DNA of 64,000 bases, from contig JACPGT010000011.1 in the NCBI GenBank assembly GCA_016188965.1, positions 37,632-101,631 on the forward strand, in the 5' to 3' direction. The DNA comes from Microcaldota archaeon. Its GTDB lineage: Archaea; Micrarchaeota; Micrarchaeia; Norongarragalinales; Norongarragalinaceae. The notes under the pieces are model-generated. The model saw nothing but the letters and a program-made list of their open reading frames with translations, was not told the DNA's origin and ran no database searches. Positions within the stretch are counted from its first letter, which is position 1, and every line of letters begins with the position of its first letter. Shown one piece after another: positions 1-64,000 of the stretch. Made by a program: the position numbers and the translations under genes.

Positions 1-1
1 C

Positions 2-3000
2 CCAAGCGGCGCGTTCAACGAGGCCGCGACGTTTTCCTTCCAAAACCAGAAAACACCGTGCACTTGCGTCACCGGCAACACCGGCGCTACGCCCATCCCG
101 ACGCCGTCCTTGAATCCCACCGCCACGGCAACACCGGACCCAACGGTTTCCGGTTCCCCAACCGCATCGGTGAGCCCCACCGCATCCGCAACACCGACCG
201 ACACCCCCGGTCCCACGCCTTCCGCAACGCCAACAGCGTCAGCTACCCCGACTCCGACAGGATCGCCAACACCGTCATCGACACCAACCGCAACGCCGAT
301 TCCGGCGCAGGTGGCCCTGATTGTCCCGGACGGCACGGTCCTTGAAGGAATGGCGCATCTGCAGTTCGCTTCGGCCGGCGCCCCTATTACGCCTAAAGAA
401 CTAGCGGTCGAAAACGCGATCCGGTCATACGGCACACCGCTGAAGCCGTTGGTCGTTATGCGCGTCGAGGCTTCCGCCGCCACGTTCGACAACTTGAAGG
501 ATTACAAGGCCGTGTTTGCCGCGTCGTACTTTCCACAACTCACGCCGGCAACCATCAACAGCTTGCTTGGCAGAGGAGTAAGCGTCGCACTGCTGCACGA
601 CGCCGTGGGCTCCGGGCAGGGCCGTCCGGCCAGCGCACGCAGCGAGACAGGCGTCAAGGTATCGCAAAGCGCGGCCTTCTTTGACAAATACGACACGGCG
701 GAGCAGTACGCGAGCATGACGACCGGCGGGAACGACTACACGTTCAACATTGGCGGGTGGCAAACCATCGGCGCCGTCGACATACCGTGGAGTTATCCGG
801 TGCCCACCGCCCAGTACACCGTTTCGACGGCAAACGGAAGGGGCGCGGCATTGGGATACGACCCGTCGGCGCTGACGGATGAAGGAAAAGTCGTGATGGA
901 TCAGATGCTCCGCTGGACGCTGGGCATTATCGCGCCGTCGGACGTGGTGGACGGCAGAGTGGCCCTGGTTGCATCGACTTACAAGGACAACCCGCAGGAC
1001 ATTGACTTGGACGCCCAAGATAAGACGTTGAAAAGACTCATGGAGGAAAACGGACAGGCCGTGCAAATCATATCGCAGAAGAATAGGTTTACCGCGGATT
1101 TTGCCAAGGCCAAGGCAATCACAACGACGTATTTCCCTGGCGTTCCGCTTTCAAAGTACTACAACGCGCTGGGCGCCACGACCCCGCTTTTGCTGGTTCA
1201 CCGGGCCGCGAGTCTGATTCGATACCAGCAACCCTGCATGAATTGCCAGTGGATGCATGTGTCGGCAAGCGTGTCGTTCCTCGGCAAGTATGACGCGGGC
1301 GACTACGCAATGCAAATCACGAAAGGAGGGGATGCCGCTTACGCGACAACGTTGTACAACGGATGGACCCAGATTTCACGCAATCCGGGTTATGGATACG
1401 ACGGTGCGTCGCATTACCGCGCCGTTGGAAAAATGTATAGTGCGTCGTTCGGCTACGACCCGTCGCGGCTTACGCCGGAAGGCGAACTAGTCCTGGGTGA
1501 AGCCATCGCCAACGTCACGGGTGGCGCTCCTGCCAAACAAGCTCAACCCGGCGCGTATGTACTCATAGCGAAAAGCTATGACGCGGTCCCGCAACTTACG
1601 GCTGAGGAATCGGCCGCAAAAACCGTTCTGGAATACGGCGGAGCTGCGGTACAGGTAATCCCGCAAAATGAACGCTTCAAAACCGACTTCTCGAACGCAA
1701 AGGCCGTCGTCGCAGTCCATTCGCCCCCGGCTAAGATTTCCGGATACATGCAAGCACTTAGTTCACGCCGACCCATGCTTTTCCTTCACGATGGAATCAG
1801 GCTGCTGGCGGGCGCCAATGACGCATCCGGCGGTAACCTGATGATCCTTCCCAAAACGGGATCGAACGTAGGAAAAGGATTCCTCCAGAATTACGACTCG
1901 GCTCCAAACTATGCCGAAATCCACATCAGCGACGGCAAGATGTTCGAGACCGGTGGCGTCGGCGGATGGGAGGCGTTGAACCAACGGGGCGGGTGCGGAG
2001 GAGTATGTTATCCAGGGTCGGCGTTTTCAAAGGAAACGGGAACCGGAGATGGGAGCATCCGCAGCGCGATACTCGCGCACGATCCGTCGGCCTTAAACAA
2101 TGAAGGGAAAGTGATGCTCGACGAAGCGGTGCGGTGGATGGCGCACGACAGCGCGTACGCGTACACCGTGCCTTCCGGAACGGTCGCCCTTTTGACCCGC
2201 GATTACAACTTCGACAATAAAGTACAACCCGGTTTGACACTCAACGAAACGCAGGCGGAAAGCGTGTTTACGGGCCTCGGACTACCGGTGGCACGGGTGC
2301 CGCAAAAGCTGAAATACAAGACGGATTGGAGCAAAGCGGCGTTCGTCGCGGTCGCGGATTCGCCGCCCAGCGGGTACAGCATCAACACGTACCTCAACAC
2401 CCGCGCGCCGCGAATGGTTTTCCTGAACACGGGACTCAAAGCGCTAACGATGGGCACAGGAGTTACCCTCAAGAACAGCTATGAAGTGCTTAACACGGCT
2501 GACCGGCCGGAAAGCTTCATGCAAGCCTATGCCCCAACGGACCACCGGGGCGGAGCGTTCCCAATACAAGCCAATCCAGGAGCGTACACGCTGCCGGACT
2601 ACGGCACGAGCGGCAGCTGGAACGTGTGGGGATGGAAAACGGCAGGAGGGGAAGTGGACAGCAATCCGGCAAACTACGCGGTGCGCCCAACGGCGTGGTA
2701 CGTCAAGAACGCGGCCAGGTGCGGCGCTGCGTTCGGATACGCGCCTGACCGCTTGAACCAAGCCGGGACGCTGTTGTTGAAAAACGTAATCCGATGGGTG
2801 TACCACGCGTGCTATCTGCCAAGCAAAGGCGCGGCAAGCAGCGAAACGGTAGAAACAGTGCGACCCTACTACAGCGCTGCGACGGGAACGCAAGGAGCGG
2901 GCCAGTACTCATACAGCTGCGGCGCGGGCCGTGGCGAAGACACCAAGAATATCATGATTGGCAGCGGAATCAACGAGTACGTCTACAAAGTCGAGCTTGA

Positions 3001-3343
3001 AAGCTACAACATGGATGACACGGGCGTTGTCGAGATAAACGGCCAAACCGTCGTCAACAAGGATGTGTGCAGCTACGGCCAGAATACGCCATGCAGCGGC
3101 GGGCCGACCAGCGTGCCGGGACGGGAATGCAAAGGCGGCTGTGCTTGGACCGGCTCCGGGTGGGGCCCGTACCTGACAACTCCTGAAAACGGTTGTGTAA
3201 GGCCGCCGAAGGTCAATCCTCAAATCACGTTGGGCATGCTTCATGAAGGCAGCAATCCGGTGCACGTGAAGGCGAACGACTGCATATGCGGCCAAAACAC
3301 GGCAGAAGCCACGATCAAAGTATACAAAAAAACCGCGCCATGA
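2..3343 (+). CDS. Large surface protein, 5' truncated by window: Cys-containing N-terminal part, Thr/Pro-rich linker, four ~200-aa repeats, Cys-rich C-terminal domain
   Basis: Frame of ORF 110..3343 stays open to base 2 (PSGAFNEAATFSFQNQKTPCTCVTGN...), matching the N-terminal region of the next gene; ATPT/SPT linker; repeated motifs GYDPSxLTxEGxxxLxxxxRW. Confidence 0.8.
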   Translation, partial: PSGAFNEAATFSFQNQKTPCTCVTGNTGATPIPTPSLNPTATATPDPTVSGSPTASVSPTASATPTDTPGPTPSATPTASATPTPTGSPTPSSTPTATPIPAQVALIVPDGTVLEGMAHLQFASAGAPITPKELAVENAIRSYGTPLKPLVVMRVEASAATFDNLKDYKAVFAASYFPQLTPATINSLLGRGVSVALLHDAVGSGQGRPASARSETGVKVSQSAAFFDKYDTAEQYASMTTGGNDYTFNIGGWQTIGAVDIPWSYPVPTAQYTVSTANGRGAALGYDPSALTDEGKVVMDQMLRWTLGIIAPSDVVDGRVALVASTYKDNPQDIDLDAQDKTLKRLMEENGQAVQIISQKNRFTADFAKAKAITTTYFPGVPLSKYYNALGATTPLLLVHRAASLIRYQQPCMNCQWMHVSASVSFLGKYDAGDYAMQITKGGDAAYATTLYNGWTQISRNPGYGYDGASHYRAVGKMYSASFGYDPSRLTPEGELVLGEAIANVTGGAPAKQAQPGAYVLIAKSYDAVPQLTAEESAAKTVLEYGGAAVQVIPQNERFKTDFSNAKAVVAVHSPPAKISGYMQALSSRRPMLFLHDGIRLLAGANDASGGNLMILPKTGSNVGKGFLQNYDSAPNYAEIHISDGKMFETGGVGGWEALNQRGGCGGVCYPGSAFSKETGTGDGSIRSAILAHDPSALNNEGKVMLDEAVRWMAHDSAYAYTVPSGTVALLTRDYNFDNKVQPGLTLNETQAESVFTGLGLPVARVPQKLKYKTDWSKAAFVAVADSPPSGYSINTYLNTRAPRMVFLNTGLKALTMGTGVTLKNSYEVLNTADRPESFMQAYAPTDHRGGAFPIQANPGAYTLPDYGTSGSWNVWGWKTAGGEVDSNPANYAVRPTAWYVKNAARCGAAFGYAPDRLNQAGTLLLKNVIRWVYHACYLPSKGAASSETVETVRPYYSAATGTQGAGQYSYSCGAGRGEDTKNIMIGSGINEYVYKVELESYNMDDTGVVEINGQTVVNKDVCSYGQNTPCSGGPTSVPGRECKGGCAWTGSGWGPYLTTPENGCVRPPKVNPQITLGMLHEGSNPVHVKANDCICGQNTAEATIKVYKKTAP

Positions 3344-3503
3344 CCTCGAGAATCGCCATGGAACGCGAAACCAACACGACAAAGACACCCGGCAAACCAT
3401 CCCCCAAAAAAATGGCCAACGCGCTCCGGCTTTCGGCCTGAAAAAAAGAGACTTGAAAAAACAAAATACGATACATTTAAACGCAAAGGCATATTCCTAA
3501 ACT

Positions 3504-4865
3504 ATGCGTGGCCAAGGCACGTTCGAATACATCCTACTGTTAGGTGGCGCAGTCCTCATCACGTCCCTCGCGCTTTTCGTGCTCACCACCAGCCAGCCCG
3601 GTATTGACGCGAACAAGCAATGCGCCGTCGCCGCCCGGTCGGCAATCGAATGCTTCAAAGCCGACGGCACATTCCGCGGCGACGCCACCTTCCAATTCAA
3701 CGACAAGCTGACGCCATGTAACTGCGCGGCATACGAAAGCGCAACGGCAACACCGTCCGGTTCAACGCAATCGCCATCGCAAACGCCGACGGCCACGACG
3801 GCGACGCCGACCGTTAGTCCCGTCGCTTCCACTGCGACGCCTACGGCTACGCCCACGGCTACTCCGAGTGCGACCCCGACAGCCACCCCCAGCGCCACGC
3901 CGGAACCGACCGGTACACCGATGCCTACCGTTACGGCCACGCCGATTCCCACGACAACCGCTACGCCCACACCGACACCAACGGCAAAGCAGTACATGAT
4001 CTATGACTTTGCGCCCACATGCGATACATGCAATAACAAACGGGTGCTTATCGTCGAAGTTTCTGCAGGGCAAGCAAAGATAGTTTCGAAGCTGGACGGA
4101 GTGTACGCGGATCATGTCGTACCGTCAGGTAATGGCCGCTTGCTTCTTTCAAGAAGCGCAGAAAAAGAAATTCGCGAAATCGATTCTGGCGGTAACACAG
4201 TATGGACTTACAGAAAAGAGTTTGCCAAAGGTCCTAATTGGGCCGAGGATTTAGTCCCGTACACGGCGCAACGGCTCAAGAACGGAAACACGTTCAGCGG
4301 AAGTTTCGATGGGCCGTATTTTGACTCGCGGCTTCTGGAAATCAAGCCGGATGGAACAATCGTAAACGACGTACACGGAACGTCGTTCGAGCCCAAAACC
4401 GCCTTCCGCCTGCCCAACGGAAACGCATTAGTGGTGGATAAGTGGCAAAGCGTCAAGGAAATCGCACAAGGGGACATACCGGGGCAAGCGATAGTGAAAT
4501 ACTCGATTACGGCCGGCAGTTTGGGCCTCACGCAAATCATTTACGCATATCCGGTCGGGGGGAACCTCTTCGTGTACGGAAGCGGAAAGATTGTCGAAAT
4601 GAGTAACTATCAAACTGACGCGCGAGCCAAGACGTGGGAAAAACAAGTGGGCGACATCGACCACTTTTTCCCGGTGGACGAGAACACGTTGCTTGTCGCA
4701 GACCGATGGGGCAAGGCAGTGTACGAAATGGACAGAACAGGAGCCAAAACATGGGAGTTGAGAAACTCGCTGGACCTTGGCAACTACTGTAGTGAAGCCG
4801 GCATCGTAAACTATCCGTGCAGGCCTCTCCAAATCTACCCCGCGGGGTTCACAGGGTACGGTTAA
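3504..4865 (+). CDS. Class III signal peptide (pilin-like) protein with Thr/Pro-rich linker and beta-propeller-like C-terminal domain
   Basis: N-terminus MRGQGTFEYILLLGGAVLI fits archaeal class III signal peptide pattern; TATPTATPSATPT linker; repeated blade-like sequences. Confidence 0.75.
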   Translation: MRGQGTFEYILLLGGAVLITSLALFVLTTSQPGIDANKQCAVAARSAIECFKADGTFRGDATFQFNDKLTPCNCAAYESATATPSGSTQSPSQTPTATTATPTVSPVASTATPTATPTATPSATPTATPSATPEPTGTPMPTVTATPIPTTTATPTPTPTAKQYMIYDFAPTCDTCNNKRVLIVEVSAGQAKIVSKLDGVYADHVVPSGNGRLLLSRSAEKEIREIDSGGNTVWTYRKEFAKGPNWAEDLVPYTAQRLKNGNTFSGSFDGPYFDSRLLEIKPDGTIVNDVHGTSFEPKTAFRLPNGNALVVDKWQSVKEIAQGDIPGQAIVKYSITAGSLGLTQIIYAYPVGGNLFVYGSGKIVEMSNYQTDARAKTWEKQVGDIDHFFPVDENTLLVADRWGKAVYEMDRTGAKTWELRNSLDLGNYCSEAGIVNYPCRPLQIYPAGFTGYG

Positions 4866-4919
4866 GCCACCGGCCACTCCGCCCTAAAACATATTAGCCT
4901 CACGTTCCAAGAATGCGCC

Positions 4920-6161
4920 ATGGCCCGCTTTGCCCACATTGCAGACGTCCACCTCGGTGCTTTTCGTGACGCGCGCCTGCGCGAGTTGAACCTTAGGGCC
5001 TTCGAGAAGGCGTTGGACGAAGTCCAGCAGCAGAACGTCGATTTTCTCATCATTGCCGGCGACTTGTTCGACATTTCCATCCCCGACTTGTCGGTCGTCG
5101 AGCGCGCGGTGCGCAAGATGCGTTCGTTGGATAAGCCGATTTACGCCGTGTACGGATCGCATGACTACTCGCCTACGCAGACGAGCGTCATCGACGTGCT
5201 GAACGAAGCCGGTGTGCTGCAAAAAGTCAGTTCGGGCCAGTACGTGGAAGTCAACGAAGCCGGACAAAAAGTGCAGAAACTCCGTTTGGACGTGCTGACC
5301 GATCCGAAGACCGGCGTGCGAATCACCGGCATTTCGGCGCGCAAGCTGGGTTTGGAAAAAACGTACTTTCACGACTTGGACGCCCAGGCATTGGAGGCGC
5401 TGCCGGGTCCGAAGATCTTCGTCTTTCACTGCGCCATCCAGGAACACAAACCGCAGTCGCTGCAACGCGTGGACGCCGTGCCGCTCTCGCTGTTTCCAAA
5501 AGGCTTTGATTATTACGCCGGCGGCCACGTGCACGCCCGCCTTCTGACGGACGCGCCGGACGGCGGGGGCAAAATAGTATACCCGGGCCCCCTGTCGGCC
5601 GCCGACTTTAGAGACATGGAAGAGATCGCGGGCCAGCCGCACGGCTTTTACGTCGTCGACCTTGACGCGAAGAAAGCCGAGTTCGTTCCCGTGCCTTTCG
5701 GGAAAGTCCGAATCGTCCGCATCGACGCCGAAGGCATGGGCTCGCAGGATGCGAATGAACGCATCCAGAAAGCCTGTGGCACGGCGCAAAGCGGAGACGT
5801 GGTTCTTCTGCATACACTCGGCACGCTGGCAGAGGGAAAACCGTCCGACATCGACTGGACGGCCGCGCGGCGCGCGTTGGAACAGGCATGCCCCATCGTC
5901 TACGTCAACAACGCGTTGGAAAGCCGCGAGCGGCAACAGGTCCGGGTCGAGGCGCAGACGCCGGATGCCATTGCCGAAAAAGTGTTCCGAGATACGTTGG
6001 CTGACCGCGACCTGCCGGAAGGTCTTGGAAAAGAAGCGGGCGTCAAGCTCAGCCTGCAACTGCTGGAAGTATTGCGCAAAGAGAATCCGGGAGACAACAA
6101 GAAACGCTGGGAAGACGTCGTCGCGGCGCAAGGCGCACAGGTGCTCGGAATTGAGGCTTGA
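4920..6161 (+). CDS. mre11: DNA double-strand break repair nuclease Mre11
   Basis: Phosphoesterase motifs HIADVHLG, IAGDLFD, GSHD, GGHVH; followed by Rad50. Confidence 0.9.
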   Translation: MARFAHIADVHLGAFRDARLRELNLRAFEKALDEVQQQNVDFLIIAGDLFDISIPDLSVVERAVRKMRSLDKPIYAVYGSHDYSPTQTSVIDVLNEAGVLQKVSSGQYVEVNEAGQKVQKLRLDVLTDPKTGVRITGISARKLGLEKTYFHDLDAQALEALPGPKIFVFHCAIQEHKPQSLQRVDAVPLSLFPKGFDYYAGGHVHARLLTDAPDGGGKIVYPGPLSAADFRDMEEIAGQPHGFYVVDLDAKKAEFVPVPFGKVRIVRIDAEGMGSQDANERIQKACGTAQSGDVVLLHTLGTLAEGKPSDIDWTAARRALEQACPIVYVNNALESRERQQVRVEAQTPDAIAEKVFRDTLADRDLPEGLGKEAGVKLSLQLLEVLRKENPGDNKKRWEDVVAAQGAQVLGIEA

Positions 6162-8160
6162 GTTCCTCGAATTAGACAACATCCGCACGTACGGCTACGC
6201 CCGCGTCGACTTCGCCCAAGGCGTGACGCTGTTTGAAGGCGACGTCGGCTCGGGAAAGAGCACGCTTTTGTACGCAATCGAATTCGCACTTTTCGGCCTG
6301 GGCGATTTGAAAGCCGGCCACTTGTTGCGCCACGGCGCGACGGAAGGCAACGTCAAGTTGGGCTTCGAAGTCGACGGCCGAAAAATCGTCGTTTGCCGCC
6401 GTTTGGAGCGCAAGAAAGACGCCGCACGCCAGGCGCCGGGTTGGATCGAGGAAGACGGCGTGCGCACCGATTACTCGCCGGAAGAACTCAAGGCCCGCGT
6501 CTTGTCCATCTTGCAGTTCCGTGAGAACCCGGCGGTGCGCGCCACGTCGTGGATCTTCCGCTACGCCGTGTTCACGCCGCAGGAGCAGATGAAGGAAATC
6601 CTGACGCTGAAAAGCGAGGAGCGCCTCCAAACTCTTAGAAAAGCCTTCGGTGTCGAGGAGTACAAGACCGCGCAGGAAAACGCCGGCGTGCTGCAGCAAC
6701 GGTTGCGTGAGAAAAGCCGGGAAATCAGAGGGCAATTGTCCAACGTCGAGGAATTGCAACAGCAGAAAGCCGCCGTGGAAAAGCAGCTGGCCGAATTGGA
6801 AAGTCAAAAACCCGCACTGGCTCAACGAGTCCAAGACGCGCAAATGCAAGTCCAAGCCGCGGAAAAGGACGTGCAAAGCCGGCGGGCCGAAAGCCTGGCG
6901 CTTGAGCGCGAAGCGGCTGAAGTGCCCTTATTGCAAAAACGCGTGGAAGAATGGCAACGCCAAGCCGCGCGCCTACAGAGCGACGGGGCGAACCTGGACG
7001 GAAAAGCCAGGCAGTGGGCCGCCGAGCTCAAGACCCTCCAAGGCCAGAACCCGGCCGCATTGGACGACCCGCAGAAAGAATGGGAAGCCGCCCAGGAAAC
7101 CTTGCGCAGACGCCAGACGGAACTGGGCGCTTGCGAGCACGCCGCGCGCGAACACGCCGCGTTACGCTCCGGTACCTGTCCAACGTGCGGGCAGAAGATT
7201 TCCGACGGGCTGAACGGCAAGATCCAGGACGCGGAGAATGCACTCAAGCAGGCACAAATGGCGGTGCAAATGGCCCGCCAAGCCGAGATGGCGCTGCGGA
7301 ACCAACTGACCGCATACAACCAGCAGAAACTGGCGTTGCAGAAAATCCAACAGCTTTCCGAGATGTTCCAGCAGGCTGAAACCCAGCGTCAGGACGTCAA
7401 AGCCCGCGAAGCTGAAGCCTTACAGTCCCTCCAACAGGCCCGTGACGAATTCGAACGCAAGAAACACCACCTGCAAGCCGCAAGCGACGCCAAAGCCAAC
7501 CTGCAACAAACCGAAAACACCTTGCGCCAAAATCAGGCGGCCTTGCAGGCCACGCTCAGCGCCCAGGCCGCGTCCGAGGCCAAGGAAAGCCACCTCAAGC
7601 AGAATCGTCAGGACCTTGAAGCCGCGCTGGAGCGAAAGAAACAGCTGGACGTGAAGCTGAAGGATCTTGAATCGAAGAACGCCTGGCTGGCCGATCCGTT
7701 CATCCCCGCGCTTTCGCTCATCGAGGAGCACGTCTTGCAGCGCATCAACGACGAGTTCAACCGCATGTTTTCCAGATGGTTCGTCCAGCTGCTGGAAAGC
7801 CAGGACCTCTCCGCGGAAGTCGACGCGTCGTTCACGCCCCAAATCCGGCAACAAGGATTCGAGCAGGACTTCACCGCCTTGAGCGGAGGCGAAAAAAGCG
7901 CGTTGGCGTTGGCCTACCGCTTGGCCCTCAACACGTTGGTGCGCCAGACGACGCCGTCGTTGAAGCACAACCTGCTCATCCTTGACGAGCCGACGGATGG
8001 CTTTTCCAAAGAACAGCTCGGCCGCATGCGCCAAGTGCTGCAAGAAGCGGGCGCGCAGCAAATCCTTTTGGTTAGCCACGAGCGCGAACTGGAGGCCTTA
8101 TGCGACCAGGTATTTCAGGTCGAAAAACACGGCGGCGAATCGCGCATCAAGGAACTATAA
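6151..8160 (+). CDS. rad50: DNA double-strand break repair ATPase Rad50
   Basis: Walker A GDVGSGKST, zinc hook CPTCGQ, signature LSGGEKSALALAYRLAL, LLILDEPTDG; likely TTG start at 6151 overlapping the mre11 stop (the listed ORF start at 5662 is too far upstream). Confidence 0.9.
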   Translation: MRLEFLELDNIRTYGYARVDFAQGVTLFEGDVGSGKSTLLYAIEFALFGLGDLKAGHLLRHGATEGNVKLGFEVDGRKIVVCRRLERKKDAARQAPGWIEEDGVRTDYSPEELKARVLSILQFRENPAVRATSWIFRYAVFTPQEQMKEILTLKSEERLQTLRKAFGVEEYKTAQENAGVLQQRLREKSREIRGQLSNVEELQQQKAAVEKQLAELESQKPALAQRVQDAQMQVQAAEKDVQSRRAESLALEREAAEVPLLQKRVEEWQRQAARLQSDGANLDGKARQWAAELKTLQGQNPAALDDPQKEWEAAQETLRRRQTELGACEHAAREHAALRSGTCPTCGQKISDGLNGKIQDAENALKQAQMAVQMARQAEMALRNQLTAYNQQKLALQKIQQLSEMFQQAETQRQDVKAREAEALQSLQQARDEFERKKHHLQAASDAKANLQQTENTLRQNQAALQATLSAQAASEAKESHLKQNRQDLEAALERKKQLDVKLKDLESKNAWLADPFIPALSLIEEHVLQRINDEFNRMFSRWFVQLLESQDLSAEVDASFTPQIRQQGFEQDFTALSGGEKSALALAYRLALNTLVRQTTPSLKHNLLILDEPTDGFSKEQLGRMRQVLQEAGAQQILLVSHERELEALCDQVFQVEKHGGESRIKEL

Positions 8161-8184
8161 ATTCGGTCCGAACGTTAGGGCAGT

Positions 8185-9570
8185 ATGGACGAAGCCCTCT
8201 CACGCCGCATGCGCCTCCTGGACGCCAACCTGCCGTGGTTCGGCTACTCGGTGCTGGACGCCATGGAGAAAGCCGGATCGGGGGCGGCGCGCGAAATCGA
8301 CAAGTCGCTCCAAAGACGAGGCCGCAAGGCTAACATCGCCATCTTCACCGGTCCGGGCAACAAGGGCGGCGACGGGCTCGTCGCGGCACGGCATTTGGCC
8401 GAATCCGGACATGAAGTGCACGTGTTCTTGGCCGCCGAGCCCAAAACAATGGAAGCCAGACTCAACCTGCTGCGCCTGAAGAAAAACAAAAACGTAAAAA
8501 TCGAAAAAATCGATGCCACGCACCTGCCCAAACAGGAATTCGACGCCTACGTGGACGCGTTGCTCGGAACGGGCCTGAAAGGCCAATTACGGCCTCCGTA
8601 CGACGCCATCGTGACTTGGTTGAATACCCAAACCGGCGCGAAGGTGGCCATTGACGTGCCGACGGGTTTTGGCTCAACGCTTTTCTTTCACGACGACCTC
8701 ACCATTTCCATGCACGTTTCCAAAAAACGCGGCGCCAAAGTCGTGGACCTCGGATTGCCCAAAGGGCTGCAGCACGTCGTGGGCCCGGCGCACGTCAAGA
8801 CCTTGAAATTGAACCAAGGACAGCACAAGGGCCAAAACGGAGTCTTGAGCATCATCGGCGGATCCAAAAAATACCACGGCGCGCCGCTGTACGCGATTGA
8901 AGCCGCCGCGCCCTTCGTGGATTTGATTTACTTCCATTCACCGGAAAAAGACAATCACTGGATTGCACGACAGATGAAAACCAAGTCCAAAGCGTTCATC
9001 ACGGTGGAAGATAAAAGCGAACTGCAGACCGCCGTAGCCGAAAGCGACGCCGTTTTGATGGGCAACGGGCTGGAGGAAAATGCCGCCAACAAAGGCCTCG
9101 TCAACCGCCTGCTCCGACAATTTCCGAACAAGGCATTCGTGCTGGATGCGGGAGCCATGATAATGGCCGATTCCAAGCACTTTGGCGGCCGCGTCCTGCT
9201 CACGCCGCACGCCAGCGAATTCAAACGCCGCTTCGGCCTGGCCGCGACGGCGGAAAACGTCCGCAAAATGGCCGCGAAAACCAACTGCATCATCCTGCTG
9301 AAAGGCGTCATCGACGTTATCACCGACGGAAAAGACGTCGTCCGGAACGTGACGGGAAATCCGGGCATGACACGGGGCGGCACCGGCGACGTACTGGCCG
9401 GGTTGGTGGCGGCGTTGAGTACGCAGAACAACTTGTTCCAATCCGCACAGGCCGGTGCCTTTCTGAACGGCCTGGCCGGTGATTGGGTGGCGAAAAAGCG
9501 CCGCGCGTTCACGGCCGACGACGTGGCGAAGGCCTTGCCGGACGCATTGGAAACGGCGTGGCGGGCTTAA
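8185..9570 (+). CDS. nnr: Bifunctional NAD(P)H-hydrate epimerase/dehydratase
   Basis: GPGNKGGDGLVAARHL and NPGMTRGGTGDVLAGLVAAL motifs. Confidence 0.88.
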   Translation: MDEALSRRMRLLDANLPWFGYSVLDAMEKAGSGAAREIDKSLQRRGRKANIAIFTGPGNKGGDGLVAARHLAESGHEVHVFLAAEPKTMEARLNLLRLKKNKNVKIEKIDATHLPKQEFDAYVDALLGTGLKGQLRPPYDAIVTWLNTQTGAKVAIDVPTGFGSTLFFHDDLTISMHVSKKRGAKVVDLGLPKGLQHVVGPAHVKTLKLNQGQHKGQNGVLSIIGGSKKYHGAPLYAIEAAAPFVDLIYFHSPEKDNHWIARQMKTKSKAFITVEDKSELQTAVAESDAVLMGNGLEENAANKGLVNRLLRQFPNKAFVLDAGAMIMADSKHFGGRVLLTPHASEFKRRFGLAATAENVRKMAAKTNCIILLKGVIDVITDGKDVVRNVTGNPGMTRGGTGDVLAGLVAALSTQNNLFQSAQAGAFLNGLAGDWVAKKRRAFTADDVAKALPDALETAWRA

Positions 9571-9611
9571 AAAAGACAAAAAAAGGCGTATAAACTGGTT
9601 TTTCCACCATC

Positions 9612-9920
9612 TTGGACATGGCGAATCCGACTGCAACGGCTGCGCAAGCCGCGGCCGCGTTTCCGTTCGACGTGCTCATTTTCGGCATCGTGCTCATCCT
9701 GTTGGCCGTCGTCTTGTGGTACTTCTTCAAGAACCTGTTAGCCAACACCGTTGCCGGCGTCATCGCGTTGCTGGCCATCAACATCTTGGCCGACGTGGCG
9801 AACTACCCATCCATTAAAATATCCATCACGCTAGTCACCGTGATCATTTCCGCCATCCTGGGCTTAGCCGGCGTGGGCCTTTTGATTCTCCTTAAATTGT
9901 TGGGCGTCGTCATCCAGTAG
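9612..9920 (+). CDS. Small membrane protein, BofA-like family
   Basis: Three hydrophobic segments; NTVAGVIALLAIN and ILGLAGVGLLILLKLLG pattern. Confidence 0.6.
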   Translation: MDMANPTATAAQAAAAFPFDVLIFGIVLILLAVVLWYFFKNLLANTVAGVIALLAINILADVANYPSIKISITLVTVIISAILGLAGVGLLILLKLLGVVIQ

Positions 9921-10268
9921 ATGAAAATCGAACGAAAGGTCCAAGAGATTTCGCCGTCGGCTTCGACTCACCAACAATACGATCCGGGAAAAGAAGAAGC
10001 CAAACGGTTCGGCATGTGGCGCCAAGCCATCATCGACAACAACCGCCGCGGCGGATTTCCGTTTTCTCACCACGTCATCCGCGTGCTCAAGGCCCATGTT
10101 CAGCCACCAGGAGAGCCGCAAAAGGCACCTTCACCGACCGAACAACCCAGTCGTCAAGTGGACGTACTCCCGGAAGAACAAAAACGCGCCGTGGTTCAAG
10201 CCGCGATAAAAATTCGAAGCCGCGGGTGGAAGCCCGAAGACGACGCTAGAAAGGCGTACGAAGATTAA
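9921..10268 (+). CDS. Hypothetical protein
   Basis: ORF starts directly after the upstream stop; compact gene arrangement. Confidence 0.55.
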   Translation: MKIERKVQEISPSASTHQQYDPGKEEAKRFGMWRQAIIDNNRRGGFPFSHHVIRVLKAHVQPPGEPQKAPSPTEQPSRQVDVLPEEQKRAVVQAAIKIRSRGWKPEDDARKAYED

Positions 10269-11476
10269 ACCATCCAGCCCAATACGGCTTTTCCGACGAG
10301 TTCTTTCTGGCCCGTGCGGGCGCTTTCTTTGGCGTACGCCGTGAGCCGCACGGTCTTGCCGACGAGGTAGTCCCGCTTCAGTTGGGACAGCAGGTTCAAA
10401 TCCGTCGTATTTTTGGCACCCAACAATTCAGTGGCTGCTGCGTCGAACAGCACGGCACGCATGGGGCCCGAAGCATCGGACACTTCCAGCGACACGTAGA
10501 CCAGCGAAAAGAAGTCCTGCGAACCGCAAGCGCACACGTCTTTTTTCTCGGCGCTCTTGGCACCGCAAGATCTGCACTTGTGCTGCCGCTGCGCGTCCAG
10601 CACCTTGTCGATGCGGACTTCAACGGGCGCGTCGGACGCGTCCAAAGCGGCCAACGTCTTGGGGACGGCGGCCTGCATTTCGACTAAGTCGTGGTTGGCA
10701 GGATTCGGCAAAAGACGGCCGGACCACGAAACATTGATTTCGCCGTTTTTCAGCACCGCGCCTTCGATTTTCACTGCCTCGCCGATCTGCAAGGATTGTG
10801 CGACGTGGGCGTTCTCATCCCAGCACGCGGCAGCCAGACGCGTGGCGCCGTCTGACAGCGTGATCTTGGACAAATAGCCGGCCTTATTCTGGCGTCGGAA
10901 TTCCTTCAACGACTGCTTATCCAACACGCGTGCAAACACGTCGGCTTCCTCGCCTTCGCGCAGTTCGGCCAGGCGGCGGGGCACGACGGGGGACAGCGGA
11001 AGGTTCGCACCGGCGGATTCCGTGGCGTCCGCCACCCAAAATTCGGACGACAGCCGCGAATGAAGCTCTAGGGGATTCTGGATTTTGACGAAGACGTCCT
11101 TGAGGCACAACACGTCGTTGCGCTGGATGCCCGAAGCGGCGTCGACGTCGGAGTTCCACAACACCAGGTCCGCCGCAAAGGTGGCGTCGGCGACGCGGAG
11201 CTTGCAGAGCCGGCCGGAGCGCTCCGCGTTCTGGAAGCGTTTGGGTGAAAAGACGGCGAGCACGCGCACCTGGCAGGATAACGAGGATCCGGCTTGCGCC
11301 GACGATAAGGGAAAGAACTCGACGGGCAAGCGAGGAGTAGGGATGCCGTTTTCGTAGGCCAGCACGCGCAAGGCGGCGTCTTCCGTCAGGAGGCCGACGA
11401 ACTGCTCCTGTTTGCGGCGCACCGCGTCGTCCAGATTGTCGGCCGATAATCGCTGCAGGAGGGCATCTTTGAGCAT
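10265..11476 (-). CDS. RPA-like single-stranded DNA-binding protein (OB folds + zinc finger)
   Basis: OB-fold-like segments; CRSCGAK...CACGSQ zinc motif; convergent 4-bp overlap with the preceding gene. Confidence 0.8.
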   Translation of the reverse strand: MLKDALLQRLSADNLDDAVRRKQEQFVGLLTEDAALRVLAYENGIPTPRLPVEFFPLSSAQAGSSLSCQVRVLAVFSPKRFQNAERSGRLCKLRVADATFAADLVLWNSDVDAASGIQRNDVLCLKDVFVKIQNPLELHSRLSSEFWVADATESAGANLPLSPVVPRRLAELREGEEADVFARVLDKQSLKEFRRQNKAGYLSKITLSDGATRLAAACWDENAHVAQSLQIGEAVKIEGAVLKNGEINVSWSGRLLPNPANHDLVEMQAAVPKTLAALDASDAPVEVRIDKVLDAQRQHKCRSCGAKSAEKKDVCACGSQDFFSLVYVSLEVSDASGPMRAVLFDAAATELLGAKNTTDLNLLSQLKRDYLVGKTVRLTAYAKESARTGQKELVGKAVLGWMV

Positions 11477-11638
11477 TTATAAAACCCGGCGGGTCATTAT
11501 GTTCCAAACACGGTCGCGTTGGAATTTGGGAACCGCCGGCCATAAAAACATGCGGCCGAAAAACGCCGCCGGAAAGTCGGTTCCCGCCTAATATGAGGCA
11601 ACGCTGCCGGAAAGCCGACGATTACAAGGTGCATCCCC

Positions 11639-12400
11639 ATGGGTCCGACCGAGAAGTACTACCACGAAAAACTCAAGGACAGCGGCGCGCTGTTCTTCGC
11701 GCTGATTGACCCGGACAAGCTGTCGATGGAAAAAGGAGCCCAAGCGGCCGTCCATGCCGAAGAGGCCGGTGCGGACGTCATCTTGGTCGGCGGCTCCATT
11801 GGCGCGCAAGGCCGGATCCTGGACGACACCGTCAAGATGATGCAGGATAAAATCGATTTACCCATCGTGTTGTACCCAGGCTCTCCCGCGGGCTTGACCG
11901 AATACGCCGATGCCGTGTACTTCATGCAGATGCTCAACTCGCGCGACGTCTACTGGCTAGCCGGTGCCCAAATCCAATCCGCCACGGTCGTGCAGCGCAT
12001 GAAACTCGAACCCATTCCCACGACGTACCTGGTGCTTTCGCCGGGCAAGGCCGTGGGCTGGATGGGCAACGCCAACCTGATTCCGCAGGAGCGCGGCGAC
12101 TTGGCGTACGCCTGCGCCCTGGCGGCTAAATATATGGGCTCGCGCGTGGTCATCACCGATTCGGGCTCCGGCGCGCCCACCATTCCGGAAGCGCCGTTCT
12201 TCGCCGCGGTCAAGAAAGCCTGCGGACCGGAAGTCCTCTATTTCTATGGCGGAGGCGTCAAAACGCCGGAAATGGCCGCTCACGTCATCAAATCCGGCGC
12301 GGACGGCGTGCAGATCGGCAACGCTTTCGAAGAGAGCGACCCGGCCAAGATGAAGAAGATGGTCGACGCCGTCAAAAAGGAAGGCAAGAAGAAGGTCTGA
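11639..12400 (+). CDS. Geranylgeranylglyceryl phosphate synthase
   Basis: ALIDPDK, VGGSIG, VLYPGS, YLVLSPGKAVGWMG motifs. Confidence 0.92.
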   Translation: MGPTEKYYHEKLKDSGALFFALIDPDKLSMEKGAQAAVHAEEAGADVILVGGSIGAQGRILDDTVKMMQDKIDLPIVLYPGSPAGLTEYADAVYFMQMLNSRDVYWLAGAQIQSATVVQRMKLEPIPTTYLVLSPGKAVGWMGNANLIPQERGDLAYACALAAKYMGSRVVITDSGSGAPTIPEAPFFAAVKKACGPEVLYFYGGGVKTPEMAAHVIKSGADGVQIGNAFEESDPAKMKKMVDAVKKEGKKKV

Positions 12401-12402
12401 AA

Positions 12403-12555
12403 ATGAAGAATCGGGATCGACTCATTTTTGGCGCAATAGTTGGGGCAATACTAGGTACCCTCATCGCACCATACAATGCTACCATACCGCTAGCGCAATT
12501 TCTAATTTACTTCGCAATTGTAGGGGCAATAGTTTTTAGGCTAGTGAAGTTTTGA
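12403..12555 (+). CDS. Small membrane peptide (50 aa)
   Basis: MKNRDRLIFGAIVGAILGTLIAPYN...; stop overlaps next ATG (TGATG); AT-rich composition. Confidence 0.45.
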   Translation: MKNRDRLIFGAIVGAILGTLIAPYNATIPLAQFLIYFAIVGAIVFRLVKF

Positions 12556-12887
12556 TGGCACTTCTACCAATTATTTTAGGAATCGCAGTAGTTGTAGCCT
12601 TGCTTTTCATGATTTATTGCCATATGAAAGAAATTGAACTTGATCTGAATCGTGCGGGCTACTTCGGATATGGGATATTAGCACTGCTTAGTGGGGCATC
12701 AATATTGATTGCAGTTTTTCTAAACGCATTTATTCCTCAGGAGCTGCAAAAAATGTTTGAAATTAACTTGTCGGGATTCAATGACTTTTTACTTCCTTTG
12801 TTTATTGGTGGATTGATGAGCACGGTAAATGGAATTAGTACTACAAAAAAAGCATTTTCAAAAGACCTAAAAAAAACCGCAGAATAG
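12555..12887 (+). CDS. Small membrane protein
   Basis: Four hydrophobic segments; ATG at 12555. Confidence 0.55.
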   Translation: MALLPIILGIAVVVALLFMIYCHMKEIELDLNRAGYFGYGILALLSGASILIAVFLNAFIPQELQKMFEINLSGFNDFLLPLFIGGLMSTVNGISTTKKAFSKDLKKTAE

Positions 12888-12945
12888 GTTGTGACTTAAA
12901 GCGTAATTTTTTCGAAAAGGTCACCGGCCAGCACCTCTCTTTTCC

Positions 12946-12977
12946 TTTAAATATATAAAGATATTCGGAGATATCTT
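12946..12977 (+). promoter_or_regulatory. TATA-box-like element plus inverted repeat AAGATAT-TCGGAG-ATATCTT upstream of toxin-antitoxin genes
   Basis: TTTAAATATATAAAG followed by perfect 7-bp inverted repeat (12958-12964 / 12971-12977). Confidence 0.55.
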
Positions 12978-12989
12978 AGTGATGATGTC

Positions 12990-13229
12990 TTGCAGAAAGG
13001 AGAGTACGAAGTCGAATTCAGCGGCCACGCCGTTTTTAGAGCCGAAAGCCGAAACGTGCCAAGTGACGTCATCGAATACGTTATTCAGACTGGAACCTTT
13101 CACCGGTTCGGAAAAGATATGGTAAAAATCAGAAAACCATGGGGTGGCCGAGTCATCACGTGCGTCGGACAAATCAAGGACCAACGAATCCGAATCATCA
13201 CGATCACATGCAGGAAGGCAAACCCATGA
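12990..13229 (+). CDS. Putative DUF4258/RelE-like toxin
   Basis: HAVFRAESRNVPSDVIEYVIQTG...VITCVGQIKDQRIRIITITCRK pattern; ATGA overlap with antitoxin gene; TTG start. Confidence 0.65.
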   Translation: MQKGEYEVEFSGHAVFRAESRNVPSDVIEYVIQTGTFHRFGKDMVKIRKPWGGRVITCVGQIKDQRIRIITITCRKANP

Positions 13230-13531
13230 AAAAGAAAACCTGTTTTGAATGCGGCGGCCATTTGGAGCTATTCCGGAGCACTCGCAAAGGAGTGGCGTAC
13301 CAGGCATATCGGTGCAAGAAATGCGGAGAAGTTACGTTCGATATGCAACAAGCGGAAACCTACTGGAAAGCCGCCGAAGAATCCAAAAAAGTCACCTTTA
13401 GCCAATGGGGTCAAAGCCTTGGGCTTCGGATTCCCAAAGAATTGGTCAAGGCGCTTAAGCTCAAGCCCAAGCAAAGCGCCTGCATCTTTGCCGAGGACGA
13501 CGGTTTGCGAATCGTGCCGATTCCAGGTTGA
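13226..13531 (+). CDS. Putative antitoxin: N-terminal zinc ribbon (YgiT/MqsA-like) + C-terminal SpoVT/AbrB-like domain
   Basis: CFECGGHLE...CKKCGEV; VTFSQWGQSLGLRIPKELVKALKLKPKQSACIFAEDDGLRI. Confidence 0.65.
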   Translation: MKKKTCFECGGHLELFRSTRKGVAYQAYRCKKCGEVTFDMQQAETYWKAAEESKKVTFSQWGQSLGLRIPKELVKALKLKPKQSACIFAEDDGLRIVPIPG

Positions 13532-13588
13532 ACAAAAACGAGCGAACAGCACGCCAACCCTTAAATCGGCGTTTTCCGTCTTTGCTTC

Positions 13589-14794
13589 ATGGCCGAATTC
13601 TTCTCCTCCGCCCTGCTGGCATTAGCGTTGGGCGGATTGATTGGCCTTGAGCGCGAGCGTTCGGGCCATCCTATGATGGGCGTGCGCAGCTTCGCGCTCT
13701 GCGGCCTGATGGGGTTCCTGGCCACGGTCTTGCCAGGATCCGAATGGACCATCCTGGCCGGATTCGCCGGCATCCTCGTGCTGTCCGCGCTGGTGTACCA
13801 CCTTAAGAGCGAACGCAAAAGCGTGGGCCACGGCATCACCACCGTCATCATGCTGCCCTTGACGTTCCTCTTCGGAGTCCTGGTGGGACTCGACTTGCGT
13901 CTGGAAGCGGCGGCCGTGGCTATCGCCGTCACGTTCATCCTGTTGGAGAAAAGCTACCTGCACCACGCCGCCAAAATGGTCACCAAGGAAGAAATGACGG
14001 ACTTGCTCGTCTTTGCCATCATCGCCTTTATCGCGTATCCCTTTATTCCGAAAGTGCCCATCTCGTTTCTGGACACGTCGTTAAGCCTGGAATACGCCTG
14101 GAAAGTCGTCACACTCATCACCGCCATCGCGTTCGGCTCGCACCTACTCGTCAAGTACACCAAGCATCAAGGCGCCGAAGCCGCCGCTTTTTTAGGCGCG
14201 ACCGTCAGTTCGTTGGCCACGCTGCTGATTTTCCTGCCGAAAGTGCGGGACGAACGGCACGTACTGTCCTTGAATCATCTCGTCAGCGTCGGCACCGTTG
14301 CAGGCTCCCTCTTCGTCCTGGCCATCATGTCTTCCGGCCTATTTGAAAAAGCGTTTTTGCCTTTGGGGTTCATGGGCGTCGTCTTTCTTGGCGCATACCT
14401 GACGTTCGGACCGCGCCTGCGCAACGAGGACGCGCCGTTGCAGCAGCGCGTGTTCTCGCTGGGATTCATCGCCAAATTCACGTTGGTCTTCCTGGCCGTT
14501 GGTATGTTGATCAACCTGCCGCACACCCCCCAGACGCTGTGGATTTCCGCATTCTTAGGCGGATTGCTTTCCTCCACGTCCGTCATCGCCAGCCTAGGCT
14601 ATCTTTTTACCGCCGGACAGGTCAGCACGTCCGGCGCCTTGACGGCCGCCGTCTTGAGCGTCATCGGCTCAAGCCTTTCTAAGTCTGCCGTCTCGTTTTC
14701 ACGCCATCCGCGGCATTGGGACCTCTGGAGTCCGGCCGTCCTCAGCCTGGTTTCCGGCGCCATCGTACTGGTCGCACAGTCCCTGCTGGGCTGA
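13589..14794 (+). CDS. MgtC/DUF4010 family membrane protein
   Basis: ALALGGLIGLERERSGHPMMGVRSFALCGLMG motif; multiple TM segments. Confidence 0.8.
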   Translation: MAEFFSSALLALALGGLIGLERERSGHPMMGVRSFALCGLMGFLATVLPGSEWTILAGFAGILVLSALVYHLKSERKSVGHGITTVIMLPLTFLFGVLVGLDLRLEAAAVAIAVTFILLEKSYLHHAAKMVTKEEMTDLLVFAIIAFIAYPFIPKVPISFLDTSLSLEYAWKVVTLITAIAFGSHLLVKYTKHQGAEAAAFLGATVSSLATLLIFLPKVRDERHVLSLNHLVSVGTVAGSLFVLAIMSSGLFEKAFLPLGFMGVVFLGAYLTFGPRLRNEDAPLQQRVFSLGFIAKFTLVFLAVGMLINLPHTPQTLWISAFLGGLLSSTSVIASLGYLFTAGQVSTSGALTAAVLSVIGSSLSKSAVSFSRHPRHWDLWSPAVLSLVSGAIVLVAQSLLG

Positions 14795-14848
14795 AAAACG
14801 GCCACAGGGACAAAAACAGTTTAACTTAGCCGCGTTCACCTTAAACCG

Positions 14849-15853
14849 ATGAAGACCATCGACGCGGGCCACGGCGGCGGACAAGTATTGCGCTCGGCCT
14901 TGAGCCTCGCCGCGTTGACCGGACAAGCCGTCCACATCACCCACATCCGCCAGAACCGGCCCAAACCCGGCCTGCAGCCGCAGCATTCGGCCTGCGTCAA
15001 CGCCGTAGCGGCCATCAGCGGCGGCATTTGCACCGGCAACGACATCGGCTCGCCCACCGTCACGCTGAAGCCCAAAGCCGTGCACGGCGGCGCGTATGAA
15101 TTCAACATCGGCACCGCCGGTTCGTGTTCCTTGCTGCTGCAATGCGTCTTGCCGCCGCTGTTGTTCGCACCCAAGGCCAGCACCGTGCGCATCGTCGGCG
15201 GCACCGACGTGCCATTCGCGCCGCCGGCGTACTTCCTGGACCGCATCTTTCTTGCGGCCATCCGGGCCACGGGGGCCGACGTTGCGCTGCGCATCGAACG
15301 CCACGGATTCTATCCCAAAGGCGGCGGCGTACTGGAGGCTGAAATTCGGCCCGCGCAAAAGCTCAAAGTCCTGGATTGGACCGCCCAGAAAGCCGTGGCA
15401 AAAGCCCACGCCATCATTTTATCCTGCGGATTGCCGGCGCACGTGGCCGAACGCGAAAAAACCGCGTTGATGGAAGCAGGAATCCACGACGTGCAAGTGG
15501 GGACGCCGCCGGCAACGGGTACTGGAAATGTCGTTTTCCTTCAGACCGACTACGCGCAGGCAGCAGCCATGGGTTTTGATGCTTTGGGGAAAATCAGAAA
15601 AAGTGCCGAAGCCGTGGCCCAAGAAGCGCTGGACAAGATGCAGGCCTTCGAAAAGACGGACGACGCGTGCGAGCCGCACCTGCTGGACCAACTGCTGCTG
15701 TACGCCGCAGTGGCGGACGGCCAAAGCCGCATCCGGTTGCACCATTTAAGCGAGCATGCCATCAGCAACCTCCGCGTGCTGCACGAAATGATGGGAACCG
15801 AGCACTCGTTTGACGGAAAAGTGCTGACGGTCCAAGGCAAAGCCCCGTGCTAG
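14849..15853 (+). CDS. rtcA: RNA 3'-terminal phosphate cyclase
   Basis: GHGGGQVLRSALSLAALTGQ and HGFYPKGGG motifs. Confidence 0.9.
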   Translation: MKTIDAGHGGGQVLRSALSLAALTGQAVHITHIRQNRPKPGLQPQHSACVNAVAAISGGICTGNDIGSPTVTLKPKAVHGGAYEFNIGTAGSCSLLLQCVLPPLLFAPKASTVRIVGGTDVPFAPPAYFLDRIFLAAIRATGADVALRIERHGFYPKGGGVLEAEIRPAQKLKVLDWTAQKAVAKAHAIILSCGLPAHVAEREKTALMEAGIHDVQVGTPPATGTGNVVFLQTDYAQAAAMGFDALGKIRKSAEAVAQEALDKMQAFEKTDDACEPHLLDQLLLYAAVADGQSRIRLHHLSEHAISNLRVLHEMMGTEHSFDGKVLTVQGKAPC

Positions 15854-16024
15854 GCGATTGCTGGCACGGCAAACGAAAAAGGGCCCGCAAAAAAGCGGTC
15901 CAGGAGAAAAACAGGTATTTTTGTAAGAAAACGAGGCTTAAAACTGTCAAGAATGGAAAAACCACTCCAAACGTTTTGTTTTAATAATGCCTTGCGTCCT
16001 AAACGCATGAGAGGTGGGGTTTGA

Positions 16025-16411
16025 ATGACGGAACTGACTATAGTGGCCAAGGACCGCGTCGGCCTGCTGGCGGATATTTCCGACGCGCTAGCCAAAGACG
16101 GCATCAACATTGAATTCGTATCCGTCGAAGCCACGTCCAGTACGGCTATCGTCCACCTCAAAGTCGCCAATTCGCCGGCCGCCAAGAAAAGCCTCACGGC
16201 CGCGGGCTTCCGCGTAGTCGACAAGCACAACCTCCTGTTGCGCCTGAAGGACCGGCCAGGAGAACTGGCGAAGGTCAGCCGCAAACTGGCCGACTCCGGC
16301 ATCAACATCAAGAACGTCTACATCCTGGATGCCGCGAAAAACGAGAAGATCATGGCCATGGACACGTCGGACAACGCCAAGGCCCGCACCGTCCTCAAAT
16401 CATACCTGTAA
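16025..16411 (+). CDS. ACT domain protein (two ACT modules)
   Basis: VAKDRVGLLADISDALAKDGINIEFV and LKDRPGELAKVSRKLADSGINIKNV. Confidence 0.75.
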   Translation: MTELTIVAKDRVGLLADISDALAKDGINIEFVSVEATSSTAIVHLKVANSPAAKKSLTAAGFRVVDKHNLLLRLKDRPGELAKVSRKLADSGINIKNVYILDAAKNEKIMAMDTSDNAKARTVLKSYL

Positions 16412-16455
16412 GCTAAACCAGGCAGCCGAAGACATCGGGCGCACACGCATGCCGG

Positions 16456-17304
16456 TCAACCGGCCACCAGCGCCCAGACCAAGTCGCCGAAAGCCAGGCT
16501 GAAAAGAAGGCCGGCCAGCAGGTAGGGCCCGAAGCGGGGTAGATGACGGTAGACGGGCACGGTCTTTCTTTTTTTGGCAGACATGAAGTTCTTCAGTTTT
16601 CCCATGGCGGGAATCGTCAACACGCGTTCCAATCCGAAGCGAGTCACGTCCTTTTTGTCCAGTTTTTCCAAAGCCAAGACGTCTTCATCCAGGAGTTGGC
16701 CCAGCGTCTGTGGCGCGACGACGGCGTAATCCACCACGTCTTGGCGGTAGATTAGATAGAATGCGGCGGGAATCCCAAAAAGCATGATGAACGCCTGGCC
16801 GGACATGCCGAAGGGCAGCAGTAGGGATAACGCCACGACGGCCGCGAAACCGGTCAGAAATAAAGCCGCTTTCTTTCCGGGAAACTTTCCGCGTTGCCGC
16901 AGCAAGTCGGCATACCAAAGTGCCGAGCCGGCGGATGCTAAAAGCGACGCTGCCAGAAAGACGCTTAACACGAAAGGCCAGAACACCGGAGTGCGAACAA
17001 AGGGAGAAACGGGCAGCCATAGCGCCAAGCCGGACAGCAGCAAGACGTCCCCGCCGCCGAATTGGCCGGCGCGGTACGAAAAGTAGCCCACGATGCCGAT
17101 GAGGGCGGCGGCCAGCACTGGCGGCCACATCTGGGAAAAAGGAAGGAAGAACACGTTCCAAAGCAGTCCGGTAGCCAGGAAAGCGTACAGCACGCGTTCG
17201 TCCATGAAACTGGTTTTGTGGTCCTGCCAGGCCAATACGGCCGTGACCAAGACGGCGACAAAGACACGGATCCAGGCGTCAAACGGCAGTGCATCGAACA
17301 ACAT
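16456..17304 (-). CDS. A24-family prepilin/preflagellin peptidase
   Basis: Polytopic membrane protein with DHKTSFMDERVL and GQFGGGDVLLLSGLAL motifs. Confidence 0.8.
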   Translation of the reverse strand: MLFDALPFDAWIRVFVAVLVTAVLAWQDHKTSFMDERVLYAFLATGLLWNVFFLPFSQMWPPVLAAALIGIVGYFSYRAGQFGGGDVLLLSGLALWLPVSPFVRTPVFWPFVLSVFLAASLLASAGSALWYADLLRQRGKFPGKKAALFLTGFAAVVALSLLLPFGMSGQAFIMLFGIPAAFYLIYRQDVVDYAVVAPQTLGQLLDEDVLALEKLDKKDVTRFGLERVLTIPAMGKLKNFMSAKKRKTVPVYRHLPRFGPYLLAGLLFSLAFGDLVWALVAG

Positions 17305-17381
17305 GAAAAACCAACGTCAGGTGCGGGATGAGTAGAGGAAAGAATCCGGACGCTTTAATCCGTTTGCAGGCCGACGGCGCA

Positions 17382-17597
17382 TCATCCGAAGTCGAAATAG
17401 TCGTTGTCCACCGACCAGACGATGAACAGGATGCCCAAGAGGGCAGAGCCGAGGAAGTTGAAGTAGCCGAAGTAGCCTAACGCCAGCATGCCGAGGCCTG
17501 CGACCAGGAAGTGTGGTTTGATGCGGCCGTAACCGGGACGCGGGTCAGTCGGATCGCCGGGCGCGACTTTCGGCGCGGAGTGGTGCGGGTCAGACAT
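17382..17597 (-). CDS. Small membrane protein
   Basis: 71-aa ORF, hydrophobic C-terminal half. Confidence 0.45.
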   Translation of the reverse strand: MSDPHHSAPKVAPGDPTDPRPGYGRIKPHFLVAGLGMLALGYFGYFNFLGSALLGILFIVWSVDNDYFDFG

Positions 17598-17770
17598 GGG
17601 AGGAACGAATCAGACAACGCAGGACGAATTGAAAAAGCAGACGGAAAGCGGAAAACGAGGTCCGTCGGGCACCCCGCGGGAAAAGAAGAAATGGACGCGG
17701 AGAAGAAAAATAATGCCGGTAAAGGGAAAAACGCGGCCGGAGAACGGAGAATCACCGAGTTTGGAAAACC

Positions 17771-19075
17771 TCAGGAACCCAGTTTTCCGCCGAATTGCTT
17801 GCTCAACTTGGATAAGAGGCCCTTGTTGCGCTTGACTTCCTTGAGCATTTTCTGCGTTTTCTCGAACTGCTGCACCAATTCGCGGACGTCCGAATCCTTC
17901 ATGCCGGCACCACGGGCTACGCGGGCCTGGCGGCTGGATTCCTTCATCAGGGCCGGGTTGCGCCGCTCCGCCAGGGTCATGCTGTGCACTGCCGCCTCGA
18001 ACGACTTGAGCTTCTTCTCGCTTTGGCCCACCAGTTCCTCCGGCAAATCGTGCTGGCCCAGCATCTGCATGACGGACTTCAGGGGGCCCATCTTCTTGAA
18101 CGCGTTCAGTTGAGAAAGGAAAGTCTCATAATCCAGTTTGCCTTCGTTCCAGGCTTTTTCCAGCTTCTCTTCTTGAGAAGCCGCCTTAGCCGTTTCCAGC
18201 AATTGATCCAAGTCGGGAAAGCCCAGCAAGGTCGCGGCGAACTTCTTCGGATCGAACGCACGAAAATCGGCCAGTTTCTCACCCGAACCTAAGAAGGCGA
18301 TGCGCGAGCCGGATTCGACGACGGAGCTCAACGCGCCGCCGCCCTTGCCCGAGCCGTCCATCTTGGTGATGATGACGCCGGAGAGGCCGACGGCGTCGTG
18401 GAACTGCTTGGCCTGCCGCCCGGCCACCTGGCCGGCATCGGCCGAGACGACTAGGAAAGAGCCGTCGGGTTGGAATTCGCGCGCCACGGACTTCAGTTCA
18501 ACGGCCAGTTCTTCATCAAAAGCGCTGCGGCCGGCGGAATCCAGGATGACGACGTCGTACTTATCGGAGAGCGCGCGGGCCTCGCGCGTAATGGCCACCG
18601 CGTCGTTCGACTCCAACGTGAAGAACGCCACATGCGCCTGTTCGGAAAGCTGTTTTAATTGGGTGCGGGCCGCCGGACGGTGCACGTCGGCGCCCACCAG
18701 GACGACTCTAAGGCCTTTCGAAGCGTAAAAGCGCGCCAACTTGGCCGCCGTGGTGGTCTTTCCCACGCCGAACAAGCCGAGCAGGAGGATGCGTTGCTTC
18801 TGAAGCGAAGGTTCAAAGCCGTTGCCCATGAACGCTTCAAGTTCCTCGTAGACGACCTTGACGACGTGCTCCCGCAGGCCGACGCCGGGCAGAGGCTTTT
18901 CGCTCAAGGCGCGCTCTTTGATCTTCTTCGTCCAGCCCAGCACGAAGCGGACGTTGACGTCGTTGGAAATCAACACGCGCTGCAGGTCCTTGACCAGTTC
19001 GGTTACAGCCGCTTCGTCCACGTAGCGGCCCGACAGCTTGGCCAAAGCCTGACGCAATCCCTTACCCAGGTCCAT
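17771..19075 (-). CDS. srp54: Signal recognition particle GTPase SRP54
   Basis: GLFGVGKTTTAAKLA, ILDSAGR, ITKMDGSGKGGG, M-domain; ATG at 19075. Confidence 0.93.
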   Translation of the reverse strand: MDLGKGLRQALAKLSGRYVDEAAVTELVKDLQRVLISNDVNVRFVLGWTKKIKERALSEKPLPGVGLREHVVKVVYEELEAFMGNGFEPSLQKQRILLLGLFGVGKTTTAAKLARFYASKGLRVVLVGADVHRPAARTQLKQLSEQAHVAFFTLESNDAVAITREARALSDKYDVVILDSAGRSAFDEELAVELKSVAREFQPDGSFLVVSADAGQVAGRQAKQFHDAVGLSGVIITKMDGSGKGGGALSSVVESGSRIAFLGSGEKLADFRAFDPKKFAATLLGFPDLDQLLETAKAASQEEKLEKAWNEGKLDYETFLSQLNAFKKMGPLKSVMQMLGQHDLPEELVGQSEKKLKSFEAAVHSMTLAERRNPALMKESSRQARVARGAGMKDSDVRELVQQFEKTQKMLKEVKRNKGLLSKLSKQFGGKLGS

Positions 19076-19238
19076 GAGGAACAAATCGTGCCGAAAGGGA
19101 GTTAAAAATGAACGCGTACGGGGGAGGCCGAGGGGCAGCCCGGTGGCGGTCATGCTCCGCGCCGGAATCCAGAAAAAGAAGCCGCAAAGCGCAAGAAGCG
19201 TCGCAAAAGAATAAAGGCGGTTGCGACACTGTCGGCCA

Positions 19239-20642
19239 TCAGGCCGATTTTTTGTAGTACTCGTCCAAAAAGGCCGCGAATTGAGCATGGTCCGATAAGC
19301 CCTGTTCCAGCAGGTAGTCGAGCATCTTCTTGCGCGACGAGACTTCATCCATGATGTCTTTCGGGCGTTTGCCAGTGCCGTTGGCCAACTTCTCGATAGT
19401 GCCGGCCGGATTCGGCGTGCGTTCAATCGAATCGTTCTCCGAATTCCACGCGTAGACCTCGTTGATAGCCGGCCCGTTCTCGCCTGGAAACACTTCCGTC
19501 ACCTGCACCACCCGGCGCACCAAGCCGCGGCGGCGATCGTAGAAGCGCTGCTGGACCACGATCAAATCGGCCAGCGGCAGAAGCGAGCGGGGCACGTTCA
19601 TGGGGTTGTTCTCCAGGCGCGTGATGGCATCGCGCGCGTTGTTCGAATGAAACGTACCCGAAGCGCCGCGCAAGCCCGTGTTCATGGCCGTAAATAGCGT
19701 CTCGGCTTCCGAAGAGCGGATTTCGCCCAGGATAAGCCGGTCCGGACGCATGCGAAGCGAGTTAGTCAGCAGTTCCTGCGCCGTGGTGTGCGTGCCTGAA
19801 ATCAACGGAACCCAGTTCTGACGGCCCACCAAGTTCAACTCGGGCGTGTCCTCGATGGAAATGATGCGTTCATTCGGCGGAATCAGGCTGGACAACGCGT
19901 TGAGCGTCGTGGTCTTGCCCGCCGCGGCCGAGCCGACGATGAGCACGTTCAACGGGTAGAGGCGCAAACCTTCGAACGCGACCCACAAAAAAGCCGCGAC
20001 TTCCGAGGAAATGGTGTTTTCCTTGATGAGGCCCAGCAAGGAGAAGGGGCGCTGGTGGAAAAGCCGGACCGTAACGGCTGGAAACGGCGCGGCAGGCGAT
20101 TTGATGACGTTGGCACGCGAGCCGTCCACCAGACGCACGTCGTCGTACACGTTCTTGGACCCGAACTGCGAAAGGAGCGCGTCCAGGCTTTTTTCGTCGA
20201 AACGGAGGTTGGTGTTGCATACGCCGGCTTTGCGGTGGTAGACCATGACGGGCGTCTCGGTGCCGTTGATGAAGACTTCCTCCAGTTCGTCATCATCAAA
20301 AAGCGGTTGGATGACCTGGTAGCCGTAGAAGCGGCGCAGAACGGCGCGGGCGATGGCCGCCGGATTCTTCGCACCCGACAAAAGCATGGACAAAGCCGAC
20401 AGCAGTGCTTCGGATTTCTTGCGTTGCAGGGGAAGGCCGAATTCCAGCACGTCCAGCGAATTCATGAATTCCTGCCAACCGTTAACGTCGAATGCGTGCG
20501 TCTGGCAGAACGACGGCAACAACAACCGCCTCTCCACGAGGGCCACGACGTCGTTGAACACGGCCACGTCACTGCCGGACAACGCCTCGGGCTGGACGTC
20601 GTACATCGAAAACGGAAAACCCTTGGATACGGTGGCAGGCAT
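19239..20642 (-). CDS. Type II/IV secretion system ATPase (GspE/PilT/FlaI-like)
   Basis: IVGSAAAGKTTTLNAL Walker A; LGEIRSSEAETLFTAMNTGLRGASGTFHSN. Confidence 0.88.
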   Translation of the reverse strand: MPATVSKGFPFSMYDVQPEALSGSDVAVFNDVVALVERRLLLPSFCQTHAFDVNGWQEFMNSLDVLEFGLPLQRKKSEALLSALSMLLSGAKNPAAIARAVLRRFYGYQVIQPLFDDDELEEVFINGTETPVMVYHRKAGVCNTNLRFDEKSLDALLSQFGSKNVYDDVRLVDGSRANVIKSPAAPFPAVTVRLFHQRPFSLLGLIKENTISSEVAAFLWVAFEGLRLYPLNVLIVGSAAAGKTTTLNALSSLIPPNERIISIEDTPELNLVGRQNWVPLISGTHTTAQELLTNSLRMRPDRLILGEIRSSEAETLFTAMNTGLRGASGTFHSNNARDAITRLENNPMNVPRSLLPLADLIVVQQRFYDRRRGLVRRVVQVTEVFPGENGPAINEVYAWNSENDSIERTPNPAGTIEKLANGTGKRPKDIMDEVSSRKKMLDYLLEQGLSDHAQFAAFLDEYYKKSA

Positions 20643-20783
20643 ACGCACAGAGGCACGCAAAACGCCTATAAGACGGTTGCGGAAAAAAGGGAAAGAAAAA
20701 CTACCCGGCACCTCCTAAAGCAACCGGCCGCAGGACAAAGCCCGCTTTTTTATTCGGCCGCGCCGTCATGCTTGCGAGCCGTC

Positions 20784-22148
20784 ATGGATTCCAAACCCCG
20801 CTTGGAGAAAATCGCCCAGCGCGTCGCCCATAAAGTCTCGCCCACGCCCAAACAGGCGGCGGATGAACAGAAGTTCGCACACGGCCTGATGGCCAAACTG
20901 TCCAAAGCGCTGCCCGAAGCCAAATTGCACTTGGTCGGCTCGACTGCGCGCGACACCGGCTTGGTGGGGGACAAGGACATCGACGTCTTTGCCGCTTTTG
21001 AGCGCCACCTGGCTGAAGAGTACATCGTCAAGAAGACCGTCGAGGCCTGCCGCAGATCCTTCCGCATCAAGTGGGAAATGCATTACGCCGAACATCCGTA
21101 CCTCCAAGGCCGCATCGAAAACTATAGTGTCGAAGTCATTCCCTGCTACAAAACGCAGGCCGGACAGAAAATCCAATCCGCCGTGGACCGCACGCCCTTG
21201 CACATGGACTACCTGCAAAAACAGCTTTCTGCGGCCCAGCGGCAGGACGTAAGGGCCCTCAAACGCCTGCTCAAGAGCAACGGCCTGTACGGCGCCGAAC
21301 TGCGCATCCGAGGCTTTTCCGGCCTCCTATGCGAATACCTCATCCTCAACTACCGCAGTTTTTCCGGACTCATCGACGCCGTTCGGCAGTGGAAGCCGCC
21401 GGTGCGCATCGACATGACTGCCGGACCCGGCCGCGGCTCGTCCGCTGCCTTCGACACGCCCCTAGTCCTGATTGACGCAGTGGATGAGTCACGCAACGTC
21501 GCCGCCGTGGTCTCCGCCACCACCCTGCACCGATTTATATCGCTCTGCCAGGCCTTGTGGGAAAAACCGGATGAGATACTGTTCTTCCCTAAAAAGGAAA
21601 AGGCCGCTACCGCAGCTCAGCTGCAGAAAATCCTGGACCGACGCGGCACGCAGTGGGCTGTGTACGCCATGCGCAAGCCGGACGTAGTCGAAGACATCCT
21701 CTGGCCGCAACTGGAGCGAACCGGATTGAACATCCAGAAACAACTCGAACTGAAGGACTTTATGGTCCTGACTCGACATGCTTTCGAAGACGAGAAAAAA
21801 GTCTGCCTTTTTTTCGAATTGCAACACGCCACGCTGCCATCCGTCCGCCGCACCAAGGGCCCGTCGGCTATGCATGGCCCCGCCGTTCGCCAATTCGCCG
21901 CCGGAAAGACCGCTTGGAAAGGACCTTACGTAGAGGGCGAGCGCGTATGGGTGGAGGAAAAGCGTCCGCACACCAACGCATGGAAATTCGTAGGCGAAAT
22001 CCAACGCAGGCCGGAGCGCTTCGGCATCGCCTCGCACCTGCAAAAGCCCTTCAAAACGGCCAAGGCCATCCGAAAAGCTTCAGGCCTCCAACCGCAAGCC
22101 CGCGGTCAACTGGCGCGGTTTCTGACGTTCCGGGAAGCGTGGCTGTAA
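20784..22148 (+). CDS. cca: Archaeal CCA-adding tRNA nucleotidyltransferase
   Basis: LVGSTARDTGLVGDKDIDVFAAF; class I archaeal arrangement; ATG at 20784. Confidence 0.9.
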   Translation: MDSKPRLEKIAQRVAHKVSPTPKQAADEQKFAHGLMAKLSKALPEAKLHLVGSTARDTGLVGDKDIDVFAAFERHLAEEYIVKKTVEACRRSFRIKWEMHYAEHPYLQGRIENYSVEVIPCYKTQAGQKIQSAVDRTPLHMDYLQKQLSAAQRQDVRALKRLLKSNGLYGAELRIRGFSGLLCEYLILNYRSFSGLIDAVRQWKPPVRIDMTAGPGRGSSAAFDTPLVLIDAVDESRNVAAVVSATTLHRFISLCQALWEKPDEILFFPKKEKAATAAQLQKILDRRGTQWAVYAMRKPDVVEDILWPQLERTGLNIQKQLELKDFMVLTRHAFEDEKKVCLFFELQHATLPSVRRTKGPSAMHGPAVRQFAAGKTAWKGPYVEGERVWVEEKRPHTNAWKFVGEIQRRPERFGIASHLQKPFKTAKAIRKASGLQPQARGQLARFLTFREAWL

Positions 22149-22200
22149 AAGCCGAAGACCAAAACGCTTAAACCCGCCCGCGGCCAGCTCTTTCAATCCC

Positions 22201-23337
22201 ATGATCATCCGCGACGCCATCCACGGCGGCATCGACGTGAACCCGCTGGAAGAGCAGATTCTCGACCACCCACTGGTGCAGCGCTTGCGGCACGTCCGCC
22301 AATTGTCCTTGGTCCATTTAGTTTACCCATCGGCATTGCACACGCGCTTTGAACACTCCCTCGGCTCCATGCACCTCTCCGGAAAACTGGCCAAGAGCCT
22401 CGGTCTGTCGGATGAACAAGTCCAACTCGTCCGCCTGGCCGGATTGCTGCACGACGTGGGACACGGCGCGTTTTCCCACAGCTCCGACCGGCTTTTAATC
22501 CAGAAGACCGGACGCACGCACGAGATGCGCGGCATGGACCTCGTCGAAAAGACGGGATTGAAAGACGCATTGCAGCAAAACGGAGTCTCCATGCACGAGC
22601 TGCGTGAATGTTTCGAAGGAAAAGGCGGCGGCACCATCATTACGTCGGAACTGGGTTGCGACCGGATGGACTACCTCATGCGCGACGCCTACTTCACCGG
22701 CGTGTCCTACTCCTTGCTGGACCACCAGCGCCTGTTGGAGACCATGACGCTGAAAGAAGGCCAATTGGTCATCCAGGAAAAAGGGGCCGTCGCGGCCGAA
22801 AGCCTCTTGGTCAGCCGGCACCTCATGTTCAACGCCGTCTACCTGCACCCCACGGTGCGCATCTGCGAAGCGATGGTTGAGAAGATGCTGGACACGTCAC
22901 TGCAAGACGGCCAAATCACCATGGAAGGAGTCGCGCAAGGCACGGACGACGCGGTTCTGGCTGACCTGGCGGAAAAACGCAATCCGTTGGCCAACCGCCT
23001 GCTACGACGCGAATTGTTCAAGAAAGCATTTGTCCAACCCGCGGGCCAAAATCAAACGGAAAGCGCGAAAAAACAGATGCATTGCATCATCACCGACGCG
23101 CTGCAGGACGCTGACCTGGATGAAAAACAGCATGTCATCTGCCTGCCGCCGGAGAACAAGACGCACCACGGCATCCACGTCCTGATCAAGGACGGCCGCG
23201 TCATGCCGTTGGAAAAAATTTCGAACCTAGTATCCGCCCTGAACCGTCCATCCAGCCGCGACACGCTCATTGTCGCGTGCGAGAAAGGAATGGAAGAAAA
23301 AGTAGCCAAGGCAGTGCAAACCGCTCTGGCGGACTGA
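22201..23337 (+). CDS. HD-domain phosphohydrolase (SAMHD1/dGTPase-like)
   Basis: TRFEHSLGSMHL, LLHDVGHGAFSHSSD, ELGCDRMDYLMRDA motifs. Confidence 0.85.
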   Translation: MIIRDAIHGGIDVNPLEEQILDHPLVQRLRHVRQLSLVHLVYPSALHTRFEHSLGSMHLSGKLAKSLGLSDEQVQLVRLAGLLHDVGHGAFSHSSDRLLIQKTGRTHEMRGMDLVEKTGLKDALQQNGVSMHELRECFEGKGGGTIITSELGCDRMDYLMRDAYFTGVSYSLLDHQRLLETMTLKEGQLVIQEKGAVAAESLLVSRHLMFNAVYLHPTVRICEAMVEKMLDTSLQDGQITMEGVAQGTDDAVLADLAEKRNPLANRLLRRELFKKAFVQPAGQNQTESAKKQMHCIITDALQDADLDEKQHVICLPPENKTHHGIHVLIKDGRVMPLEKISNLVSALNRPSSRDTLIVACEKGMEEKVAKAVQTALAD

Positions 23338-23352
23338 AAAAAAGAAAAAAAA

Positions 23353-23601
23353 TCAGCCGATTAGGCCGACCTCTTCGACCTGGACGTTGGATACTCCGGA
23401 CAAGGCCTGGACTTCCGCCTCGAAGTCGCGGCCCGAGCCATCTTCCGTCACGAAGGACGCCTGGATGACTTTGGCGCCGAAGACGTAATCAATGACTTTC
23501 GCAGTGTTGCACTCCGACACTGCCTTGACGCGGGCGCACAACTCATCCGGGTTGACGCCTTCGTCGGGGAAGACTTTCATGACGACCATGACTTTACCCA
23601 T
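23353..23601 (-). CDS. Archaeal elongation factor 1-beta
   Basis: MGKVMVVMKVFPDEGVNPDEL...VEEVGLIG; ATG at 23601. Confidence 0.85.
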   Translation of the reverse strand: MGKVMVVMKVFPDEGVNPDELCARVKAVSECNTAKVIDYVFGAKVIQASFVTEDGSGRDFEAEVQALSGVSNVQVEEVGLIG

Positions 23602-23723
23602 AGCACACACCTTTTGAACTAAAACCAATTGATTCGCGAGCTTACCCCTTTCTTTTTGGTTAGGCCAGCTTTTTCTTTGGAAAGAAAAAGATGACCATCC
23701 ACTCCAACGGCATTGATGGCCCA

Positions 23724-24137
23724 CTACAGGCCGACGTGTTTTTTCAGGATCGAACTTTTGAACTTGTAGGTTTCAAACCCTTTGCCCCGCACCACGCGGG
23801 TCTTCAAACCGTTTTTTTCCAGGAAGGCACGGAGCGCCTCTTTATCGACGCTCTGGTCATAACCCAGCAGCAGGACATCGGGTCGCACTTCACACAGCAC
23901 CAAAAACCAATCACCGGGATTTCCAAGGCGCGCCGAGTCGACGTAGCGGACGGAGGCCACCATTTCCAGGCGTTCGATTTCCGAAAACACTGGTTTTTTG
24001 CCTTTGGTTTTTTCCGCGCTGGAATCACGCGAGACGACCACGACCAGTTCGCCGCCCAGGTCTTTGGCCTGTCGGAACAAGTCCAAGTGACCGGGGTGGA
24101 TGAAGTCGAACGTGCCGGCCACCATCACGCGGACCAA
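23724..24137 (-). CDS. Cytidylyltransferase family (archaeal FAD synthase RibL-like)
   Basis: GTFDFIHPGHLDLFRQAKDLG, LLLGYDQSVD. Confidence 0.8.
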   Translation of the reverse strand: MVRVMVAGTFDFIHPGHLDLFRQAKDLGGELVVVVSRDSSAEKTKGKKPVFSEIERLEMVASVRYVDSARLGNPGDWFLVLCEVRPDVLLLGYDQSVDKEALRAFLEKNGLKTRVVRGKGFETYKFKSSILKKHVGL

Positions 24138-24149
24138 GGCGTTCGCACC

Positions 24150-24305
24150 TTACGGGCCGGAGAAGCCGTCGTTGTTCGGGCACGAAAAATGCGTGCCACG
24201 CTTCTTGCAGTCGTCGCAACGCGCAAGGTTCGAGCCGCACGAGGGGCAAGCAAAGCTGGTGCCGCCCAACGAACAGTCACGACCGCAGCTGATACAGGAC
24301 TTCAT
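24150..24305 (-). CDS. Small zinc-finger protein (HVO_2753-like)
   Basis: 51 aa with four CxxC pairs (CISCG, CPSCG, CDDC, SCPNNDGFSGP); located beside aEF-1beta region. Confidence 0.75.
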   Translation of the reverse strand: MKSCISCGRDCSLGGTSFACPSCGSNLARCDDCKKRGTHFSCPNNDGFSGP

Positions 24306-24561
24306 AATGCAAAACACCTTCTGAAGGCTAATGGATTGAACCAACAAACCGTGCCGAAAACGGCTTTTATAGGTTGTGACATTAACGGGCCGACACAAAC
24401 AGCCGCCACGTCAGCCTTAAAAGACGCGCCCGCCACCGTTTATTTCTCCGGTCCCAGCCTGCCGGCGATTCCGCGTCGCCCGTTTTTCAGTCAGAAGGAA
24501 AGACCCGAGAACCCGCGGAGCTTGCGGTTGCACCCGGCAGGGTCCGACCGTTTTGCTCAAA

Positions 24562-24635
24562 GGGCCCATAGTATAGCCTGGACAGAATGGGAGCTTGCGG
24601 AGCTTCAGACCGGGGTTCGAATCCCCGTGGGCCCG
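24562..24635 (+). tRNA. tRNA-Arg(GCG)
   Basis: Acceptor GGGCCCA/TGGGCCC, anticodon arm GGAGC-TTGCGGA-GCTTC, T-arm CGGGG-TTCGAAT-CCCCG. Confidence 0.85.
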
Positions 24636-24694
24636 TCCTCTTTTTTTCATACCAATCCCAAGCCACAAAAAGCCTCCGTTCCAACAGAAAAGCC

Positions 24695-25837
24695 ATGCTC
24701 ATCGGTTTGGTCGGCTTGCCGAACAAAGGCAAGTCCACGTTGTTCAACGCCCTCACGGGAGGCGCCGCGCAGGTCGCCAACTATCCATTCACCACCATCC
24801 AACCCAACGAGGGCATCGCCTTTGCGTCCCAGCCCTGCCCCCACGTCGTCCTGGGATTGCAGAAATGCGACCCGAACAACAGCGCCTGCCAAAGCGGCCT
24901 CCGCAAGATACCCGTCAAACTGCTGGACGTCGCAGGGCTTGTCGAAGGCGCGCACGAAGGAAAAGGCATGGGTAACCAGTTCCTCGCCGACTTGGCGGCC
25001 GCCGACGCGCTCATCGTCGTGGCCGACGCCGCCGGAAAGACAGACGACGAAGGCAACCTTACGTCGGGACACGACCCGGCGCGGGACGTGCGCATCCTCG
25101 AAGACGAATTGCAGGCCTGGTTTGAAAGCGTGGTCAAAAAGCACGCCGTGAAGAACAAGGGAAAGCCCCTCAAGGAATTCTACGGGTTGCTCTCCGGGCT
25201 GAAGGTGTCGGAAAACGACGCCGCACACATAGCCACCGACTTGGAACTGCCATCCGAGACGTCGCAGTGGACCAAAGACGAAATCCGGGATTACGCCGAA
25301 GAGATTCGCAAGAAAAGCAAGCCCATCGTCATCGCGGCCAACAAAATGGACGCCGCGCCGGACAAAGCCGCGGCGTTGGAAACCTTGCAAAAGCGCGGCT
25401 ACCCCGTCTTTGCGACTTCGGCCGAAATGGCATTGGCCAAGCAAAAAGCCGTCAGAAACGGATTTGCTCGTGAAGAAAACGGAAAACTGGTGCCTTTGAA
25501 AGAGGATGCCGCAGTGAAGGCGGCCATCGAGCGCATCAACGCGTTCGGCGACGACGGCGTGCAAGCCTTGATGGACCACGTCGTCTTCGACGTTCTCAAA
25601 CAGATCGTCGCGTATCCGGTCGAGGACGAAAAACACTACGCGAACAATTTCGGCAAAGTCCTACCTGACGCTTTCCTGCTCACACAAGGCAGCACCGCCA
25701 AAGACTTGGCAGAAAAAATCCACACGGACCTCGCCGCTGGCTTCCTATACGGCATCGACGCCAAGACCAAGATGCGCCTAGGCAAGGATACGGCTCTCAA
25801 GTCAGGCGACGTCGTCAAAATCATGTCGGCCCGATGA
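24695..25837 (+). CDS. YchF/Obg-related GTPase with C-terminal TGS domain
   Basis: GLPNKGKSTLFNALTG, NYPFTTIQPNEG, LLDVAGLVEGAHEGKGMGNQFL; ATG at 24695. Confidence 0.9.
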   Translation: MLIGLVGLPNKGKSTLFNALTGGAAQVANYPFTTIQPNEGIAFASQPCPHVVLGLQKCDPNNSACQSGLRKIPVKLLDVAGLVEGAHEGKGMGNQFLADLAAADALIVVADAAGKTDDEGNLTSGHDPARDVRILEDELQAWFESVVKKHAVKNKGKPLKEFYGLLSGLKVSENDAAHIATDLELPSETSQWTKDEIRDYAEEIRKKSKPIVIAANKMDAAPDKAAALETLQKRGYPVFATSAEMALAKQKAVRNGFAREENGKLVPLKEDAAVKAAIERINAFGDDGVQALMDHVVFDVLKQIVAYPVEDEKHYANNFGKVLPDAFLLTQGSTAKDLAEKIHTDLAAGFLYGIDAKTKMRLGKDTALKSGDVVKIMSAR

Positions 25838-25842
25838 CCGAC

Positions 25843-25881
25843 CATATTATAAATAATATGAACATAAAATGAAATATGTTC
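25843..25881 (+). promoter_or_regulatory. Two consecutive palindromes covering TATA box and start codon of MNT/HEPN operon
   Basis: CATATTAT-AA-ATAATATG (25843-25860) and GAACATA-8nt-TATGTTC (25860-25881). Confidence 0.55.
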
Positions 25882-26418
25882 AGGTCTTGGCATCGGTTCA
25901 AAGGCTGGAGCGTCCTGGAATACTTCCTCCAACATCCCACGAGCGCCATTCACGTCAACGCTTTGGCGCGACATTTGAAAATAAGCCCCCTAACAGCAAA
26001 CACGTACCTGACTGAATACTTCAAAGAAGAAATGCTTGAACGCGAAGCCAAGGCCAACGCCATATTCTACCGGTTAACCGAAAACCCAATGGTGAACGCG
26101 CTGAAACGGACCTACGCACTCGCCACGCTGCACGAAAACGATTTTGTCAAATCAATCATCTCGGAAAACCCCCAAGCGACCTCGATTGTCCTGTACGGGA
26201 CACGCGCATCGGGAACCTACGATGAAAAAAGCGACTACGACGTCTTGGTCTTTTCCAAGAATCCCACATTTCCAAAACGTGCCGCGTCACGGCTCGACGC
26301 CCCCGTGAGCCTTCGCATCGTTACCGTTGGACAGTGGCGCATGATGAATCCGTCCTTCAAAGAGTCCGTCCGAAAAAACCACGTCGTCCTCTTTGGGACC
26401 GGACTGGTGATGGGATGA
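25876..26418 (+). CDS. Winged-HTH + MNT-type nucleotidyltransferase (antitoxin-like)
   Basis: HTH N-terminus; IVLYGTRASGTYDEKSDYDVLVF nucleotidyltransferase motif. Confidence 0.8.
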   Translation: MFRSWHRFKGWSVLEYFLQHPTSAIHVNALARHLKISPLTANTYLTEYFKEEMLEREAKANAIFYRLTENPMVNALKRTYALATLHENDFVKSIISENPQATSIVLYGTRASGTYDEKSDYDVLVFSKNPTFPKRAASRLDAPVSLRIVTVGQWRMMNPSFKESVRKNHVVLFGTGLVMG

Positions 26419-26849
26419 ACGTCCAGACGTGTTTTGAGTCCGGACTGCTCAAGCGCATACCTGTCGAGCCCGAACGGGTTCAAAGCGCGCTGGATTTAGG
26501 TCGCCACTACCTGGAACGCGCCCAGGGGAACATGAAAATGCAATACCACGACGTGGCGTTCCTGATGGCCTACAACGCGATGCTGCAAGCCGCCAAAGCC
26601 GCGTTGTTCCACGCAGGCGTCAAGGAACGAAGCCATGTCTGTGCCGTCGCATACCTCCGAACATTATTCGAAACCGAACCGGAAGGGCCCGACCTCGTCG
26701 AATTACTGGACACGTACCGACTCCAACGCCACCGTACACAATACGATGGAGAAACCTTAAGCCAAGAGGAAGCGGAAATGATCATCGAAGACGCGCAACA
26801 TTTCCTGGACTTCGTTGAAGCGAAAACAGAAAGAAGAAAACAAAAATAA
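26415..26849 (+). CDS. HEPN domain protein (toxin-like)
   Basis: ALDLGRHYLERAQGNMKMQYHDVAFLMAYNAMLQAAKAALFHAG; RLQRHRTQYDG; ATGA overlap with MNT gene. Confidence 0.75.
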   Translation: MNVQTCFESGLLKRIPVEPERVQSALDLGRHYLERAQGNMKMQYHDVAFLMAYNAMLQAAKAALFHAGVKERSHVCAVAYLRTLFETEPEGPDLVELLDTYRLQRHRTQYDGETLSQEEAEMIIEDAQHFLDFVEAKTERRKQK

Positions 26850-26854
26850 TTGGC

Positions 26855-27916
26855 CTAAACTTTCCGCACCAGTCTTCTTTTTCCAGGCCCGTCGACGTTC
26901 TGTTCTTCCTCGATCGTCACCAAACGCTTGTCGGCCAATTGCTCCAGGTAGCGCCGGAGCGTGCGTTCGGCCACATCCAGTTCCTTCTGCAAGTCGCCGG
27001 AATACTTCGGCCCGGCCTCCAAAGCGGCCAGGATCGATTGCTCGCCTTCCAAAGCGCCGGCCATGCGTTTTTTGACCGAAGCGTTCAGCGCGTCGTGTTC
27101 AGCCATGGCCGCCCGTACGTCATCCGGCGTCACTTTCAGCGCGCCGCGCCGCTCGGCCGCCTTGCCTGATTTCCACAACACGTCCAACGCCACGCGGGCG
27201 TCGCCACCGGTCTTCGCCGAATACGCCGCGCACAGCGCCACGGCCTCTTCCGGGCACGCGCCCATCTTGAACGCCTTGGGCAATCGGTCGCGCAGGATGG
27301 ATTTGAGCTCCAACGGCGAATAGCGGGGAAAATCCAACGGTTGCAATGAAAGCGAGCTTCTCACGCGGGAATCGAGTTTTTCGAACACGTCCGGCGTGTT
27401 GGTGATGGCCACCACCACGATGGGCACCGGCGAGCGCGACACGTCGTACAGCAATGCTTCTTCTTTCTTGTGGAAAAGCCGGTCGGCCTCGTCCAGCACC
27501 AGCACCAGGCGAATGTCGTTCTTCTGGATGAACTGCAGCAAGTCGGTGCGGACCTCGTCAGTGGCCAGGCCGCGGCGGGGCACGACCAAGCCTACCAACC
27601 GAGCGGCTTCGGCCAGGACGGACTGTTGGGTGTAATGCTGCCAGCAGTTGACGTATGCCACGTGGACGCGTTGCGCATATTCTTTGAATTGCTGCAGCAC
27701 GTACTTAGCTGAACTGGTCTTGCCCGTTCCTGGCGGGCCGAATATCAGCACTGAAGACGCCTTGCGCCCGGAGGCAAACGGACGCAACGCCATGGCCAGC
27801 TGTTCAATCTGTTTTTCGCGTCCCGGAAGGACGTCGGGCAGGAATTCAGGCGACAGGGCGGATTCGTCACGGAACACGCCGGACGCAGGCATTTCGTCAA
27901 AGACGTTGGAAGACAT
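26855..27916 (-). CDS. cdc6: Orc1/Cdc6 replication initiator
   Basis: IFGPPGTGKTSSAKYVLQQF, LVLVLDEADRL, TNTPDVFEKLDSRVRSSL; winged-helix C-terminus. Confidence 0.9.
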   Translation of the reverse strand: MSSNVFDEMPASGVFRDESALSPEFLPDVLPGREKQIEQLAMALRPFASGRKASSVLIFGPPGTGKTSSAKYVLQQFKEYAQRVHVAYVNCWQHYTQQSVLAEAARLVGLVVPRRGLATDEVRTDLLQFIQKNDIRLVLVLDEADRLFHKKEEALLYDVSRSPVPIVVVAITNTPDVFEKLDSRVRSSLSLQPLDFPRYSPLELKSILRDRLPKAFKMGACPEEAVALCAAYSAKTGGDARVALDVLWKSGKAAERRGALKVTPDDVRAAMAEHDALNASVKKRMAGALEGEQSILAALEAGPKYSGDLQKELDVAERTLRRYLEQLADKRLVTIEEEQNVDGPGKRRLVRKV

Positions 27917-28019
27917 GGGGACACAAGCTTAGGCCAAAAAGCCAAATAAAACGGGCGGTTAACGGAGAGAAGCGAGGGCCAAACGGCCTTTAAATCCGTC
28001 CGAATCCAAGAAGGCTTCC

Positions 28020-28832
28020 ATGCTTAAAAACTGGTGGAGGCTGACCCGCGCCGAGCACGGACTCATCGTTTTCTTAGCCATTCTCGTCAGCCAGTTCGTC
28101 GTCACCAAGGCCCTGACGGCCGCCATGATTTGGCCGGCCGTCGGACCCATGCTGATCACGTGGGGTGCGTTTGCCTGGAACGACTACTTCGGCTACAAGT
28201 CGGACAAGGCACTCAACCGGAAGGACCGCCCCTTGGTCGCCGGCACCATCACACCTAGAGTGGCGCTGTGGGTTGGCTCGGCCCTTATGATCCTGGGCGT
28301 GGCCTTGACGTACCCCGTCGGCGTGGCCGCCTTCGGCATCGCCATCGTCTACACGGCATTGAGCATGGCGTACGACCTGTTCCTCAAGACCCGGCCCTTG
28401 TTAGGCAACCTGTTCATCGCCTCATCCATGAGCATCAGCTTCATTTACGGCAACTACGCCGCCTCCGACACGCTGCATCCCTACGTTTTGCTGTACGCCG
28501 GCGTGGCTTTTTTCGCCGGCCTGGGACGCGAACTAATCATCACGCTGCGTGACGTCGAGGGCGACAAAAAAGCCGGCGCCACCACGTTGCCCATGCTGCT
28601 CGGCCCGCGCGTGACGGTCACAGCCGCCTCCGCGCTCATCTACGGCGCCGCCGCGTTGAGCCTGGTGCCTTTGTTGCGGCCCGTCAGCATTCCCTACATC
28701 GCATTGGCCGTGCTCACGGATGCACTGTTCCTGGTCTCAACGTACTACGTCCTGTTGAGCCAGAAGCTACAGAACCTCAACATGCATGGGAGGGTTGGCG
28801 TTCGCGGCGCTAGGGATTTAGAAAAAAAATGA
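28020..28832 (+). CDS. UbiA-family prenyltransferase, probable digeranylgeranylglyceryl phosphate synthase
   Basis: NDYFGYKSDKALNRKDRPLVAGTI; LRDVEGDKKAGATTLP. Confidence 0.85.
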   Translation: MLKNWWRLTRAEHGLIVFLAILVSQFVVTKALTAAMIWPAVGPMLITWGAFAWNDYFGYKSDKALNRKDRPLVAGTITPRVALWVGSALMILGVALTYPVGVAAFGIAIVYTALSMAYDLFLKTRPLLGNLFIASSMSISFIYGNYAASDTLHPYVLLYAGVAFFAGLGRELIITLRDVEGDKKAGATTLPMLLGPRVTVTAASALIYGAAALSLVPLLRPVSIPYIALAVLTDALFLVSTYYVLLSQKLQNLNMHGRVGVRGARDLEKK

Positions 28833-28869
28833 AGACGGCGAAAAATAGGAAAAGTAAGCCTGGCCGTTT

Positions 28870-29157
28870 TTAGCCCAAAACGTCCATTTTGCCGAATTTT
28901 CCGAGGGTCAGTTGGGCCTTGTCCTGCCACGTGTTGACGTAGCCGTTGGTAATCTTGACCTTGCTGCCTTCCTTGACCATGTCGATCTGGTCGTTCCAGA
29001 GCACCAGCGTGATGGTGCCGGAATCGTCCTGGATCGTGGCGTTGGCGACGCGAAGGGCACGGCCCATCTTGTTGATCTCGCGCGGCGGCTCGATGCCCAC
29101 GACTTCGGCATCCAAATTGACGCTGCCCATTCCAGGCGTAAGCTCGTTGATCTTCAT
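28870..29157 (-). CDS. Small OB-fold single-stranded nucleic acid-binding protein
   Basis: VVGIEPPREINKMGRALRVANATIQDDSGTITLVLWNDQIDMV; ATG at 29157. Confidence 0.78.
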   Translation of the reverse strand: MKINELTPGMGSVNLDAEVVGIEPPREINKMGRALRVANATIQDDSGTITLVLWNDQIDMVKEGSKVKITNGYVNTWQDKAQLTLGKFGKMDVLG

Positions 29158-29206
29158 ACCATTCCACCCACGTTGTTTAAGTAAAGACAACTGGGACGGC
29201 CGCGCG

Positions 29207-29326
29207 TTAAAAGCGTTTCGAGCCGCCGACACGGACCGCCCTCTTGGGAAAGCCGATGGACCGGATGTAATAGGCCCAGCCGGCTTGCGGGTCGTCGAAA
29301 AGATAGTCAAGGACCGACGTGGCCAT
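29207..29326 (-). CDS. Possible 39-aa small protein
   Basis: Unlisted small ORF MATSVLDYLFDDPQAGWAYYIRSIGFPKRAVRVGGSKRF in an otherwise empty gap. Confidence 0.35.
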   Translation of the reverse strand: MATSVLDYLFDDPQAGWAYYIRSIGFPKRAVRVGGSKRF

Positions 29327-29469
29327 CAGAGTGACGGCGCGTGAAGCCGCTTACCGGCAAGGCACCGGGGTGAAAAACATCCACGAACGACACAGAGGGG
29401 AGTAGTCGAATCAAAAGCCGCCTCGCGGGGGGAACGACAACGGATTTAAAAATCCGGGTTGGCGAAAGT

Positions 29470-30555
29470 ATGACTACAACTCATTCTTATCCGGAGATGA
29501 TTTCCATGAAAAACGCCGAAGAAACCCTCAAGGCCCTTAGCCTGATGCACGCGCCTACTGGGCAGGAAAACGAAGTTGCCGATTTCATGGAGAAAAAATT
29601 CAAAGCCTGCGGCTTTTCGGTGACCCGCGACACCTTGGGCAACGTCATCGGCCGCAAGGGAAAAGGAAAGAAAGTCATGGTCGCCTCGCACATGGACGAA
29701 ATATCCATGGCCGTCAAGAGCATCACCGACAAGGGCTTCCTCAAATTCGTCAAAGTCGGCGGCATTTACGATCCGATGCTCATCGGCGCTCGCGTCTTGG
29801 TCCACGCCAAAGAGCGCCGCATGGGCGTGGTCGCAAGCAAAGCCCCGCACGGCATGGACGGCGAAGAGATGAAGAAGATACAAGAGGCCAAGGACCTCTA
29901 CATCGACATCGGCGTTTCGAGTAAAAAAGAAGCGGAAAAACTCGGCATCCGGCCCGGCACGCACATCACGTTTTCCGGCGAATTCAGCCGCCTCAACGAA
30001 CACTGGGTCAGCGGCAAGGCCTTTGACAACCGCGTGGGCTGCACGGTCAACTGTGGCATCGCAGAGGCCTATGCCGACAAACAACCGCCCGTGGAGTTGT
30101 GCCTGGTCGGCTCGGTCCGTGAAGAAAGCGGTCTGTTCGGCGCGGGCGTGGCCACGTTCGCCATCGATCCGGACCTCGCCATCGCGGTCGACGTCACGCA
30201 CGCCTTTGGCGCACCGGGCGAAAGCGAGGAAGACATCCCCGTCGGCCTGGGCAAAGGCCCAGCGTTGGCCATCCTGGAAGGCGGCGGCTACGGCCTTATC
30301 ACGTCCAACGACGTGGTCGAATGGCTCGAATCGGTCGCCAAGAAAGCGAACATGACGCTGCAAATGGAGATTTCCGAGCGCGGCGCGTCCGACGCCTCGC
30401 GCATCCAATACATCCGCCACGGCATGCTCACGGCCTCCGTCGGCGTCCCGTTGCGCTACATGCATTCGCAAGTGGAAGTCGTCGACGTGCGCGACATCGT
30501 GCAGACCGTCAAGTTCATGCAAGGCGTCATCGAGGAATTCCCCAAACGCAAGTAA
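29470..30555 (+). CDS. M42-family aminopeptidase
   Basis: VASHMDEI, AFDNRVGCTVNC, SVREESGLFGA, DVTHAFGAPG motifs. Confidence 0.88.
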   Translation: MTTTHSYPEMISMKNAEETLKALSLMHAPTGQENEVADFMEKKFKACGFSVTRDTLGNVIGRKGKGKKVMVASHMDEISMAVKSITDKGFLKFVKVGGIYDPMLIGARVLVHAKERRMGVVASKAPHGMDGEEMKKIQEAKDLYIDIGVSSKKEAEKLGIRPGTHITFSGEFSRLNEHWVSGKAFDNRVGCTVNCGIAEAYADKQPPVELCLVGSVREESGLFGAGVATFAIDPDLAIAVDVTHAFGAPGESEEDIPVGLGKGPALAILEGGGYGLITSNDVVEWLESVAKKANMTLQMEISERGASDASRIQYIRHGMLTASVGVPLRYMHSQVEVVDVRDIVQTVKFMQGVIEEFPKRK

Positions 30556-30616
30556 GACGCGCAAACAGCCACGCCATAAAGAAAGCCACAAAAACCCCGG
30601 CTCCGTCTCTTTATTC

Positions 30617-31618
30617 ATGGCATCCCAAACGCCGTCCCGGCTTTCCCGGCTCACGCCGCTTCTGTCCAAGCACCCGGTCTTTTTGTCGTCGTTCTACCAC
30701 GAGAACCCAAACACCTACTACTTCACCGGCGTGCAGGAAGATTGGTTTGCCGTCTTAGTGACGCAGGACGAGACGGTCGCCTACGGCATAGGGCCGGAAG
30801 GCGGGTATGACTTCGCTGACCGGACCATCGTCCCGCGGGACATGCGCAAGCACTTCTGGCACTACCTGGAAAAACACAAGATCAGAAAACTAGGGGTGGA
30901 CGAGTCGGACGGCTTGCTGCTGAACCGCCTGTTGCAGAAAAAAATCAAGCCCGTCGGCCTGCATGAGGAATTCCTCAAGATCCGCACCTTCAAAGACGCG
31001 CACGAGAAAGCCTGCATCGCCAAGGCGCAACACCTGACCAAAGCGTGCTTCAACGCGGTGCGGCCGCACATGGTCGGCAAGAGCGAGAACCACGTCGCCG
31101 GACTTCTGGAACTGCAAGCGCGCATGCGCAACGTGCGATTTGAAGCATTCCCGCCCATTATCGCCTCCGCGGCCAATGGCGCTATACCTCACCACCGTCC
31201 CGGCTCACGCAAGATCAAAAAGTCCGACCCCGTCGTGGTGGACATCGGCGTCAAGTACGAGCACTATTGCGCCGACTTCACCCACACGGTCTACGAAGGC
31301 CGCAACGCGCAAACAAAAGACGCAGTGGACGCCGTTAAAGAAGCCTACAAAGCGGCCCGGAAACGCGCAAAACCCGGCGTGAAAGGACACGTCCTCAACG
31401 ACGCGTCGCTGGACGTCATCAAGGAATACGGTTTTGAGAAGCACAGCCACCGCCAACTCGGCCTGCGCATCGGACACCACGTGGGCCTCGACGTGCACGA
31501 TGGCACTGGCGGACTGGAAGAGCAGACGCTAAAAAAAGGCATGGTCTTCACCATCGAACCGGGCATCTACATCCCCGGAAAATTCGGCGTGCGGTTCGAA
31601 GACATCGTACTGCTCTGA
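30617..31618 (+). CDS. M24-family Xaa-Pro peptidase
   Basis: VVVDIGVKYEHYCADFTHTVYEG; LRIGHHVGLDVHDG; FTIEPGIYIPGKFGVRFEDIVLL. Confidence 0.88.
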   Translation: MASQTPSRLSRLTPLLSKHPVFLSSFYHENPNTYYFTGVQEDWFAVLVTQDETVAYGIGPEGGYDFADRTIVPRDMRKHFWHYLEKHKIRKLGVDESDGLLLNRLLQKKIKPVGLHEEFLKIRTFKDAHEKACIAKAQHLTKACFNAVRPHMVGKSENHVAGLLELQARMRNVRFEAFPPIIASAANGAIPHHRPGSRKIKKSDPVVVDIGVKYEHYCADFTHTVYEGRNAQTKDAVDAVKEAYKAARKRAKPGVKGHVLNDASLDVIKEYGFEKHSHRQLGLRIGHHVGLDVHDGTGGLEEQTLKKGMVFTIEPGIYIPGKFGVRFEDIVLL

Positions 31619-31627
31619 TACGAACCG

Positions 31628-32542
31628 TCAAGGCGCGTGCCGGACGACCAAGACGGACGCGTCTTCGACTGGATGCGGCGAGCCGCGCATGAAGTACCGA
31701 AGCGAGCTTTTGAACCGCGCGATGAAGCCCGCGGCCTCCTTGAAGTCCCAACTTGACGCTTGGCTCAAGAGGTGTGGTCCGAAAAACCGGCGCTTGCGGT
31801 CCCGCGCCTCTTCCACGCCGTCCGAATAAGAAACCAACGCATCGTGATGGCCCAAGTCCAGCACGCGCGGACGGTACGAACGGGGATGGTCCTTTAAGAA
31901 CAGGCCAAGGTTCGGCAGGTCGCTGGGTACTCCTTGGCCGGGATTGAACCAGTCGAGGCGCGAGCCTAGCGGGTCCGAACCCCGGTGGACGAAAAGGGGC
32001 ATGCCGGCGAAATTGAGGTAGTGCACCCGGACGTGGGATGGCCGGGAACCGCCGTGCTCCACGGCCACCAACTGCATCAGGCCTTGCGCAAAGACGGGGT
32101 GGGCGCCGGTGCATCCGAAGCCCGACGCGCGCATGAAATGGTACGCGTCGGAAGCGACCGATTTGAGGGCCTTGCCTTCCTGACCCGGGATGAAACGCAG
32201 CTTTGGTAGGGAATTGGCCACGCTGGCTGAAAACAAGTGGGACAGCACGTGAGCTGTCGCTCCTTTGCCCACCCAGTCCATGTGATGCGCCCAATAGTAC
32301 GAAATCTTGCGGCCAGAACGGCCCAAAGGCACGGTCTGCACATGACGCACCTGGACCACATCGCCTCCGGGAACGCCCCGCCAGGACTGCACATGGTGGG
32401 CCACGTCCAAATGAGGCATGGGCTGATCTGGCAATGGCGGGCGGTGCTGCGTATCAAATTCCGCCAGCCGCGCGGCATCCCGTTCGAGGAACGCCTGCCG
32501 GGCCGAACGCGGCGTCCGGGGGCCTAAAACCATGAAGAGCAC
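31628..32542 (-). CDS. SpoIIE/PP2C (PPM)-like serine/threonine phosphatase
   Basis: GVPGGDVVQV, HHMDWVGKGATAHVLSHLF, LNFAGMPLFV, LVSYSDGVEEARDRKRRFFGPHLL. Confidence 0.65.
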   Translation of the reverse strand: MLFMVLGPRTPRSARQAFLERDAARLAEFDTQHRPPLPDQPMPHLDVAHHVQSWRGVPGGDVVQVRHVQTVPLGRSGRKISYYWAHHMDWVGKGATAHVLSHLFSASVANSLPKLRFIPGQEGKALKSVASDAYHFMRASGFGCTGAHPVFAQGLMQLVAVEHGGSRPSHVRVHYLNFAGMPLFVHRGSDPLGSRLDWFNPGQGVPSDLPNLGLFLKDHPRSYRPRVLDLGHHDALVSYSDGVEEARDRKRRFFGPHLLSQASSWDFKEAAGFIARFKSSLRYFMRGSPHPVEDASVLVVRHAP

Positions 32543-32671
32543 AGGACGTATAGAGAAAATAAGGCTTTACAAGGGAGCCGTAAAGCATCGGTTTAAAATA
32601 ACGTCCTGCCCTAAGAATCCACGAGGCAAAAACGCTTCTTTTTCGCATTGATTTTCAGGTGATTTGGGACC

Positions 32672-33082
32672 ATGGTGGACGATTCGACCGCGACTTCACA
32701 GGCCATTCCGCAAGCCGAAAGCGGCGCCCCGGCCTCGGGCGAGGCGGACGACATAACCGAAGAGGAAAGCGAAAAGCTGCCGTTTCCGAACGCCCGCGTC
32801 GTGCACATCATCAAGGAGAACCTCAAGCGCGAGCACCAGGTCAAGCGCGAGGCGAAGCTGGCGGCCAACGAGCTGCTCGGCGAGATCATGGCCGACATCG
32901 CGCAGACCATGGACAACGAGGAATACTTCACCCTGTCCGTCGAGCACTTCAACAAAGCGGCGCGCAAGTACCGCGAAATCGGCCTGAACAAGAAACGCAT
33001 CATCCGCATCAAGAAAGTGCTGGAAAAGCAGCGCGCCGAACTGGATGAGATCATCGCCGAAATCGAGCTGGAAAACCCGTAG
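32672..33082 (+). CDS. Putative histone-fold protein with acidic N-terminal extension
   Basis: LPFPNARVVHIIKENLKREHQVKREAKLAANELLGEIMADIAQTMDNEEYFTLSVEHFNKAARKY. Confidence 0.45.
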   Translation: MVDDSTATSQAIPQAESGAPASGEADDITEEESEKLPFPNARVVHIIKENLKREHQVKREAKLAANELLGEIMADIAQTMDNEEYFTLSVEHFNKAARKYREIGLNKKRIIRIKKVLEKQRAELDEIIAEIELENP

Positions 33083-33206
33083 AAGAACGGGAACCGAACG
33101 CGAAGGAAAAAATAAACAGCAGGGGCACAACGAACAACAAAGCAAAGTGCCGAAGCCGTCTTTTTCCCCACTGCCATGAACCGCCCAACCCCCTCGTGAA
33201 TCAATC

Positions 33207-34085
33207 GTGACCGAACTGAAAGAACAACTTCACAAGGCCAAGGCCGACGTCCAGGCCGTCCAGGAACAGGCGTATGCCCTGCGCTTGAAGAGCCGCGAGG
33301 CCATCGCCGACGTCAAGAAGTTCTACGCCGACGCGGCCGAACTCAAGAAAATGCGCGACGCCGAGAACGAGAAAGTCCGGGAATTCAAGAAAAAACGGCA
33401 GGAAGCCGAAAGCAAAGTCACCGAGGCCATCGAGAAGCTCAAGCCGTTACGCGGCCAATTGGACGGCCTGCCCCGCGCCGAGTCGCCCGGCCGCCTGCGC
33501 GCGGAACTGGAACGCCTCGAGTGGGAACAGCAGACTGAAGCCGTCTCGCCGAAAGCCGAAAAGGAACTCTCGCGCCGCATCAAGGATTTGCGCGAACAAC
33601 TCGCACCGGCTGAAAAGGCGCGAGGCGTGTTCGAACAAATCAAGCCCTTGGAGGAAAACCTGCGGGCGGCCACGGCCGAAGTCCGCATTTACCGAACCGA
33701 ATTGGCCAAGCATGCCAAGGCCTCCGACGCCCACCATGAAGCCATGCTCAAATTGTACAAGAAAGCCGAATCGCTATCCAAGAAAATCGGCGAGAATCTC
33801 AAGCAACTTGACGAGAAACGCGCCTTGCTGGACGAGGAGCGAAAGGAATTCTTCCAAATCCAAGGCCAGGTCAAAGGCGCCGAAAAAGCCCAGATGGATG
33901 CCCGCCGCGCAGAGGAAAAAGCCGAACGCGACCGCATCCAGGCCGAAAAAGAAGCGGAGCGCAACGCCATCAAGCAGAAAGCCACCGGCATTGCCGAAAA
34001 AGCGCTGGAAAAGTTCCGCGCCGGCGGCAAACTGACGTGGGAAGACCTCCAAGCCATCCAGGAAGCCGGATTGGAACTCAAATAA
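33207..34085 (+). CDS. Archaeal coiled-coil protein (COG1340-like)
   Basis: Long charged heptad-like sequence; GGKLTWEDLQAIQEAGLE C-terminus. Confidence 0.75.
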   Translation: MTELKEQLHKAKADVQAVQEQAYALRLKSREAIADVKKFYADAAELKKMRDAENEKVREFKKKRQEAESKVTEAIEKLKPLRGQLDGLPRAESPGRLRAELERLEWEQQTEAVSPKAEKELSRRIKDLREQLAPAEKARGVFEQIKPLEENLRAATAEVRIYRTELAKHAKASDAHHEAMLKLYKKAESLSKKIGENLKQLDEKRALLDEERKEFFQIQGQVKGAEKAQMDARRAEEKAERDRIQAEKEAERNAIKQKATGIAEKALEKFRAGGKLTWEDLQAIQEAGLELK

Positions 34086-34123
34086 AGGCAAAGCCTGAAG
34101 AAGGCAACCCCCCTACTTTTCGA

Positions 34124-34504
34124 ATGCGCGACATCCTGTACGCGTTACGCCACGTCCCCGCCACTGTGCACGAGTGGAAGGACAAGGCAGAGCAAAAGAA
34201 AATCCAGAGCGCAGTGACGCAGCTTCGCCGGATCCGGAAAGCCGAACGCGACGGAAAAGTACGCGGCATCCCATTGAGCAAAGGCGACGTCTACGTCGCA
34301 CCCCATCCGGCCGCGAAGCCGAACGGGTCGTACCCCGTCCCGTGGAATGAGAACGGCGGCCTGGAACATTTTTTCCACCAATTGGGACGCCTGAACGAAC
34401 GAATGGAGCAAAATGGCCGCCATGAGGCGTTCAAGGAATTGAACGCCGAAGTCGCCCGCGTGGAAGCCCTCCTCCTGCCACCGTTGAAAACCAAAGCCCG
34501 CTGA
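34124..34504 (+). CDS. Hypothetical protein
   Basis: ORF in dense plus-strand cluster, ATG at 34124. Confidence 0.5.
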   Translation: MRDILYALRHVPATVHEWKDKAEQKKIQSAVTQLRRIRKAERDGKVRGIPLSKGDVYVAPHPAAKPNGSYPVPWNENGGLEHFFHQLGRLNERMEQNGRHEAFKELNAEVARVEALLLPPLKTKAR

Positions 34505-34514
34505 GTGAAACCCT

Positions 34515-35399
34515 ATGACCAAGACCATCGCCGTCGTGGGCGCCGGAGGCGTGGGGGCCGAAACCCTGCTGCGGCTGAAACCCACGCACCACAGAATCCG
34601 CGTCATCGACCGCGATTTCATCGACGAAGACACGCTCAAACGCCAGACGCTCTACCGCAAAGCCGACTTAGGAAACCTCAAGGCGGATGCCGCGGCACGC
34701 AAATTGGGCAAACGGTTCGAAGCCGTCAGCGAACACCTGTCCGAAGAGAACGCCGAAGCCCTGCTGAAAGGCGCGGACGTCGTGCTGGACTGTACGGACA
34801 ACTGGGCCACGCGCGCGCTCATCAACCAGTGGGCCTTGGTGAACCGCACGCCGTGGATCTTCACGTCGGCCATCCGCAGCGAAACGATGACGACCTGCCT
34901 GACGCCGCAGACCGCGTGCTTCATCTGCTGGAACCCCAGCGCGCAAACGCCGCGCTCCTGCCGCGCCGAAGGCATCCGCAAAGCCACCACGGCCACGGCC
35001 GGCCACACCCAAGTGATAGAATTAGACGCGTTACTGGCCGGAAAGCCTAGTTTAGCCGGAAAACTGCAGTACACCGACGTGCAGGCAAAGACGTGCACCA
35101 CGACGGCACTTTTAAGAAATCCGAACTGCCCAGCATGCATGAAAAAAACGTTCCGCTTGCCGAAAACCAAGGCGCTGACGTTGTGCGGCAGCGACGAGTT
35201 CCTCTTCCAGCTGGAAAAGCCCGTTTTGCAGAAAGCGTTGGCTTCCTTGAAGCCCGAACGATTCGGCCAAGTGACGAAAATCGCCTGGAAAAAAAGAGTC
35301 CTAGTCGTCTTTCCTTCCGGCCGCATCCTCGCCCGCGGCATGGACGAAAAACAAGCCCGGGCAGCTATCGACACACTACGGCAGAAATCCGAAGCGTAA
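34515..35399 (+). CDS. ThiF/MoeB/E1-like adenylyltransferase
   Basis: IAVVGAGGVGAETLLRL, DRDFIDEDTLKRQTLY, DVVLDCTDNWATRALIN; CxxC pairs CFIC and CPAC. Confidence 0.82.
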   Translation: MTKTIAVVGAGGVGAETLLRLKPTHHRIRVIDRDFIDEDTLKRQTLYRKADLGNLKADAAARKLGKRFEAVSEHLSEENAEALLKGADVVLDCTDNWATRALINQWALVNRTPWIFTSAIRSETMTTCLTPQTACFICWNPSAQTPRSCRAEGIRKATTATAGHTQVIELDALLAGKPSLAGKLQYTDVQAKTCTTTALLRNPNCPACMKKTFRLPKTKALTLCGSDEFLFQLEKPVLQKALASLKPERFGQVTKIAWKKRVLVVFPSGRILARGMDEKQARAAIDTLRQKSEA

Positions 35400-35444
35400 G
35401 GCAACGCCGGAGGAATTAAAGCCGCCAAAGCCATTACGACACGT

Positions 35445-36095
35445 ATGTTCCGATTGAGCGTGGCGTCCCGCGCCTTGGAAATGGCGAAGCGGGCGGATGA
35501 CCGAAAAGCAGGCATCCGAGTGCAAGGCATCACGTGCGACACCCAAAGCATCCGGATTCCGGTCGAAAAAATAATCGACGACAAGAAAGTAGTGGAGCAA
35601 CAGATGCGTTCTGGCGGCGCCGTCACGTTAAAGCTGCGGGCAACCGGCATCCGCCGCAACGCGGACGCCCTCGTCCGGCTTTTGGCTGATTTGGTGCACG
35701 GCCAGCCGACCAACATGCACGAAGTGACGCGCCGGGATTTGGCCGCCGCCTTCGTCAGAACAAAAAGAGGCGTGCAAGTCGCCCCGAAAATAAAGGAAGG
35801 CGCCGTGCATGAAGTGCACGCCGTCATCCGCGAAAGCATCGGCACGATCCGCCAGCGCATCTGCCTGACTTACCGAGACCGCGGCTTGGACATCGAAATC
35901 CGATCCTGGCAGCCGGAAGGATTCGACCTGACCGGACTGAAGAAGACAGGTACCAACCCCGGACGGATGGAAAGCGGATTCGTCCGTGATTTGCGCCACC
36001 TCCAAACCGGTTTCGAAGAACACGGAATAAACGTGCAGTGGCCCACCCAAACCCGGAGTTCAGGGTGGCAGAGCGGGAGGCCCCGGAAAACGTAA
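35445..36095 (+). CDS. Hypothetical protein
   Basis: 216-aa ORF with coding-like composition. Confidence 0.5.
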   Translation: MFRLSVASRALEMAKRADDRKAGIRVQGITCDTQSIRIPVEKIIDDKKVVEQQMRSGGAVTLKLRATGIRRNADALVRLLADLVHGQPTNMHEVTRRDLAAAFVRTKRGVQVAPKIKEGAVHEVHAVIRESIGTIRQRICLTYRDRGLDIEIRSWQPEGFDLTGLKKTGTNPGRMESGFVRDLRHLQTGFEEHGINVQWPTQTRSSGWQSGRPRKT

Positions 36096-36463
36096 GGCCC
36101 ATCGAAACCCAGGAAGATCAGGCGTGCATGCGGCGGGCCAGTTCCGAAAGCCACGCATGCACCGCCGAAACGTTCGGCAAAAAGAACGAAGCATTCGTCC
36201 CCCACGCAAAGCCCACCTGGACGCTGATGCCGCCGGACGCATTCACCGCTGCTAATCCAATGGTGACAACCATCCAATAAAACGGCTTTCACAAAGGAAA
36301 ATGAACGCCAAAAAAATGCGAAAAACACGCGTAAGGTTGCCGATGTGGGCGGCGGCCCGTCCGAATTCGATTTGAAAAACTGCAACAAAAAAAGGGCGAA
36401 AAGAACGCGTATAGAATCACGAAGCTTGCCATCGTGTGCGGCAGCACCGATGATTTTGCTTAG

Positions 36464-36670
36464 AGCAGGGACGGGGAGTTGAACCCCGCTACTCCGCTGG
36501 CCGCCAAAACGAATCCAAAAGACTAGAACCTTTTCTTTTGGTCCGACCATCTTTTCTTTCGGACGCTCGCAAACCACTCCGGTTTGCGGCGCCATGAAAA
36601 CGCCACGCGTTTTCCTTGGAAAGATAAAATGGGCCTGCAGGCGGATACATAGCCGATCTGTCATCCCTGC
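36464..36670 (-). ncRNA. Candidate RNA with tRNA-like ends in a hairpin-rich non-coding block
   Basis: Minus strand: CGGGG-TTCAACT-CCCCG T-arm followed by TCCCTGC; complementary GCAGGGA lies 207 nt upstream; several hairpins between. Confidence 0.25.
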
Positions 36671-36750
36671 AAAAGGAAAAAGACTTGTGCCCAAATGCCG
36701 TTTTAAGCGTTTTGAACGGAAGCCGACGGCCACGGCAAACCGGCGAAGAA

Positions 36751-37518
36751 TCAACCGCCCCGCACGCGCGCCTTCAGGCTATCCAACACCACAGCCAATT
36801 CCTCGAACCCCTCCCGCACGCGCTCGCGGAAGAACGCCAGGACGTACAACATGCCCACCAAAGCGCCGGCAGCATGCACGAAAAAGTCCGGAACGGCCCG
36901 CGCCTCGGCCGCCGCCGTCGCTTCCTGCTGCGTAAGGGTAGCGTTGACCGCTTCGGCTTCGGCCCGCGCCTCGGCCGCCGCCTCGTATTGGCCCGCGGCT
37001 TCCAGCTGGTCCGCCTGAATTTGAAGCGACGACGCCTTCTGGTCAAGGCTTGAGAACGACGCCTCCTTCGCCCAGGCCAAAACAGGAAACGCTACAACGC
37101 TCATGAACAAAGGAACACCCAACAACAGCATGACGCCCCATTTGGGCCGGGAAAGCGACGCGGCGGTCATCAGGCCCGCGATGCCGCCAGACGCGCCGGC
37201 AAGGAACGACGACGGGTTCAACACCCAGAAGACCAGCGCGGCGACCAGGCCGGAGGCCAGGAACACGACCACGACGTGCCGGCCGGACAGCGAGCGTTCC
37301 AACAACAACGCGAAACCGATCAGCGGCACCAAGTTACCCAAGACATGGTTCGCGCCGATGTGGAAGAACAACGAAAACAAAAGCGCCAACGGATTGGCCG
37401 AACCGAAGGCATTCTGCGCCACCAGAGACGTATTCGGATAAAGCAAGCCGCCGGATGAGTAAGCGTAAACGATCAAGACGGCCGCCGTCAGCAGCGCCGT
37501 GGCCCAGGGAAAACGCAT
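36751..37518 (-). CDS. Rhomboid-family membrane protease with coiled insertion
   Basis: FFHIGANHVLGNLVPLIGFALLLE, GASGGIAGLM, DFFVHAAGALVGMLYVL. Confidence 0.8.
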   Translation of the reverse strand: MRFPWATALLTAAVLIVYAYSSGGLLYPNTSLVAQNAFGSANPLALLFSLFFHIGANHVLGNLVPLIGFALLLERSLSGRHVVVVFLASGLVAALVFWVLNPSSFLAGASGGIAGLMTAASLSRPKWGVMLLLGVPLFMSVVAFPVLAWAKEASFSSLDQKASSLQIQADQLEAAGQYEAAAEARAEAEAVNATLTQQEATAAAEARAVPDFFVHAAGALVGMLYVLAFFRERVREGFEELAVVLDSLKARVRGG

Positions 37519-37863
37519 AAAGCAAGAACAACGAAGCCGGAAAATAAAAGACGCCGCCTGACGGAGAACTGTGGATTAGAAAGAAAACGGGGGAAAAGGC
37601 GGACCAAATCAATAGCGCAACAATGCTGCGCTGGACCCAAAGCGTGGAAGTAGAAAGAGGCCCGCCCCAATCGGAGCGGGCAGGGCGACCAGTTTAACCC
37701 ACCTTCTCAGAATACGCAAGCATTGGGACGGAAGCGGCCAATAAAAGGTTTTCGGCTGCTTAAATACGAGGTAAAAAAGGTATTGCAGCGAGTTTGGTCC
37801 CTAAAAAAAAAGTCCCGAAAGACGGCGGCTTCAAACAAGTCAGTGTGAAAAAAAAAAGAAAAC

Positions 37864-38116
37864 GGGCCCAATGGGATTTGAGACCGGAACCGTGGAGGAA
37901 TCGGAAGCCCCCGTCGGTCCTTGTGACCGACGGCAACCACGTTTCCCTTCCCAGTTTCACGGTTATCACAAATCCGGATGGATTTGTGTGAGCCACACAA
38001 GTTCCCGAAGAAATTGTGCTGTCCTCCGGCCCCTCCCTCAAAATAGTCTTGAAAAATTAGAAGGAGAGGGCGAGGCGACCGGAGAGGGGGAACCTGGGTT
38101 CCCCCTTAGCGGTCAA
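37864..38116 (-). ncRNA. Candidate structured non-coding RNA downstream of tRNA-Lys
   Basis: Minus-strand hairpins incl. TTTC-TTCG-GGAA tetraloop, CCGTCGGTC/GACCGACGG, CACAAATCC/GGATTTGTG, GGGGGAAC/GTTCCCCC; followed by T-tract TTTTCTTTTTTTTTTC. Confidence 0.4.
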
Positions 38117-38229
38117 CGGGCCCGGTGGGATTTGGACCCACGACATTTCGGTTTCCATGAACGAAGCCGCCAGTTGCGGTGGTTTCGCGCTTAAGAGCCG
38201 AACGCTCTGCCAAGCTGAGCTACGGGCCC
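38117..38229 (-). tRNA. tRNA-Lys(CTT) with ~39-nt intron in the anticodon loop
   Basis: GGGCCCG acceptor/CGGGCCC, D-arm GCTCAGCTTGGCAGAGC, anticodon stem TTCGG...CCGAA split by insertion after position 37, T-arm GTGGG-TCCAAAT-CCCAC. Confidence 0.85.
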
Positions 38230-38367
38230 ATCGACGCCAACAGGCATGCATGCCGGTTGCTGGCGCAGAGGGGAAAAAATTGTTCCGAAGCGGGTTTATA
38301 TGGCTTTTTTCATGCACCGAAACAGACAAACGGAATATAAGCCGATGAAAAAGAACATTGTAGCGCC

Positions 38368-38880
38368 ATGGAAAAAATACTGCCGCCGCATTACCGTCCG
38401 CTGATTGAAGACCTCGAGCGTCACGGCATCGATTACACGCCCATCCACGAGGATGTCCAATTCGGACCGCACTTGCTGATCAACACGGCTGGCGAGAACC
38501 GTGGAAAAATCCTGGCAATGCTCAACGCCCGCATCGACGCCCAAGTACGCGCAGAACAAACCCCCCAAGCGCAAACGGGGACGCGCCCTGGCTTTTGGGC
38601 ACGCCTATTCAGAAAGGGGGAAGAAAGCCCCGCGCAAAAGGAAAAAGACACCGGCATCACCCGCGAGATGCGCGAGCCACACATGACCAGGACCTACGAC
38701 ACACTAGAAATCATGGAAAAGAAAGGTGGCGTCGGAACCGGTGACCTGGCGCGAAGCGCTTTGGAGGACTGGGCCCGGGCCCACGCAATAAACGCGTTTG
38801 TCGACGCGACGCCCGTGCGTACAAAAAAAACCGAACGCAAGGTCGCCATCCGAATCATCCCGAGAAACGGCCCGAGCTAG
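38368..38880 (+). CDS. Hypothetical protein
   Basis: 170-aa ORF. Confidence 0.5.
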   Translation: MEKILPPHYRPLIEDLERHGIDYTPIHEDVQFGPHLLINTAGENRGKILAMLNARIDAQVRAEQTPQAQTGTRPGFWARLFRKGEESPAQKEKDTGITREMREPHMTRTYDTLEIMEKKGGVGTGDLARSALEDWARAHAINAFVDATPVRTKKTERKVAIRIIPRNGPS

Positions 38881-38898
38881 ACGCCGAATGGAATACGC

Positions 38899-39414
38899 AT
38901 GATCACCGTCCTTCGTTTAGGCCATCGCAAGGACCGCGACAAGCGCGCCAGCATGCACGTGGCCCTCGTGGCGCGCGCCTTGGGCGGTAAGAAAATCATT
39001 TTCTGCGGCGAAGCCGATGACGACCTGCTGCAACGCGTGCACACCGTTTCCCGGAAGTGGGGCGGCAGGTTCACGGCCGAATACGCGACATCCTACCGCA
39101 CCGTTCTGAAAAGCTTCAAAGGCGCCAGGGTACATTTGACCATGTACGGCATCCCGTTGGAAAAAAGCGTTGCCAACATCCGCAAAGCACGCGACATCCT
39201 CGTCGTCGTCGGCTCGGAAAAAGTGCCGGCCGACGTCTACCAGCTCTGCGACTGCAACGTGGCCGTGACGAACCAGCCGCACTCGGAAATCGCCGCCTTG
39301 GCCCTGTTTTTCCGCGAAGTCGAAGGCAAAAAAACGTTGTCGAAACGCTTTGGCGGCGGAGAACTGTCCATTTTTCCCTCGGAATCCGGGAAAAATGTAA
39401 CAAGGAATAAATAG
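38899..39414 (+). CDS. tRNA (cytidine(56)-2'-O)-methyltransferase aTrm56
   Basis: MITVLRLGHRKDRDKRASMHVALVARALG; HLTMYGIPL; VVVGSEKVPADVYQLCDCNVAVTNQPHSEIAALALF. Confidence 0.9.
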   Translation: MITVLRLGHRKDRDKRASMHVALVARALGGKKIIFCGEADDDLLQRVHTVSRKWGGRFTAEYATSYRTVLKSFKGARVHLTMYGIPLEKSVANIRKARDILVVVGSEKVPADVYQLCDCNVAVTNQPHSEIAALALFFREVEGKKTLSKRFGGGELSIFPSESGKNVTRNK

Positions 39415-39421
39415 CCATGCG

Positions 39422-39997
39422 ATGAAAAGCTGTGCTATGGCGCGACGCGGCAAATCCAGCCCCTTATTGGAGCAAATATTCTCATTTGCCCAGGAAGTGT
39501 CCGGAGACCGTGGATTCCAGATCGCCCAAACGCTCGGCGAAGGCGCCACCGACGAAAAAATCGAGAAAAAGACCAAACTCAAGGTCGCCGAAATCCGCGC
39601 CACCTTGAACCAACTGCACCAGCATGGCATCGTGGAGTATACGCGCGAGAAAAACATGTCCAACGGCTGGTTCACCTACACCTGGCGCATCAACCCCGAC
39701 CGCGCCATGCGCAACTTCCTCACCGCCAAGAAGCGCGAATACGAAAAGCTCCGCAACCGCATGACTTCGGAAGAAACCGTCCTTTTTTACAAGTGCCGTA
39801 AGTCCTGCACCAAACTGGATTTCGACAAGGCCATGGAATACGGCTTCCGTTGCCCCGAATGCAACGGCAAAATGGCCTACGCGCAGAACCAAGGCGAAGT
39901 CAAGATGCTGGAAGACAAGATCAATGCGTTGGAACAAATCCTGACTTCGGGCGTGCCCACCATCGGCGACCAGACGGAAATGCGCAAAGTCGTCTAA
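39422..39997 (+). CDS. tfe: Transcription factor E (TFE alpha)
   Basis: N-terminal winged helix; CxxxC...CPECNGKM zinc ribbon. Confidence 0.87.
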   Translation: MKSCAMARRGKSSPLLEQIFSFAQEVSGDRGFQIAQTLGEGATDEKIEKKTKLKVAEIRATLNQLHQHGIVEYTREKNMSNGWFTYTWRINPDRAMRNFLTAKKREYEKLRNRMTSEETVLFYKCRKSCTKLDFDKAMEYGFRCPECNGKMAYAQNQGEVKMLEDKINALEQILTSGVPTIGDQTEMRKVV

Positions 39998-40108
39998 GCC
40001 CGTGATAACCGGTCACCGGCCACGTCGTCCAAATCCGTATTACTTCGCCAGCCCTAAGCATGCACCTGAAATCCGGACGCAAAAAAATAGCCGGACAGAG
40101 GCAAGGCG

Positions 40109-40978
40109 ATGGTCCAACGAATCGGCGAATTGGTGAAACAATACCGCGACCAGAAAATCCCAACCTCCGCCATCGCGGAAAAGACCGGGGAGCCGTAAGA
40201 GTCGGTCAAGCGGAGGCTCCTCCGCCACTTGGGCAAAACGCAATACCTGAAAATCGCCCGTTCGGTTGGCGGCCGAACCATGGCGGAGCGCGTGCGTGCC
40301 AATCCGGCCTTTCGTCAAAAATACGCCACCAACATGCGAGAAGTGGTTGGCCAAAGTCTGAAGACCCGAATACAGGATCGCGCATTCCGTGCGGCGTGGA
40401 AAGAAAAGGCAAAGAAAGGATCGAAAAAAGGCCTCGGACGCATCCGCCAGCTGATGCAAGACCCGTCGTTCCTACGGGCGTGGCGGGAAAAATGCCGCAA
40501 GGGAGGCAACGCGGCACACGATCGTTGCCTTGGAATACACGTGAAGGAAAACGCGGCCGCAAGAAAACAAGGATCGATTCGAGGCCTGCAACATACCGGG
40601 CGTAAAGTCATCGGGCCGTGCGGCGAGTCGATGTACAACGTCCTGGAAAAGAAGGTGGCAAGCATCCTCAAAAAACAAGGCGTGCCTTACCGGTACGAAG
40701 AACGATTCGATACGGATGAGGGCAACGGTTTTTGCAGCATCGACTTCACGGCAGGAAACCTCTTCATCGAAGTCACCGATTGGGATGACGCAAGAGAAAA
40801 GTCACGCAAACTGAACCGGAAATACCGGATGCTCAAGCACCAATTGCCTCGCCATGCCGCATTCGTCGTCGTGACAAAGCCAGGACGAGTTGAGCAGTAC
40901 CGGCGCCACTTAGAAAAGGATATAAGGGTCGTTCATCCCAGACAACTAACGGTATTCCTAGCGCAAATAGCGGGGTAA
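40109..40978 (+). pseudogene. HTH + nuclease-like protein interrupted by an in-frame TAA (40196-40198); intact downstream ORF 40229..40978
   Basis: MVQRIGELVKQYRDQKIPTSAIAEKTGEP-stop-ESVKRRLLRHLGKTQYLKIARSVGG in one frame; C-terminus CSIDFTAGNLFIEVTDWDDAREKSRKL resembles PD-(D/E)XK-type nuclease. Confidence 0.5.
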
Positions 40979-41085
40979 CAACAGCTAATTCGATTTTTAC
41001 GGATTAACTTTTGCCTCAAGGGTAGCCAGGAGTGCCCGCTGGGCTCATAACCCGGAGATCAGTGGTTCAAATCCACTCCCCGCTA
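40969..41085 (+). tRNA. Initiator tRNA-Met(CAT), apparently interrupted by ~42 nt between positions ~9 and 10
   Basis: AGCGGGGTA (40969-40977) complements CCCCGCT (41078-41084); body GGGTAGCCAGGAGTGCCCGCTGGGCTCATAACCCGGAGATCAGTGGTTCAAATCCACT. Confidence 0.7.
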
Positions 41086-41619
41086 TTTCTCATTCTTTGA
41101 CTTTCAACAGCTAGACGCGGGAAAGGCGAGGCGCAGGGCGACCGTTGAAAACCCCACACTTCGTTGTTTTTTCCTCACCCGGCTGCCGCGTGCAGGAAAA
41201 AAAAGCGAAACCGCCACCATGCGGCAAACGTTGCAAACCTTGTGCGGGCAATCTTGAGTTTTCGCCGCAACGCAGGCAAGCCGCCGCCAGGCGCGCGTAT
41301 CGTCGTTGAAACCGATACGGACACGCGCCACGAAAAAAAATAGTCAGTTCGAGGGAAAGAGTGAGTGCAAGCGATCGGAAACAGGTGTAAGGCCGCGAAG
41401 AAAAAAATATGCGAAAAAAACGAGGCGGCGATGAAAATGGGCGTCGACACGTAAAAATCAAAGACGGCACGGAAAAACACCTCCGTTTTACGAGGTAAAA
41501 AATCCGCACTGGAAATGGATTCGGTAAAAAAAATGTCCTGAAAAATATTTTCCGATCACGATTTTTTTCCGGCATCGTTATATACCATCGAACAATAATG
41601 CGTGCGGTGAATCTACCCC

Positions 41620-41676
41620 ATGGCTGCAAAGAAGAAGAAAGCTGCAAAGAAAGGCGGAAAGAAGAAGAAGAAATAA
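41620..41676 (+). CDS. Possible 18-aa Lys-rich peptide MAAKKKKAAKKGGKKKKK
   Basis: ATG..TAA with TATATA-like box about 40 nt upstream in a non-coding gap. Confidence 0.35.
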   Translation: MAAKKKKAAKKGGKKKKK

Positions 41677-41955
41677 TTTTCGCGAAAAAGACGTCCGCAT
41701 GAATCTGGACGCGCGAGAACGTTTTCTTGATCGAATCCTTTCCCCTTTCACTTTTTTAAAAAAACCACCCTGTTTTTTCCCTTCCCAGCGCAAGCGTGCG
41801 GCGTTTGTTAGGACAAAGATGCCAAAAACAAAATACATCCCAAGCGATTCTACGAATTGCGGGATAGCACAGAACAATTTGCAGCAAACCGCGACGCGTT
41901 TGTCAGGTCACGCTCGTAGTTTGCTATAATATACCGCCGAACACCACGAAACCGT

Positions 41956-42882
41956 ATGGCCAAGCGCCTGCCGATCCTCAAGAGCACCGACAGCGTCAAG
42001 CGCAAGGCAGCATTCGCGTCGCAGTTCGCCGGAAACACCGACCGGAGATACAAATACCTCCGGTTCATCGAGAGGGAATTCGATTTCGCGACGTGGAAGG
42101 CCCAGGCGCACATGATGAAGGCGCTGGCCGGCGTCGCCCGCAGCTATCCGCGGCACAGCCAACGCATCCTGCAGTTCCTGGGGGCGCGAATGAGAGCGGA
42201 ACACTTTGCGACAGCCATGCGGCCGCGAGGCGACGACGCGCCGCATTCGTCCGGCGCCCGAGGCTACGTGCCGAAGGTGCTCCGGAAAATCATTCTGACC
42301 GGACGGGGCGACGAGGTGCTGCGGTTCGTCCGGCGCAAGTACGATGAGGCCGATGACCAGGGGAGGAAACTTTTGTTGCACGCATTGGAGCCACTGGCCA
42401 CGGCGAAGCATCGCGAGCACGCTGACGCGCTATTGCGCTTGGCCGCACATTTCCTGCATCAGGAACCCACCGCGCATCACCACGCTTGGGTCGGACTCGG
42501 CGTGCGCGCTTCGGGGCAGGCCAACGCCAGGGCGGCCATCGAGTTCTTCAAGACGGCATACGAATACGCTCCGCCGGAGGAACGTGAGAAAATCCACCGC
42601 GGACTGCTGGATCGGTCGAGCACGTCTTCCGTGCGCCACGTGATGGAAGCGGCCGTGCACCTGGCACACGAGAAGGACAACTGGACGCGCGCCCGCATGG
42701 CCTTGCTGCTGAACGCCGTCATCGTACACGCGCGGGAATGGAAGGATGAAGGTTTGGCACAGGAAGCGGCGGCCGAACAGCGCCGGATCCAACTCACGGG
42801 AAAAGCGACGGAGCGGCAGCGTCGGCGGCAGGGACGCGGGAAGCTGGAAAGCGACCTTGAAAATCACGACCTGGGGACGTAA
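41956..42882 (+). CDS. Helical-repeat (HEAT/TPR-like) hypothetical protein
   Basis: 308-aa alpha-helical ORF with TATA box upstream. Confidence 0.6.
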   Translation: MAKRLPILKSTDSVKRKAAFASQFAGNTDRRYKYLRFIEREFDFATWKAQAHMMKALAGVARSYPRHSQRILQFLGARMRAEHFATAMRPRGDDAPHSSGARGYVPKVLRKIILTGRGDEVLRFVRRKYDEADDQGRKLLLHALEPLATAKHREHADALLRLAAHFLHQEPTAHHHAWVGLGVRASGQANARAAIEFFKTAYEYAPPEEREKIHRGLLDRSSTSSVRHVMEAAVHLAHEKDNWTRARMALLLNAVIVHAREWKDEGLAQEAAAEQRRIQLTGKATERQRRRQGRGKLESDLENHDLGT

Positions 42883-42953
42883 ACACAGAGCCGCAGCTGA
42901 CAGGTCAAAAAAAATGGAAAGGCCGGAAATCCCGGCAAAACGAAGCGTAGGAA

Positions 42954-43274
42954 TCAGAAGTGGCGGCGGTAGCGGGCGGAGTACGGCAAAGCCTTCTTGG
43001 GCGCGGCTTCGACGGGCTCTTCCGGCTCCTCGGCGACGGGTTGGCTCGAGACAATGATGATCTTCTCGACGGCCTTGACCGACTTGTACATAATGGTCTT
43101 TTCCTTGAAGATGCGCTTGGCGTCTTCCTTGGACGCGGCGCGGATGGGCTCCAGCGTCAGGCGGGCGGCTTCGCCTTTCTGCAGGTCGATGATGACGTCG
43201 TAGACTTTTCCGACGAAGTCAGCCTTGTCTGTGTAGACGTCCATCCCAATCAATTGCGACATTTTCAACGCCAT
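42954..43274 (-). CDS. PRC-barrel domain protein
   Basis: MSQLIGMDVYTDKADFVGKVYDVIIDLQKGEAARLTLEP. Confidence 0.75.
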   Translation of the reverse strand: MALKMSQLIGMDVYTDKADFVGKVYDVIIDLQKGEAARLTLEPIRAASKEDAKRIFKEKTIMYKSVKAVEKIIIVSSQPVAEEPEEPVEAAPKKALPYSARYRRHF

Positions 43275-43445
43275 TTCAGCTCAATCCTCCGAAAACAAAA
43301 ACCAATTGCGAAAACTGATGCATAGAGGCACGCCGGGGCTTAAAAAAGCTTTCCGGCAGCTCGGTTCCACTAATCGGAAAATGGAAAAACTAAAATGCAA
43401 GAGTAAAAGTCGCACAGGTTACCGAAAAAGCGGACCATAGTTCCC

Positions 43446-43844
43446 CTATTCGACGCGGATGGGGAGGCGTTTACGGACCTGGTTCAACACGTGGCCGTAG
43501 TCGCGGTAGTGCGCCGAGGCGAACACGTCGACCGGATACGTGCCGGGCGCGCTTTTCTGGTTGGAAAACACGCCGACTTTGAAACGCTTGGTCTGGCCGG
43601 GAGCCAGTTCACCCAAACGGATTTCACGCTCGTGCGAGATGCCGGTGCGGTCCATACCCAGCACACGGGGAACGGTAATGGTAATCGACGTCAGCAGGGG
43701 CTGGTCGTGCAGGTTCTGCAGGGAAATCTCCAAGTCTACGCCGTCATTCTTGTATTTAGCCAAGCGGAAGGGGTGCAGTTCGCATTGCAGATCGTAAAGA
43801 CCGCCTTTGACGACTTTCTTGCTGAAAATATCGAAAAAGCCCAT
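43446..43844 (-). CDS. Conserved-looking beta-rich hypothetical protein
   Basis: MGFFDIFSKKVVKGGLYDLQCELHPFRLAKYKNDGVDLEISLQNL; ATG at 43844. Confidence 0.6.
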   Translation of the reverse strand: MGFFDIFSKKVVKGGLYDLQCELHPFRLAKYKNDGVDLEISLQNLHDQPLLTSITITVPRVLGMDRTGISHEREIRLGELAPGQTKRFKVGVFSNQKSAPGTYPVDVFASAHYRDYGHVLNQVRKRLPIRVE

Positions 43845-43948
43845 GGGACGGAACCTCGAGAGAATACAGACGCCGTTAGCAGGGACGCACGATTTTTTAT
43901 ACGTTGCGAGAACACAAGAACCCGGAAAGAAAGACGCAGGAAACCCGT

Positions 43949-44374
43949 ATGCAACAGAAACGACCGACACGCGTGGCTTTTTTCTGTGACTTGGGAATCC
44001 GGGCATCGGAAAACGTACACCGGGCCGCGCTGGATCTCATCCAAAGCCAAGGAATGGACAACATACGCCTCTATCACGGAGGATTGTATGATGAAACTGC
44101 CAAGCACAGCGGCACATACCACTTATCACAAGGACGGACGAGCGAAAGACTGCATTTGAGCGAAATCGACGTTATCGTGCCGCTGACCGTAGACACTCAA
44201 CAAATCATGCGGGCCCGCTTGAGGCTACTGGAAGGCCACGACAAACCCAGGCTCATTCCGATTCATGAACACCAAATCAAACCAGATAACATCAACCCGG
44301 CACTGCTTCTACAGCTTCTCCGGATGTTGGCCCAAGATGAGGACCCGCACGGAACCAGAGAAAAAAGAGTATGA
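43949..44374 (+). CDS. Hypothetical protein
   Basis: MQQKRPTRVAFFCDLGIRASENVHRAALDLIQSQG. Confidence 0.5.
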   Translation: MQQKRPTRVAFFCDLGIRASENVHRAALDLIQSQGMDNIRLYHGGLYDETAKHSGTYHLSQGRTSERLHLSEIDVIVPLTVDTQQIMRARLRLLEGHDKPRLIPIHEHQIKPDNINPALLLQLLRMLAQDEDPHGTREKRV

Positions 44375-44437
44375 ATTCCCGGAGAAATGGCTGAAAAAAA
44401 GCGGCGGCGGCCATCGCGCAGCCTCCACTAGAAACCG

Positions 44438-45496
44438 CTAGACGCCCAACTGCCGCTTCAGCAGGTTCAGCACCGTGAGGCTGCGCGAATAGTTCTTGTA
44501 AATCGGCTCGGTGACGTATAGAATTTCTTTGGGCGAGGCGACCAGTTCCGGCACCGATTCATAATACTGTTGGAGGCGTCGGTTGAACGAGCTGACATCC
44601 GGATGCAAGAATTCGAGGCACACGTTGTACTGCGAACCGGCAATGGAGGAAAAGAGCATGACGTTGGGGTCGGCCTGGGCGGCCGAGACGAGTTTGTTGA
44701 ACGGTTCGCGCGGCACCGGCGGGATCTGCAACAGAAGGAAACCGAACAGCTTCAAACCAAAAGCCAGGGGGTTCAGCCGGGGCAAGTACTCGAAGATGAT
44801 GTTTTCCGTCTGCAGAAATTCCAACGAGGAGGAAATAGTCGCCAGGTGCAGGCCGGTCGCGCGTTGGATGGTCCGCAAGTGCGGCCGGATGGCGCCGGGC
44901 TCGAACAGCGCCTTGATGATTTTGAGACGCACCGCATCGGCCGCCTGGATTTTCTTGTTCGCCGCCACCGGTCCCTGCGCCGCCAAAATCTGGCTCACGG
45001 CGAAGCTGAAACGGTCGTCCTTATACACAGGGTCGGAAAAGAAGTACACCGCGCGCCGGCGCACGAGGGGATACGCATCCGGTACGTCCTCATGGTACAA
45101 CCGCACCGTATCGCGGTGGAAGTCCTCCACCGTCGCGTACATGTCGCGCGAGACGAGGTTGTGTTCGCCGGAAGCGATGGAACCAAAGAAGCGCACGTGC
45201 GGGTTGTTGCGACCCCACGCCACCATTTGGTCCAACGTCTTTTTTTCCGACAAGTCAAAGCTGGCCATCGAGAAAGCCTCGACGGGAAACCCCATTTTGC
45301 GCCAGTTCAATGAAGGCAAGTAGGAGACAATGGCATGCTGGGCGTACAGGAAATCCAGCGACGCCGACAAAGTGGGCCGCGAAAGCCCGGTGCTCTTCTG
45401 TAAGAAAGAGAGACTGGGACGAAGGCCGCCCTTGGTGAACAACGCGTCCAGCACCTGCAACCGGCGTGCGTCCAACAATTGCTTGCTTCTCGGCAT
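44438..45496 (-). CDS. Transcriptional regulator with two tandem HTH + ligand-binding-like halves (Lrp/AsnC-like)
   Basis: ARRLQVLDALFTKGGLRPSLSFLQKSTGLSRPTLSASLDFL and AVRLKIIKALFEPGAIRPHLRTIQRATGLHLATISSSLEFL are internal repeats; ATG at 45496. Confidence 0.7.
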   Translation of the reverse strand: MPRSKQLLDARRLQVLDALFTKGGLRPSLSFLQKSTGLSRPTLSASLDFLYAQHAIVSYLPSLNWRKMGFPVEAFSMASFDLSEKKTLDQMVAWGRNNPHVRFFGSIASGEHNLVSRDMYATVEDFHRDTVRLYHEDVPDAYPLVRRRAVYFFSDPVYKDDRFSFAVSQILAAQGPVAANKKIQAADAVRLKIIKALFEPGAIRPHLRTIQRATGLHLATISSSLEFLQTENIIFEYLPRLNPLAFGLKLFGFLLLQIPPVPREPFNKLVSAAQADPNVMLFSSIAGSQYNVCLEFLHPDVSSFNRRLQQYYESVPELVASPKEILYVTEPIYKNYSRSLTVLNLLKRQLGV

Positions 45497-45736
45497 TTTC
45501 ACCCACCCCCCATCCGTTACTGTGTCTTTTCGCAGCGTTTTGGTCTCAAAAATACGATTTACTGAAAGAATTATGCACATATTTGTTTTAATGGTTTCCC
45601 TCGTTTTATTTGCAGCAAGCGGGGGGGCAGAAAGCGCAGATGTTGGCACACGTGTACTTGCTCTGGTATTACTTGGGCAAAAAACCGCAGGACGAATAAG
45701 CGGGCTTTATAGGGCGAAAACCCCTTGACAACGAAC

Positions 45737-46264
45737 ATGGCCGTTGCCGAGTGGTTGTACGAACTGGGCGAGCTTAAGCGCATCGCGCGCAGTGGGTGGT
45801 GGACCGCCAAGGTGCGGCAACCGGAAACCGTGGCCGAGCATTCCTGGCGCGCCGCGTGCATCGCGTACGCATTGGCGCTCGAAGAAGGCCTTGACGCGCC
45901 AGCGGCAGCCGTGGCGGCATTATTTCACGACGCGCACGAGGCGCGTACGCTGGACCTGCACAAAATGGCCAAAAAATACGTCCGATCGGATGCGATACGG
46001 GCCGCGGTGGAGCAGAACGCCGCGTCACCGGCCAAGACCCGTCTAGAGCTTGATAAACCCATCCCGTCTGCAATCAAGACGGTGGTAAAAGATGCGGACC
46101 TTCTGGAAATGGCGGTTACGGCACAGGAATACATGGCAGCGGGGCATGTAGAAGCCCGCGCGTGGCGGGACGGCGTCAAGGCCAAACTTGCGACCAAGAC
46201 GGCGAAGAAATGGTACGGCGAAATCCGCCGGACCCAGCCGTCCGAATGGTATCGAAAAAACTAA
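45737..46264 (+). CDS. HD-domain hydrolase (5'-nucleotidase YfbR/HDDC2-like)
   Basis: LKRIARSGWW, VAEHSWRAACIAYALA, ALFHDAHEA, DADLLEMAVTAQEY. Confidence 0.82.
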   Translation: MAVAEWLYELGELKRIARSGWWTAKVRQPETVAEHSWRAACIAYALALEEGLDAPAAAVAALFHDAHEARTLDLHKMAKKYVRSDAIRAAVEQNAASPAKTRLELDKPIPSAIKTVVKDADLLEMAVTAQEYMAAGHVEARAWRDGVKAKLATKTAKKWYGEIRRTQPSEWYRKN

Positions 46265-46308
46265 TGGACGCGGGATGGCGCCGAAAAATAGGCCCACGGA
46301 CATGGGCG

Positions 46309-46593
46309 TCAAACACGCGTTTCCGGGTTAATCTTGGCAGCAGCCGCCTCAATTTGTTTCTTTTCCAATTCCAACTCGGCCAGCAAATCCTTGACTTTGA
46401 AGTTTTCCGACGCCGCCGTCACGGTCGCGAATATGGCCGTCGGCATCTGTTTGTTAATTCGGTAGGCGTCAATCACGGCGTGCAGTTCTTGGTCGGAAAA
46501 GCCGGATAGCAGGATGATTTTCGTCGACTTGCCGTTGGCATGGTTGGCCCTATCGACGGATGCGAACGTGTTTTCAGAAGCGGGCGCCGGCAT
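46309..46593 (-). CDS. DUF3783-like small protein
   Basis: IILLSGFSDQELHAVIDAYRINKQMPTAIFATVTAASENFKVKDLLAEL. Confidence 0.6.
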   Translation of the reverse strand: MPAPASENTFASVDRANHANGKSTKIILLSGFSDQELHAVIDAYRINKQMPTAIFATVTAASENFKVKDLLAELELEKKQIEAAAAKINPETRV

Positions 46594-46635
46594 GGGAAAA
46601 AACCTCGGAAAGAAAACGGAAAAAATAGCGGAGAA

Positions 46636-46785
46636 TCAGACGATAAGCGCGACGCATGCCATGCCGACAAGTACCAGCCACCAGGCCGATTCGTCCGACA
46701 GCGGGTTGGACAAGATGTTGGTAATCTGGCCGAAGACGGAAAACGTCAGGAAAAGCAACGTGTTGGTGATGACGGCTAAGACCAT
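46636..46785 (-). CDS. Small membrane peptide (49 aa)
   Basis: MVLAVITNTLLFLTFSVFGQITNILSNPLSDESAWWLVLVGMACVALIV. Confidence 0.5.
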   Translation of the reverse strand: MVLAVITNTLLFLTFSVFGQITNILSNPLSDESAWWLVLVGMACVALIV

Positions 46786-47190
46786 TTACGCCATCCTCCG
46801 AGGAAGCGGCAGAATTTCACCGCACGCCTTACAGATTTTTTCCTTGCGTTTGTAGTTGAATTCAAACGACGTGCCGCCGCAATGCGGACAGCCCAAACCG
46901 CCAGCCGGGTTGGAATGATAACTCTTCCAAGCGTCTTTCGTATCACCGTAGACAACAGCGCCGCCGGACGAATAGACTTTGGGCGAATCGCCGGACGCCG
47001 GCTTGGACGCGGCGGAAATGGCCGATGACGCGCCAATCTGCGTGTCGCCCGGCTTGTTCGAAACGGGCGTTTCCGGAAGCGGGTCGCGGGTGATGTCGAG
47101 GCGATCGGAGTCGCAACGAGGGCAACGAGAGACGCGGGAACGGTCATCCGCCTTGAATTCCAAGCGGCAATTCTTACATCTGACTTTCAT
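46786..47190 (-). CDS. Zinc-ribbon protein
   Basis: CKNC...CPRC and CPHCGGT...CKACGE. Confidence 0.7.
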   Translation of the reverse strand: MKVRCKNCRLEFKADDRSRVSRCPRCDSDRLDITRDPLPETPVSNKPGDTQIGASSAISAASKPASGDSPKVYSSGGAVVYGDTKDAWKSYHSNPAGGLGCPHCGGTSFEFNYKRKEKICKACGEILPLPRRMA

Positions 47191-47442
47191 GAAGGTTTTT
47201 GTGAAAACACCCGCTTAAAAACAAGGGGTTGCGGCGTTTTGCACAAACAAGCAACGGAAAAGGAAAAAACGGAAAGAGGCGCCCGCCAGCGCAAGGGGCC
47301 GAGATGAAGGAACGGCCTGCGCCCCCTCGCGAGAAGACGGAGGCAGAAAAGCCACAGAAAGCAACGTCATCCGCAAGGCCAACCTTTATTTTCCCGCGTT
47401 TTCCCCCAATGAGTCTACGACAACACCCAGGTGAACGCGCAT

Positions 47443-48669
47443 ATGAAACGCTTACTCGTAGTCCTCGACGGCGTCGGCGACCTGCCCCACCCCGACTTGG
47501 GCAACAAAACGCCCCTGCAGGCCGCGCACGCGCCGGCATTGCAGACACTCGCCCGCGGCGGCCAAGTGGGCCATTTGCGCATCGCCAAGCAAATCGCGCC
47601 GGAATCCGACGTGGGCGTCTGTAGCGTACTGGGGCAGAATCCGTTTGAAGACCACGTGGGACGCGGGCTTTTGGAGGCTAAAGGCGCCAACGTAGCGTTC
47701 AAAACCGGCGACCTGGCTCTGCGCGCCAACTTCGCCACCTGCCAGGCCGACGGCAAGACGTTGGCGGACCGCCGCGCCGGACGGGGCCTGGATGAAGCCG
47801 ACGCGCACGCCTTGGCCGCCGAAGTCAACGCCAAAGTCAAACTAGACGACGCCACGTTCAGCTTCGTGGCCACCAAAGGCCACCGCGCCGTCTTGGTCAT
47901 CCACGCCCAGGAGCCGTTGGATTGCCACATCAGCAACACCGACCCGGCGTACGAAGTCATCGACGGGCTTGGCTCGGCCAAACGCACGTTCGACATGGCC
48001 ATCACGCCGGCGCGCGCCTGGAAGGACGAAGCCGGTTCGCGCCGTGCGGCGCAATTGGTCAACGAATTCACCGAAAAAAGCTTCCGCGTGCTGGAAGCAA
48101 GCGCCATCAACGCCCGCCGGCGCAAGGAAGGCACGCTGGCGGCCAACTGCGTGCTGCTGCGCGACCCGGAAAGCCGCGACAAAAAACTCCGACGCCTGCC
48201 AGGCGACTGGGCCATCCTCTCGGAAATGCCCATGGAGGAAGGTATCGCGCAACTCATGGACATGCGCGTGGTGCGCCTGGACAAACAAAAAACGGCCGAA
48301 GCCGCGTATGCGCACGCCGTGCAGATGACGCTCAAGACCCTGAAAGAAGCCGACGGCGTCTACGTTCACCTCAAGGCACCCGACGTGTTCGGGCACGACG
48401 GCGACGCCAAAGGCAAAACGCAAAGCATTGGGGAAATCGACGCGGACTACTTCAAGCCCCTATTGGAAAAACTGGACCTCGCCAACGTGCGCATCGCCGT
48501 CACGGGCGATCACAGCACGCCGTGCATCCACCATTCGCACTCGGCCGACCCCGTGCCATACCTGCTCGGCGGCGCCGGCATCCGGGCCGAAAACCAGCCG
48601 TTCGACGAGACCAATACCGGGCCTACAATCAACGGGTGGGAATTGATGCCCAAATTACTGCGAAAATAA
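47443..48669 (+). CDS. apgM: 2,3-bisphosphoglycerate-independent phosphoglycerate mutase, archaeal type
   Basis: VVLDGVGDLPHPDLGNKTPLQAA; HLKAPDVFGHDGDAKGK; VTGDHSTPCIHHSHSADPVPYLL. Confidence 0.9.
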   Translation: MKRLLVVLDGVGDLPHPDLGNKTPLQAAHAPALQTLARGGQVGHLRIAKQIAPESDVGVCSVLGQNPFEDHVGRGLLEAKGANVAFKTGDLALRANFATCQADGKTLADRRAGRGLDEADAHALAAEVNAKVKLDDATFSFVATKGHRAVLVIHAQEPLDCHISNTDPAYEVIDGLGSAKRTFDMAITPARAWKDEAGSRRAAQLVNEFTEKSFRVLEASAINARRRKEGTLAANCVLLRDPESRDKKLRRLPGDWAILSEMPMEEGIAQLMDMRVVRLDKQKTAEAAYAHAVQMTLKTLKEADGVYVHLKAPDVFGHDGDAKGKTQSIGEIDADYFKPLLEKLDLANVRIAVTGDHSTPCIHHSHSADPVPYLLGGAGIRAENQPFDETNTGPTINGWELMPKLLRK

Positions 48670-48738
48670 AGGCCACGCCAAGAAAAAAGGCATCCGCCAC
48701 AGGCAAAGGGCCGGCGCATGGCCCAAAACGACAATCAA

Positions 48739-49737
48739 TCAACCGGCGACGTAGAGCAACTCGGCCGCCAAAGCGCCTAAATAGACCAACAACAGCACCG
48801 CGCCTTCATACTTAGTCACGCGGCCCTTGATGGTGAAGCCCATGAACAAGAAAGTAATCAACAACAGCGCGGGAAGGGTGATGGCGCGACTGGACGCCTC
48901 CAGCGTCACCGGCTGCAGGAGGGTGAACACGCCCACGCTGATCAGCAAGGTGAAGATATTCGAGCCAATCGTCTCGGAGACGGCTAACTCCTCTAAACCC
49001 CGCCGCGTCGCTTGCACGGCCGCCGCCAGGTTCGGCAAAGACGGCCCCAGTGCGCCCAACGTGATGCCGATGACGAGGTCCGACACGCCGAACGTCGAAC
49101 TGAAGTAGATGAGCGAATCGGTGAAGAACTGCGCGCCCAACAACAACGTCACGCCGCCGGCCAAGAAAACGCCAAAACCGTCCCGCAACGTCAACGGGCC
49201 CAAGTGGACTTTGCCGACCAACTCCAACGTCTGGACCATCTGTTTGCCTTCCTTCTGTGACTCTTTCTTGCCCAGGATGCGTTCCTGTTGATAGACGTTA
49301 ATCAGGTACGGCACGAACAACAACAAAAAAACGGTGCCGTCCACGCGGTCCAACACGCCGTCGTTCAACGCCATGGCTGCCACAATGATGGTCGCCACCA
49401 TCATGAACACCAAGTCGCGCAGCAACATGACGCGGCTGACGCGCAAGGGCCGGATCATGCTACAAAGTCCGATGATCAGGCCGATGTTGACGATGACCGA
49501 GCCGATGATGGTGCCCAATCCAATTTGAGGATGGCCCTTGAAAACGGCCGATCCGGCCACGAGCAACTCCGGCAGTGAGAGCATAATCGAGACGAGAATC
49601 AGGCCCACGGCGACGCTGGTGGTGTGAAACCGCTCGGCCACGTGCGACGCCGAGTCCGTCACCCATTCCGCGCCTTTGAGAAGCAGTGCCGCGCCGCCCA
49701 ACAAAAGACCGGCATTGAACAATAGGCCAAGAACCAT
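48739..49737 (-). CDS. Na+/Ca2+ exchanger family antiporter
   Basis: LSLPELLVAGSAVFKGHPQIGLGTIIGSVIVNIGLIIGL; LGALGPSLPNLAAAVQATRRGLEELAVSETIGSNIF. Confidence 0.85.
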   Translation of the reverse strand: MVLGLLFNAGLLLGGAALLLKGAEWVTDSASHVAERFHTTSVAVGLILVSIMLSLPELLVAGSAVFKGHPQIGLGTIIGSVIVNIGLIIGLCSMIRPLRVSRVMLLRDLVFMMVATIIVAAMALNDGVLDRVDGTVFLLLFVPYLINVYQQERILGKKESQKEGKQMVQTLELVGKVHLGPLTLRDGFGVFLAGGVTLLLGAQFFTDSLIYFSSTFGVSDLVIGITLGALGPSLPNLAAAVQATRRGLEELAVSETIGSNIFTLLISVGVFTLLQPVTLEASSRAITLPALLLITFLFMGFTIKGRVTKYEGAVLLLVYLGALAAELLYVAG

Positions 49738-49882
49738 ACCAACCTTTTTTCGAGCCGTGTTTTTATAGGCCTTTGGAAACGCGGACAGAACAAAGCAGCG
49801 GCTTTGAAGTGGAAAAAAACGAAAAGAGAGAAAAAAACAAGTTGGGAAAAAAGGAGGTTGTTTGAAGAAAGAGGCGAAGCCC

Positions 49883-51127
49883 CTAAGGTAGTTTGAACCG
49901 CGCCAAAGGCACTCCGTCCTCTTCAATGCGAAGCAGGCGGTTGTACTTGGCCGTCCGCTCGCCACGCGCCGGCGCGCCCAGTTTGATCTGGCCGCAGGCC
50001 AACGCCGTGGCCAAATCCGAGATGAACGCGTCTTCCGTCTCGCCGGAGCGGTGCGACACCATCACGTTCCAACCGAACGACTCGGCTATTTGCGCCGCCC
50101 GGAGGCTTTCCGACAAAGTGCCGATCTGGTTGACCTTCAACAAAAGAGCCGAGCAACTCAACTGGGCGCGGTCGATGCGTGCCGGGTTCGTCACCAACAA
50201 ATCGTCGCCGACGACTTGGCATTTTCCAGCAAACACCGCGCGCAAACGCGCAAAATCGTCGAACGCTTCCTCGTGGAACGGATCCTCTATACTGATGAAG
50301 CGGTACTGACTTTGAAGTTCGGCGTAGTGGTTCAACAACTCGCCGGGCGTCAGGATCTTACCGTCAACGTGGTACGCTCCGGTCCGGGCGTCGTAGAACT
50401 CGGAAGCGGCACAATCCAACGCCAAGGCCATCTTCTGCCCATGGCCGTTCTCCTCAACCGCCCGCCATACCAAATCCAACGCCTGGCGCACGTTGGACAC
50501 GTCCGGCGCGATGCCGCCCTCATCCCCCACGTTGCCCGCGGGCGCGCCGAATTTCTTCACCGCATCCTTCTTGAGGCTCTGGTACGTCTCGGCCACCATC
50601 TGCGCGGCCTCGCCAAACGTCTTGGCGCCAGTAGGCACCACCATGACTTCTTGGATCTTGAGGCTCGAGCCTGCATGCTTTCCTCCGTTGAGCACGTTGG
50701 CAAACGGCAACGGCAAAAGGGGCTTGCGCTTCAACGAGGCGGCCAGGTAAGAATACAACGGTTTGGAGCCGGCAAACGCACGGGCGCCGGCCAAGCTGAC
50801 GGCCAACAACGCGTTGGCGCCTATTTTTTTCTTGTTGGCCGTGCCATCGGCCTTCAACAAGAATGCGTCCAACTCCGCCTGGGACTTGAAGTCCTTAGTC
50901 TTCATTGATTTGCCCAACGCCTGCACGTGGCCGACTGCCTTTGAAACGCCTTTGCCGTGAAAGGGCCGGCCGCCATCCCGCAATTCGACCGCTTCGTGAG
51001 TGCCAGTAGACGCGCCGGAAGGCACGGAAGCCGTGAACCACGCGCGGCCGACTTGAAGACCGGCTTCGACCGTGGGGTTACCACGAGAGTCCAAAATCCA
51101 GCGCGCGTTAACGGAAGAGACCTTCAT
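49883..51127 (-). CDS. eno: Enolase
   Basis: ARWILDSRGNPTVEAGL; GGKHAG; SIEDPFHEEAFDDF; SHRSGETEDAFISDLA. Confidence 0.93.
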   Translation of the reverse strand: MKVSSVNARWILDSRGNPTVEAGLQVGRAWFTASVPSGASTGTHEAVELRDGGRPFHGKGVSKAVGHVQALGKSMKTKDFKSQAELDAFLLKADGTANKKKIGANALLAVSLAGARAFAGSKPLYSYLAASLKRKPLLPLPFANVLNGGKHAGSSLKIQEVMVVPTGAKTFGEAAQMVAETYQSLKKDAVKKFGAPAGNVGDEGGIAPDVSNVRQALDLVWRAVEENGHGQKMALALDCAASEFYDARTGAYHVDGKILTPGELLNHYAELQSQYRFISIEDPFHEEAFDDFARLRAVFAGKCQVVGDDLLVTNPARIDRAQLSCSALLLKVNQIGTLSESLRAAQIAESFGWNVMVSHRSGETEDAFISDLATALACGQIKLGAPARGERTAKYNRLLRIEEDGVPLARFKLP

Positions 51128-51479
51128 CAGTAACCCACCCAAACGGCCAGAACCGTCTGCTTTCGCCGCCAGTGGATTCGGACGGGAAGAAGACGGGACG
51201 TACCGGCTTGGCACGCATTACGCCGGCCGGATTAAAAAATCAAGAGGCTGTCACACACCCCCCAACAAAAGGCGAAGAACCTCGGCAGGGAACAAACCGC
51301 CAACCTGATTCGCCTCCAAACACAACAAACACCAATTAACCATCAAGGAAACAACAAAAACAACCCACCCACCCCACAATTCCACTAATCGACATACGGG
51401 CGGGCACGCAGGAAAACCAGACAGTGTGAAAAGTGTGAAAAGAACATCGGGCAACTTGGGGTGGGGAAAGAACGGTTTT

Positions 51480-51526
51480 ATAGCAAACCAAGAAAGTAAC
51501 CCGACTCAAGTGTCTTGGTTTGCTAT
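51480..51526. repeat. Perfect 14-bp inverted repeat ATAGCAAACCAAGA / TCTTGGTTTGCTAT
   Basis: 51480-51493 and 51513-51526, 19-nt spacer. Confidence 0.8.
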
Positions 51527-51706
51527 CTAGCAAAGCTGTATGTTTCACGACTATTTGGCAAGTTTTGCTATAAGTTGGTGATAGTGTAAGGTGTTTTGAA
51601 AGTGTTTGTTCGGAAGCAAAAAGAAAAAGTATATGAAAAAAGATACAGAAAACAAAAAAACACAAAAGAGAAAAAATAGGAAAAACAAAAAACACATAAA
51701 AAGTCG

Positions 51707-52240
51707 TTAAGCCGTTGTTTGGTTCTTGAATTCTCCTTTGTATTCTGCTTTTCCTTTCAAATCATTAAACAGAATCTGACAAATGATTGTTTTAGGTTGT
51801 AGATGAAGGGTATGTGGAGATAAGTTGACGATTTCCAAGACTTGGTGATTTGAAACTCCAGGTTGGATCATTCCGGAGGATACGTGAACCAACAAACCCA
51901 ATCGTGCAAGCCTGCTTCTTCCTTCAATAAATGCACATGTTTTGTTGTCAAGCGTCAGTTTTTCATACGTAACTCCTAAAACCAATTCTCCTGGTTTTAG
52001 TTGGATGAATTTCCCATCCGAGATGACGATTTCTTCATGTAGATGGTCATCGTATTGGGGGTTGCCTGAAACCAGAACTGGTTTTTTTGATTTTTTTATT
52101 CTCTTGAAATGGTTCCCTAACCTGAAATCAACCGAACACGAACCGACCAACTTCGCATCATACGGCTCAATCCTGATTTTCCCGTTGCGTATGGCTTTGA
52201 AAATTTCCGGCTTGGCCCAAACCATCTGTCTTGCCACCAT
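51707..52240 (-). CDS. dcd: dCTP deaminase family protein
   Basis: IRIEPYDAKLVGSCSVDFRLGNHF; FIEGRSRLARLGLLVHVSSGMIQPG. Confidence 0.88.
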   Translation of the reverse strand: MVARQMVWAKPEIFKAIRNGKIRIEPYDAKLVGSCSVDFRLGNHFKRIKKSKKPVLVSGNPQYDDHLHEEIVISDGKFIQLKPGELVLGVTYEKLTLDNKTCAFIEGRSRLARLGLLVHVSSGMIQPGVSNHQVLEIVNLSPHTLHLQPKTIICQILFNDLKGKAEYKGEFKNQTTA

Positions 52241-52317
52241 TTTTCAGTGTTTTTTTTTACGGCCGCTTGGTTTCACCCCAACGACCGATTAGTGGAACTA
52301 AGGGGGGGGTGGGGCTA

Positions 52318-52785
52318 TTAAGTTTGCCCGTCCTTCGCGACGTCGTCCATATCGCACGTGTCGCTGCCCGTCATCCCCTCACCCGTCCTCCGGCGTTTCC
52401 AATTCCTCCAAAACACCGCGTACGCCCAAAGGCCCATGGCGAACTCCTCGGATAACTCGAACACCGCGCCCCTTCTTTCCTGCCGGATCAGGCCGCTTTG
52501 CTCCAAAGCCCGCAGGGCCAGGTGCAAGGCGCTTTTTTGCGCTCGGGTTTCGGACAGAAGCGCCGTAAACGTCCGCGGCTTTTCGGACAGAAGCGTCAAG
52601 ACCTGCACGGCCAGCCGCTTGCGCTTCTGTGAAAAGGAGAAACAGCGGTCCACCAGGTCGAAAAGGGTGAACTGGCCCGTTCGAATTTTCGCGCCGTCTG
52701 TCAAATCAACCCGCAGATGGGCAAACTGTTGTTTTTCGACCGATTCGGATGCCATGGTTGTTTCGCTTCCGACGCTGGCCGTCAA
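52318..52785 (-). CDS. HTH (winged-helix-like) protein
   Basis: LLSEKPRTFTALLSETRAQKSALHLALRALEQSGLIRQERRGAVFELSEE. Confidence 0.6.
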   Translation of the reverse strand: MTASVGSETTMASESVEKQQFAHLRVDLTDGAKIRTGQFTLFDLVDRCFSFSQKRKRLAVQVLTLLSEKPRTFTALLSETRAQKSALHLALRALEQSGLIRQERRGAVFELSEEFAMGLWAYAVFWRNWKRRRTGEGMTGSDTCDMDDVAKDGQT

Positions 52786-52792
52786 ATCGGCA

Positions 52793-53263
52793 TCATGTTT
52801 TTTCCGGGCCGGGGGTCTGGCCCCGTTTGATCCGCCACGTTTCGACCAACGAACTCCACTCGCGGCCGATGTGTTGCAACGCCTCGCCGAAACGCATCGA
52901 CGCTTTCAGCACCATCTTGTGCCGCTTGTCCTTCTCATCCTGGCCCGTTGGATTGCGCCGCTCCCGTGCCAACAAGCCGCAGCGGACCAATTTGGGAATC
53001 ACGAGGTTGCGGAGGGTGGAGTTGGCCGTGTTGTTCTCCCGCTGCCACGCCGAAATGGCCTTTCCGTCCATCTCGCCGGTTTGTGAAATGTGCCGGACCA
53101 GCTTGACGGCGATGTCGTACTGCACCGCCTGCAAGTGCGGCGGAAACAACAACTTTAGGATGTCGTCGGCTTCCCACCGCGCGCCCAGGCTCATGGGCAA
53201 TTTGCCGTATTCGAACAGAAGCGATTTGCGCGAAGGCAAACCGCGCGTGCGAGGACCGTTCAT
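52793..53263 (-). CDS. HTH-like hypothetical protein
   Basis: NNTANSTLRNLVIPKLVRCGLLARERRN; ATGA overlap with upstream gene. Confidence 0.55.
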   Translation of the reverse strand: MNGPRTRGLPSRKSLLFEYGKLPMSLGARWEADDILKLLFPPHLQAVQYDIAVKLVRHISQTGEMDGKAISAWQRENNTANSTLRNLVIPKLVRCGLLARERRNPTGQDEKDKRHKMVLKASMRFGEALQHIGREWSSLVETWRIKRGQTPGPEKT

Positions 53264-53727
53264 TTTGCTCTGCCTTCCTTTGTCTGGCTCCATAAGATCG
53301 CTAAAAGGTAGTGTCGGTCGTATTGGTGGCGGGCGGACAATTTGGTGAGCGCCGCTTGGACTATCGGATTCAGTTTCTCCGGACTCATTTTCCCGATTTC
53401 ATGCGGATTGTCCATTTTGGGAATTCCATGTTCCTCCCAGATTGCGTCTGCCTCCTCCGCAAGGATATGGCGCGCGATTGCAACCGTACCCACTTTGGCA
53501 AAATCCGACTTGAACGCCCGCCATTTTGCCGGTTCGCTCGGGAACATTTCCATTCGTGCCCCTTCGCCTTCGATTTCCTTGACTGTGTTAAAAAACCGGG
53601 TGAACGGATTCCTGCTCCTTTCAAGCTGTGCGGCATCCCGGACGCGTACGATGGCTTGCACTCGCTTGACTCCGTATTTATTTTTGCTGCGCGGGTCGTT
53701 CGCAAACGCGTGTAAAATTTCGTGCAT
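53260..53727 (-). CDS. Hypothetical protein
   Basis: 155-aa ORF in minus-strand cluster. Confidence 0.55.
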   Translation of the reverse strand: MHEILHAFANDPRSKNKYGVKRVQAIVRVRDAAQLERSRNPFTRFFNTVKEIEGEGARMEMFPSEPAKWRAFKSDFAKVGTVAIARHILAEEADAIWEEHGIPKMDNPHEIGKMSPEKLNPIVQAALTKLSARHQYDRHYLLAILWSQTKEGRAK

Positions 53728-53738
53728 GTCCGTTGCCC

Positions 53739-54710
53739 TTACGGCGCGTTTTGTCTTAATCCTTTTGTCCCCTTGGCCGGTGGACGTCCGCCTGCTGGCT
53801 CCTTCAACATACTACTTCCCTCGACTCCGCTTTCCAGCTCTTTCACGGCTGCCAAATCGGCCGCCGTGTCCTCCCACTCCATGCAATACCGCAGGATGTC
53901 GCTCAAGCGCGCCCACTCCAGCGCCGACTTGCGCCGCAACGCTGCCAAGTCTGCCGCCAAGGCTTCCTGGGCTTCCGACGCCGCCTCGCCCGTTTTGCCG
54001 TCGAAGAACTCCCCCGCTGCCTGCTCGTACGCCGCCCGCACTTGCGCCAACAACGCTTTGGAATGCCGCGGCCCTTCGGCGACGAACTGTTCCAACTCGT
54101 CCGCGACGTTCTCCAAGGCGTTGGCCGCCAACGCTTCAAAACGGCCCGACGCGCCGCCACCGGTTCCCATGCCCCGCAACGCCAACGTGTACCAGCGGTT
54201 GGCTTCCCGCTCCCTACGCTCCGCCGTGGCCGCCGCTTCGGCCGGTTTGGAAAACGCCGCTTCGGCCGCGTCGAACAACGAGCGGTTCACAGCATGCATC
54301 CGCCGCAACAACGTGCTCAACACGTATTCCTGCCCCGAAGCGTACACCCGCAGCGTCACTTGCCGCGGTGCCTCCGCTACGCCTTCCACGGCCGCCAAAT
54401 GCTGCCGCGCTGCCTCTGCCAACTCGGCGGCGGCTTTGCCGTTCAGCACGATGTGCTCCGCTCCGGCCACGTACGCTGAAATCACGGCTCTCAAGGCCTG
54501 TGGCCCATCAGCGTCCACCGCCGCGCTGCGTGCCGCCGGCTGGCCCTGCACATCCACCCGCAGCGCTCCGTCCGGCAACTGCTCCACGTGTGCCGCCGTT
54601 CCCTGCCGGACCCTTTTTGCGTCCGCCCAAGACTTCGGCAGCGACACGATGAACGTATTGCGTCCTGTTTTCTGAATCCGTCGCACATCCATGTTTGTGG
54701 TATATATCAT
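53739..54710 (-). CDS. AbrB-like + PhoU-like regulator
   Basis: RRIQKTGRNTFIVSLPKSWADAKRVRQGTAAHVEQLPDGALRV then helical PhoU-like repeats. Confidence 0.75.
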   Translation of the reverse strand: MIYTTNMDVRRIQKTGRNTFIVSLPKSWADAKRVRQGTAAHVEQLPDGALRVDVQGQPAARSAAVDADGPQALRAVISAYVAGAEHIVLNGKAAAELAEAARQHLAAVEGVAEAPRQVTLRVYASGQEYVLSTLLRRMHAVNRSLFDAAEAAFSKPAEAAATAERREREANRWYTLALRGMGTGGGASGRFEALAANALENVADELEQFVAEGPRHSKALLAQVRAAYEQAAGEFFDGKTGEAASEAQEALAADLAALRRKSALEWARLSDILRYCMEWEDTAADLAAVKELESGVEGSSMLKEPAGGRPPAKGTKGLRQNAP

Positions 54711-54741
54711 CTATATTCTATGTGGCGTTTGTATATATTAA

Positions 54742-54957
54742 TTGGGTGTTTTGAGTGTTGTGGTTGGACGCATGAAACTTCAAACGGAACCGGATCAAGC
54801 AGGATGGCTCTACGCAGGCTTTGTCATCGTATTGCTGTCCGCTTTGGTCTTGGCGCCCAACCCCGCGTTCATCGTGGCCAGCCTATTGGTGCTGGCCTTA
54901 TTCTACCCTTCTTCCGCTCCGCCCCAAGGAATCCTGGAACACCAGGCTCACCCTTGA
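54742..54957 (+). CDS. Small membrane protein
   Basis: 71-aa ORF with two hydrophobic stretches and TATA-like region upstream. Confidence 0.45.
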   Translation: MGVLSVVVGRMKLQTEPDQAGWLYAGFVIVLLSALVLAPNPAFIVASLLVLALFYPSSAPPQGILEHQAHP

Positions 54958-56302
54958 TTTTTCCCAAAGCCTCGTTTGTGTTGGCGGTATACCGTTCAAT
55001 GTTATGCCGGGGTTCGGTTCGCTTCTTTCAGAACCGTTTGCTGACGAAATGGGCAGATTTTCCTTGTCCGTACCTCTTCTCCATTTTGTTTGACCGCCCT
55101 CTTTCATACTCCCTTCCGCGCCCTTTTCGAGCAAACCGGATTTAAACGCCTTATTGTTGGGGCCGGGGCGGTTTTGGGTCGTTTTCTTTATTTACTCGTT
55201 GTTTTCAACGCTTTTTTGTCCACGGCCTTTTTTTTCAAAACCCCTTCTTTTTCTAGTTCGCCTATTTGCCGTTTCCGCTCGCGTTCGGGTCTTTCTGGGC
55301 AGGTTTTCCCCACCGCACTCTTTTTTTGAATAGCGGCAGTGGGGTGGTATGTCTTGATTTGCGTCAAAACCCTGTTTTGGACGTGTTTTACAGGGTTTAC
55401 TCAAAGGGTTTTGGGCGTTTCGGCCGGTTCTACCGTTTGGAGCCGAACGAGCCGTCCATTGTTTTTTTGGCCCAAATCTTTTGGCCATTTATTCTGGCCC
55501 GAACGGGCCGTTATTGGCATTTTGGCGGCCCGTGGTAGTTTTTGAGAATTTTTAAAATGGCCAGATCCATCGCGGGTCGTTTTTTCCAAATTTTTCGCTT
55601 TCAAAACCAAAAATCACCAAAACGTAGGCAGTTTTTTTTCATTTTTTGTTTTTTTGGGGGTTAATAATAGAGGAAGAAAATGCCGATTAGTGGAACAATG
55701 CGGTCTTGCTCAATATCAAAATGTTATATTGATTGGTCGATTGTTACTTCATTTTGGTGTGTTGGTTTATTCCTGGTTTAGCTCGTAGGCGCGTGTGCGG
55801 CTCGATCTGCGTGTCCGGCTCCCGTTGGCGTGTTCGGGTGTTTGTGCATGTTTTTCAAGTGCAAACCGTGATCGAAACGGGGCGCGAGTTGCCCGTTATT
55901 TTGTAATAATATATTGGTATTATGCGAATTCTTCTCAAGTGGTGTAACAAAAATAGCGGAACTGGCACTTTCGGGGTGTTTTAATTGCATTTCTTGTTTG
56001 GGCATCCCTGGGTGGCCCCTAGCCCTTATTCAATACTTTAATGGTGTAACTACATATTTGGTTTTGCCAACTGTGGCTTCTTTCCATGAGGTATTTTTGT
56101 CACTATTATGGTATTTGGTTATTACTAAAACATTGTAATGGTGTGTCGCATTTTTGTTTGATTTTGGTTGAACGGGCCGGCGGTGTGGTTTGCTTTGCAC
56201 GGCGCCGCCTAAATTGTGGTTTAAATGGCATTTTCAGGCCGTTTGGAGGTCGTTTATTGGTGTGTGTCTTGTTTAGGCACGCCCGAATGCGTGCGGGGTG
56301 CG

Positions 56303-56584
56303 TTACTTTTGTTCTGCTTTAGTTGAACTAATCGGGTTTTTTTCGTCTTTGAACGCCTTGTGATGCATCGAAAACCATTTGAGGGAGTCGGCAAATTCAT
56401 CCGCTTCGGCCTTATTTTGGCTCTTTTCGGCCCCGGCGGGGCTTCTGCGGGCTACTTTATCTTCCAGAAGCGCTTGGATTGTCTTGTCCAGGCTGAACCG
56501 TGTTCCATGGCGTGCCTGCAATTTTCCTGACAGTTTTTGGAGCTGATTGTATGTCTCTTCTTGCACACGAATAAGTTTTGTCAT
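56303..56584 (-). CDS. Small DNA-binding/antitoxin-like protein
   Basis: MTKLIRVQEETYNQLQKLSGKLQARHGTRFSLDKTIQALLEDKV, ribbon-helix-helix-like. Confidence 0.6.
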   Translation of the reverse strand: MTKLIRVQEETYNQLQKLSGKLQARHGTRFSLDKTIQALLEDKVARRSPAGAEKSQNKAEADEFADSLKWFSMHHKAFKDEKNPISSTKAEQK

Positions 56585-56817
56585 AGGGTAATTTATGTTA
56601 ACTTTGTTTCACTATTTAAATCTATTTACGTCTAAAATTGGTAGTTTGGCGTCGATTAGTTGAAAATTGATTCTGTATTCTGTGTTTACTCTTTTTTGTT
56701 CTGCGTCATGTTATCGGTGTTTACTGGCAGTGTTTACTAAATTTATCTACTTAATTTACTTTTGGGTTTTGGTGGAATTCGTTTTCTGCCCCATTTTTTC
56801 AAGAAATTTTGATTTTC

Positions 56818-57500
56818 CTGCCTATTTTTGGCATTTTTTGGTCATTTTTGATCAAAACGCAGCTGTTTCGGGCCCAATTCGCTCGCTTTCGGCCCTTTGT
56901 ATCGGCATTTGGCTTATTTTCAGCAAAAATGCGTGAAAATCTGCCTGTTTTGGCGCATTATGCGCCCGATTTGTGGTTTTCCGGCCCGTTTCAATCGTTT
57001 AGAGGCGATTTTTTGGTCTCTTTTTACCTCCAAACCTCAAAATTCGCGTTATTTGCCCCGAATCTACCTTTTTCGTCGTTTTTCACAGATTTTGGCGTGT
57101 TTTTAGTTGTTTTTGATGTGCCTTTGGCGCAGGTTTGGTCTTTCAATGCAAAAAATCAGTGTTTTTACCCAAAATCTGCCTATTTCGGGCCTTTTTGGCC
57201 CTTTTTTCTTTGTTTTAGTCAACGAGATGGTGGTTTTCGGACTTTTCCCTTGTGTTTTGACCCAATTCAATCAAAAAACAGGCGTTTTTTGTGTTTTTCT
57301 GCCTATTTTGGCTCGTTTTGGTTGTTTTACGTCTCGAATCGACCATTCCGGGTGAATTTCTGCTCACGTTGCCTCTTGGCGGGCTATTTTTCCCGATTTT
57401 TACTGTAGTGGGGCCTTTCGAGCCCTATCGGTTTGCCCTTTTCTACCTGCCGTTTGCTTTGTCGGCTTATTTTGGCCTGTTTTTGAGTTTTCTGCCTATG
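56818..57500. repeat. Degenerate ~123-bp tandem-type repeats in T-rich non-coding DNA
   Basis: CTGCC/CTACC anchors at 56818, 56941, 57064, 57176, 57299 and 57492; spacings 123, 123, 112, 123, 193. Confidence 0.55.
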
Positions 57501-57702
57501 TTTAATTTTGGGTTCTCTGGTTGTTTTCGCCCCATATTCCATTGCCTTTAAATAGCCTATTTAAAGGCTCGGACGGCACGGTTGCCTTCAAATGGTCTGA
57601 ATGTGCCTTAAAGGTTGTTTTTGGCGTGTATGGGCGTCGTGTTGGGGTTTGGGTGTGTGTCGGGCGCGAGGGGCCGCCTAAGTTTTGGCGGTATACCGTA
57701 GG

Positions 57703-59085
57703 TCATAGTTCGCGCATCATGCGCCGCTGCCGAAGTTTTTCAAGGCTGATGAGTGTGGCTGGCTCGACGCTTACCCGGCGTTCGTTTTGCCAACTCACGC
57801 GGGCGCTGGTTTTTCTTTTGTAGCGGGGTTGGTACTCGACGCGGACGACGGGGGCGGCGGCGTAGGCCTTGAGGATGGTGCCCGGCCTGTTTTGTAACGC
57901 CTCGGCGGTTTTCTTCAGGTCGATGATGTGGAGTTTCTGCTGGTGGGGTATGATCCACCAGATGGGGTGGGGGCTTTGGAGGATGGCTTGCCGTTGTTCC
58001 GGGTTTTTGAGCGCGTCGTAGAGGTGTTGCTCGATGGTCATGTCGTGGTCGTATCCTGCCGCATCGGTGAATTGGCGGTAGGCGACGGTCACGTCGCGCT
58101 CGTCCGTCCGGCTTGCGGTGAATTCGGCGGTCTCATCGACGCTGGGGTGCCTTCCGGTATAGAATGCGATGGCGGCCTGCCGGCTGGGGCGGGGCAGTTG
58201 TCGGGCGAGGTCCTGCGTCCATTGGCGTAGCGTCTTCTCGACGTTCTTCTGGCGCGTCCGGGCGGTTTTTTTTGCAGTGGCTTGTTGGCCGTGCAGTTTG
58301 ACCATCTGGGCGACGGCGAATCGGTAGCGCAGGGCGTGGCTGGCGATCCGGATTTTTCGGGTGATGACGGGGCGCATAGACCGTGGCGCTTCATGTGTTT
58401 TTCGGGTGTCTTCGCGCGGCTCGCCGTGCTGGACCAAACCGGCCGGTTCGATTTCAACGATGATGGGGATGCGGTGCGGGGCCATGGGTTTGGTCTGGAC
58501 GACCAAGTCGGCGGGCCAGCCGCGTTTTCGCAGGACTTCGTTGAGGTCCTCGCCGGGTTTCATGGCGCGGATCCAGCGGACGAAGTTGGGCGGTGCGTCG
58601 GGTGCGCTCTGGTCGCGGATGGGCCCGAGGGTCGTCTCGCCGCGGCCGACGATTTCGTAGTGGCTGGGATGTTTGTGCAGCAGGTCCTGGAATTCGCGGC
58701 GTATCTTCCAGCCGCGGTCGCTCATGCTGGCGATGCGGAGGCGGGCTTTCTGTACGATGGCGTCTTGCAGTGCCTGGCTGCAGCCGGCCAGTATTCTTTT
58801 TTCTTCGGCGCGAAGCTTTCGTCCCAGCCGCTGGGTGAGGCGGGTTTCCGTTTGGACGTGCAGTTCAAGCGCGGTTTTGATGATTTCGCGGTCTTCGGGG
58901 CGGGGGTAGATGGCGTCGCCCAGTATGTTTTGGATTTCGTCCCATGCGGGGTCGGAGTCCGGTTTTGCCTGTGCTTCCAATTCGGCCCATTTTTTCGGGT
59001 TTTCCCTTCGGTTTTGCTTGAGCCGTTCGACGGCGTCCATGAGGTATTGCTCGATGTGTTTGGCCTCGTGGGGGAGCATCGTCAT
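57703..59085 (-). CDS. Hypothetical protein (460 aa), no recognised family
   Basis: Long ORF with coding-like composition; basic, Arg-rich. Confidence 0.65.
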   Translation of the reverse strand: MTMLPHEAKHIEQYLMDAVERLKQNRRENPKKWAELEAQAKPDSDPAWDEIQNILGDAIYPRPEDREIIKTALELHVQTETRLTQRLGRKLRAEEKRILAGCSQALQDAIVQKARLRIASMSDRGWKIRREFQDLLHKHPSHYEIVGRGETTLGPIRDQSAPDAPPNFVRWIRAMKPGEDLNEVLRKRGWPADLVVQTKPMAPHRIPIIVEIEPAGLVQHGEPREDTRKTHEAPRSMRPVITRKIRIASHALRYRFAVAQMVKLHGQQATAKKTARTRQKNVEKTLRQWTQDLARQLPRPSRQAAIAFYTGRHPSVDETAEFTASRTDERDVTVAYRQFTDAAGYDHDMTIEQHLYDALKNPEQRQAILQSPHPIWWIIPHQQKLHIIDLKKTAEALQNRPGTILKAYAAAPVVRVEYQPRYKRKTSARVSWQNERRVSVEPATLISLEKLRQRRMMREL

Positions 59086-59113
59086 TTTATCCGGCGTGCG
59101 TCAATAAAACTCC

Positions 59114-61900
59114 ATGTCTTCCGACCCGGCCAGCTTGCTTCATCCGTCCGTCTTGGAGTTGGCTCGGCACAAGGGCTTTTTGGCATTCACACCGGTCCAG
59201 CGGGAGGCGTTTCCGCGCATCGTCGCGGGGCAGGACGTCCTGTTGATGGCGCCGACGGGTTTTGGAAAGACCGAGGCAGCGGTTTTGCCCATTTTGTCGA
59301 AGCTTGCCCAGTTGAAGGCCGAGGGCGTGGTGCTGGAGGGCGTGCAGGCGTTGTACATCACGCCGCTGCGCGCGCTGAACCGCGACATGGTCGAGCGGCT
59401 TTCCTTCTTTTGCAAGATGTTGGGCCTCACGTTGGGCGTGCGTCACGGGGATACTAGTTCGTACGAGCGGGTCAAGCAGAAACAGCAGCCTCCGCACATC
59501 TTGGTGACGACGCCGGAGAGCCTGGGGGCCTTGTTGGTCGCCGGCATGCGGGATTCGCTGAAAAACGTCCGGTTCGTCGTGGTTGACGAGGTGCATGAGT
59601 TGGCGTATTCCAAGCGTGGCGTGCAGTTGAGTCTGGCGTTGGCGCGCCTGTCGTTGTTGGCCAAATTCCAGACCATCGGCCTGTCCGCGACGGTGGCCAG
59701 CCCGAGGGACGTGGCGGCTTTCTTAGGGCCCAAGGTTGAAATCGTGGATGCTTCGGGGTTGCGCAAGATGCATTTGGAGGTCGTGCGTCCCAAGGAAGGC
59801 GTGGCGTTGGAGGGCATGAGCCGCGAGACGGCTTCTCGCCTGGCGGCGTTGTCCGACTTGGTACGCACGCACAAAAAGACGTTGGTTTTCGTGAATACGC
59901 GGTTCATGGCCGAGGCGCTCGGCGCGCTTTTGCGGCCTCTTTTGGGTGAGGATTTCGCGGTTCATCATTCGTCTCTTTCCAAGGAGGCCCGCTTGGAAGT
60001 GGAGCAGTTGTTCAAGTCCGGCGGTTTGAAGGCCCTAGTCTGCACGTCGTCCTTGGAGTTGGGCATGGACATCGGCGACGTGGATTTGGTGGTGCAGGTC
60101 GGCTCTCCGCGGCAGGTGACGCGTCTGGTGCAGCGGGTGGGCCGTTCGGGTCATAAGCACCATTTGGTTCCCAAGGGCGTCGTGGTGGCGACGGATGATT
60201 TAGACCAGGTGGAGGCCGAGGTGTTGGTGGTTTTGGCGCATGCGCGCCGTTTGGAGCCGCAGGCGTTGCGGAACGGCTGCCTGGACGTGCTGGCGCATCA
60301 AATCGCGGGCCTGGCGCTTGATTTTGGTCGTATCCGGCTACGGGGGGCGGTGGACGTGTTCCGTGCCCGGTCGTATTTGTACCGCGATCTGGATTTGGTG
60401 GCTGCGCGGGCCGTGGTGGACCAACTGTCGTCCGAGGGGTTGGTGGCGTTCGATGGCGACTTCATTGAGCCGAACGCTCGTACGCGGTTCTACTATTACG
60501 AGAACTTGAGCACTATTGCGGATTTGAAGAAGTTCTTTGTCAAGAACGCCGAGGCGAACAAAAACGTTGCCCTGTTAGACGAGGCGTTCGTTTCTAACTA
60601 TCTGCAGGTGGGCGCGGCGTTCATCGCGCGTGGCCGGGCGTGGAAAGTCCTGTCGATGGACGAGGAGGAAATCGTGGTGGAGCCGGCGCGGGACGTCGAA
60701 GCGGCGATTCCGGACTGGGTGGGGGAGGAAATCCCGGTGGAAAAAGGCGTGGCGGCGTTGGTGGCGCAGGCCGTGGCCGGACGGGCTGACGCGGTCATCG
60801 GCAAGGAAAATGAGGGCGGCGGTTCCGCGGCAGGACCCCGCGAGGACGTCACCGCTGCATCTGGGTTGTTTGGTGCTGAGGCTGGCGGCGCAACGGATGC
60901 TGTTGTCGTGCCCGCGGTTGCTTCCGATTCGTTTTCGCGTGCGTTCGTTTCCAAGCAGGCGGCTTTTTTCACTCCGTCAGCCAGCACCCTGGTTGTGGAG
61001 TGTCAGAAGTCGGTGGCTGTCGTGCACGCTTTCTTCGGGCACAAGATCAACGCCGCTTTGGCGCAGTTGTTGGCGGCTTCCTTTGCGGCGCGCGGAAAAG
61101 CGGTGCGGACGCGCGCGTCGGCGTACGGCGTGGTGTTGGAGTTCTCGAAAGCCGCGGACGGCGAGGCGGTGGCCTCCATCCTTCGCTCGCTCAAGGGCGC
61201 CGCTGTGCGGCCAATGTTGGAAAAGCAGTTGCCCGAATCGCCGATGTTCGCCACGCGTTTCGTGCACGTGGCCAAGCGCTTCGGCTTCTTGCGCAAGGAC
61301 CGCGACTATACGGCCGTAAGCGTCAAGCGGCTGGCGGTTTTGATGCGGGAGTCGGTCATCGGCCGCGAAGTGCTGGCCGAATTGTTCTACGACAAGCTGG
61401 ATGCGGTGGGTCTGGAGGAAGCTTTGCCGTCGGCGTCGGTGCGCGTATTAGCTGCGGACCACTGGTCGGCTTTGGCCAAGGCCATGCTGGACGCCGGCGG
61501 GTTTTCCGAGTTGTATGCCGCGTCGGAGCCGACGGAGAAAGTGGTCAAGGCCTTTGAGGAAGACCTGTTGGCCAAGCGGGTGGTGCTGCATTGCGATTTC
61601 TGCAAGCAGCGCTTCTCGCGCCAATTGTCGGCGCTTAAGGAGCCGCTGAAATGCATCCATTGTGATTCGCCGCGGTTGTTTCCGGAAGATTATCTGTCCA
61701 AGCCGGAGCAGGCGCGCGTGGCCGGGCTGGTGTCCAGTTACGGCCGAAAAGCGGTCTTGGCCCTTAGCACGTATGGCGTGGGTCCGGAGGGCGCGGCGCG
61801 CGTCTTGTCGCGGCTGCACAAGACGGATGTTGATTTGTTCTACGACTTGTTGCAGTCGCAGAAGGATTTCATCCGGACGAAGAAGTTCTGGAAGGCATAA
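59114..61900 (+). CDS. Lhr-type superfamily 2 DNA/RNA helicase
   Basis: FTPVQREAFPRIVAGQDVLLMAPTGFGKTEAAVLP; VVDEVHELAYSKRGVQL; LSATVASP; LVQRVGRSGH; C-terminal zinc motif CDFC...CIHC. Confidence 0.9.
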   Translation: MSSDPASLLHPSVLELARHKGFLAFTPVQREAFPRIVAGQDVLLMAPTGFGKTEAAVLPILSKLAQLKAEGVVLEGVQALYITPLRALNRDMVERLSFFCKMLGLTLGVRHGDTSSYERVKQKQQPPHILVTTPESLGALLVAGMRDSLKNVRFVVVDEVHELAYSKRGVQLSLALARLSLLAKFQTIGLSATVASPRDVAAFLGPKVEIVDASGLRKMHLEVVRPKEGVALEGMSRETASRLAALSDLVRTHKKTLVFVNTRFMAEALGALLRPLLGEDFAVHHSSLSKEARLEVEQLFKSGGLKALVCTSSLELGMDIGDVDLVVQVGSPRQVTRLVQRVGRSGHKHHLVPKGVVVATDDLDQVEAEVLVVLAHARRLEPQALRNGCLDVLAHQIAGLALDFGRIRLRGAVDVFRARSYLYRDLDLVAARAVVDQLSSEGLVAFDGDFIEPNARTRFYYYENLSTIADLKKFFVKNAEANKNVALLDEAFVSNYLQVGAAFIARGRAWKVLSMDEEEIVVEPARDVEAAIPDWVGEEIPVEKGVAALVAQAVAGRADAVIGKENEGGGSAAGPREDVTAASGLFGAEAGGATDAVVVPAVASDSFSRAFVSKQAAFFTPSASTLVVECQKSVAVVHAFFGHKINAALAQLLAASFAARGKAVRTRASAYGVVLEFSKAADGEAVASILRSLKGAAVRPMLEKQLPESPMFATRFVHVAKRFGFLRKDRDYTAVSVKRLAVLMRESVIGREVLAELFYDKLDAVGLEEALPSASVRVLAADHWSALAKAMLDAGGFSELYAASEPTEKVVKAFEEDLLAKRVVLHCDFCKQRFSRQLSALKEPLKCIHCDSPRLFPEDYLSKPEQARVAGLVSSYGRKAVLALSTYGVGPEGAARVLSRLHKTDVDLFYDLLQSQKDFIRTKKFWKA

Positions 61901-61948
61901 CCGTGCTTTTTGAGGGGTGGTATTGTGTTTGACCTTCGAAACGGTCGG

Positions 61949-62308
61949 TCATTTGTGGACGAGGATTTTCCATCCCGCGTGTTTTCCGCCTTCTTTCAGT
62001 TCTTCGGTATTCACTTTGATGCCGTGTGTCTTGCGGGCTTCGCGTCCCTCGATCAACGCCAGTTGGATGATTCCGGATAGTTTTTCCATGGGTGGCAGGC
62101 GTTGTTTTTTGGCGTCTCCTCGGTTGTAATTCTCGGTTTGTTCGTGCGTGAGCGGGACGTGAAGATGTATTGCGGTCATCCGTCGTGTCGTGAACAGTCC
62201 TCCCAGCCATTTTTTTTCTTGCCATTGTTCGTGGGGTTCCACTCCCCGGAGGCCTTGTTGCTGGAGGTGTAGCTGGATGGCGTCCGCCGCGGCCCGGATT
62301 CTTTTCAT
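61949..62308 (-). CDS. Hypothetical protein of ubiquitin-like operon (119 aa)
   Basis: MKRIRAAADAIQLHLQQQGL...; ATG overlaps upstream stop (ATGA). Confidence 0.6.
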   Translation of the reverse strand: MKRIRAAADAIQLHLQQQGLRGVEPHEQWQEKKWLGGLFTTRRMTAIHLHVPLTHEQTENYNRGDAKKQRLPPMEKLSGIIQLALIEGREARKTHGIKVNTEELKEGGKHAGWKILVHK

Positions 62309-62442
62309 TTTTCAGTCCCCGTTTTTTTTCCTGTGTTTTCGCTTTTCGGCCAGGTTTCGATGAATTCGTAATCATTCTCATGCGGAGGCGCGCGTTCTTC
62401 CAACGCCTTTTGGACGACTTTGACGATGGCTGGTTTTTTCAT
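62305..62442 (-). CDS. Hypothetical 45-aa protein of ubiquitin-like operon (unlisted ORF)
   Basis: MKKPAIVKVVQKALEERAPPHENDYEFIETWPKSENTGKKTGTEK; ATGA overlap with next gene, 15 nt after previous gene. Confidence 0.5.
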   Translation of the reverse strand: MKKPAIVKVVQKALEERAPPHENDYEFIETWPKSENTGKKTGTEK

Positions 62443-62457
62443 GGTGTCTAGTCCGTT

Positions 62458-62871
62458 TCAATTCTGCCAGTTTTTGCGTGCGTCTTCGAGCAAGCCCCGG
62501 GGTTCGGGTTTATCCCAAATCACTTTTCGTGGGAGTACGCCGATAATTTCCAGCCGCTGCCGGATTCGTTCACGGGCCGCTTCGAGGTTTTTATGGCCGG
62601 CGTAGATGTTGGCGGTAAGCGTCATGTGGGCTTCCTTCGGATTAGTTCCAGGCTCTATCCGCAACTGGGTGAGTCCGGCAGGCTTTAATTCGGATTTGAT
62701 TTGTTCCCAGTACGCGCCGGCGCCTTCAGAGTTGGTTCCATCGGGCAGTTCGGCGCGGACGTGCACGATGACCCTTCCCGACGTGAAATGTTCGACCTTC
62801 ACTTCGCGTTGATCGTATCGTATTCTTGCGGTTGACTCCAACTCGGCCAACCGGTTGAAAAACGGAATCAT
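62458..62871 (-). CDS. Hypothetical 137-aa protein translationally coupled to E2-like gene
   Basis: MIPFFNRLAELESTARIRYDQREVKVEHF...; ATGA overlap with E2 stop. Confidence 0.65.
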   Translation of the reverse strand: MIPFFNRLAELESTARIRYDQREVKVEHFTSGRVIVHVRAELPDGTNSEGAGAYWEQIKSELKPAGLTQLRIEPGTNPKEAHMTLTANIYAGHKNLEAARERIRQRLEIIGVLPRKVIWDKPEPRGLLEDARKNWQN

Positions 62872-63335
62872 AACTTGACCACCCTCGGCCCTTTGGGTAC
62901 GTTTTGTTCCAGTTCGGGGTGTTCCAGGTAGTATCGCGCCGCTTCCTCGTTCAGCGGGCTTTGTGGGTTGGGGTTTTTCAGAAGCTGGTATAGTGCGTTG
63001 ATGACGGAAAGCAGGGTCTGGCCTTCGCTCCATTGGTTGACCAGTTGGATGCAGACGGCGCCGTCTTCGGCCCGGATGTTGGGATGGAAAATGGGAGTCA
63101 GCCAGTAGACCATCAATCCGCCGGGGTAGGGGTAGTCGCGGGTCAGTTCAATCAGGACGGTGTGCTGCGTTCGGGTGTATAGTTGGCCGTTGTCCAGAAA
63201 CTTTCCTGGCGCGTTGGTGAGGCTGACGGTGTACTCCATGCCGTCTTGGGATGCTTCGAAATGGATGCCGGCGGCGGTCAGTTCCCCTGTTTCGCTTTGG
63301 AGGCGTCGTTGGAAGATGGCGTCGGGAAGTCGCAT
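62868..63335 (-). CDS. Ubiquitin-conjugating enzyme E2-like protein
   Basis: YPYPGGLMVYWLTPIFHPNIRAEDGAVCIQLVNQWSEGQTLLSVINALYQLLKNPNPQSPLNEEAARYY: E2 fold landmarks including HPN and candidate catalytic Cys. Confidence 0.85.
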   Translation of the reverse strand: MRLPDAIFQRRLQSETGELTAAGIHFEASQDGMEYTVSLTNAPGKFLDNGQLYTRTQHTVLIELTRDYPYPGGLMVYWLTPIFHPNIRAEDGAVCIQLVNQWSEGQTLLSVINALYQLLKNPNPQSPLNEEAARYYLEHPELEQNVPKGPRVVKL

Positions 63336-63423
63336 ACGCAAGACCAAGTCGAATGCATGGCTAGGATGATACGCTTATTTTTGTTTTTGCATGTCCGGCG
63401 TGCGCGGCGTAACCGTGTTTTTT

Positions 63424-63666
63424 TCATCCGCCGGTGGGGTCCGGCATGAGCAGCAGGTGGTCGTTTTCCTTGACTCCGGCTTCGCCGATGGTCACGTCGG
63501 GGCCTAGGATGCGGTGGTCGGCCGTGGATAGAACGAAGCGGTCCTTGAGTTTGAGGCTGTCGGACAGCACGTCGAGGATGGATGAGACGGTGAACGCCGG
63601 TTCAACGGCGACGACCACTTCTTTTCCGGACGTGGTGTGGGTGATGGTGATGTTGAATTCAGTCAT
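63424..63666 (-). CDS. Ubiquitin-like beta-grasp protein with C-terminal Gly-Gly
   Basis: MTEFNITITHTTSGKEVVVAVEPAFTVSSILDVLSDSL...DVTIGEAGVKENDHLLLMPDPTGG-stop. Confidence 0.8.
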   Translation of the reverse strand: MTEFNITITHTTSGKEVVVAVEPAFTVSSILDVLSDSLKLKDRFVLSTADHRILGPDVTIGEAGVKENDHLLLMPDPTGG

Positions 63667-63791
63667 GGCAATCGGTAATCGTTGTCACGGCTGCGATTAA
63701 AATCGTTTGGGTAGTCTGGCCGGTGGCTGGGAGCGAAAGGACGACGGTACGTCGTTGTGCGCGTGGTCGTGGCAAGGTCGGTGGATTTCAT
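63663..63791 (-). CDS. Possible 42-aa Arg/Thr-rich leader protein of ubiquitin-like operon
   Basis: MKSTDLATTTRTTTYRRPFAPSHRPDYPNDFNRSRDNDYRLP; ATGA overlap with the ubiquitin-like gene. Confidence 0.35.
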   Translation of the reverse strand: MKSTDLATTTRTTTYRRPFAPSHRPDYPNDFNRSRDNDYRLP

Positions 63792-63901
63792 GGCGGAACT
63801 TGCCGGGCAGTAACCCCGCGTATTTTGTTTAATTATCGTTTTGGGTTTTGTGCCGGCTTTGTGTTGTCCGCTTTTAAGGTTCCCTCTACGATTTGAAATG
63901 G

Positions 63902-64000
63902 TCATTTCTTACCCCTCTTTTCCGCATACGCTTGCGCGGGCGTCCGCAAACGCCCGCTGGCAAGCTCCAACGACATGTGCGGACGCACGTCATTGTACCA
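63902..64000 (-). mobile_element. C-terminus of DDE integrase-type transposase (rve/IS481- or IS3-like), truncated by window end
   Basis: Unlisted partial ORF WYNDVRPHMSLELASGRLRTPAQAYAEKRGKK-stop, characteristic YN..RPH.SL...TPA.AY tail. Confidence 0.75.

Follow-up and report, generated by a model that had tools for sequence, protein, structure and literature searches.

A predicted BHB intron at position 9/10 of an archaeal initiator tRNA gene adjoins a nuclease gene of a tRNA-linked family

The endonuclease genes that accompany bulge-helix-bulge (BHB) introns of archaeal rRNA genes are of the LAGLIDADG type and lie inside the intron, and I-Ssp6803I is a PD-(D/E)XK homing enzyme of a group I intron in a cyanobacterial tRNA-fMet gene. 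The latter enzyme is named in a passage of PMC1995217. Collaborative homing designates an arrangement in which the nuclease is encoded apart from the intron; the enzyme cleaves unoccupied targets, and a target that carries the intron is protected from it (PMC6083498). Non-canonical BHB introns are already known in archaeal tRNA genes, and the epsilon2 splicing endonuclease (EndA) of ARMAN-2 has broad specificity (PMC12397907). Introns have been proposed by Randau and Soll to protect tRNA genes from invading DNA (as cited in passages of PMC3293823 and PMC4090602), and in 2012 there was as yet no direct evidence tying disrupted tRNAs to mobile elements (PMC3293823). No report of a nuclease tied to archaeal tRNA introns was found in the open-access literature searched.

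Here, we analyze the initiator tRNA-Met locus of a Microcaldota archaeon in a stretch of 64,000 nucleotides (hereafter the window), along with related loci in genomes that are mostly metagenome assemblies. The initial annotation had described a tRNA body, a partner for its 3′ acceptor strand (AGCGGGG plus TA) 42 nt upstream at 40969 and an insert able to form a hairpin, all of which are present. The sequence directly 5′ of the body offers no acceptor strand, and the partner occupies 40969-40977 on the plus strand, where the 5′ exon (tRNA nt 1-9), AGCGGGGTA (AGCGGGG T A), pairs perfectly through its acceptor strand with CCCCGCT and matches the 5′ end of most intact orthologues. The predicted 42-nt intron (40978-41019, plus strand) falls between tRNA nt 9 and 10, and the 3′ exon (41020-41085, plus strand; GGGTAGCC...CCCGCTA) extends from nt 10 to the discriminator, matches Rfam family RF00005, has the same body sequence as the orthologue in genome G003 and carries GGG-CTCATAA-CCC with the initiator GGG-CAT-CCC stem. 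The motif AGCGGGGTR occurs twice on the two strands of the window, one occurrence being exactly at the 5′ exon. In silico removal of 40978-41019 yields a 75-nt cloverleaf, i.e., a normal initiator with an undamaged body. Since both exons lie in cis, 42 nt apart, the earlier comparison with the split tRNA of N. equitans proved unneeded, and a split tRNA was rejected. ARAGORN, whose intron option had been proposed as a check, did not detect the initiator gene with that option on or off, and Rfam recovers a truncated body alone (41019-41077, 32 bits). Other tRNA genes were seen along the way: a tRNA-Lys (CTT) on the minus strand of the window (38116-38230) whose anticodon loop holds a 39-nt intron at the canonical position, a tRNA-Phe (GAA) elsewhere in the same genome (L028, ~1451-1560, G000:C4) with a non-canonical D-loop intron of ~30-40 nt, also missed by ARAGORN, and, in the same genome too, a tRNA-like gene (L013, 1501-1581) with a long variable arm yet the anticodon GAA.

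The BHB folding suggested in the initial annotation gave a canonical motif in the 9/10 register. Exons and intron of the precursor form a 4-bp central helix H, in which GGGG (40972-40975, plus strand) pairs with CCTC (41014-41017, plus strand), between two 3-nt bulges, TAA (40976-40978) and AAG (41018-41020), that contain the exon junctions; the inner helix h′ is CAA:TTG, followed by the hairpin TAATTCG/CGGATTA (40986-40992/41000-41006). Shuffled introns equal the observed BHB in 0.35% of trials. In Micrarchaeota, 15 further initiator genes have an intron at this position, and 14 of the 16 genes, the one in the window included, form all four central pairs in the same register; G030 forms three of them in register, and G034 fits a shifted register only (by eye). 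In two lineages the acceptor stem is altered to GAGG and the intron ends differ accordingly (GAGG:CCTT and GAGG:CTTC); these compensatory changes support the 9/10 intron. The host genome also encodes a 390-amino acid EndA of the epsilon2 type (best PDB match ARMAN-2 EndA 4fz2, 441 bits), which, judging from the presence of the gene, is predicted to act on non-canonical sites.

Further support comes from uninterrupted orthologues that lie behind the same upstream gene. This gene (39422-39997, plus strand) is similar to that of transcription factor E alpha (TFE), and it directly precedes the initiator tRNA in nuclease-free relatives; in the syntenic cases examined by tblastn, TFE lies upstream of the intact initiator. 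Seven genomes of the same family hold an uninterrupted initiator, AGCGGGGTAGGGTAGCC..., with G at position 1 in G003, and these include both genomes of the same genus, G003 and G004, each with one initiator body near TFE. The predicted spliced product differs from the G003 tRNA only at the acceptor base (A1/G1) and from the G004 tRNA at one T-arm base. Occupancy by intron and nuclease is patchy and site-specific, with empty sites in relatives, as is that of homing endonuclease elements. An intron at about 9/10, the interpretation offered in the initial annotation, is borne out by the BHB register, the intact orthologues, the epsilon2-type EndA and the compensatory changes: the observation is confirmed and the predicted intron is supported, and the precursor would be spliced in vivo. 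Taken alone, the intron is one more of a known type.

The initial annotation overlooked that a nuclease gene ends inside the tRNA. TFE and the tRNA are ~0.97 kb apart in the window, and one open reading frame (~0.87 kb) fills nearly the whole insert, with no integrase-like frame between the flanking host genes. The open part (40199-40978, plus strand), assigned to a tRNA-linked PD-(D/E)XK-type nuclease from homologs in the phylum and a C-terminal fold match, stops at a TAA (40976-40978) made of tRNA T8, A9 and the first intron base. In the same frame, 40109-40198 (plus strand) codes for a helix-turn-helix-like N-terminal part that continues the N-terminus of the homologs (by eye), and the full frame, 40109-40978, contains one in-frame TAA (40196-40198); the window copy may itself be decaying. 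A putative TATA-like box, GATATAAG (40919-40926, plus strand), lies inside the nuclease frame, ~49 nt upstream of where the tRNA begins, and three of the intact relatives having such a hexamer have it at -49 to -51.

That the locus is a pseudogene or an assembly artefact, the true initiator being in missing sequence, is scarcely credible. Incompleteness of the genome (89% complete) and the in-frame stop of the nuclease copy speak for it, but the tRNA body is undamaged, predicted splicing gives a perfect initiator, the same arrangement recurs in seven other independent genomes, and in G003 and G004, too, just one initiator body is seen, in both cases intact and close to TFE. A second complete initiator gene, which the initial annotation had named as grounds for a pseudogene, was sought by pattern in the 89% complete genome and none was found; the best match of this genome to the initiator model has an E-value of 8.2e-15. 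Quite probably, this is the sole initiator tRNA gene and is functional, its 9/10 BHB intron having come from a homing-type element of which the nuclease would be the decaying engine.

The nuclease family was characterized by structure prediction and profile searches. An AlphaFold2 model built from the G098 homolog (pLDDT 85, pTM 0.46) shows helices followed by a C-terminal alpha/beta domain, which aligns with PD-(D/E)XK-type enzymes at VIA-align Z scores of 8-11, including the homing enzyme I-Bth0305I (Z 8.8) and Vsr and TnsA (both Z 8.1). Foldseek matches are weak (best E 0.0057), and the profile match to T7 endonuclease I is marginal (E 0.005). D-F ... E-x-T-x-W is invariant in all 23 family members, as are N/E residues, and the core is of the D ... 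E-x-K/T kind on a restriction-endonuclease-like fold, with T in place of the usual K and with moderate scores. Among the families listed by the fold search, we assign the protein to the restriction-endonuclease-like nucleases of the PD-(D/E)XK fold. Pfam scans returned no family above cut-offs, and the best PHROG match (E 0.001) was to a family without assigned function, such that no family name was accepted.

Across two DPANN phyla, a tRNA gene is abutted or overlapped by the nuclease gene in all 23 members (11 at initiator, 11 at Asn and one at Thr genes), and the target is interrupted in 21 of them, at 9/10 or at 15/16-16/17; the frames of L049 and L114 end within a few tens of nucleotides of the tRNA gene. 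Of 301 Micrarchaeota genomes, nine carry a homolog, every one beside an interrupted tRNA. Eight of these nine are at initiators with a 9/10 intron, where the end of the frame falls within the 5′ exon or very close to it on either side, and no close homolog was found away from initiators in the 301 genomes; in the ninth, distant homolog (L051), the frame ends at T8A9G10 of a tRNA-Asn gene whose D-loop contains an intron. A family-motif scan, run as a degenerate DNA pattern over ~85,000 genomes, gave eight matches, all at initiators, seven of them known before and one new (L054, Woesearchaeota); L052, L053 and L055-L059 are the same records as L044-L050. In the second phylum, L054, L113 and L114 are convergent with an initiator that has an intron at 15/16 and four-pair BHB helices. 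Profile search revealed a large Asn subfamily, with one Thr member, whose frames extend into the tRNA 5′ exon (e.g., GCCTCGGTAGCTCAG, translated as A-S-V-A-Q) and whose tRNAs are interrupted at 15/16 or 16/17 with two exceptions. In these two, L120 and L124, the nuclease frame overlaps a tRNA-Asn gene without an intron, a misfit with intron-based immunity. Initiator and Asn/Thr clades are split in the tree with 100/100 support and each holds both phyla, which indicates that the family tracks its tRNA target and not the host phylum. One candidate, L129, was dropped as an unrelated-looking protein in which the invariant core was absent by eye.

Such linkage bears directly on a second alternative, namely that the intron is a commonplace non-canonical BHB intron of an archaeon rich in introns and lies beside a nuclease that is an unrelated neighbor or a site-tolerant passenger. 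About half of the other tRNAs detected in this genome do contain introns, and intron and nuclease also occur apart. Genome G106 (L084) keeps the 9/10 intron with the nuclease reduced to a short C-terminal remnant, and seven further genomes have the 9/10 intron with no nuclease detected, which makes eight without an intact one; in ~17 more, initiator introns lie at other sites and no such nuclease was detected. Introns must thus also arise or persist otherwise. Against a chance neighborhood, however, stand the 23 of 23 members at tRNA genes and the 21 of 23 whose tRNA gene is interrupted close to the D-arm, a pattern seen in both phyla and in two orientations, as well as the 150 best initiator matches listed, all of which are uninterrupted and come from genomes without an iMet-type nuclease. 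We regard this alternative as improbable.

Introns at other sites are frequent in Micrarchaeota initiators, in the anticodon stem/loop, variable region and T-arm, several genes having two or three (L068-L074, L078-L080, L083, L085, L086, L088, L089, L092, L094). The initiator of L074 (G042), interrupted near 29/30, has a LAGLIDADG-like frame (GILLGDGSLG, by eye) ~130-830 nt upstream of its anticodon, which may represent another homing system acting on this gene.

At 9 of the 19 loci tested, the tRNA 5′ end is significantly duplicated directly before the nuclease frame (L044, 18/18 matching positions; L047, 13/14; L051, 12/14; L118, 12/12; L120, 12/14; L123, 8/9; L125, 8/10; L126, 16/17; L127, 14/19). 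In L044 the relic reads AGCGGGGTAGGGTAGCTT without interruption, which is what insertion of an element into the D-arm of an intact gene would produce. The candidate upstream of the window locus (7/10) is not significant, and 3′ relics by the convergent copies L054, L113 and L114 did not rise above shuffles. Separately, in L048 and L050 the 5′ exon is present as two tandem near-copies (GGCGGGGAAGCGGGGTAA; ATAGCGGGGCTGG...CCAGCGGGGTAA), and the same initiator gene holds an additional intron.

Duplicated tRNA 5′ fragments on either side of an insert resemble an attL/attR pair, and with the Caldiarchaeum tRNA-Thr as precedent (PMC3293823) they could be read as what is left of a larger integrative element, plasmid or virus, with a tyrosine integrase and an intron-bearing attachment site, the nuclease being cargo. 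This is very unlikely, as the nuclease is the sole gene seen to be common to the inserts and accounts in the window for ~0.87 of 0.97 kb, the host genes here enclose no integrase-like frame, and IMG/VR and the phage and plasmid collections contained no relative of the nuclease.

The BHB register, the intact orthologues, the exclusive linkage of the nuclease family to tRNA genes and the relics of tRNA 5′ ends seen at several loci suggest that a mobile element inserts into tRNA genes, its mark being an intron that can be spliced out. Such an element would act in four steps. The nuclease would cut an uninterrupted tRNA gene in or beside the D-arm; through repair from the donor, the nuclease gene, a replacement tRNA 5′ exon and a short intron would then be copied in, with the old 5′ fragment on one side and the 3′ part of the tRNA gene on the other. 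The rebuilt tRNA would be transcribed and its intron removed by host EndA, allowing the host to survive, and the intron would split the cleavage site and render the occupied gene immune. With the new 5′ exon supplied by the insert, an essential tRNA gene would never be lost. DNA cleavage, the cut site, transfer by repair and immunity are all deduced here from sequence. Collaborative homing is the simplest reading of the nuclease and intron pair, in which the nuclease gene adjoins the intron at the target and does not lie within it. We lean towards a previously undescribed class of archaeal mobile elements that homes into tRNA D-arms. Its nuclease gene would overlap the tRNA, the tRNA 5′ half would be duplicated and the gene rebuilt around a BHB intron serving both tRNA function and immunity, and decay of the nuclease would give rise to solo non-canonical introns.

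These observations bear on the origin of non-canonical archaeal tRNA introns and on the protection of tRNA genes from invading DNA. Linkage of the nuclease to interrupted tRNAs in 21 of 23 cases, together with unoccupied sites, relics of half-sites and a stage at which a mere remnant of the nuclease persists, makes the question testable; if true, the proposal would give a set of archaeal tRNA introns a direct origin. Compared with described systems, the locus shares with non-canonical BHB introns such as those attributed to the ARMAN-2 epsilon2 enzyme (PMC12397907, PMC4033280) the BHB geometry, a position other than 37/38 and an epsilon2-type endonuclease, but here the intron is coupled to a neighboring nuclease gene, the stop codon of which is located within the tRNA. 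The BHB introns of Thermoproteales 16S rRNA likewise combine such an intron with an endonuclease gene, according to a passage of PMC4496867, whereas here a PD-(D/E)XK-like gene lies outside an intron of 14-42 nt, in tRNA genes. I-Ssp6803I resembles the present nuclease, by description, in being of the PD-(D/E)XK type and in its association with an initiator tRNA gene; there, in contrast, a group I intron encodes the enzyme and the splicing chemistry is another. As at the Caldiarchaeum tRNA-Thr (PMC3293823), an intron would have been gained by insertion at a tRNA gene, with a 5′ tRNA fragment upstream, although that case involves a putative recombinase at a single locus of one population and the present one a nuclease family that recurs at 23 loci across two phyla. 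Finally, the free-standing F-CphI of cyanophage S-PM2, beside the intron-containing psbA (PMC6083498), is also encoded outside the intron and next to the interrupted target, and here too the intron would block self-cleavage; unlike the psbA case, the element proposed here would pair the nuclease with a protein-spliced BHB intron instead of a group I ribozyme, target tRNA genes of archaeal chromosomes and leave a relic duplication of the tRNA 5′ half.

Follow-up and report, generated by a model that had tools for sequence, protein, structure and literature searches.

The stretch of DNA analysed here, 64,000 nucleotides that we call the window, comprises positions 37632-101631 of contig C15 (101,631 bp) in a Micrarchaeota draft genome of 1.37 Mb (21 unordered contigs, 89% complete), and the end of the window is also the end of the contig. 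Two ORB-like boxes in inverted orientation, ORB-A and ORB-B, face outward, and between them lie the window's richest A-tract and the dCTP deaminase gene, dcd (Table 1). To the right come a gene for a small winged-helix (wHTH) protein and a T-rich, almost gene-free region with a third box, and an orc1/cdc6 gene is found to the left. The preliminary description of this DNA had both inverted copies of the motif exact in coordinates (51364-51391 and 52285-52314) and strands, and its A-rich tract does hold 65 A among 96 bases, the A-richest 96-mer of the window starting at 51614. Beyond these two copies we find a third at 55683 (+), with weaker ones at 56335 (-) and at 56652 (+). The core at 43376 (-) stands by itself, has no G-string and was left out of the origin pair. 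A short G-rich inverted repeat is also present just inside the boxes (TTGGGGTG at 51456-51463 and CACCCCAA at 52274-52281), and when checked in relatives it was not conserved.

Table 1. Features of the locus and of the initiator gene, in window coordinates
Feature	Coordinates	Strand	Remarks
orc1/cdc6, predicted Orc1-1 type	26855..27916	-	PF22703; TIGR02928 over cut-off; 23.4 kb left of ORB-A
Isolated motif core CCGATTAGTGGAA	43365..43377	-	Without G-string; role doubtful
ORB-A CGATTAGTGGAATTGTGGGGTGGGTGGG	51364..51391	-	G-string leftward, i.e. outward
A-tract, proposed duplex-unwinding element	51610..51705		Between ORB-A and ORB-B; 68% A
dcd, dCTP deaminase	51707..52240	-	Pfam PF22769; TIGR02274 over cut-off
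ORB-B CCGATTAGTGGAACTAAGGGGGGGGTGGGG	52285..52314	+	G-string rightward, i.e. outward
Small winged-helix (wHTH) protein gene	52318..52785	-	Linked to the ORB pair across the order
T-rich, almost gene-free region with ORB-C	54711..57702		39% T, 17% A
ORB-C CCGATTAGTGGAACAATGCGG	55683..55703	+	Intact core, degenerate G-string
Weak ORB-like core CCGATTAGTTCAAC	56322..56335	-	One genome only
Weak ORB-like core TCGATTAGTTGAA	56652..56664	+	One genome only

Distribution of the boxes in the genome and across the order

The 12-mer core CGATTAGTGGAA has four exact matches genome-wide, all in the window and spanning 12.3 kb, against a chance expectation of about 0.16 for the two strands of 1.37 Mb, and when up to one mismatch is allowed there are nine matches in the genome, compared with one for a reversed-pattern control. 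Reading 738 kb of the genome turned up eight occurrences of the octamer CGATTAGT, six of them at 43376-56653. When ten sites from across the order were turned into a matrix (many of the 19 pairs described below were not among these seeds), ORB-B came first and ORB-A second on C15, and contig C1, with its 392 kb, had no match better than those in shuffled sequence. In the draft genome the motif is confined to the locus, and the possibility that it is equally frequent across the chromosome, which the preliminary description had named as speaking against its origin, does not hold.

For comparison we used 29 draft genomes of the same order (referred to by codes such as G001). The consensus pattern AWTANYGGAANTNNGGGG has 41 matches in these, 37 of them at the syntenic locus, and its reversed control has none in the same 29 genomes. 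A divergent pair, with the minus box to the left, the plus box to the right and the G-strings outward, is present in 19 genomes including that of the window, and TA, GGAA and GG-G are invariant in all 38 boxes; the relatives have a common ancestry, and the 19 pairs are thus not 19 independent events. There is no match to the pattern at all in G003, G007 and G014, and G016, G019 and G022, which belong to a single family, have the wHTH gene with no boxes found beside it. A class-wide search found the exact motif to be largely restricted to the order. The same motif is carried by the Micrarchaeota MAGs JACRGH010000045, MNVH01000026 and JAJYYB010000005 and by the archaeon JAGVFW010000013, and there are scattered matches outside the order, several of them in family f18 with AGTGGAAATRAGGGG.

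The island between the boxes is variable, and contains dcd in either orientation, enolase/PGM, or AT-rich DNA alone. The dcd gene is there in 15 of the 19 pair genomes, minus-oriented for example in G000, G004, G005, G010 and G024 and plus-oriented in G001, G009, G015, G026, G027 and G028, while in G011, G012, G017, G020 and G023 the island holds enolase, alone or accompanied by PGM or dcd. Two pairs are compact and gene-free, with 122 nt of 79% AT between the boxes in G013 and 346 nt of 68% AT in G018. The genes that flank the pair on the outside vary as well (wHTH, enolase, Zn-ribbon, PGM), so that among the 19 genomes the genes inside and outside have been reshuffled and inverted and the outward pair has been retained. 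Since the inner and outer genes change and the pair with its AT-rich interior stays, the boxes track no particular gene, and that rearrangement has recurred while the boxes stayed constant speaks for selection acting on them. The interior has 60% AT in the window compared with 44% in the contig, its most AT-rich 60-mer belongs to the top 0.02% of 60-mers in the 101.6-kb contig, and its AT content exceeds that of the surroundings in 18 of the 19 pairs and equals it in G023. We propose, on its AT-richness, that this element between the boxes is the candidate unwinding element of an oriC1-type origin.

One could argue that the motif is the operator or promoter of a small regulon, comprising the winged-helix protein, enolase, PGM, the Zn-ribbon protein and dcd, as a wHTH homologue is present in 26 of the 29 genomes and adjoins an ORB in most of them, and as the motif usually lies upstream of the outer neighbour gene with its G-string toward the gene start. 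However, it is the outer neighbour that varies and the motif that stays at the edge of the island, and in the window and G002 the 3' end of the wHTH gene faces the motif, likewise that of enolase in G005 and of PGM in G027. A regulon would also have to accommodate that dcd stands between the boxes in either orientation and that the motif almost always comes as two outward copies at a single locus, and it leaves the skew pivot described below unexplained. A constant outward pair around an AT-rich interior is what an origin, and not an operator, would predict, and we regard the regulon as improbable. The wHTH protein itself is predicted, in a model of modest confidence (pLDDT 63), to have a MarR/ArsR-like fold, and as its best structural matches are to MarR/ArsR regulators at low TM-scores, we make no claim that it is a WhiP-type initiator.

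Relationship to known archaeal origins

A literature search found no ORB or replication origin described for Micrarchaeota. The common archaeal ORB motif has been published as TCCA[CG]T[TG]GAAA[TC][GA]AAGGGGT (Ori-Finder 2, PMC4164010), and the order consensus AWTASYGGAASTRAGGGGGG aligns to it without gaps and agrees at 14 of 20 positions, GGAA and GGGG included, whereas its left half TCCA is AWTA in the micrarchaeal boxes. Column permutations did as well as the observed alignment in 7 of 2000 cases, and for the motifs of Sulfolobaceae, Methanomicrobia and Halobacteriaceae, aligned in the same register, in 8, 18 and 21 of 2000. A matrix of the published common motif, on the other hand, gives matches at noise level, without the sites of the window among the top ones. 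The similarity to published ORBs is above permutation. We treat the boxes as a divergent, lineage-specific ORB, because the aligned similarity is there, yet TCCA is replaced and the published matrix misses them; they do not fit the common consensus closely, which is not asked of every lineage, the published table itself including motifs of Methanococcaceae and Methanobacteriaceae that deviate from it (PMC4164010). The locus does possess what is asked of an oriC1 in another respect, at least two inverted initiator-type boxes that are related to known ORBs.

The arrangement resembles oriC1 of Sulfolobus and Aeropyrum (ORB2-DUE-ORB3), where two inverted polar ORBs flank an AT-rich element (PMC12141716, PMC8287685), and the likeness includes a predicted initiator of the Orc1-1 type, the best PDB relative of the Orc1/Cdc6 of the window being 2qby_A (Sulfolobus solfataricus Orc1-1, E 1.4e-42), with Aeropyrum pernix Orc1 also close. 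Differences are the size, about 130 bp for ORB3-DUE-ORB2 in Sulfolobus and Aeropyrum (PMC12141716, PMC8287685) versus 950 bp in the window, although the boxes of G013 are 122 nt apart, and the lack of the TCC left half in the micrarchaeal boxes. In Haloarcula hispanica oriC1, as we understand its published figure (PMC3936714), inverted ORBs with long outer G-strings stand around an AT-rich region, and the G-strings are essential. The window shares with this origin the outward G-strings and the AT-rich interior, and has an inner G-rich inverted repeat too, which in contrast is not kept in its relatives; it has another ORB core, its boxes enclose a protein-coding gene, and the cdc6 gene that is adjacent in Haloarcula is 23 kb away.

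The preliminary description had put this gene at about 25 kb, and the distance to the first motif is 23.4 kb. It is one of two Orc1/Cdc6 genes in the genome, and Orc1/Cdc6 is present in 28 of the 29 genomes of the order. An initiator gene next to the origin is usual and not universal, and here it is not adjacent to the pair, neither in the window nor in G001 (about 16 kb), G012 (64 kb) or G011 (86 kb).

Strand composition and the T-rich region

Skew was read contig by contig, the 21 contigs being unordered. The hand counts of the preliminary description (C24/G14, C24/G13, C12/G22 and C14/G20) are exact, and the switch from C-rich to G-rich on the plus strand that it drew from them is real, with a mean G-C per 60-nt line of -0.92 to the left and +4.76 to the right of 55.0 kb; the mean T-A per line is -4.5 to the left and +7.8 to the right of 51.7 kb. 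On the 101.6 kb of C15 the cumulative minima, in window coordinates, are at 51702 for T-A and 55320 for G-C, so that the curve of base-composition disparity has its extremum at the locus; for G+T, the contig divides best into two segments at 54654. Third codon positions were used to separate skew from gene orientation. At these, the T-A skew of the plus strand is negative in 17 of the 17 genes checked at 29446-51214 and positive in all eight genes at 51707-63033, on both gene strands, and the pivot at 51.2-51.7 kb is thus independent of gene strand. An equally strong, strand-independent reversal is found in G001, of the same genus, at 53-64 kb of its contig. As to a skew minimum elsewhere in the genome, a further concern of the preliminary description, the scan of all of C1 (392 kb), all of C2, 120 kb of C4, 60 kb of C13 and 20 kb of C21 gave no comparable switch, C1 having a T>A skew over nearly its whole length. 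The strong skew is limited to the genus of the window and is weaker in other genera; at the pairs of G012, G020 and further genomes it is weak or missing, and in G012 skew does not mark the pair.

A composition switch could also come from gene orientation, or from an inserted mobile element of which the motifs are a part, and the genes at 51.7-54.7 kb are all on the minus strand and several are without family, the contig stops where the window does, and an inversion of about 10 kb sets it apart from G001. But the third-position skew changes sign regardless of gene strand, the locus is conserved across the order, and the scanned genes at 51.7-59.1 kb have no viral family match except the dCTP deaminase (phrog_1663). 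With the PHROGs scan and the synteny largely refuting it, we dropped the mobile element, and give this whole explanation a very slight chance.

The T-A and G-C pivots stand 3.6 kb apart, which counts against the reading as an origin, and the G-C pivot is near the T-rich region in both the window and G001. In G001 the T-rich region is found at the corresponding place and with the same composition, and 1.2 kb of it, the small ORF 56303-56584 included, is 59% identical. Its neighbours h53739, h56303 and the Lhr helicase are common to both genomes. Direct repeats of TCTGCCTA lie in it on the same strand in both, and the G001 counterpart of ORB-C (G001:C1:62213) keeps GGGG. From these features, the T-rich region with its third ORB may be part of the origin or the actual start site. 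If replication starts in these 3 kb around ORB-C (54.7-57.7 kb), ORB-A, dcd and ORB-B would be auxiliary or ancestral, and this would suit the G-C minimum and the combined change point of C15, the combined pivot of G001 at 61.2 kb, which is less than 1 kb from the ORB-C counterpart and 8 kb from the pair, and the conservation of the region in synteny, composition, sequence and repeats. It is harder to reconcile with the order-wide conservation, which is that of the pair and not of ORB-C, with the T-A pivots of both genomes, which are near the pair, and with ORB-C itself, which is single and not inverted and has a degenerate G-string in the window. We find such a start possible and rather unlikely.

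The locus as a probable replication origin

We consider it highly probable that the region is a micrarchaeal chromosomal replication origin that works like the archaeal oriC1 type, and in our view it represents a lineage-specific variant of that ORB-AT-ORB type. The candidate origin of the preliminary description is supported by the outward ORB pair at a syntenic locus in 19 genomes of the same order; new to that description are a divergent, lineage-specific ORB, a gene that is often found between the ORBs, and, at 54.7-57.7 kb, what may be a further functional part. As the genome is a draft, it may have other origins elsewhere, and this counts against the reading, as do the failure of the published matrix to rank the boxes on top, the distance of the initiator gene, the weak skew outside the genus of the window and the genomes in which no boxes were found.

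In an origin of the proposed type, Orc1/Cdc6 made from the gene 23 kb away would bind every box in a polar manner, with the winged helix contacting the TA(G/C)TGGAA core and the AAA+ domain contacting the G-string. Two facing complexes would then open the A-tract, and two MCM helicases would be loaded between these complexes. Two forks would depart in opposite directions, which over time would result in the observed excess of G+T to the right and of C+A to the left. ORB-C and the T-rich region, 2-5 kb rightward, would form part of this origin zone and provide either auxiliary initiator sites or another place of opening. Tentatively, and with the odds somewhat against us, we suggest an order-wide origin built around a protein-coding dcd, where the outward ORBs bracket the gene, the AT-rich gene is itself part of the unwinding region, recombination of the inverted ORBs with each other has flipped its orientation from species to species, the initiator is unlinked, and the genus of the window has added a second opening region, which is T-rich, non-coding and conserved.

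Very few DPANN archaea are in culture, and here an origin would be readable from the sequence across most of an order. Such an origin locus could serve as a reference point when growth rates are estimated from the read coverage of metagenomes, as a means to orient and close MAGs, and as a candidate element for a replicating plasmid. As the initiator and its site are not adjacent, they would also offer a natural comparison of their co-evolution.

The probable origin block and its neighbouring gene

The candidate initiator boxes (ORB-A and ORB-B, the ORB pair) enclose two inverted repeats, and the one whose two arms sit immediately inward of the boxes (TTGGGGTG / CACCCCAA) resembles a G-rich repeat that acts as an enhancer in Haloarcula oriC1; its conservation was checked in relatives, and it was not conserved. 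The small gene beside the ORB pair encodes a protein with a predicted MarR/ArsR-like winged-helix fold. Homologues are present in 26 of the 29 genomes of the order, in most of which the gene adjoins an ORB, and its orientation in the window and in G002 is inverted relative to most other genomes. The winged-helix protein could be an origin-linked regulator.

Features in the window and in two relatives
Feature	Location	Strand	Remark
Perfect 14-bp inverted repeat ATAGCAAACCAAGA	51480-51493 / 51513-51526		19-nt spacer; between ORB-A and A-tract
Inverted repeat TTGGGGTG / CACCCCAA	51456-51463 / 52274-52281		immediately inward of both ORBs
Winged-helix protein gene	52318-52785		adjoins ORB pair
(T/C)CTGCCTA-type repeated units	56818-57502	one only	T-rich non-coding region
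tRNA gene	38117-38229	(-)	spans 113 nt
Additional ORB-like site, genus g21	G024:C6:77315
Additional ORB-like site, genus g21	G027:C50:18471

Other elements in the window and its relatives

Units like the (T/C)CTGCCTA-type repeats are present in the counterpart of the non-coding region in G001, of the same genus. The tRNA gene, which was missed by ARAGORN and detected by Rfam, probably contains an intron. In genus g21 the extra ORB-like site shares a contig with the second cdc6 paralogue, at a distance of about 10 kb, and is possibly a second origin or a regulatory box.

Rearrangements around the locus

Left of the window, a block of reversed third-position skew (contig C15:26400-34200) suggests a recent inversion or insertion. 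Between two species of the genus, window 44438-52785 and G001:C1:52100-59430 differ by an inversion of about 10 kb that includes the ORB block, which fits the rearrangements expected around an origin.
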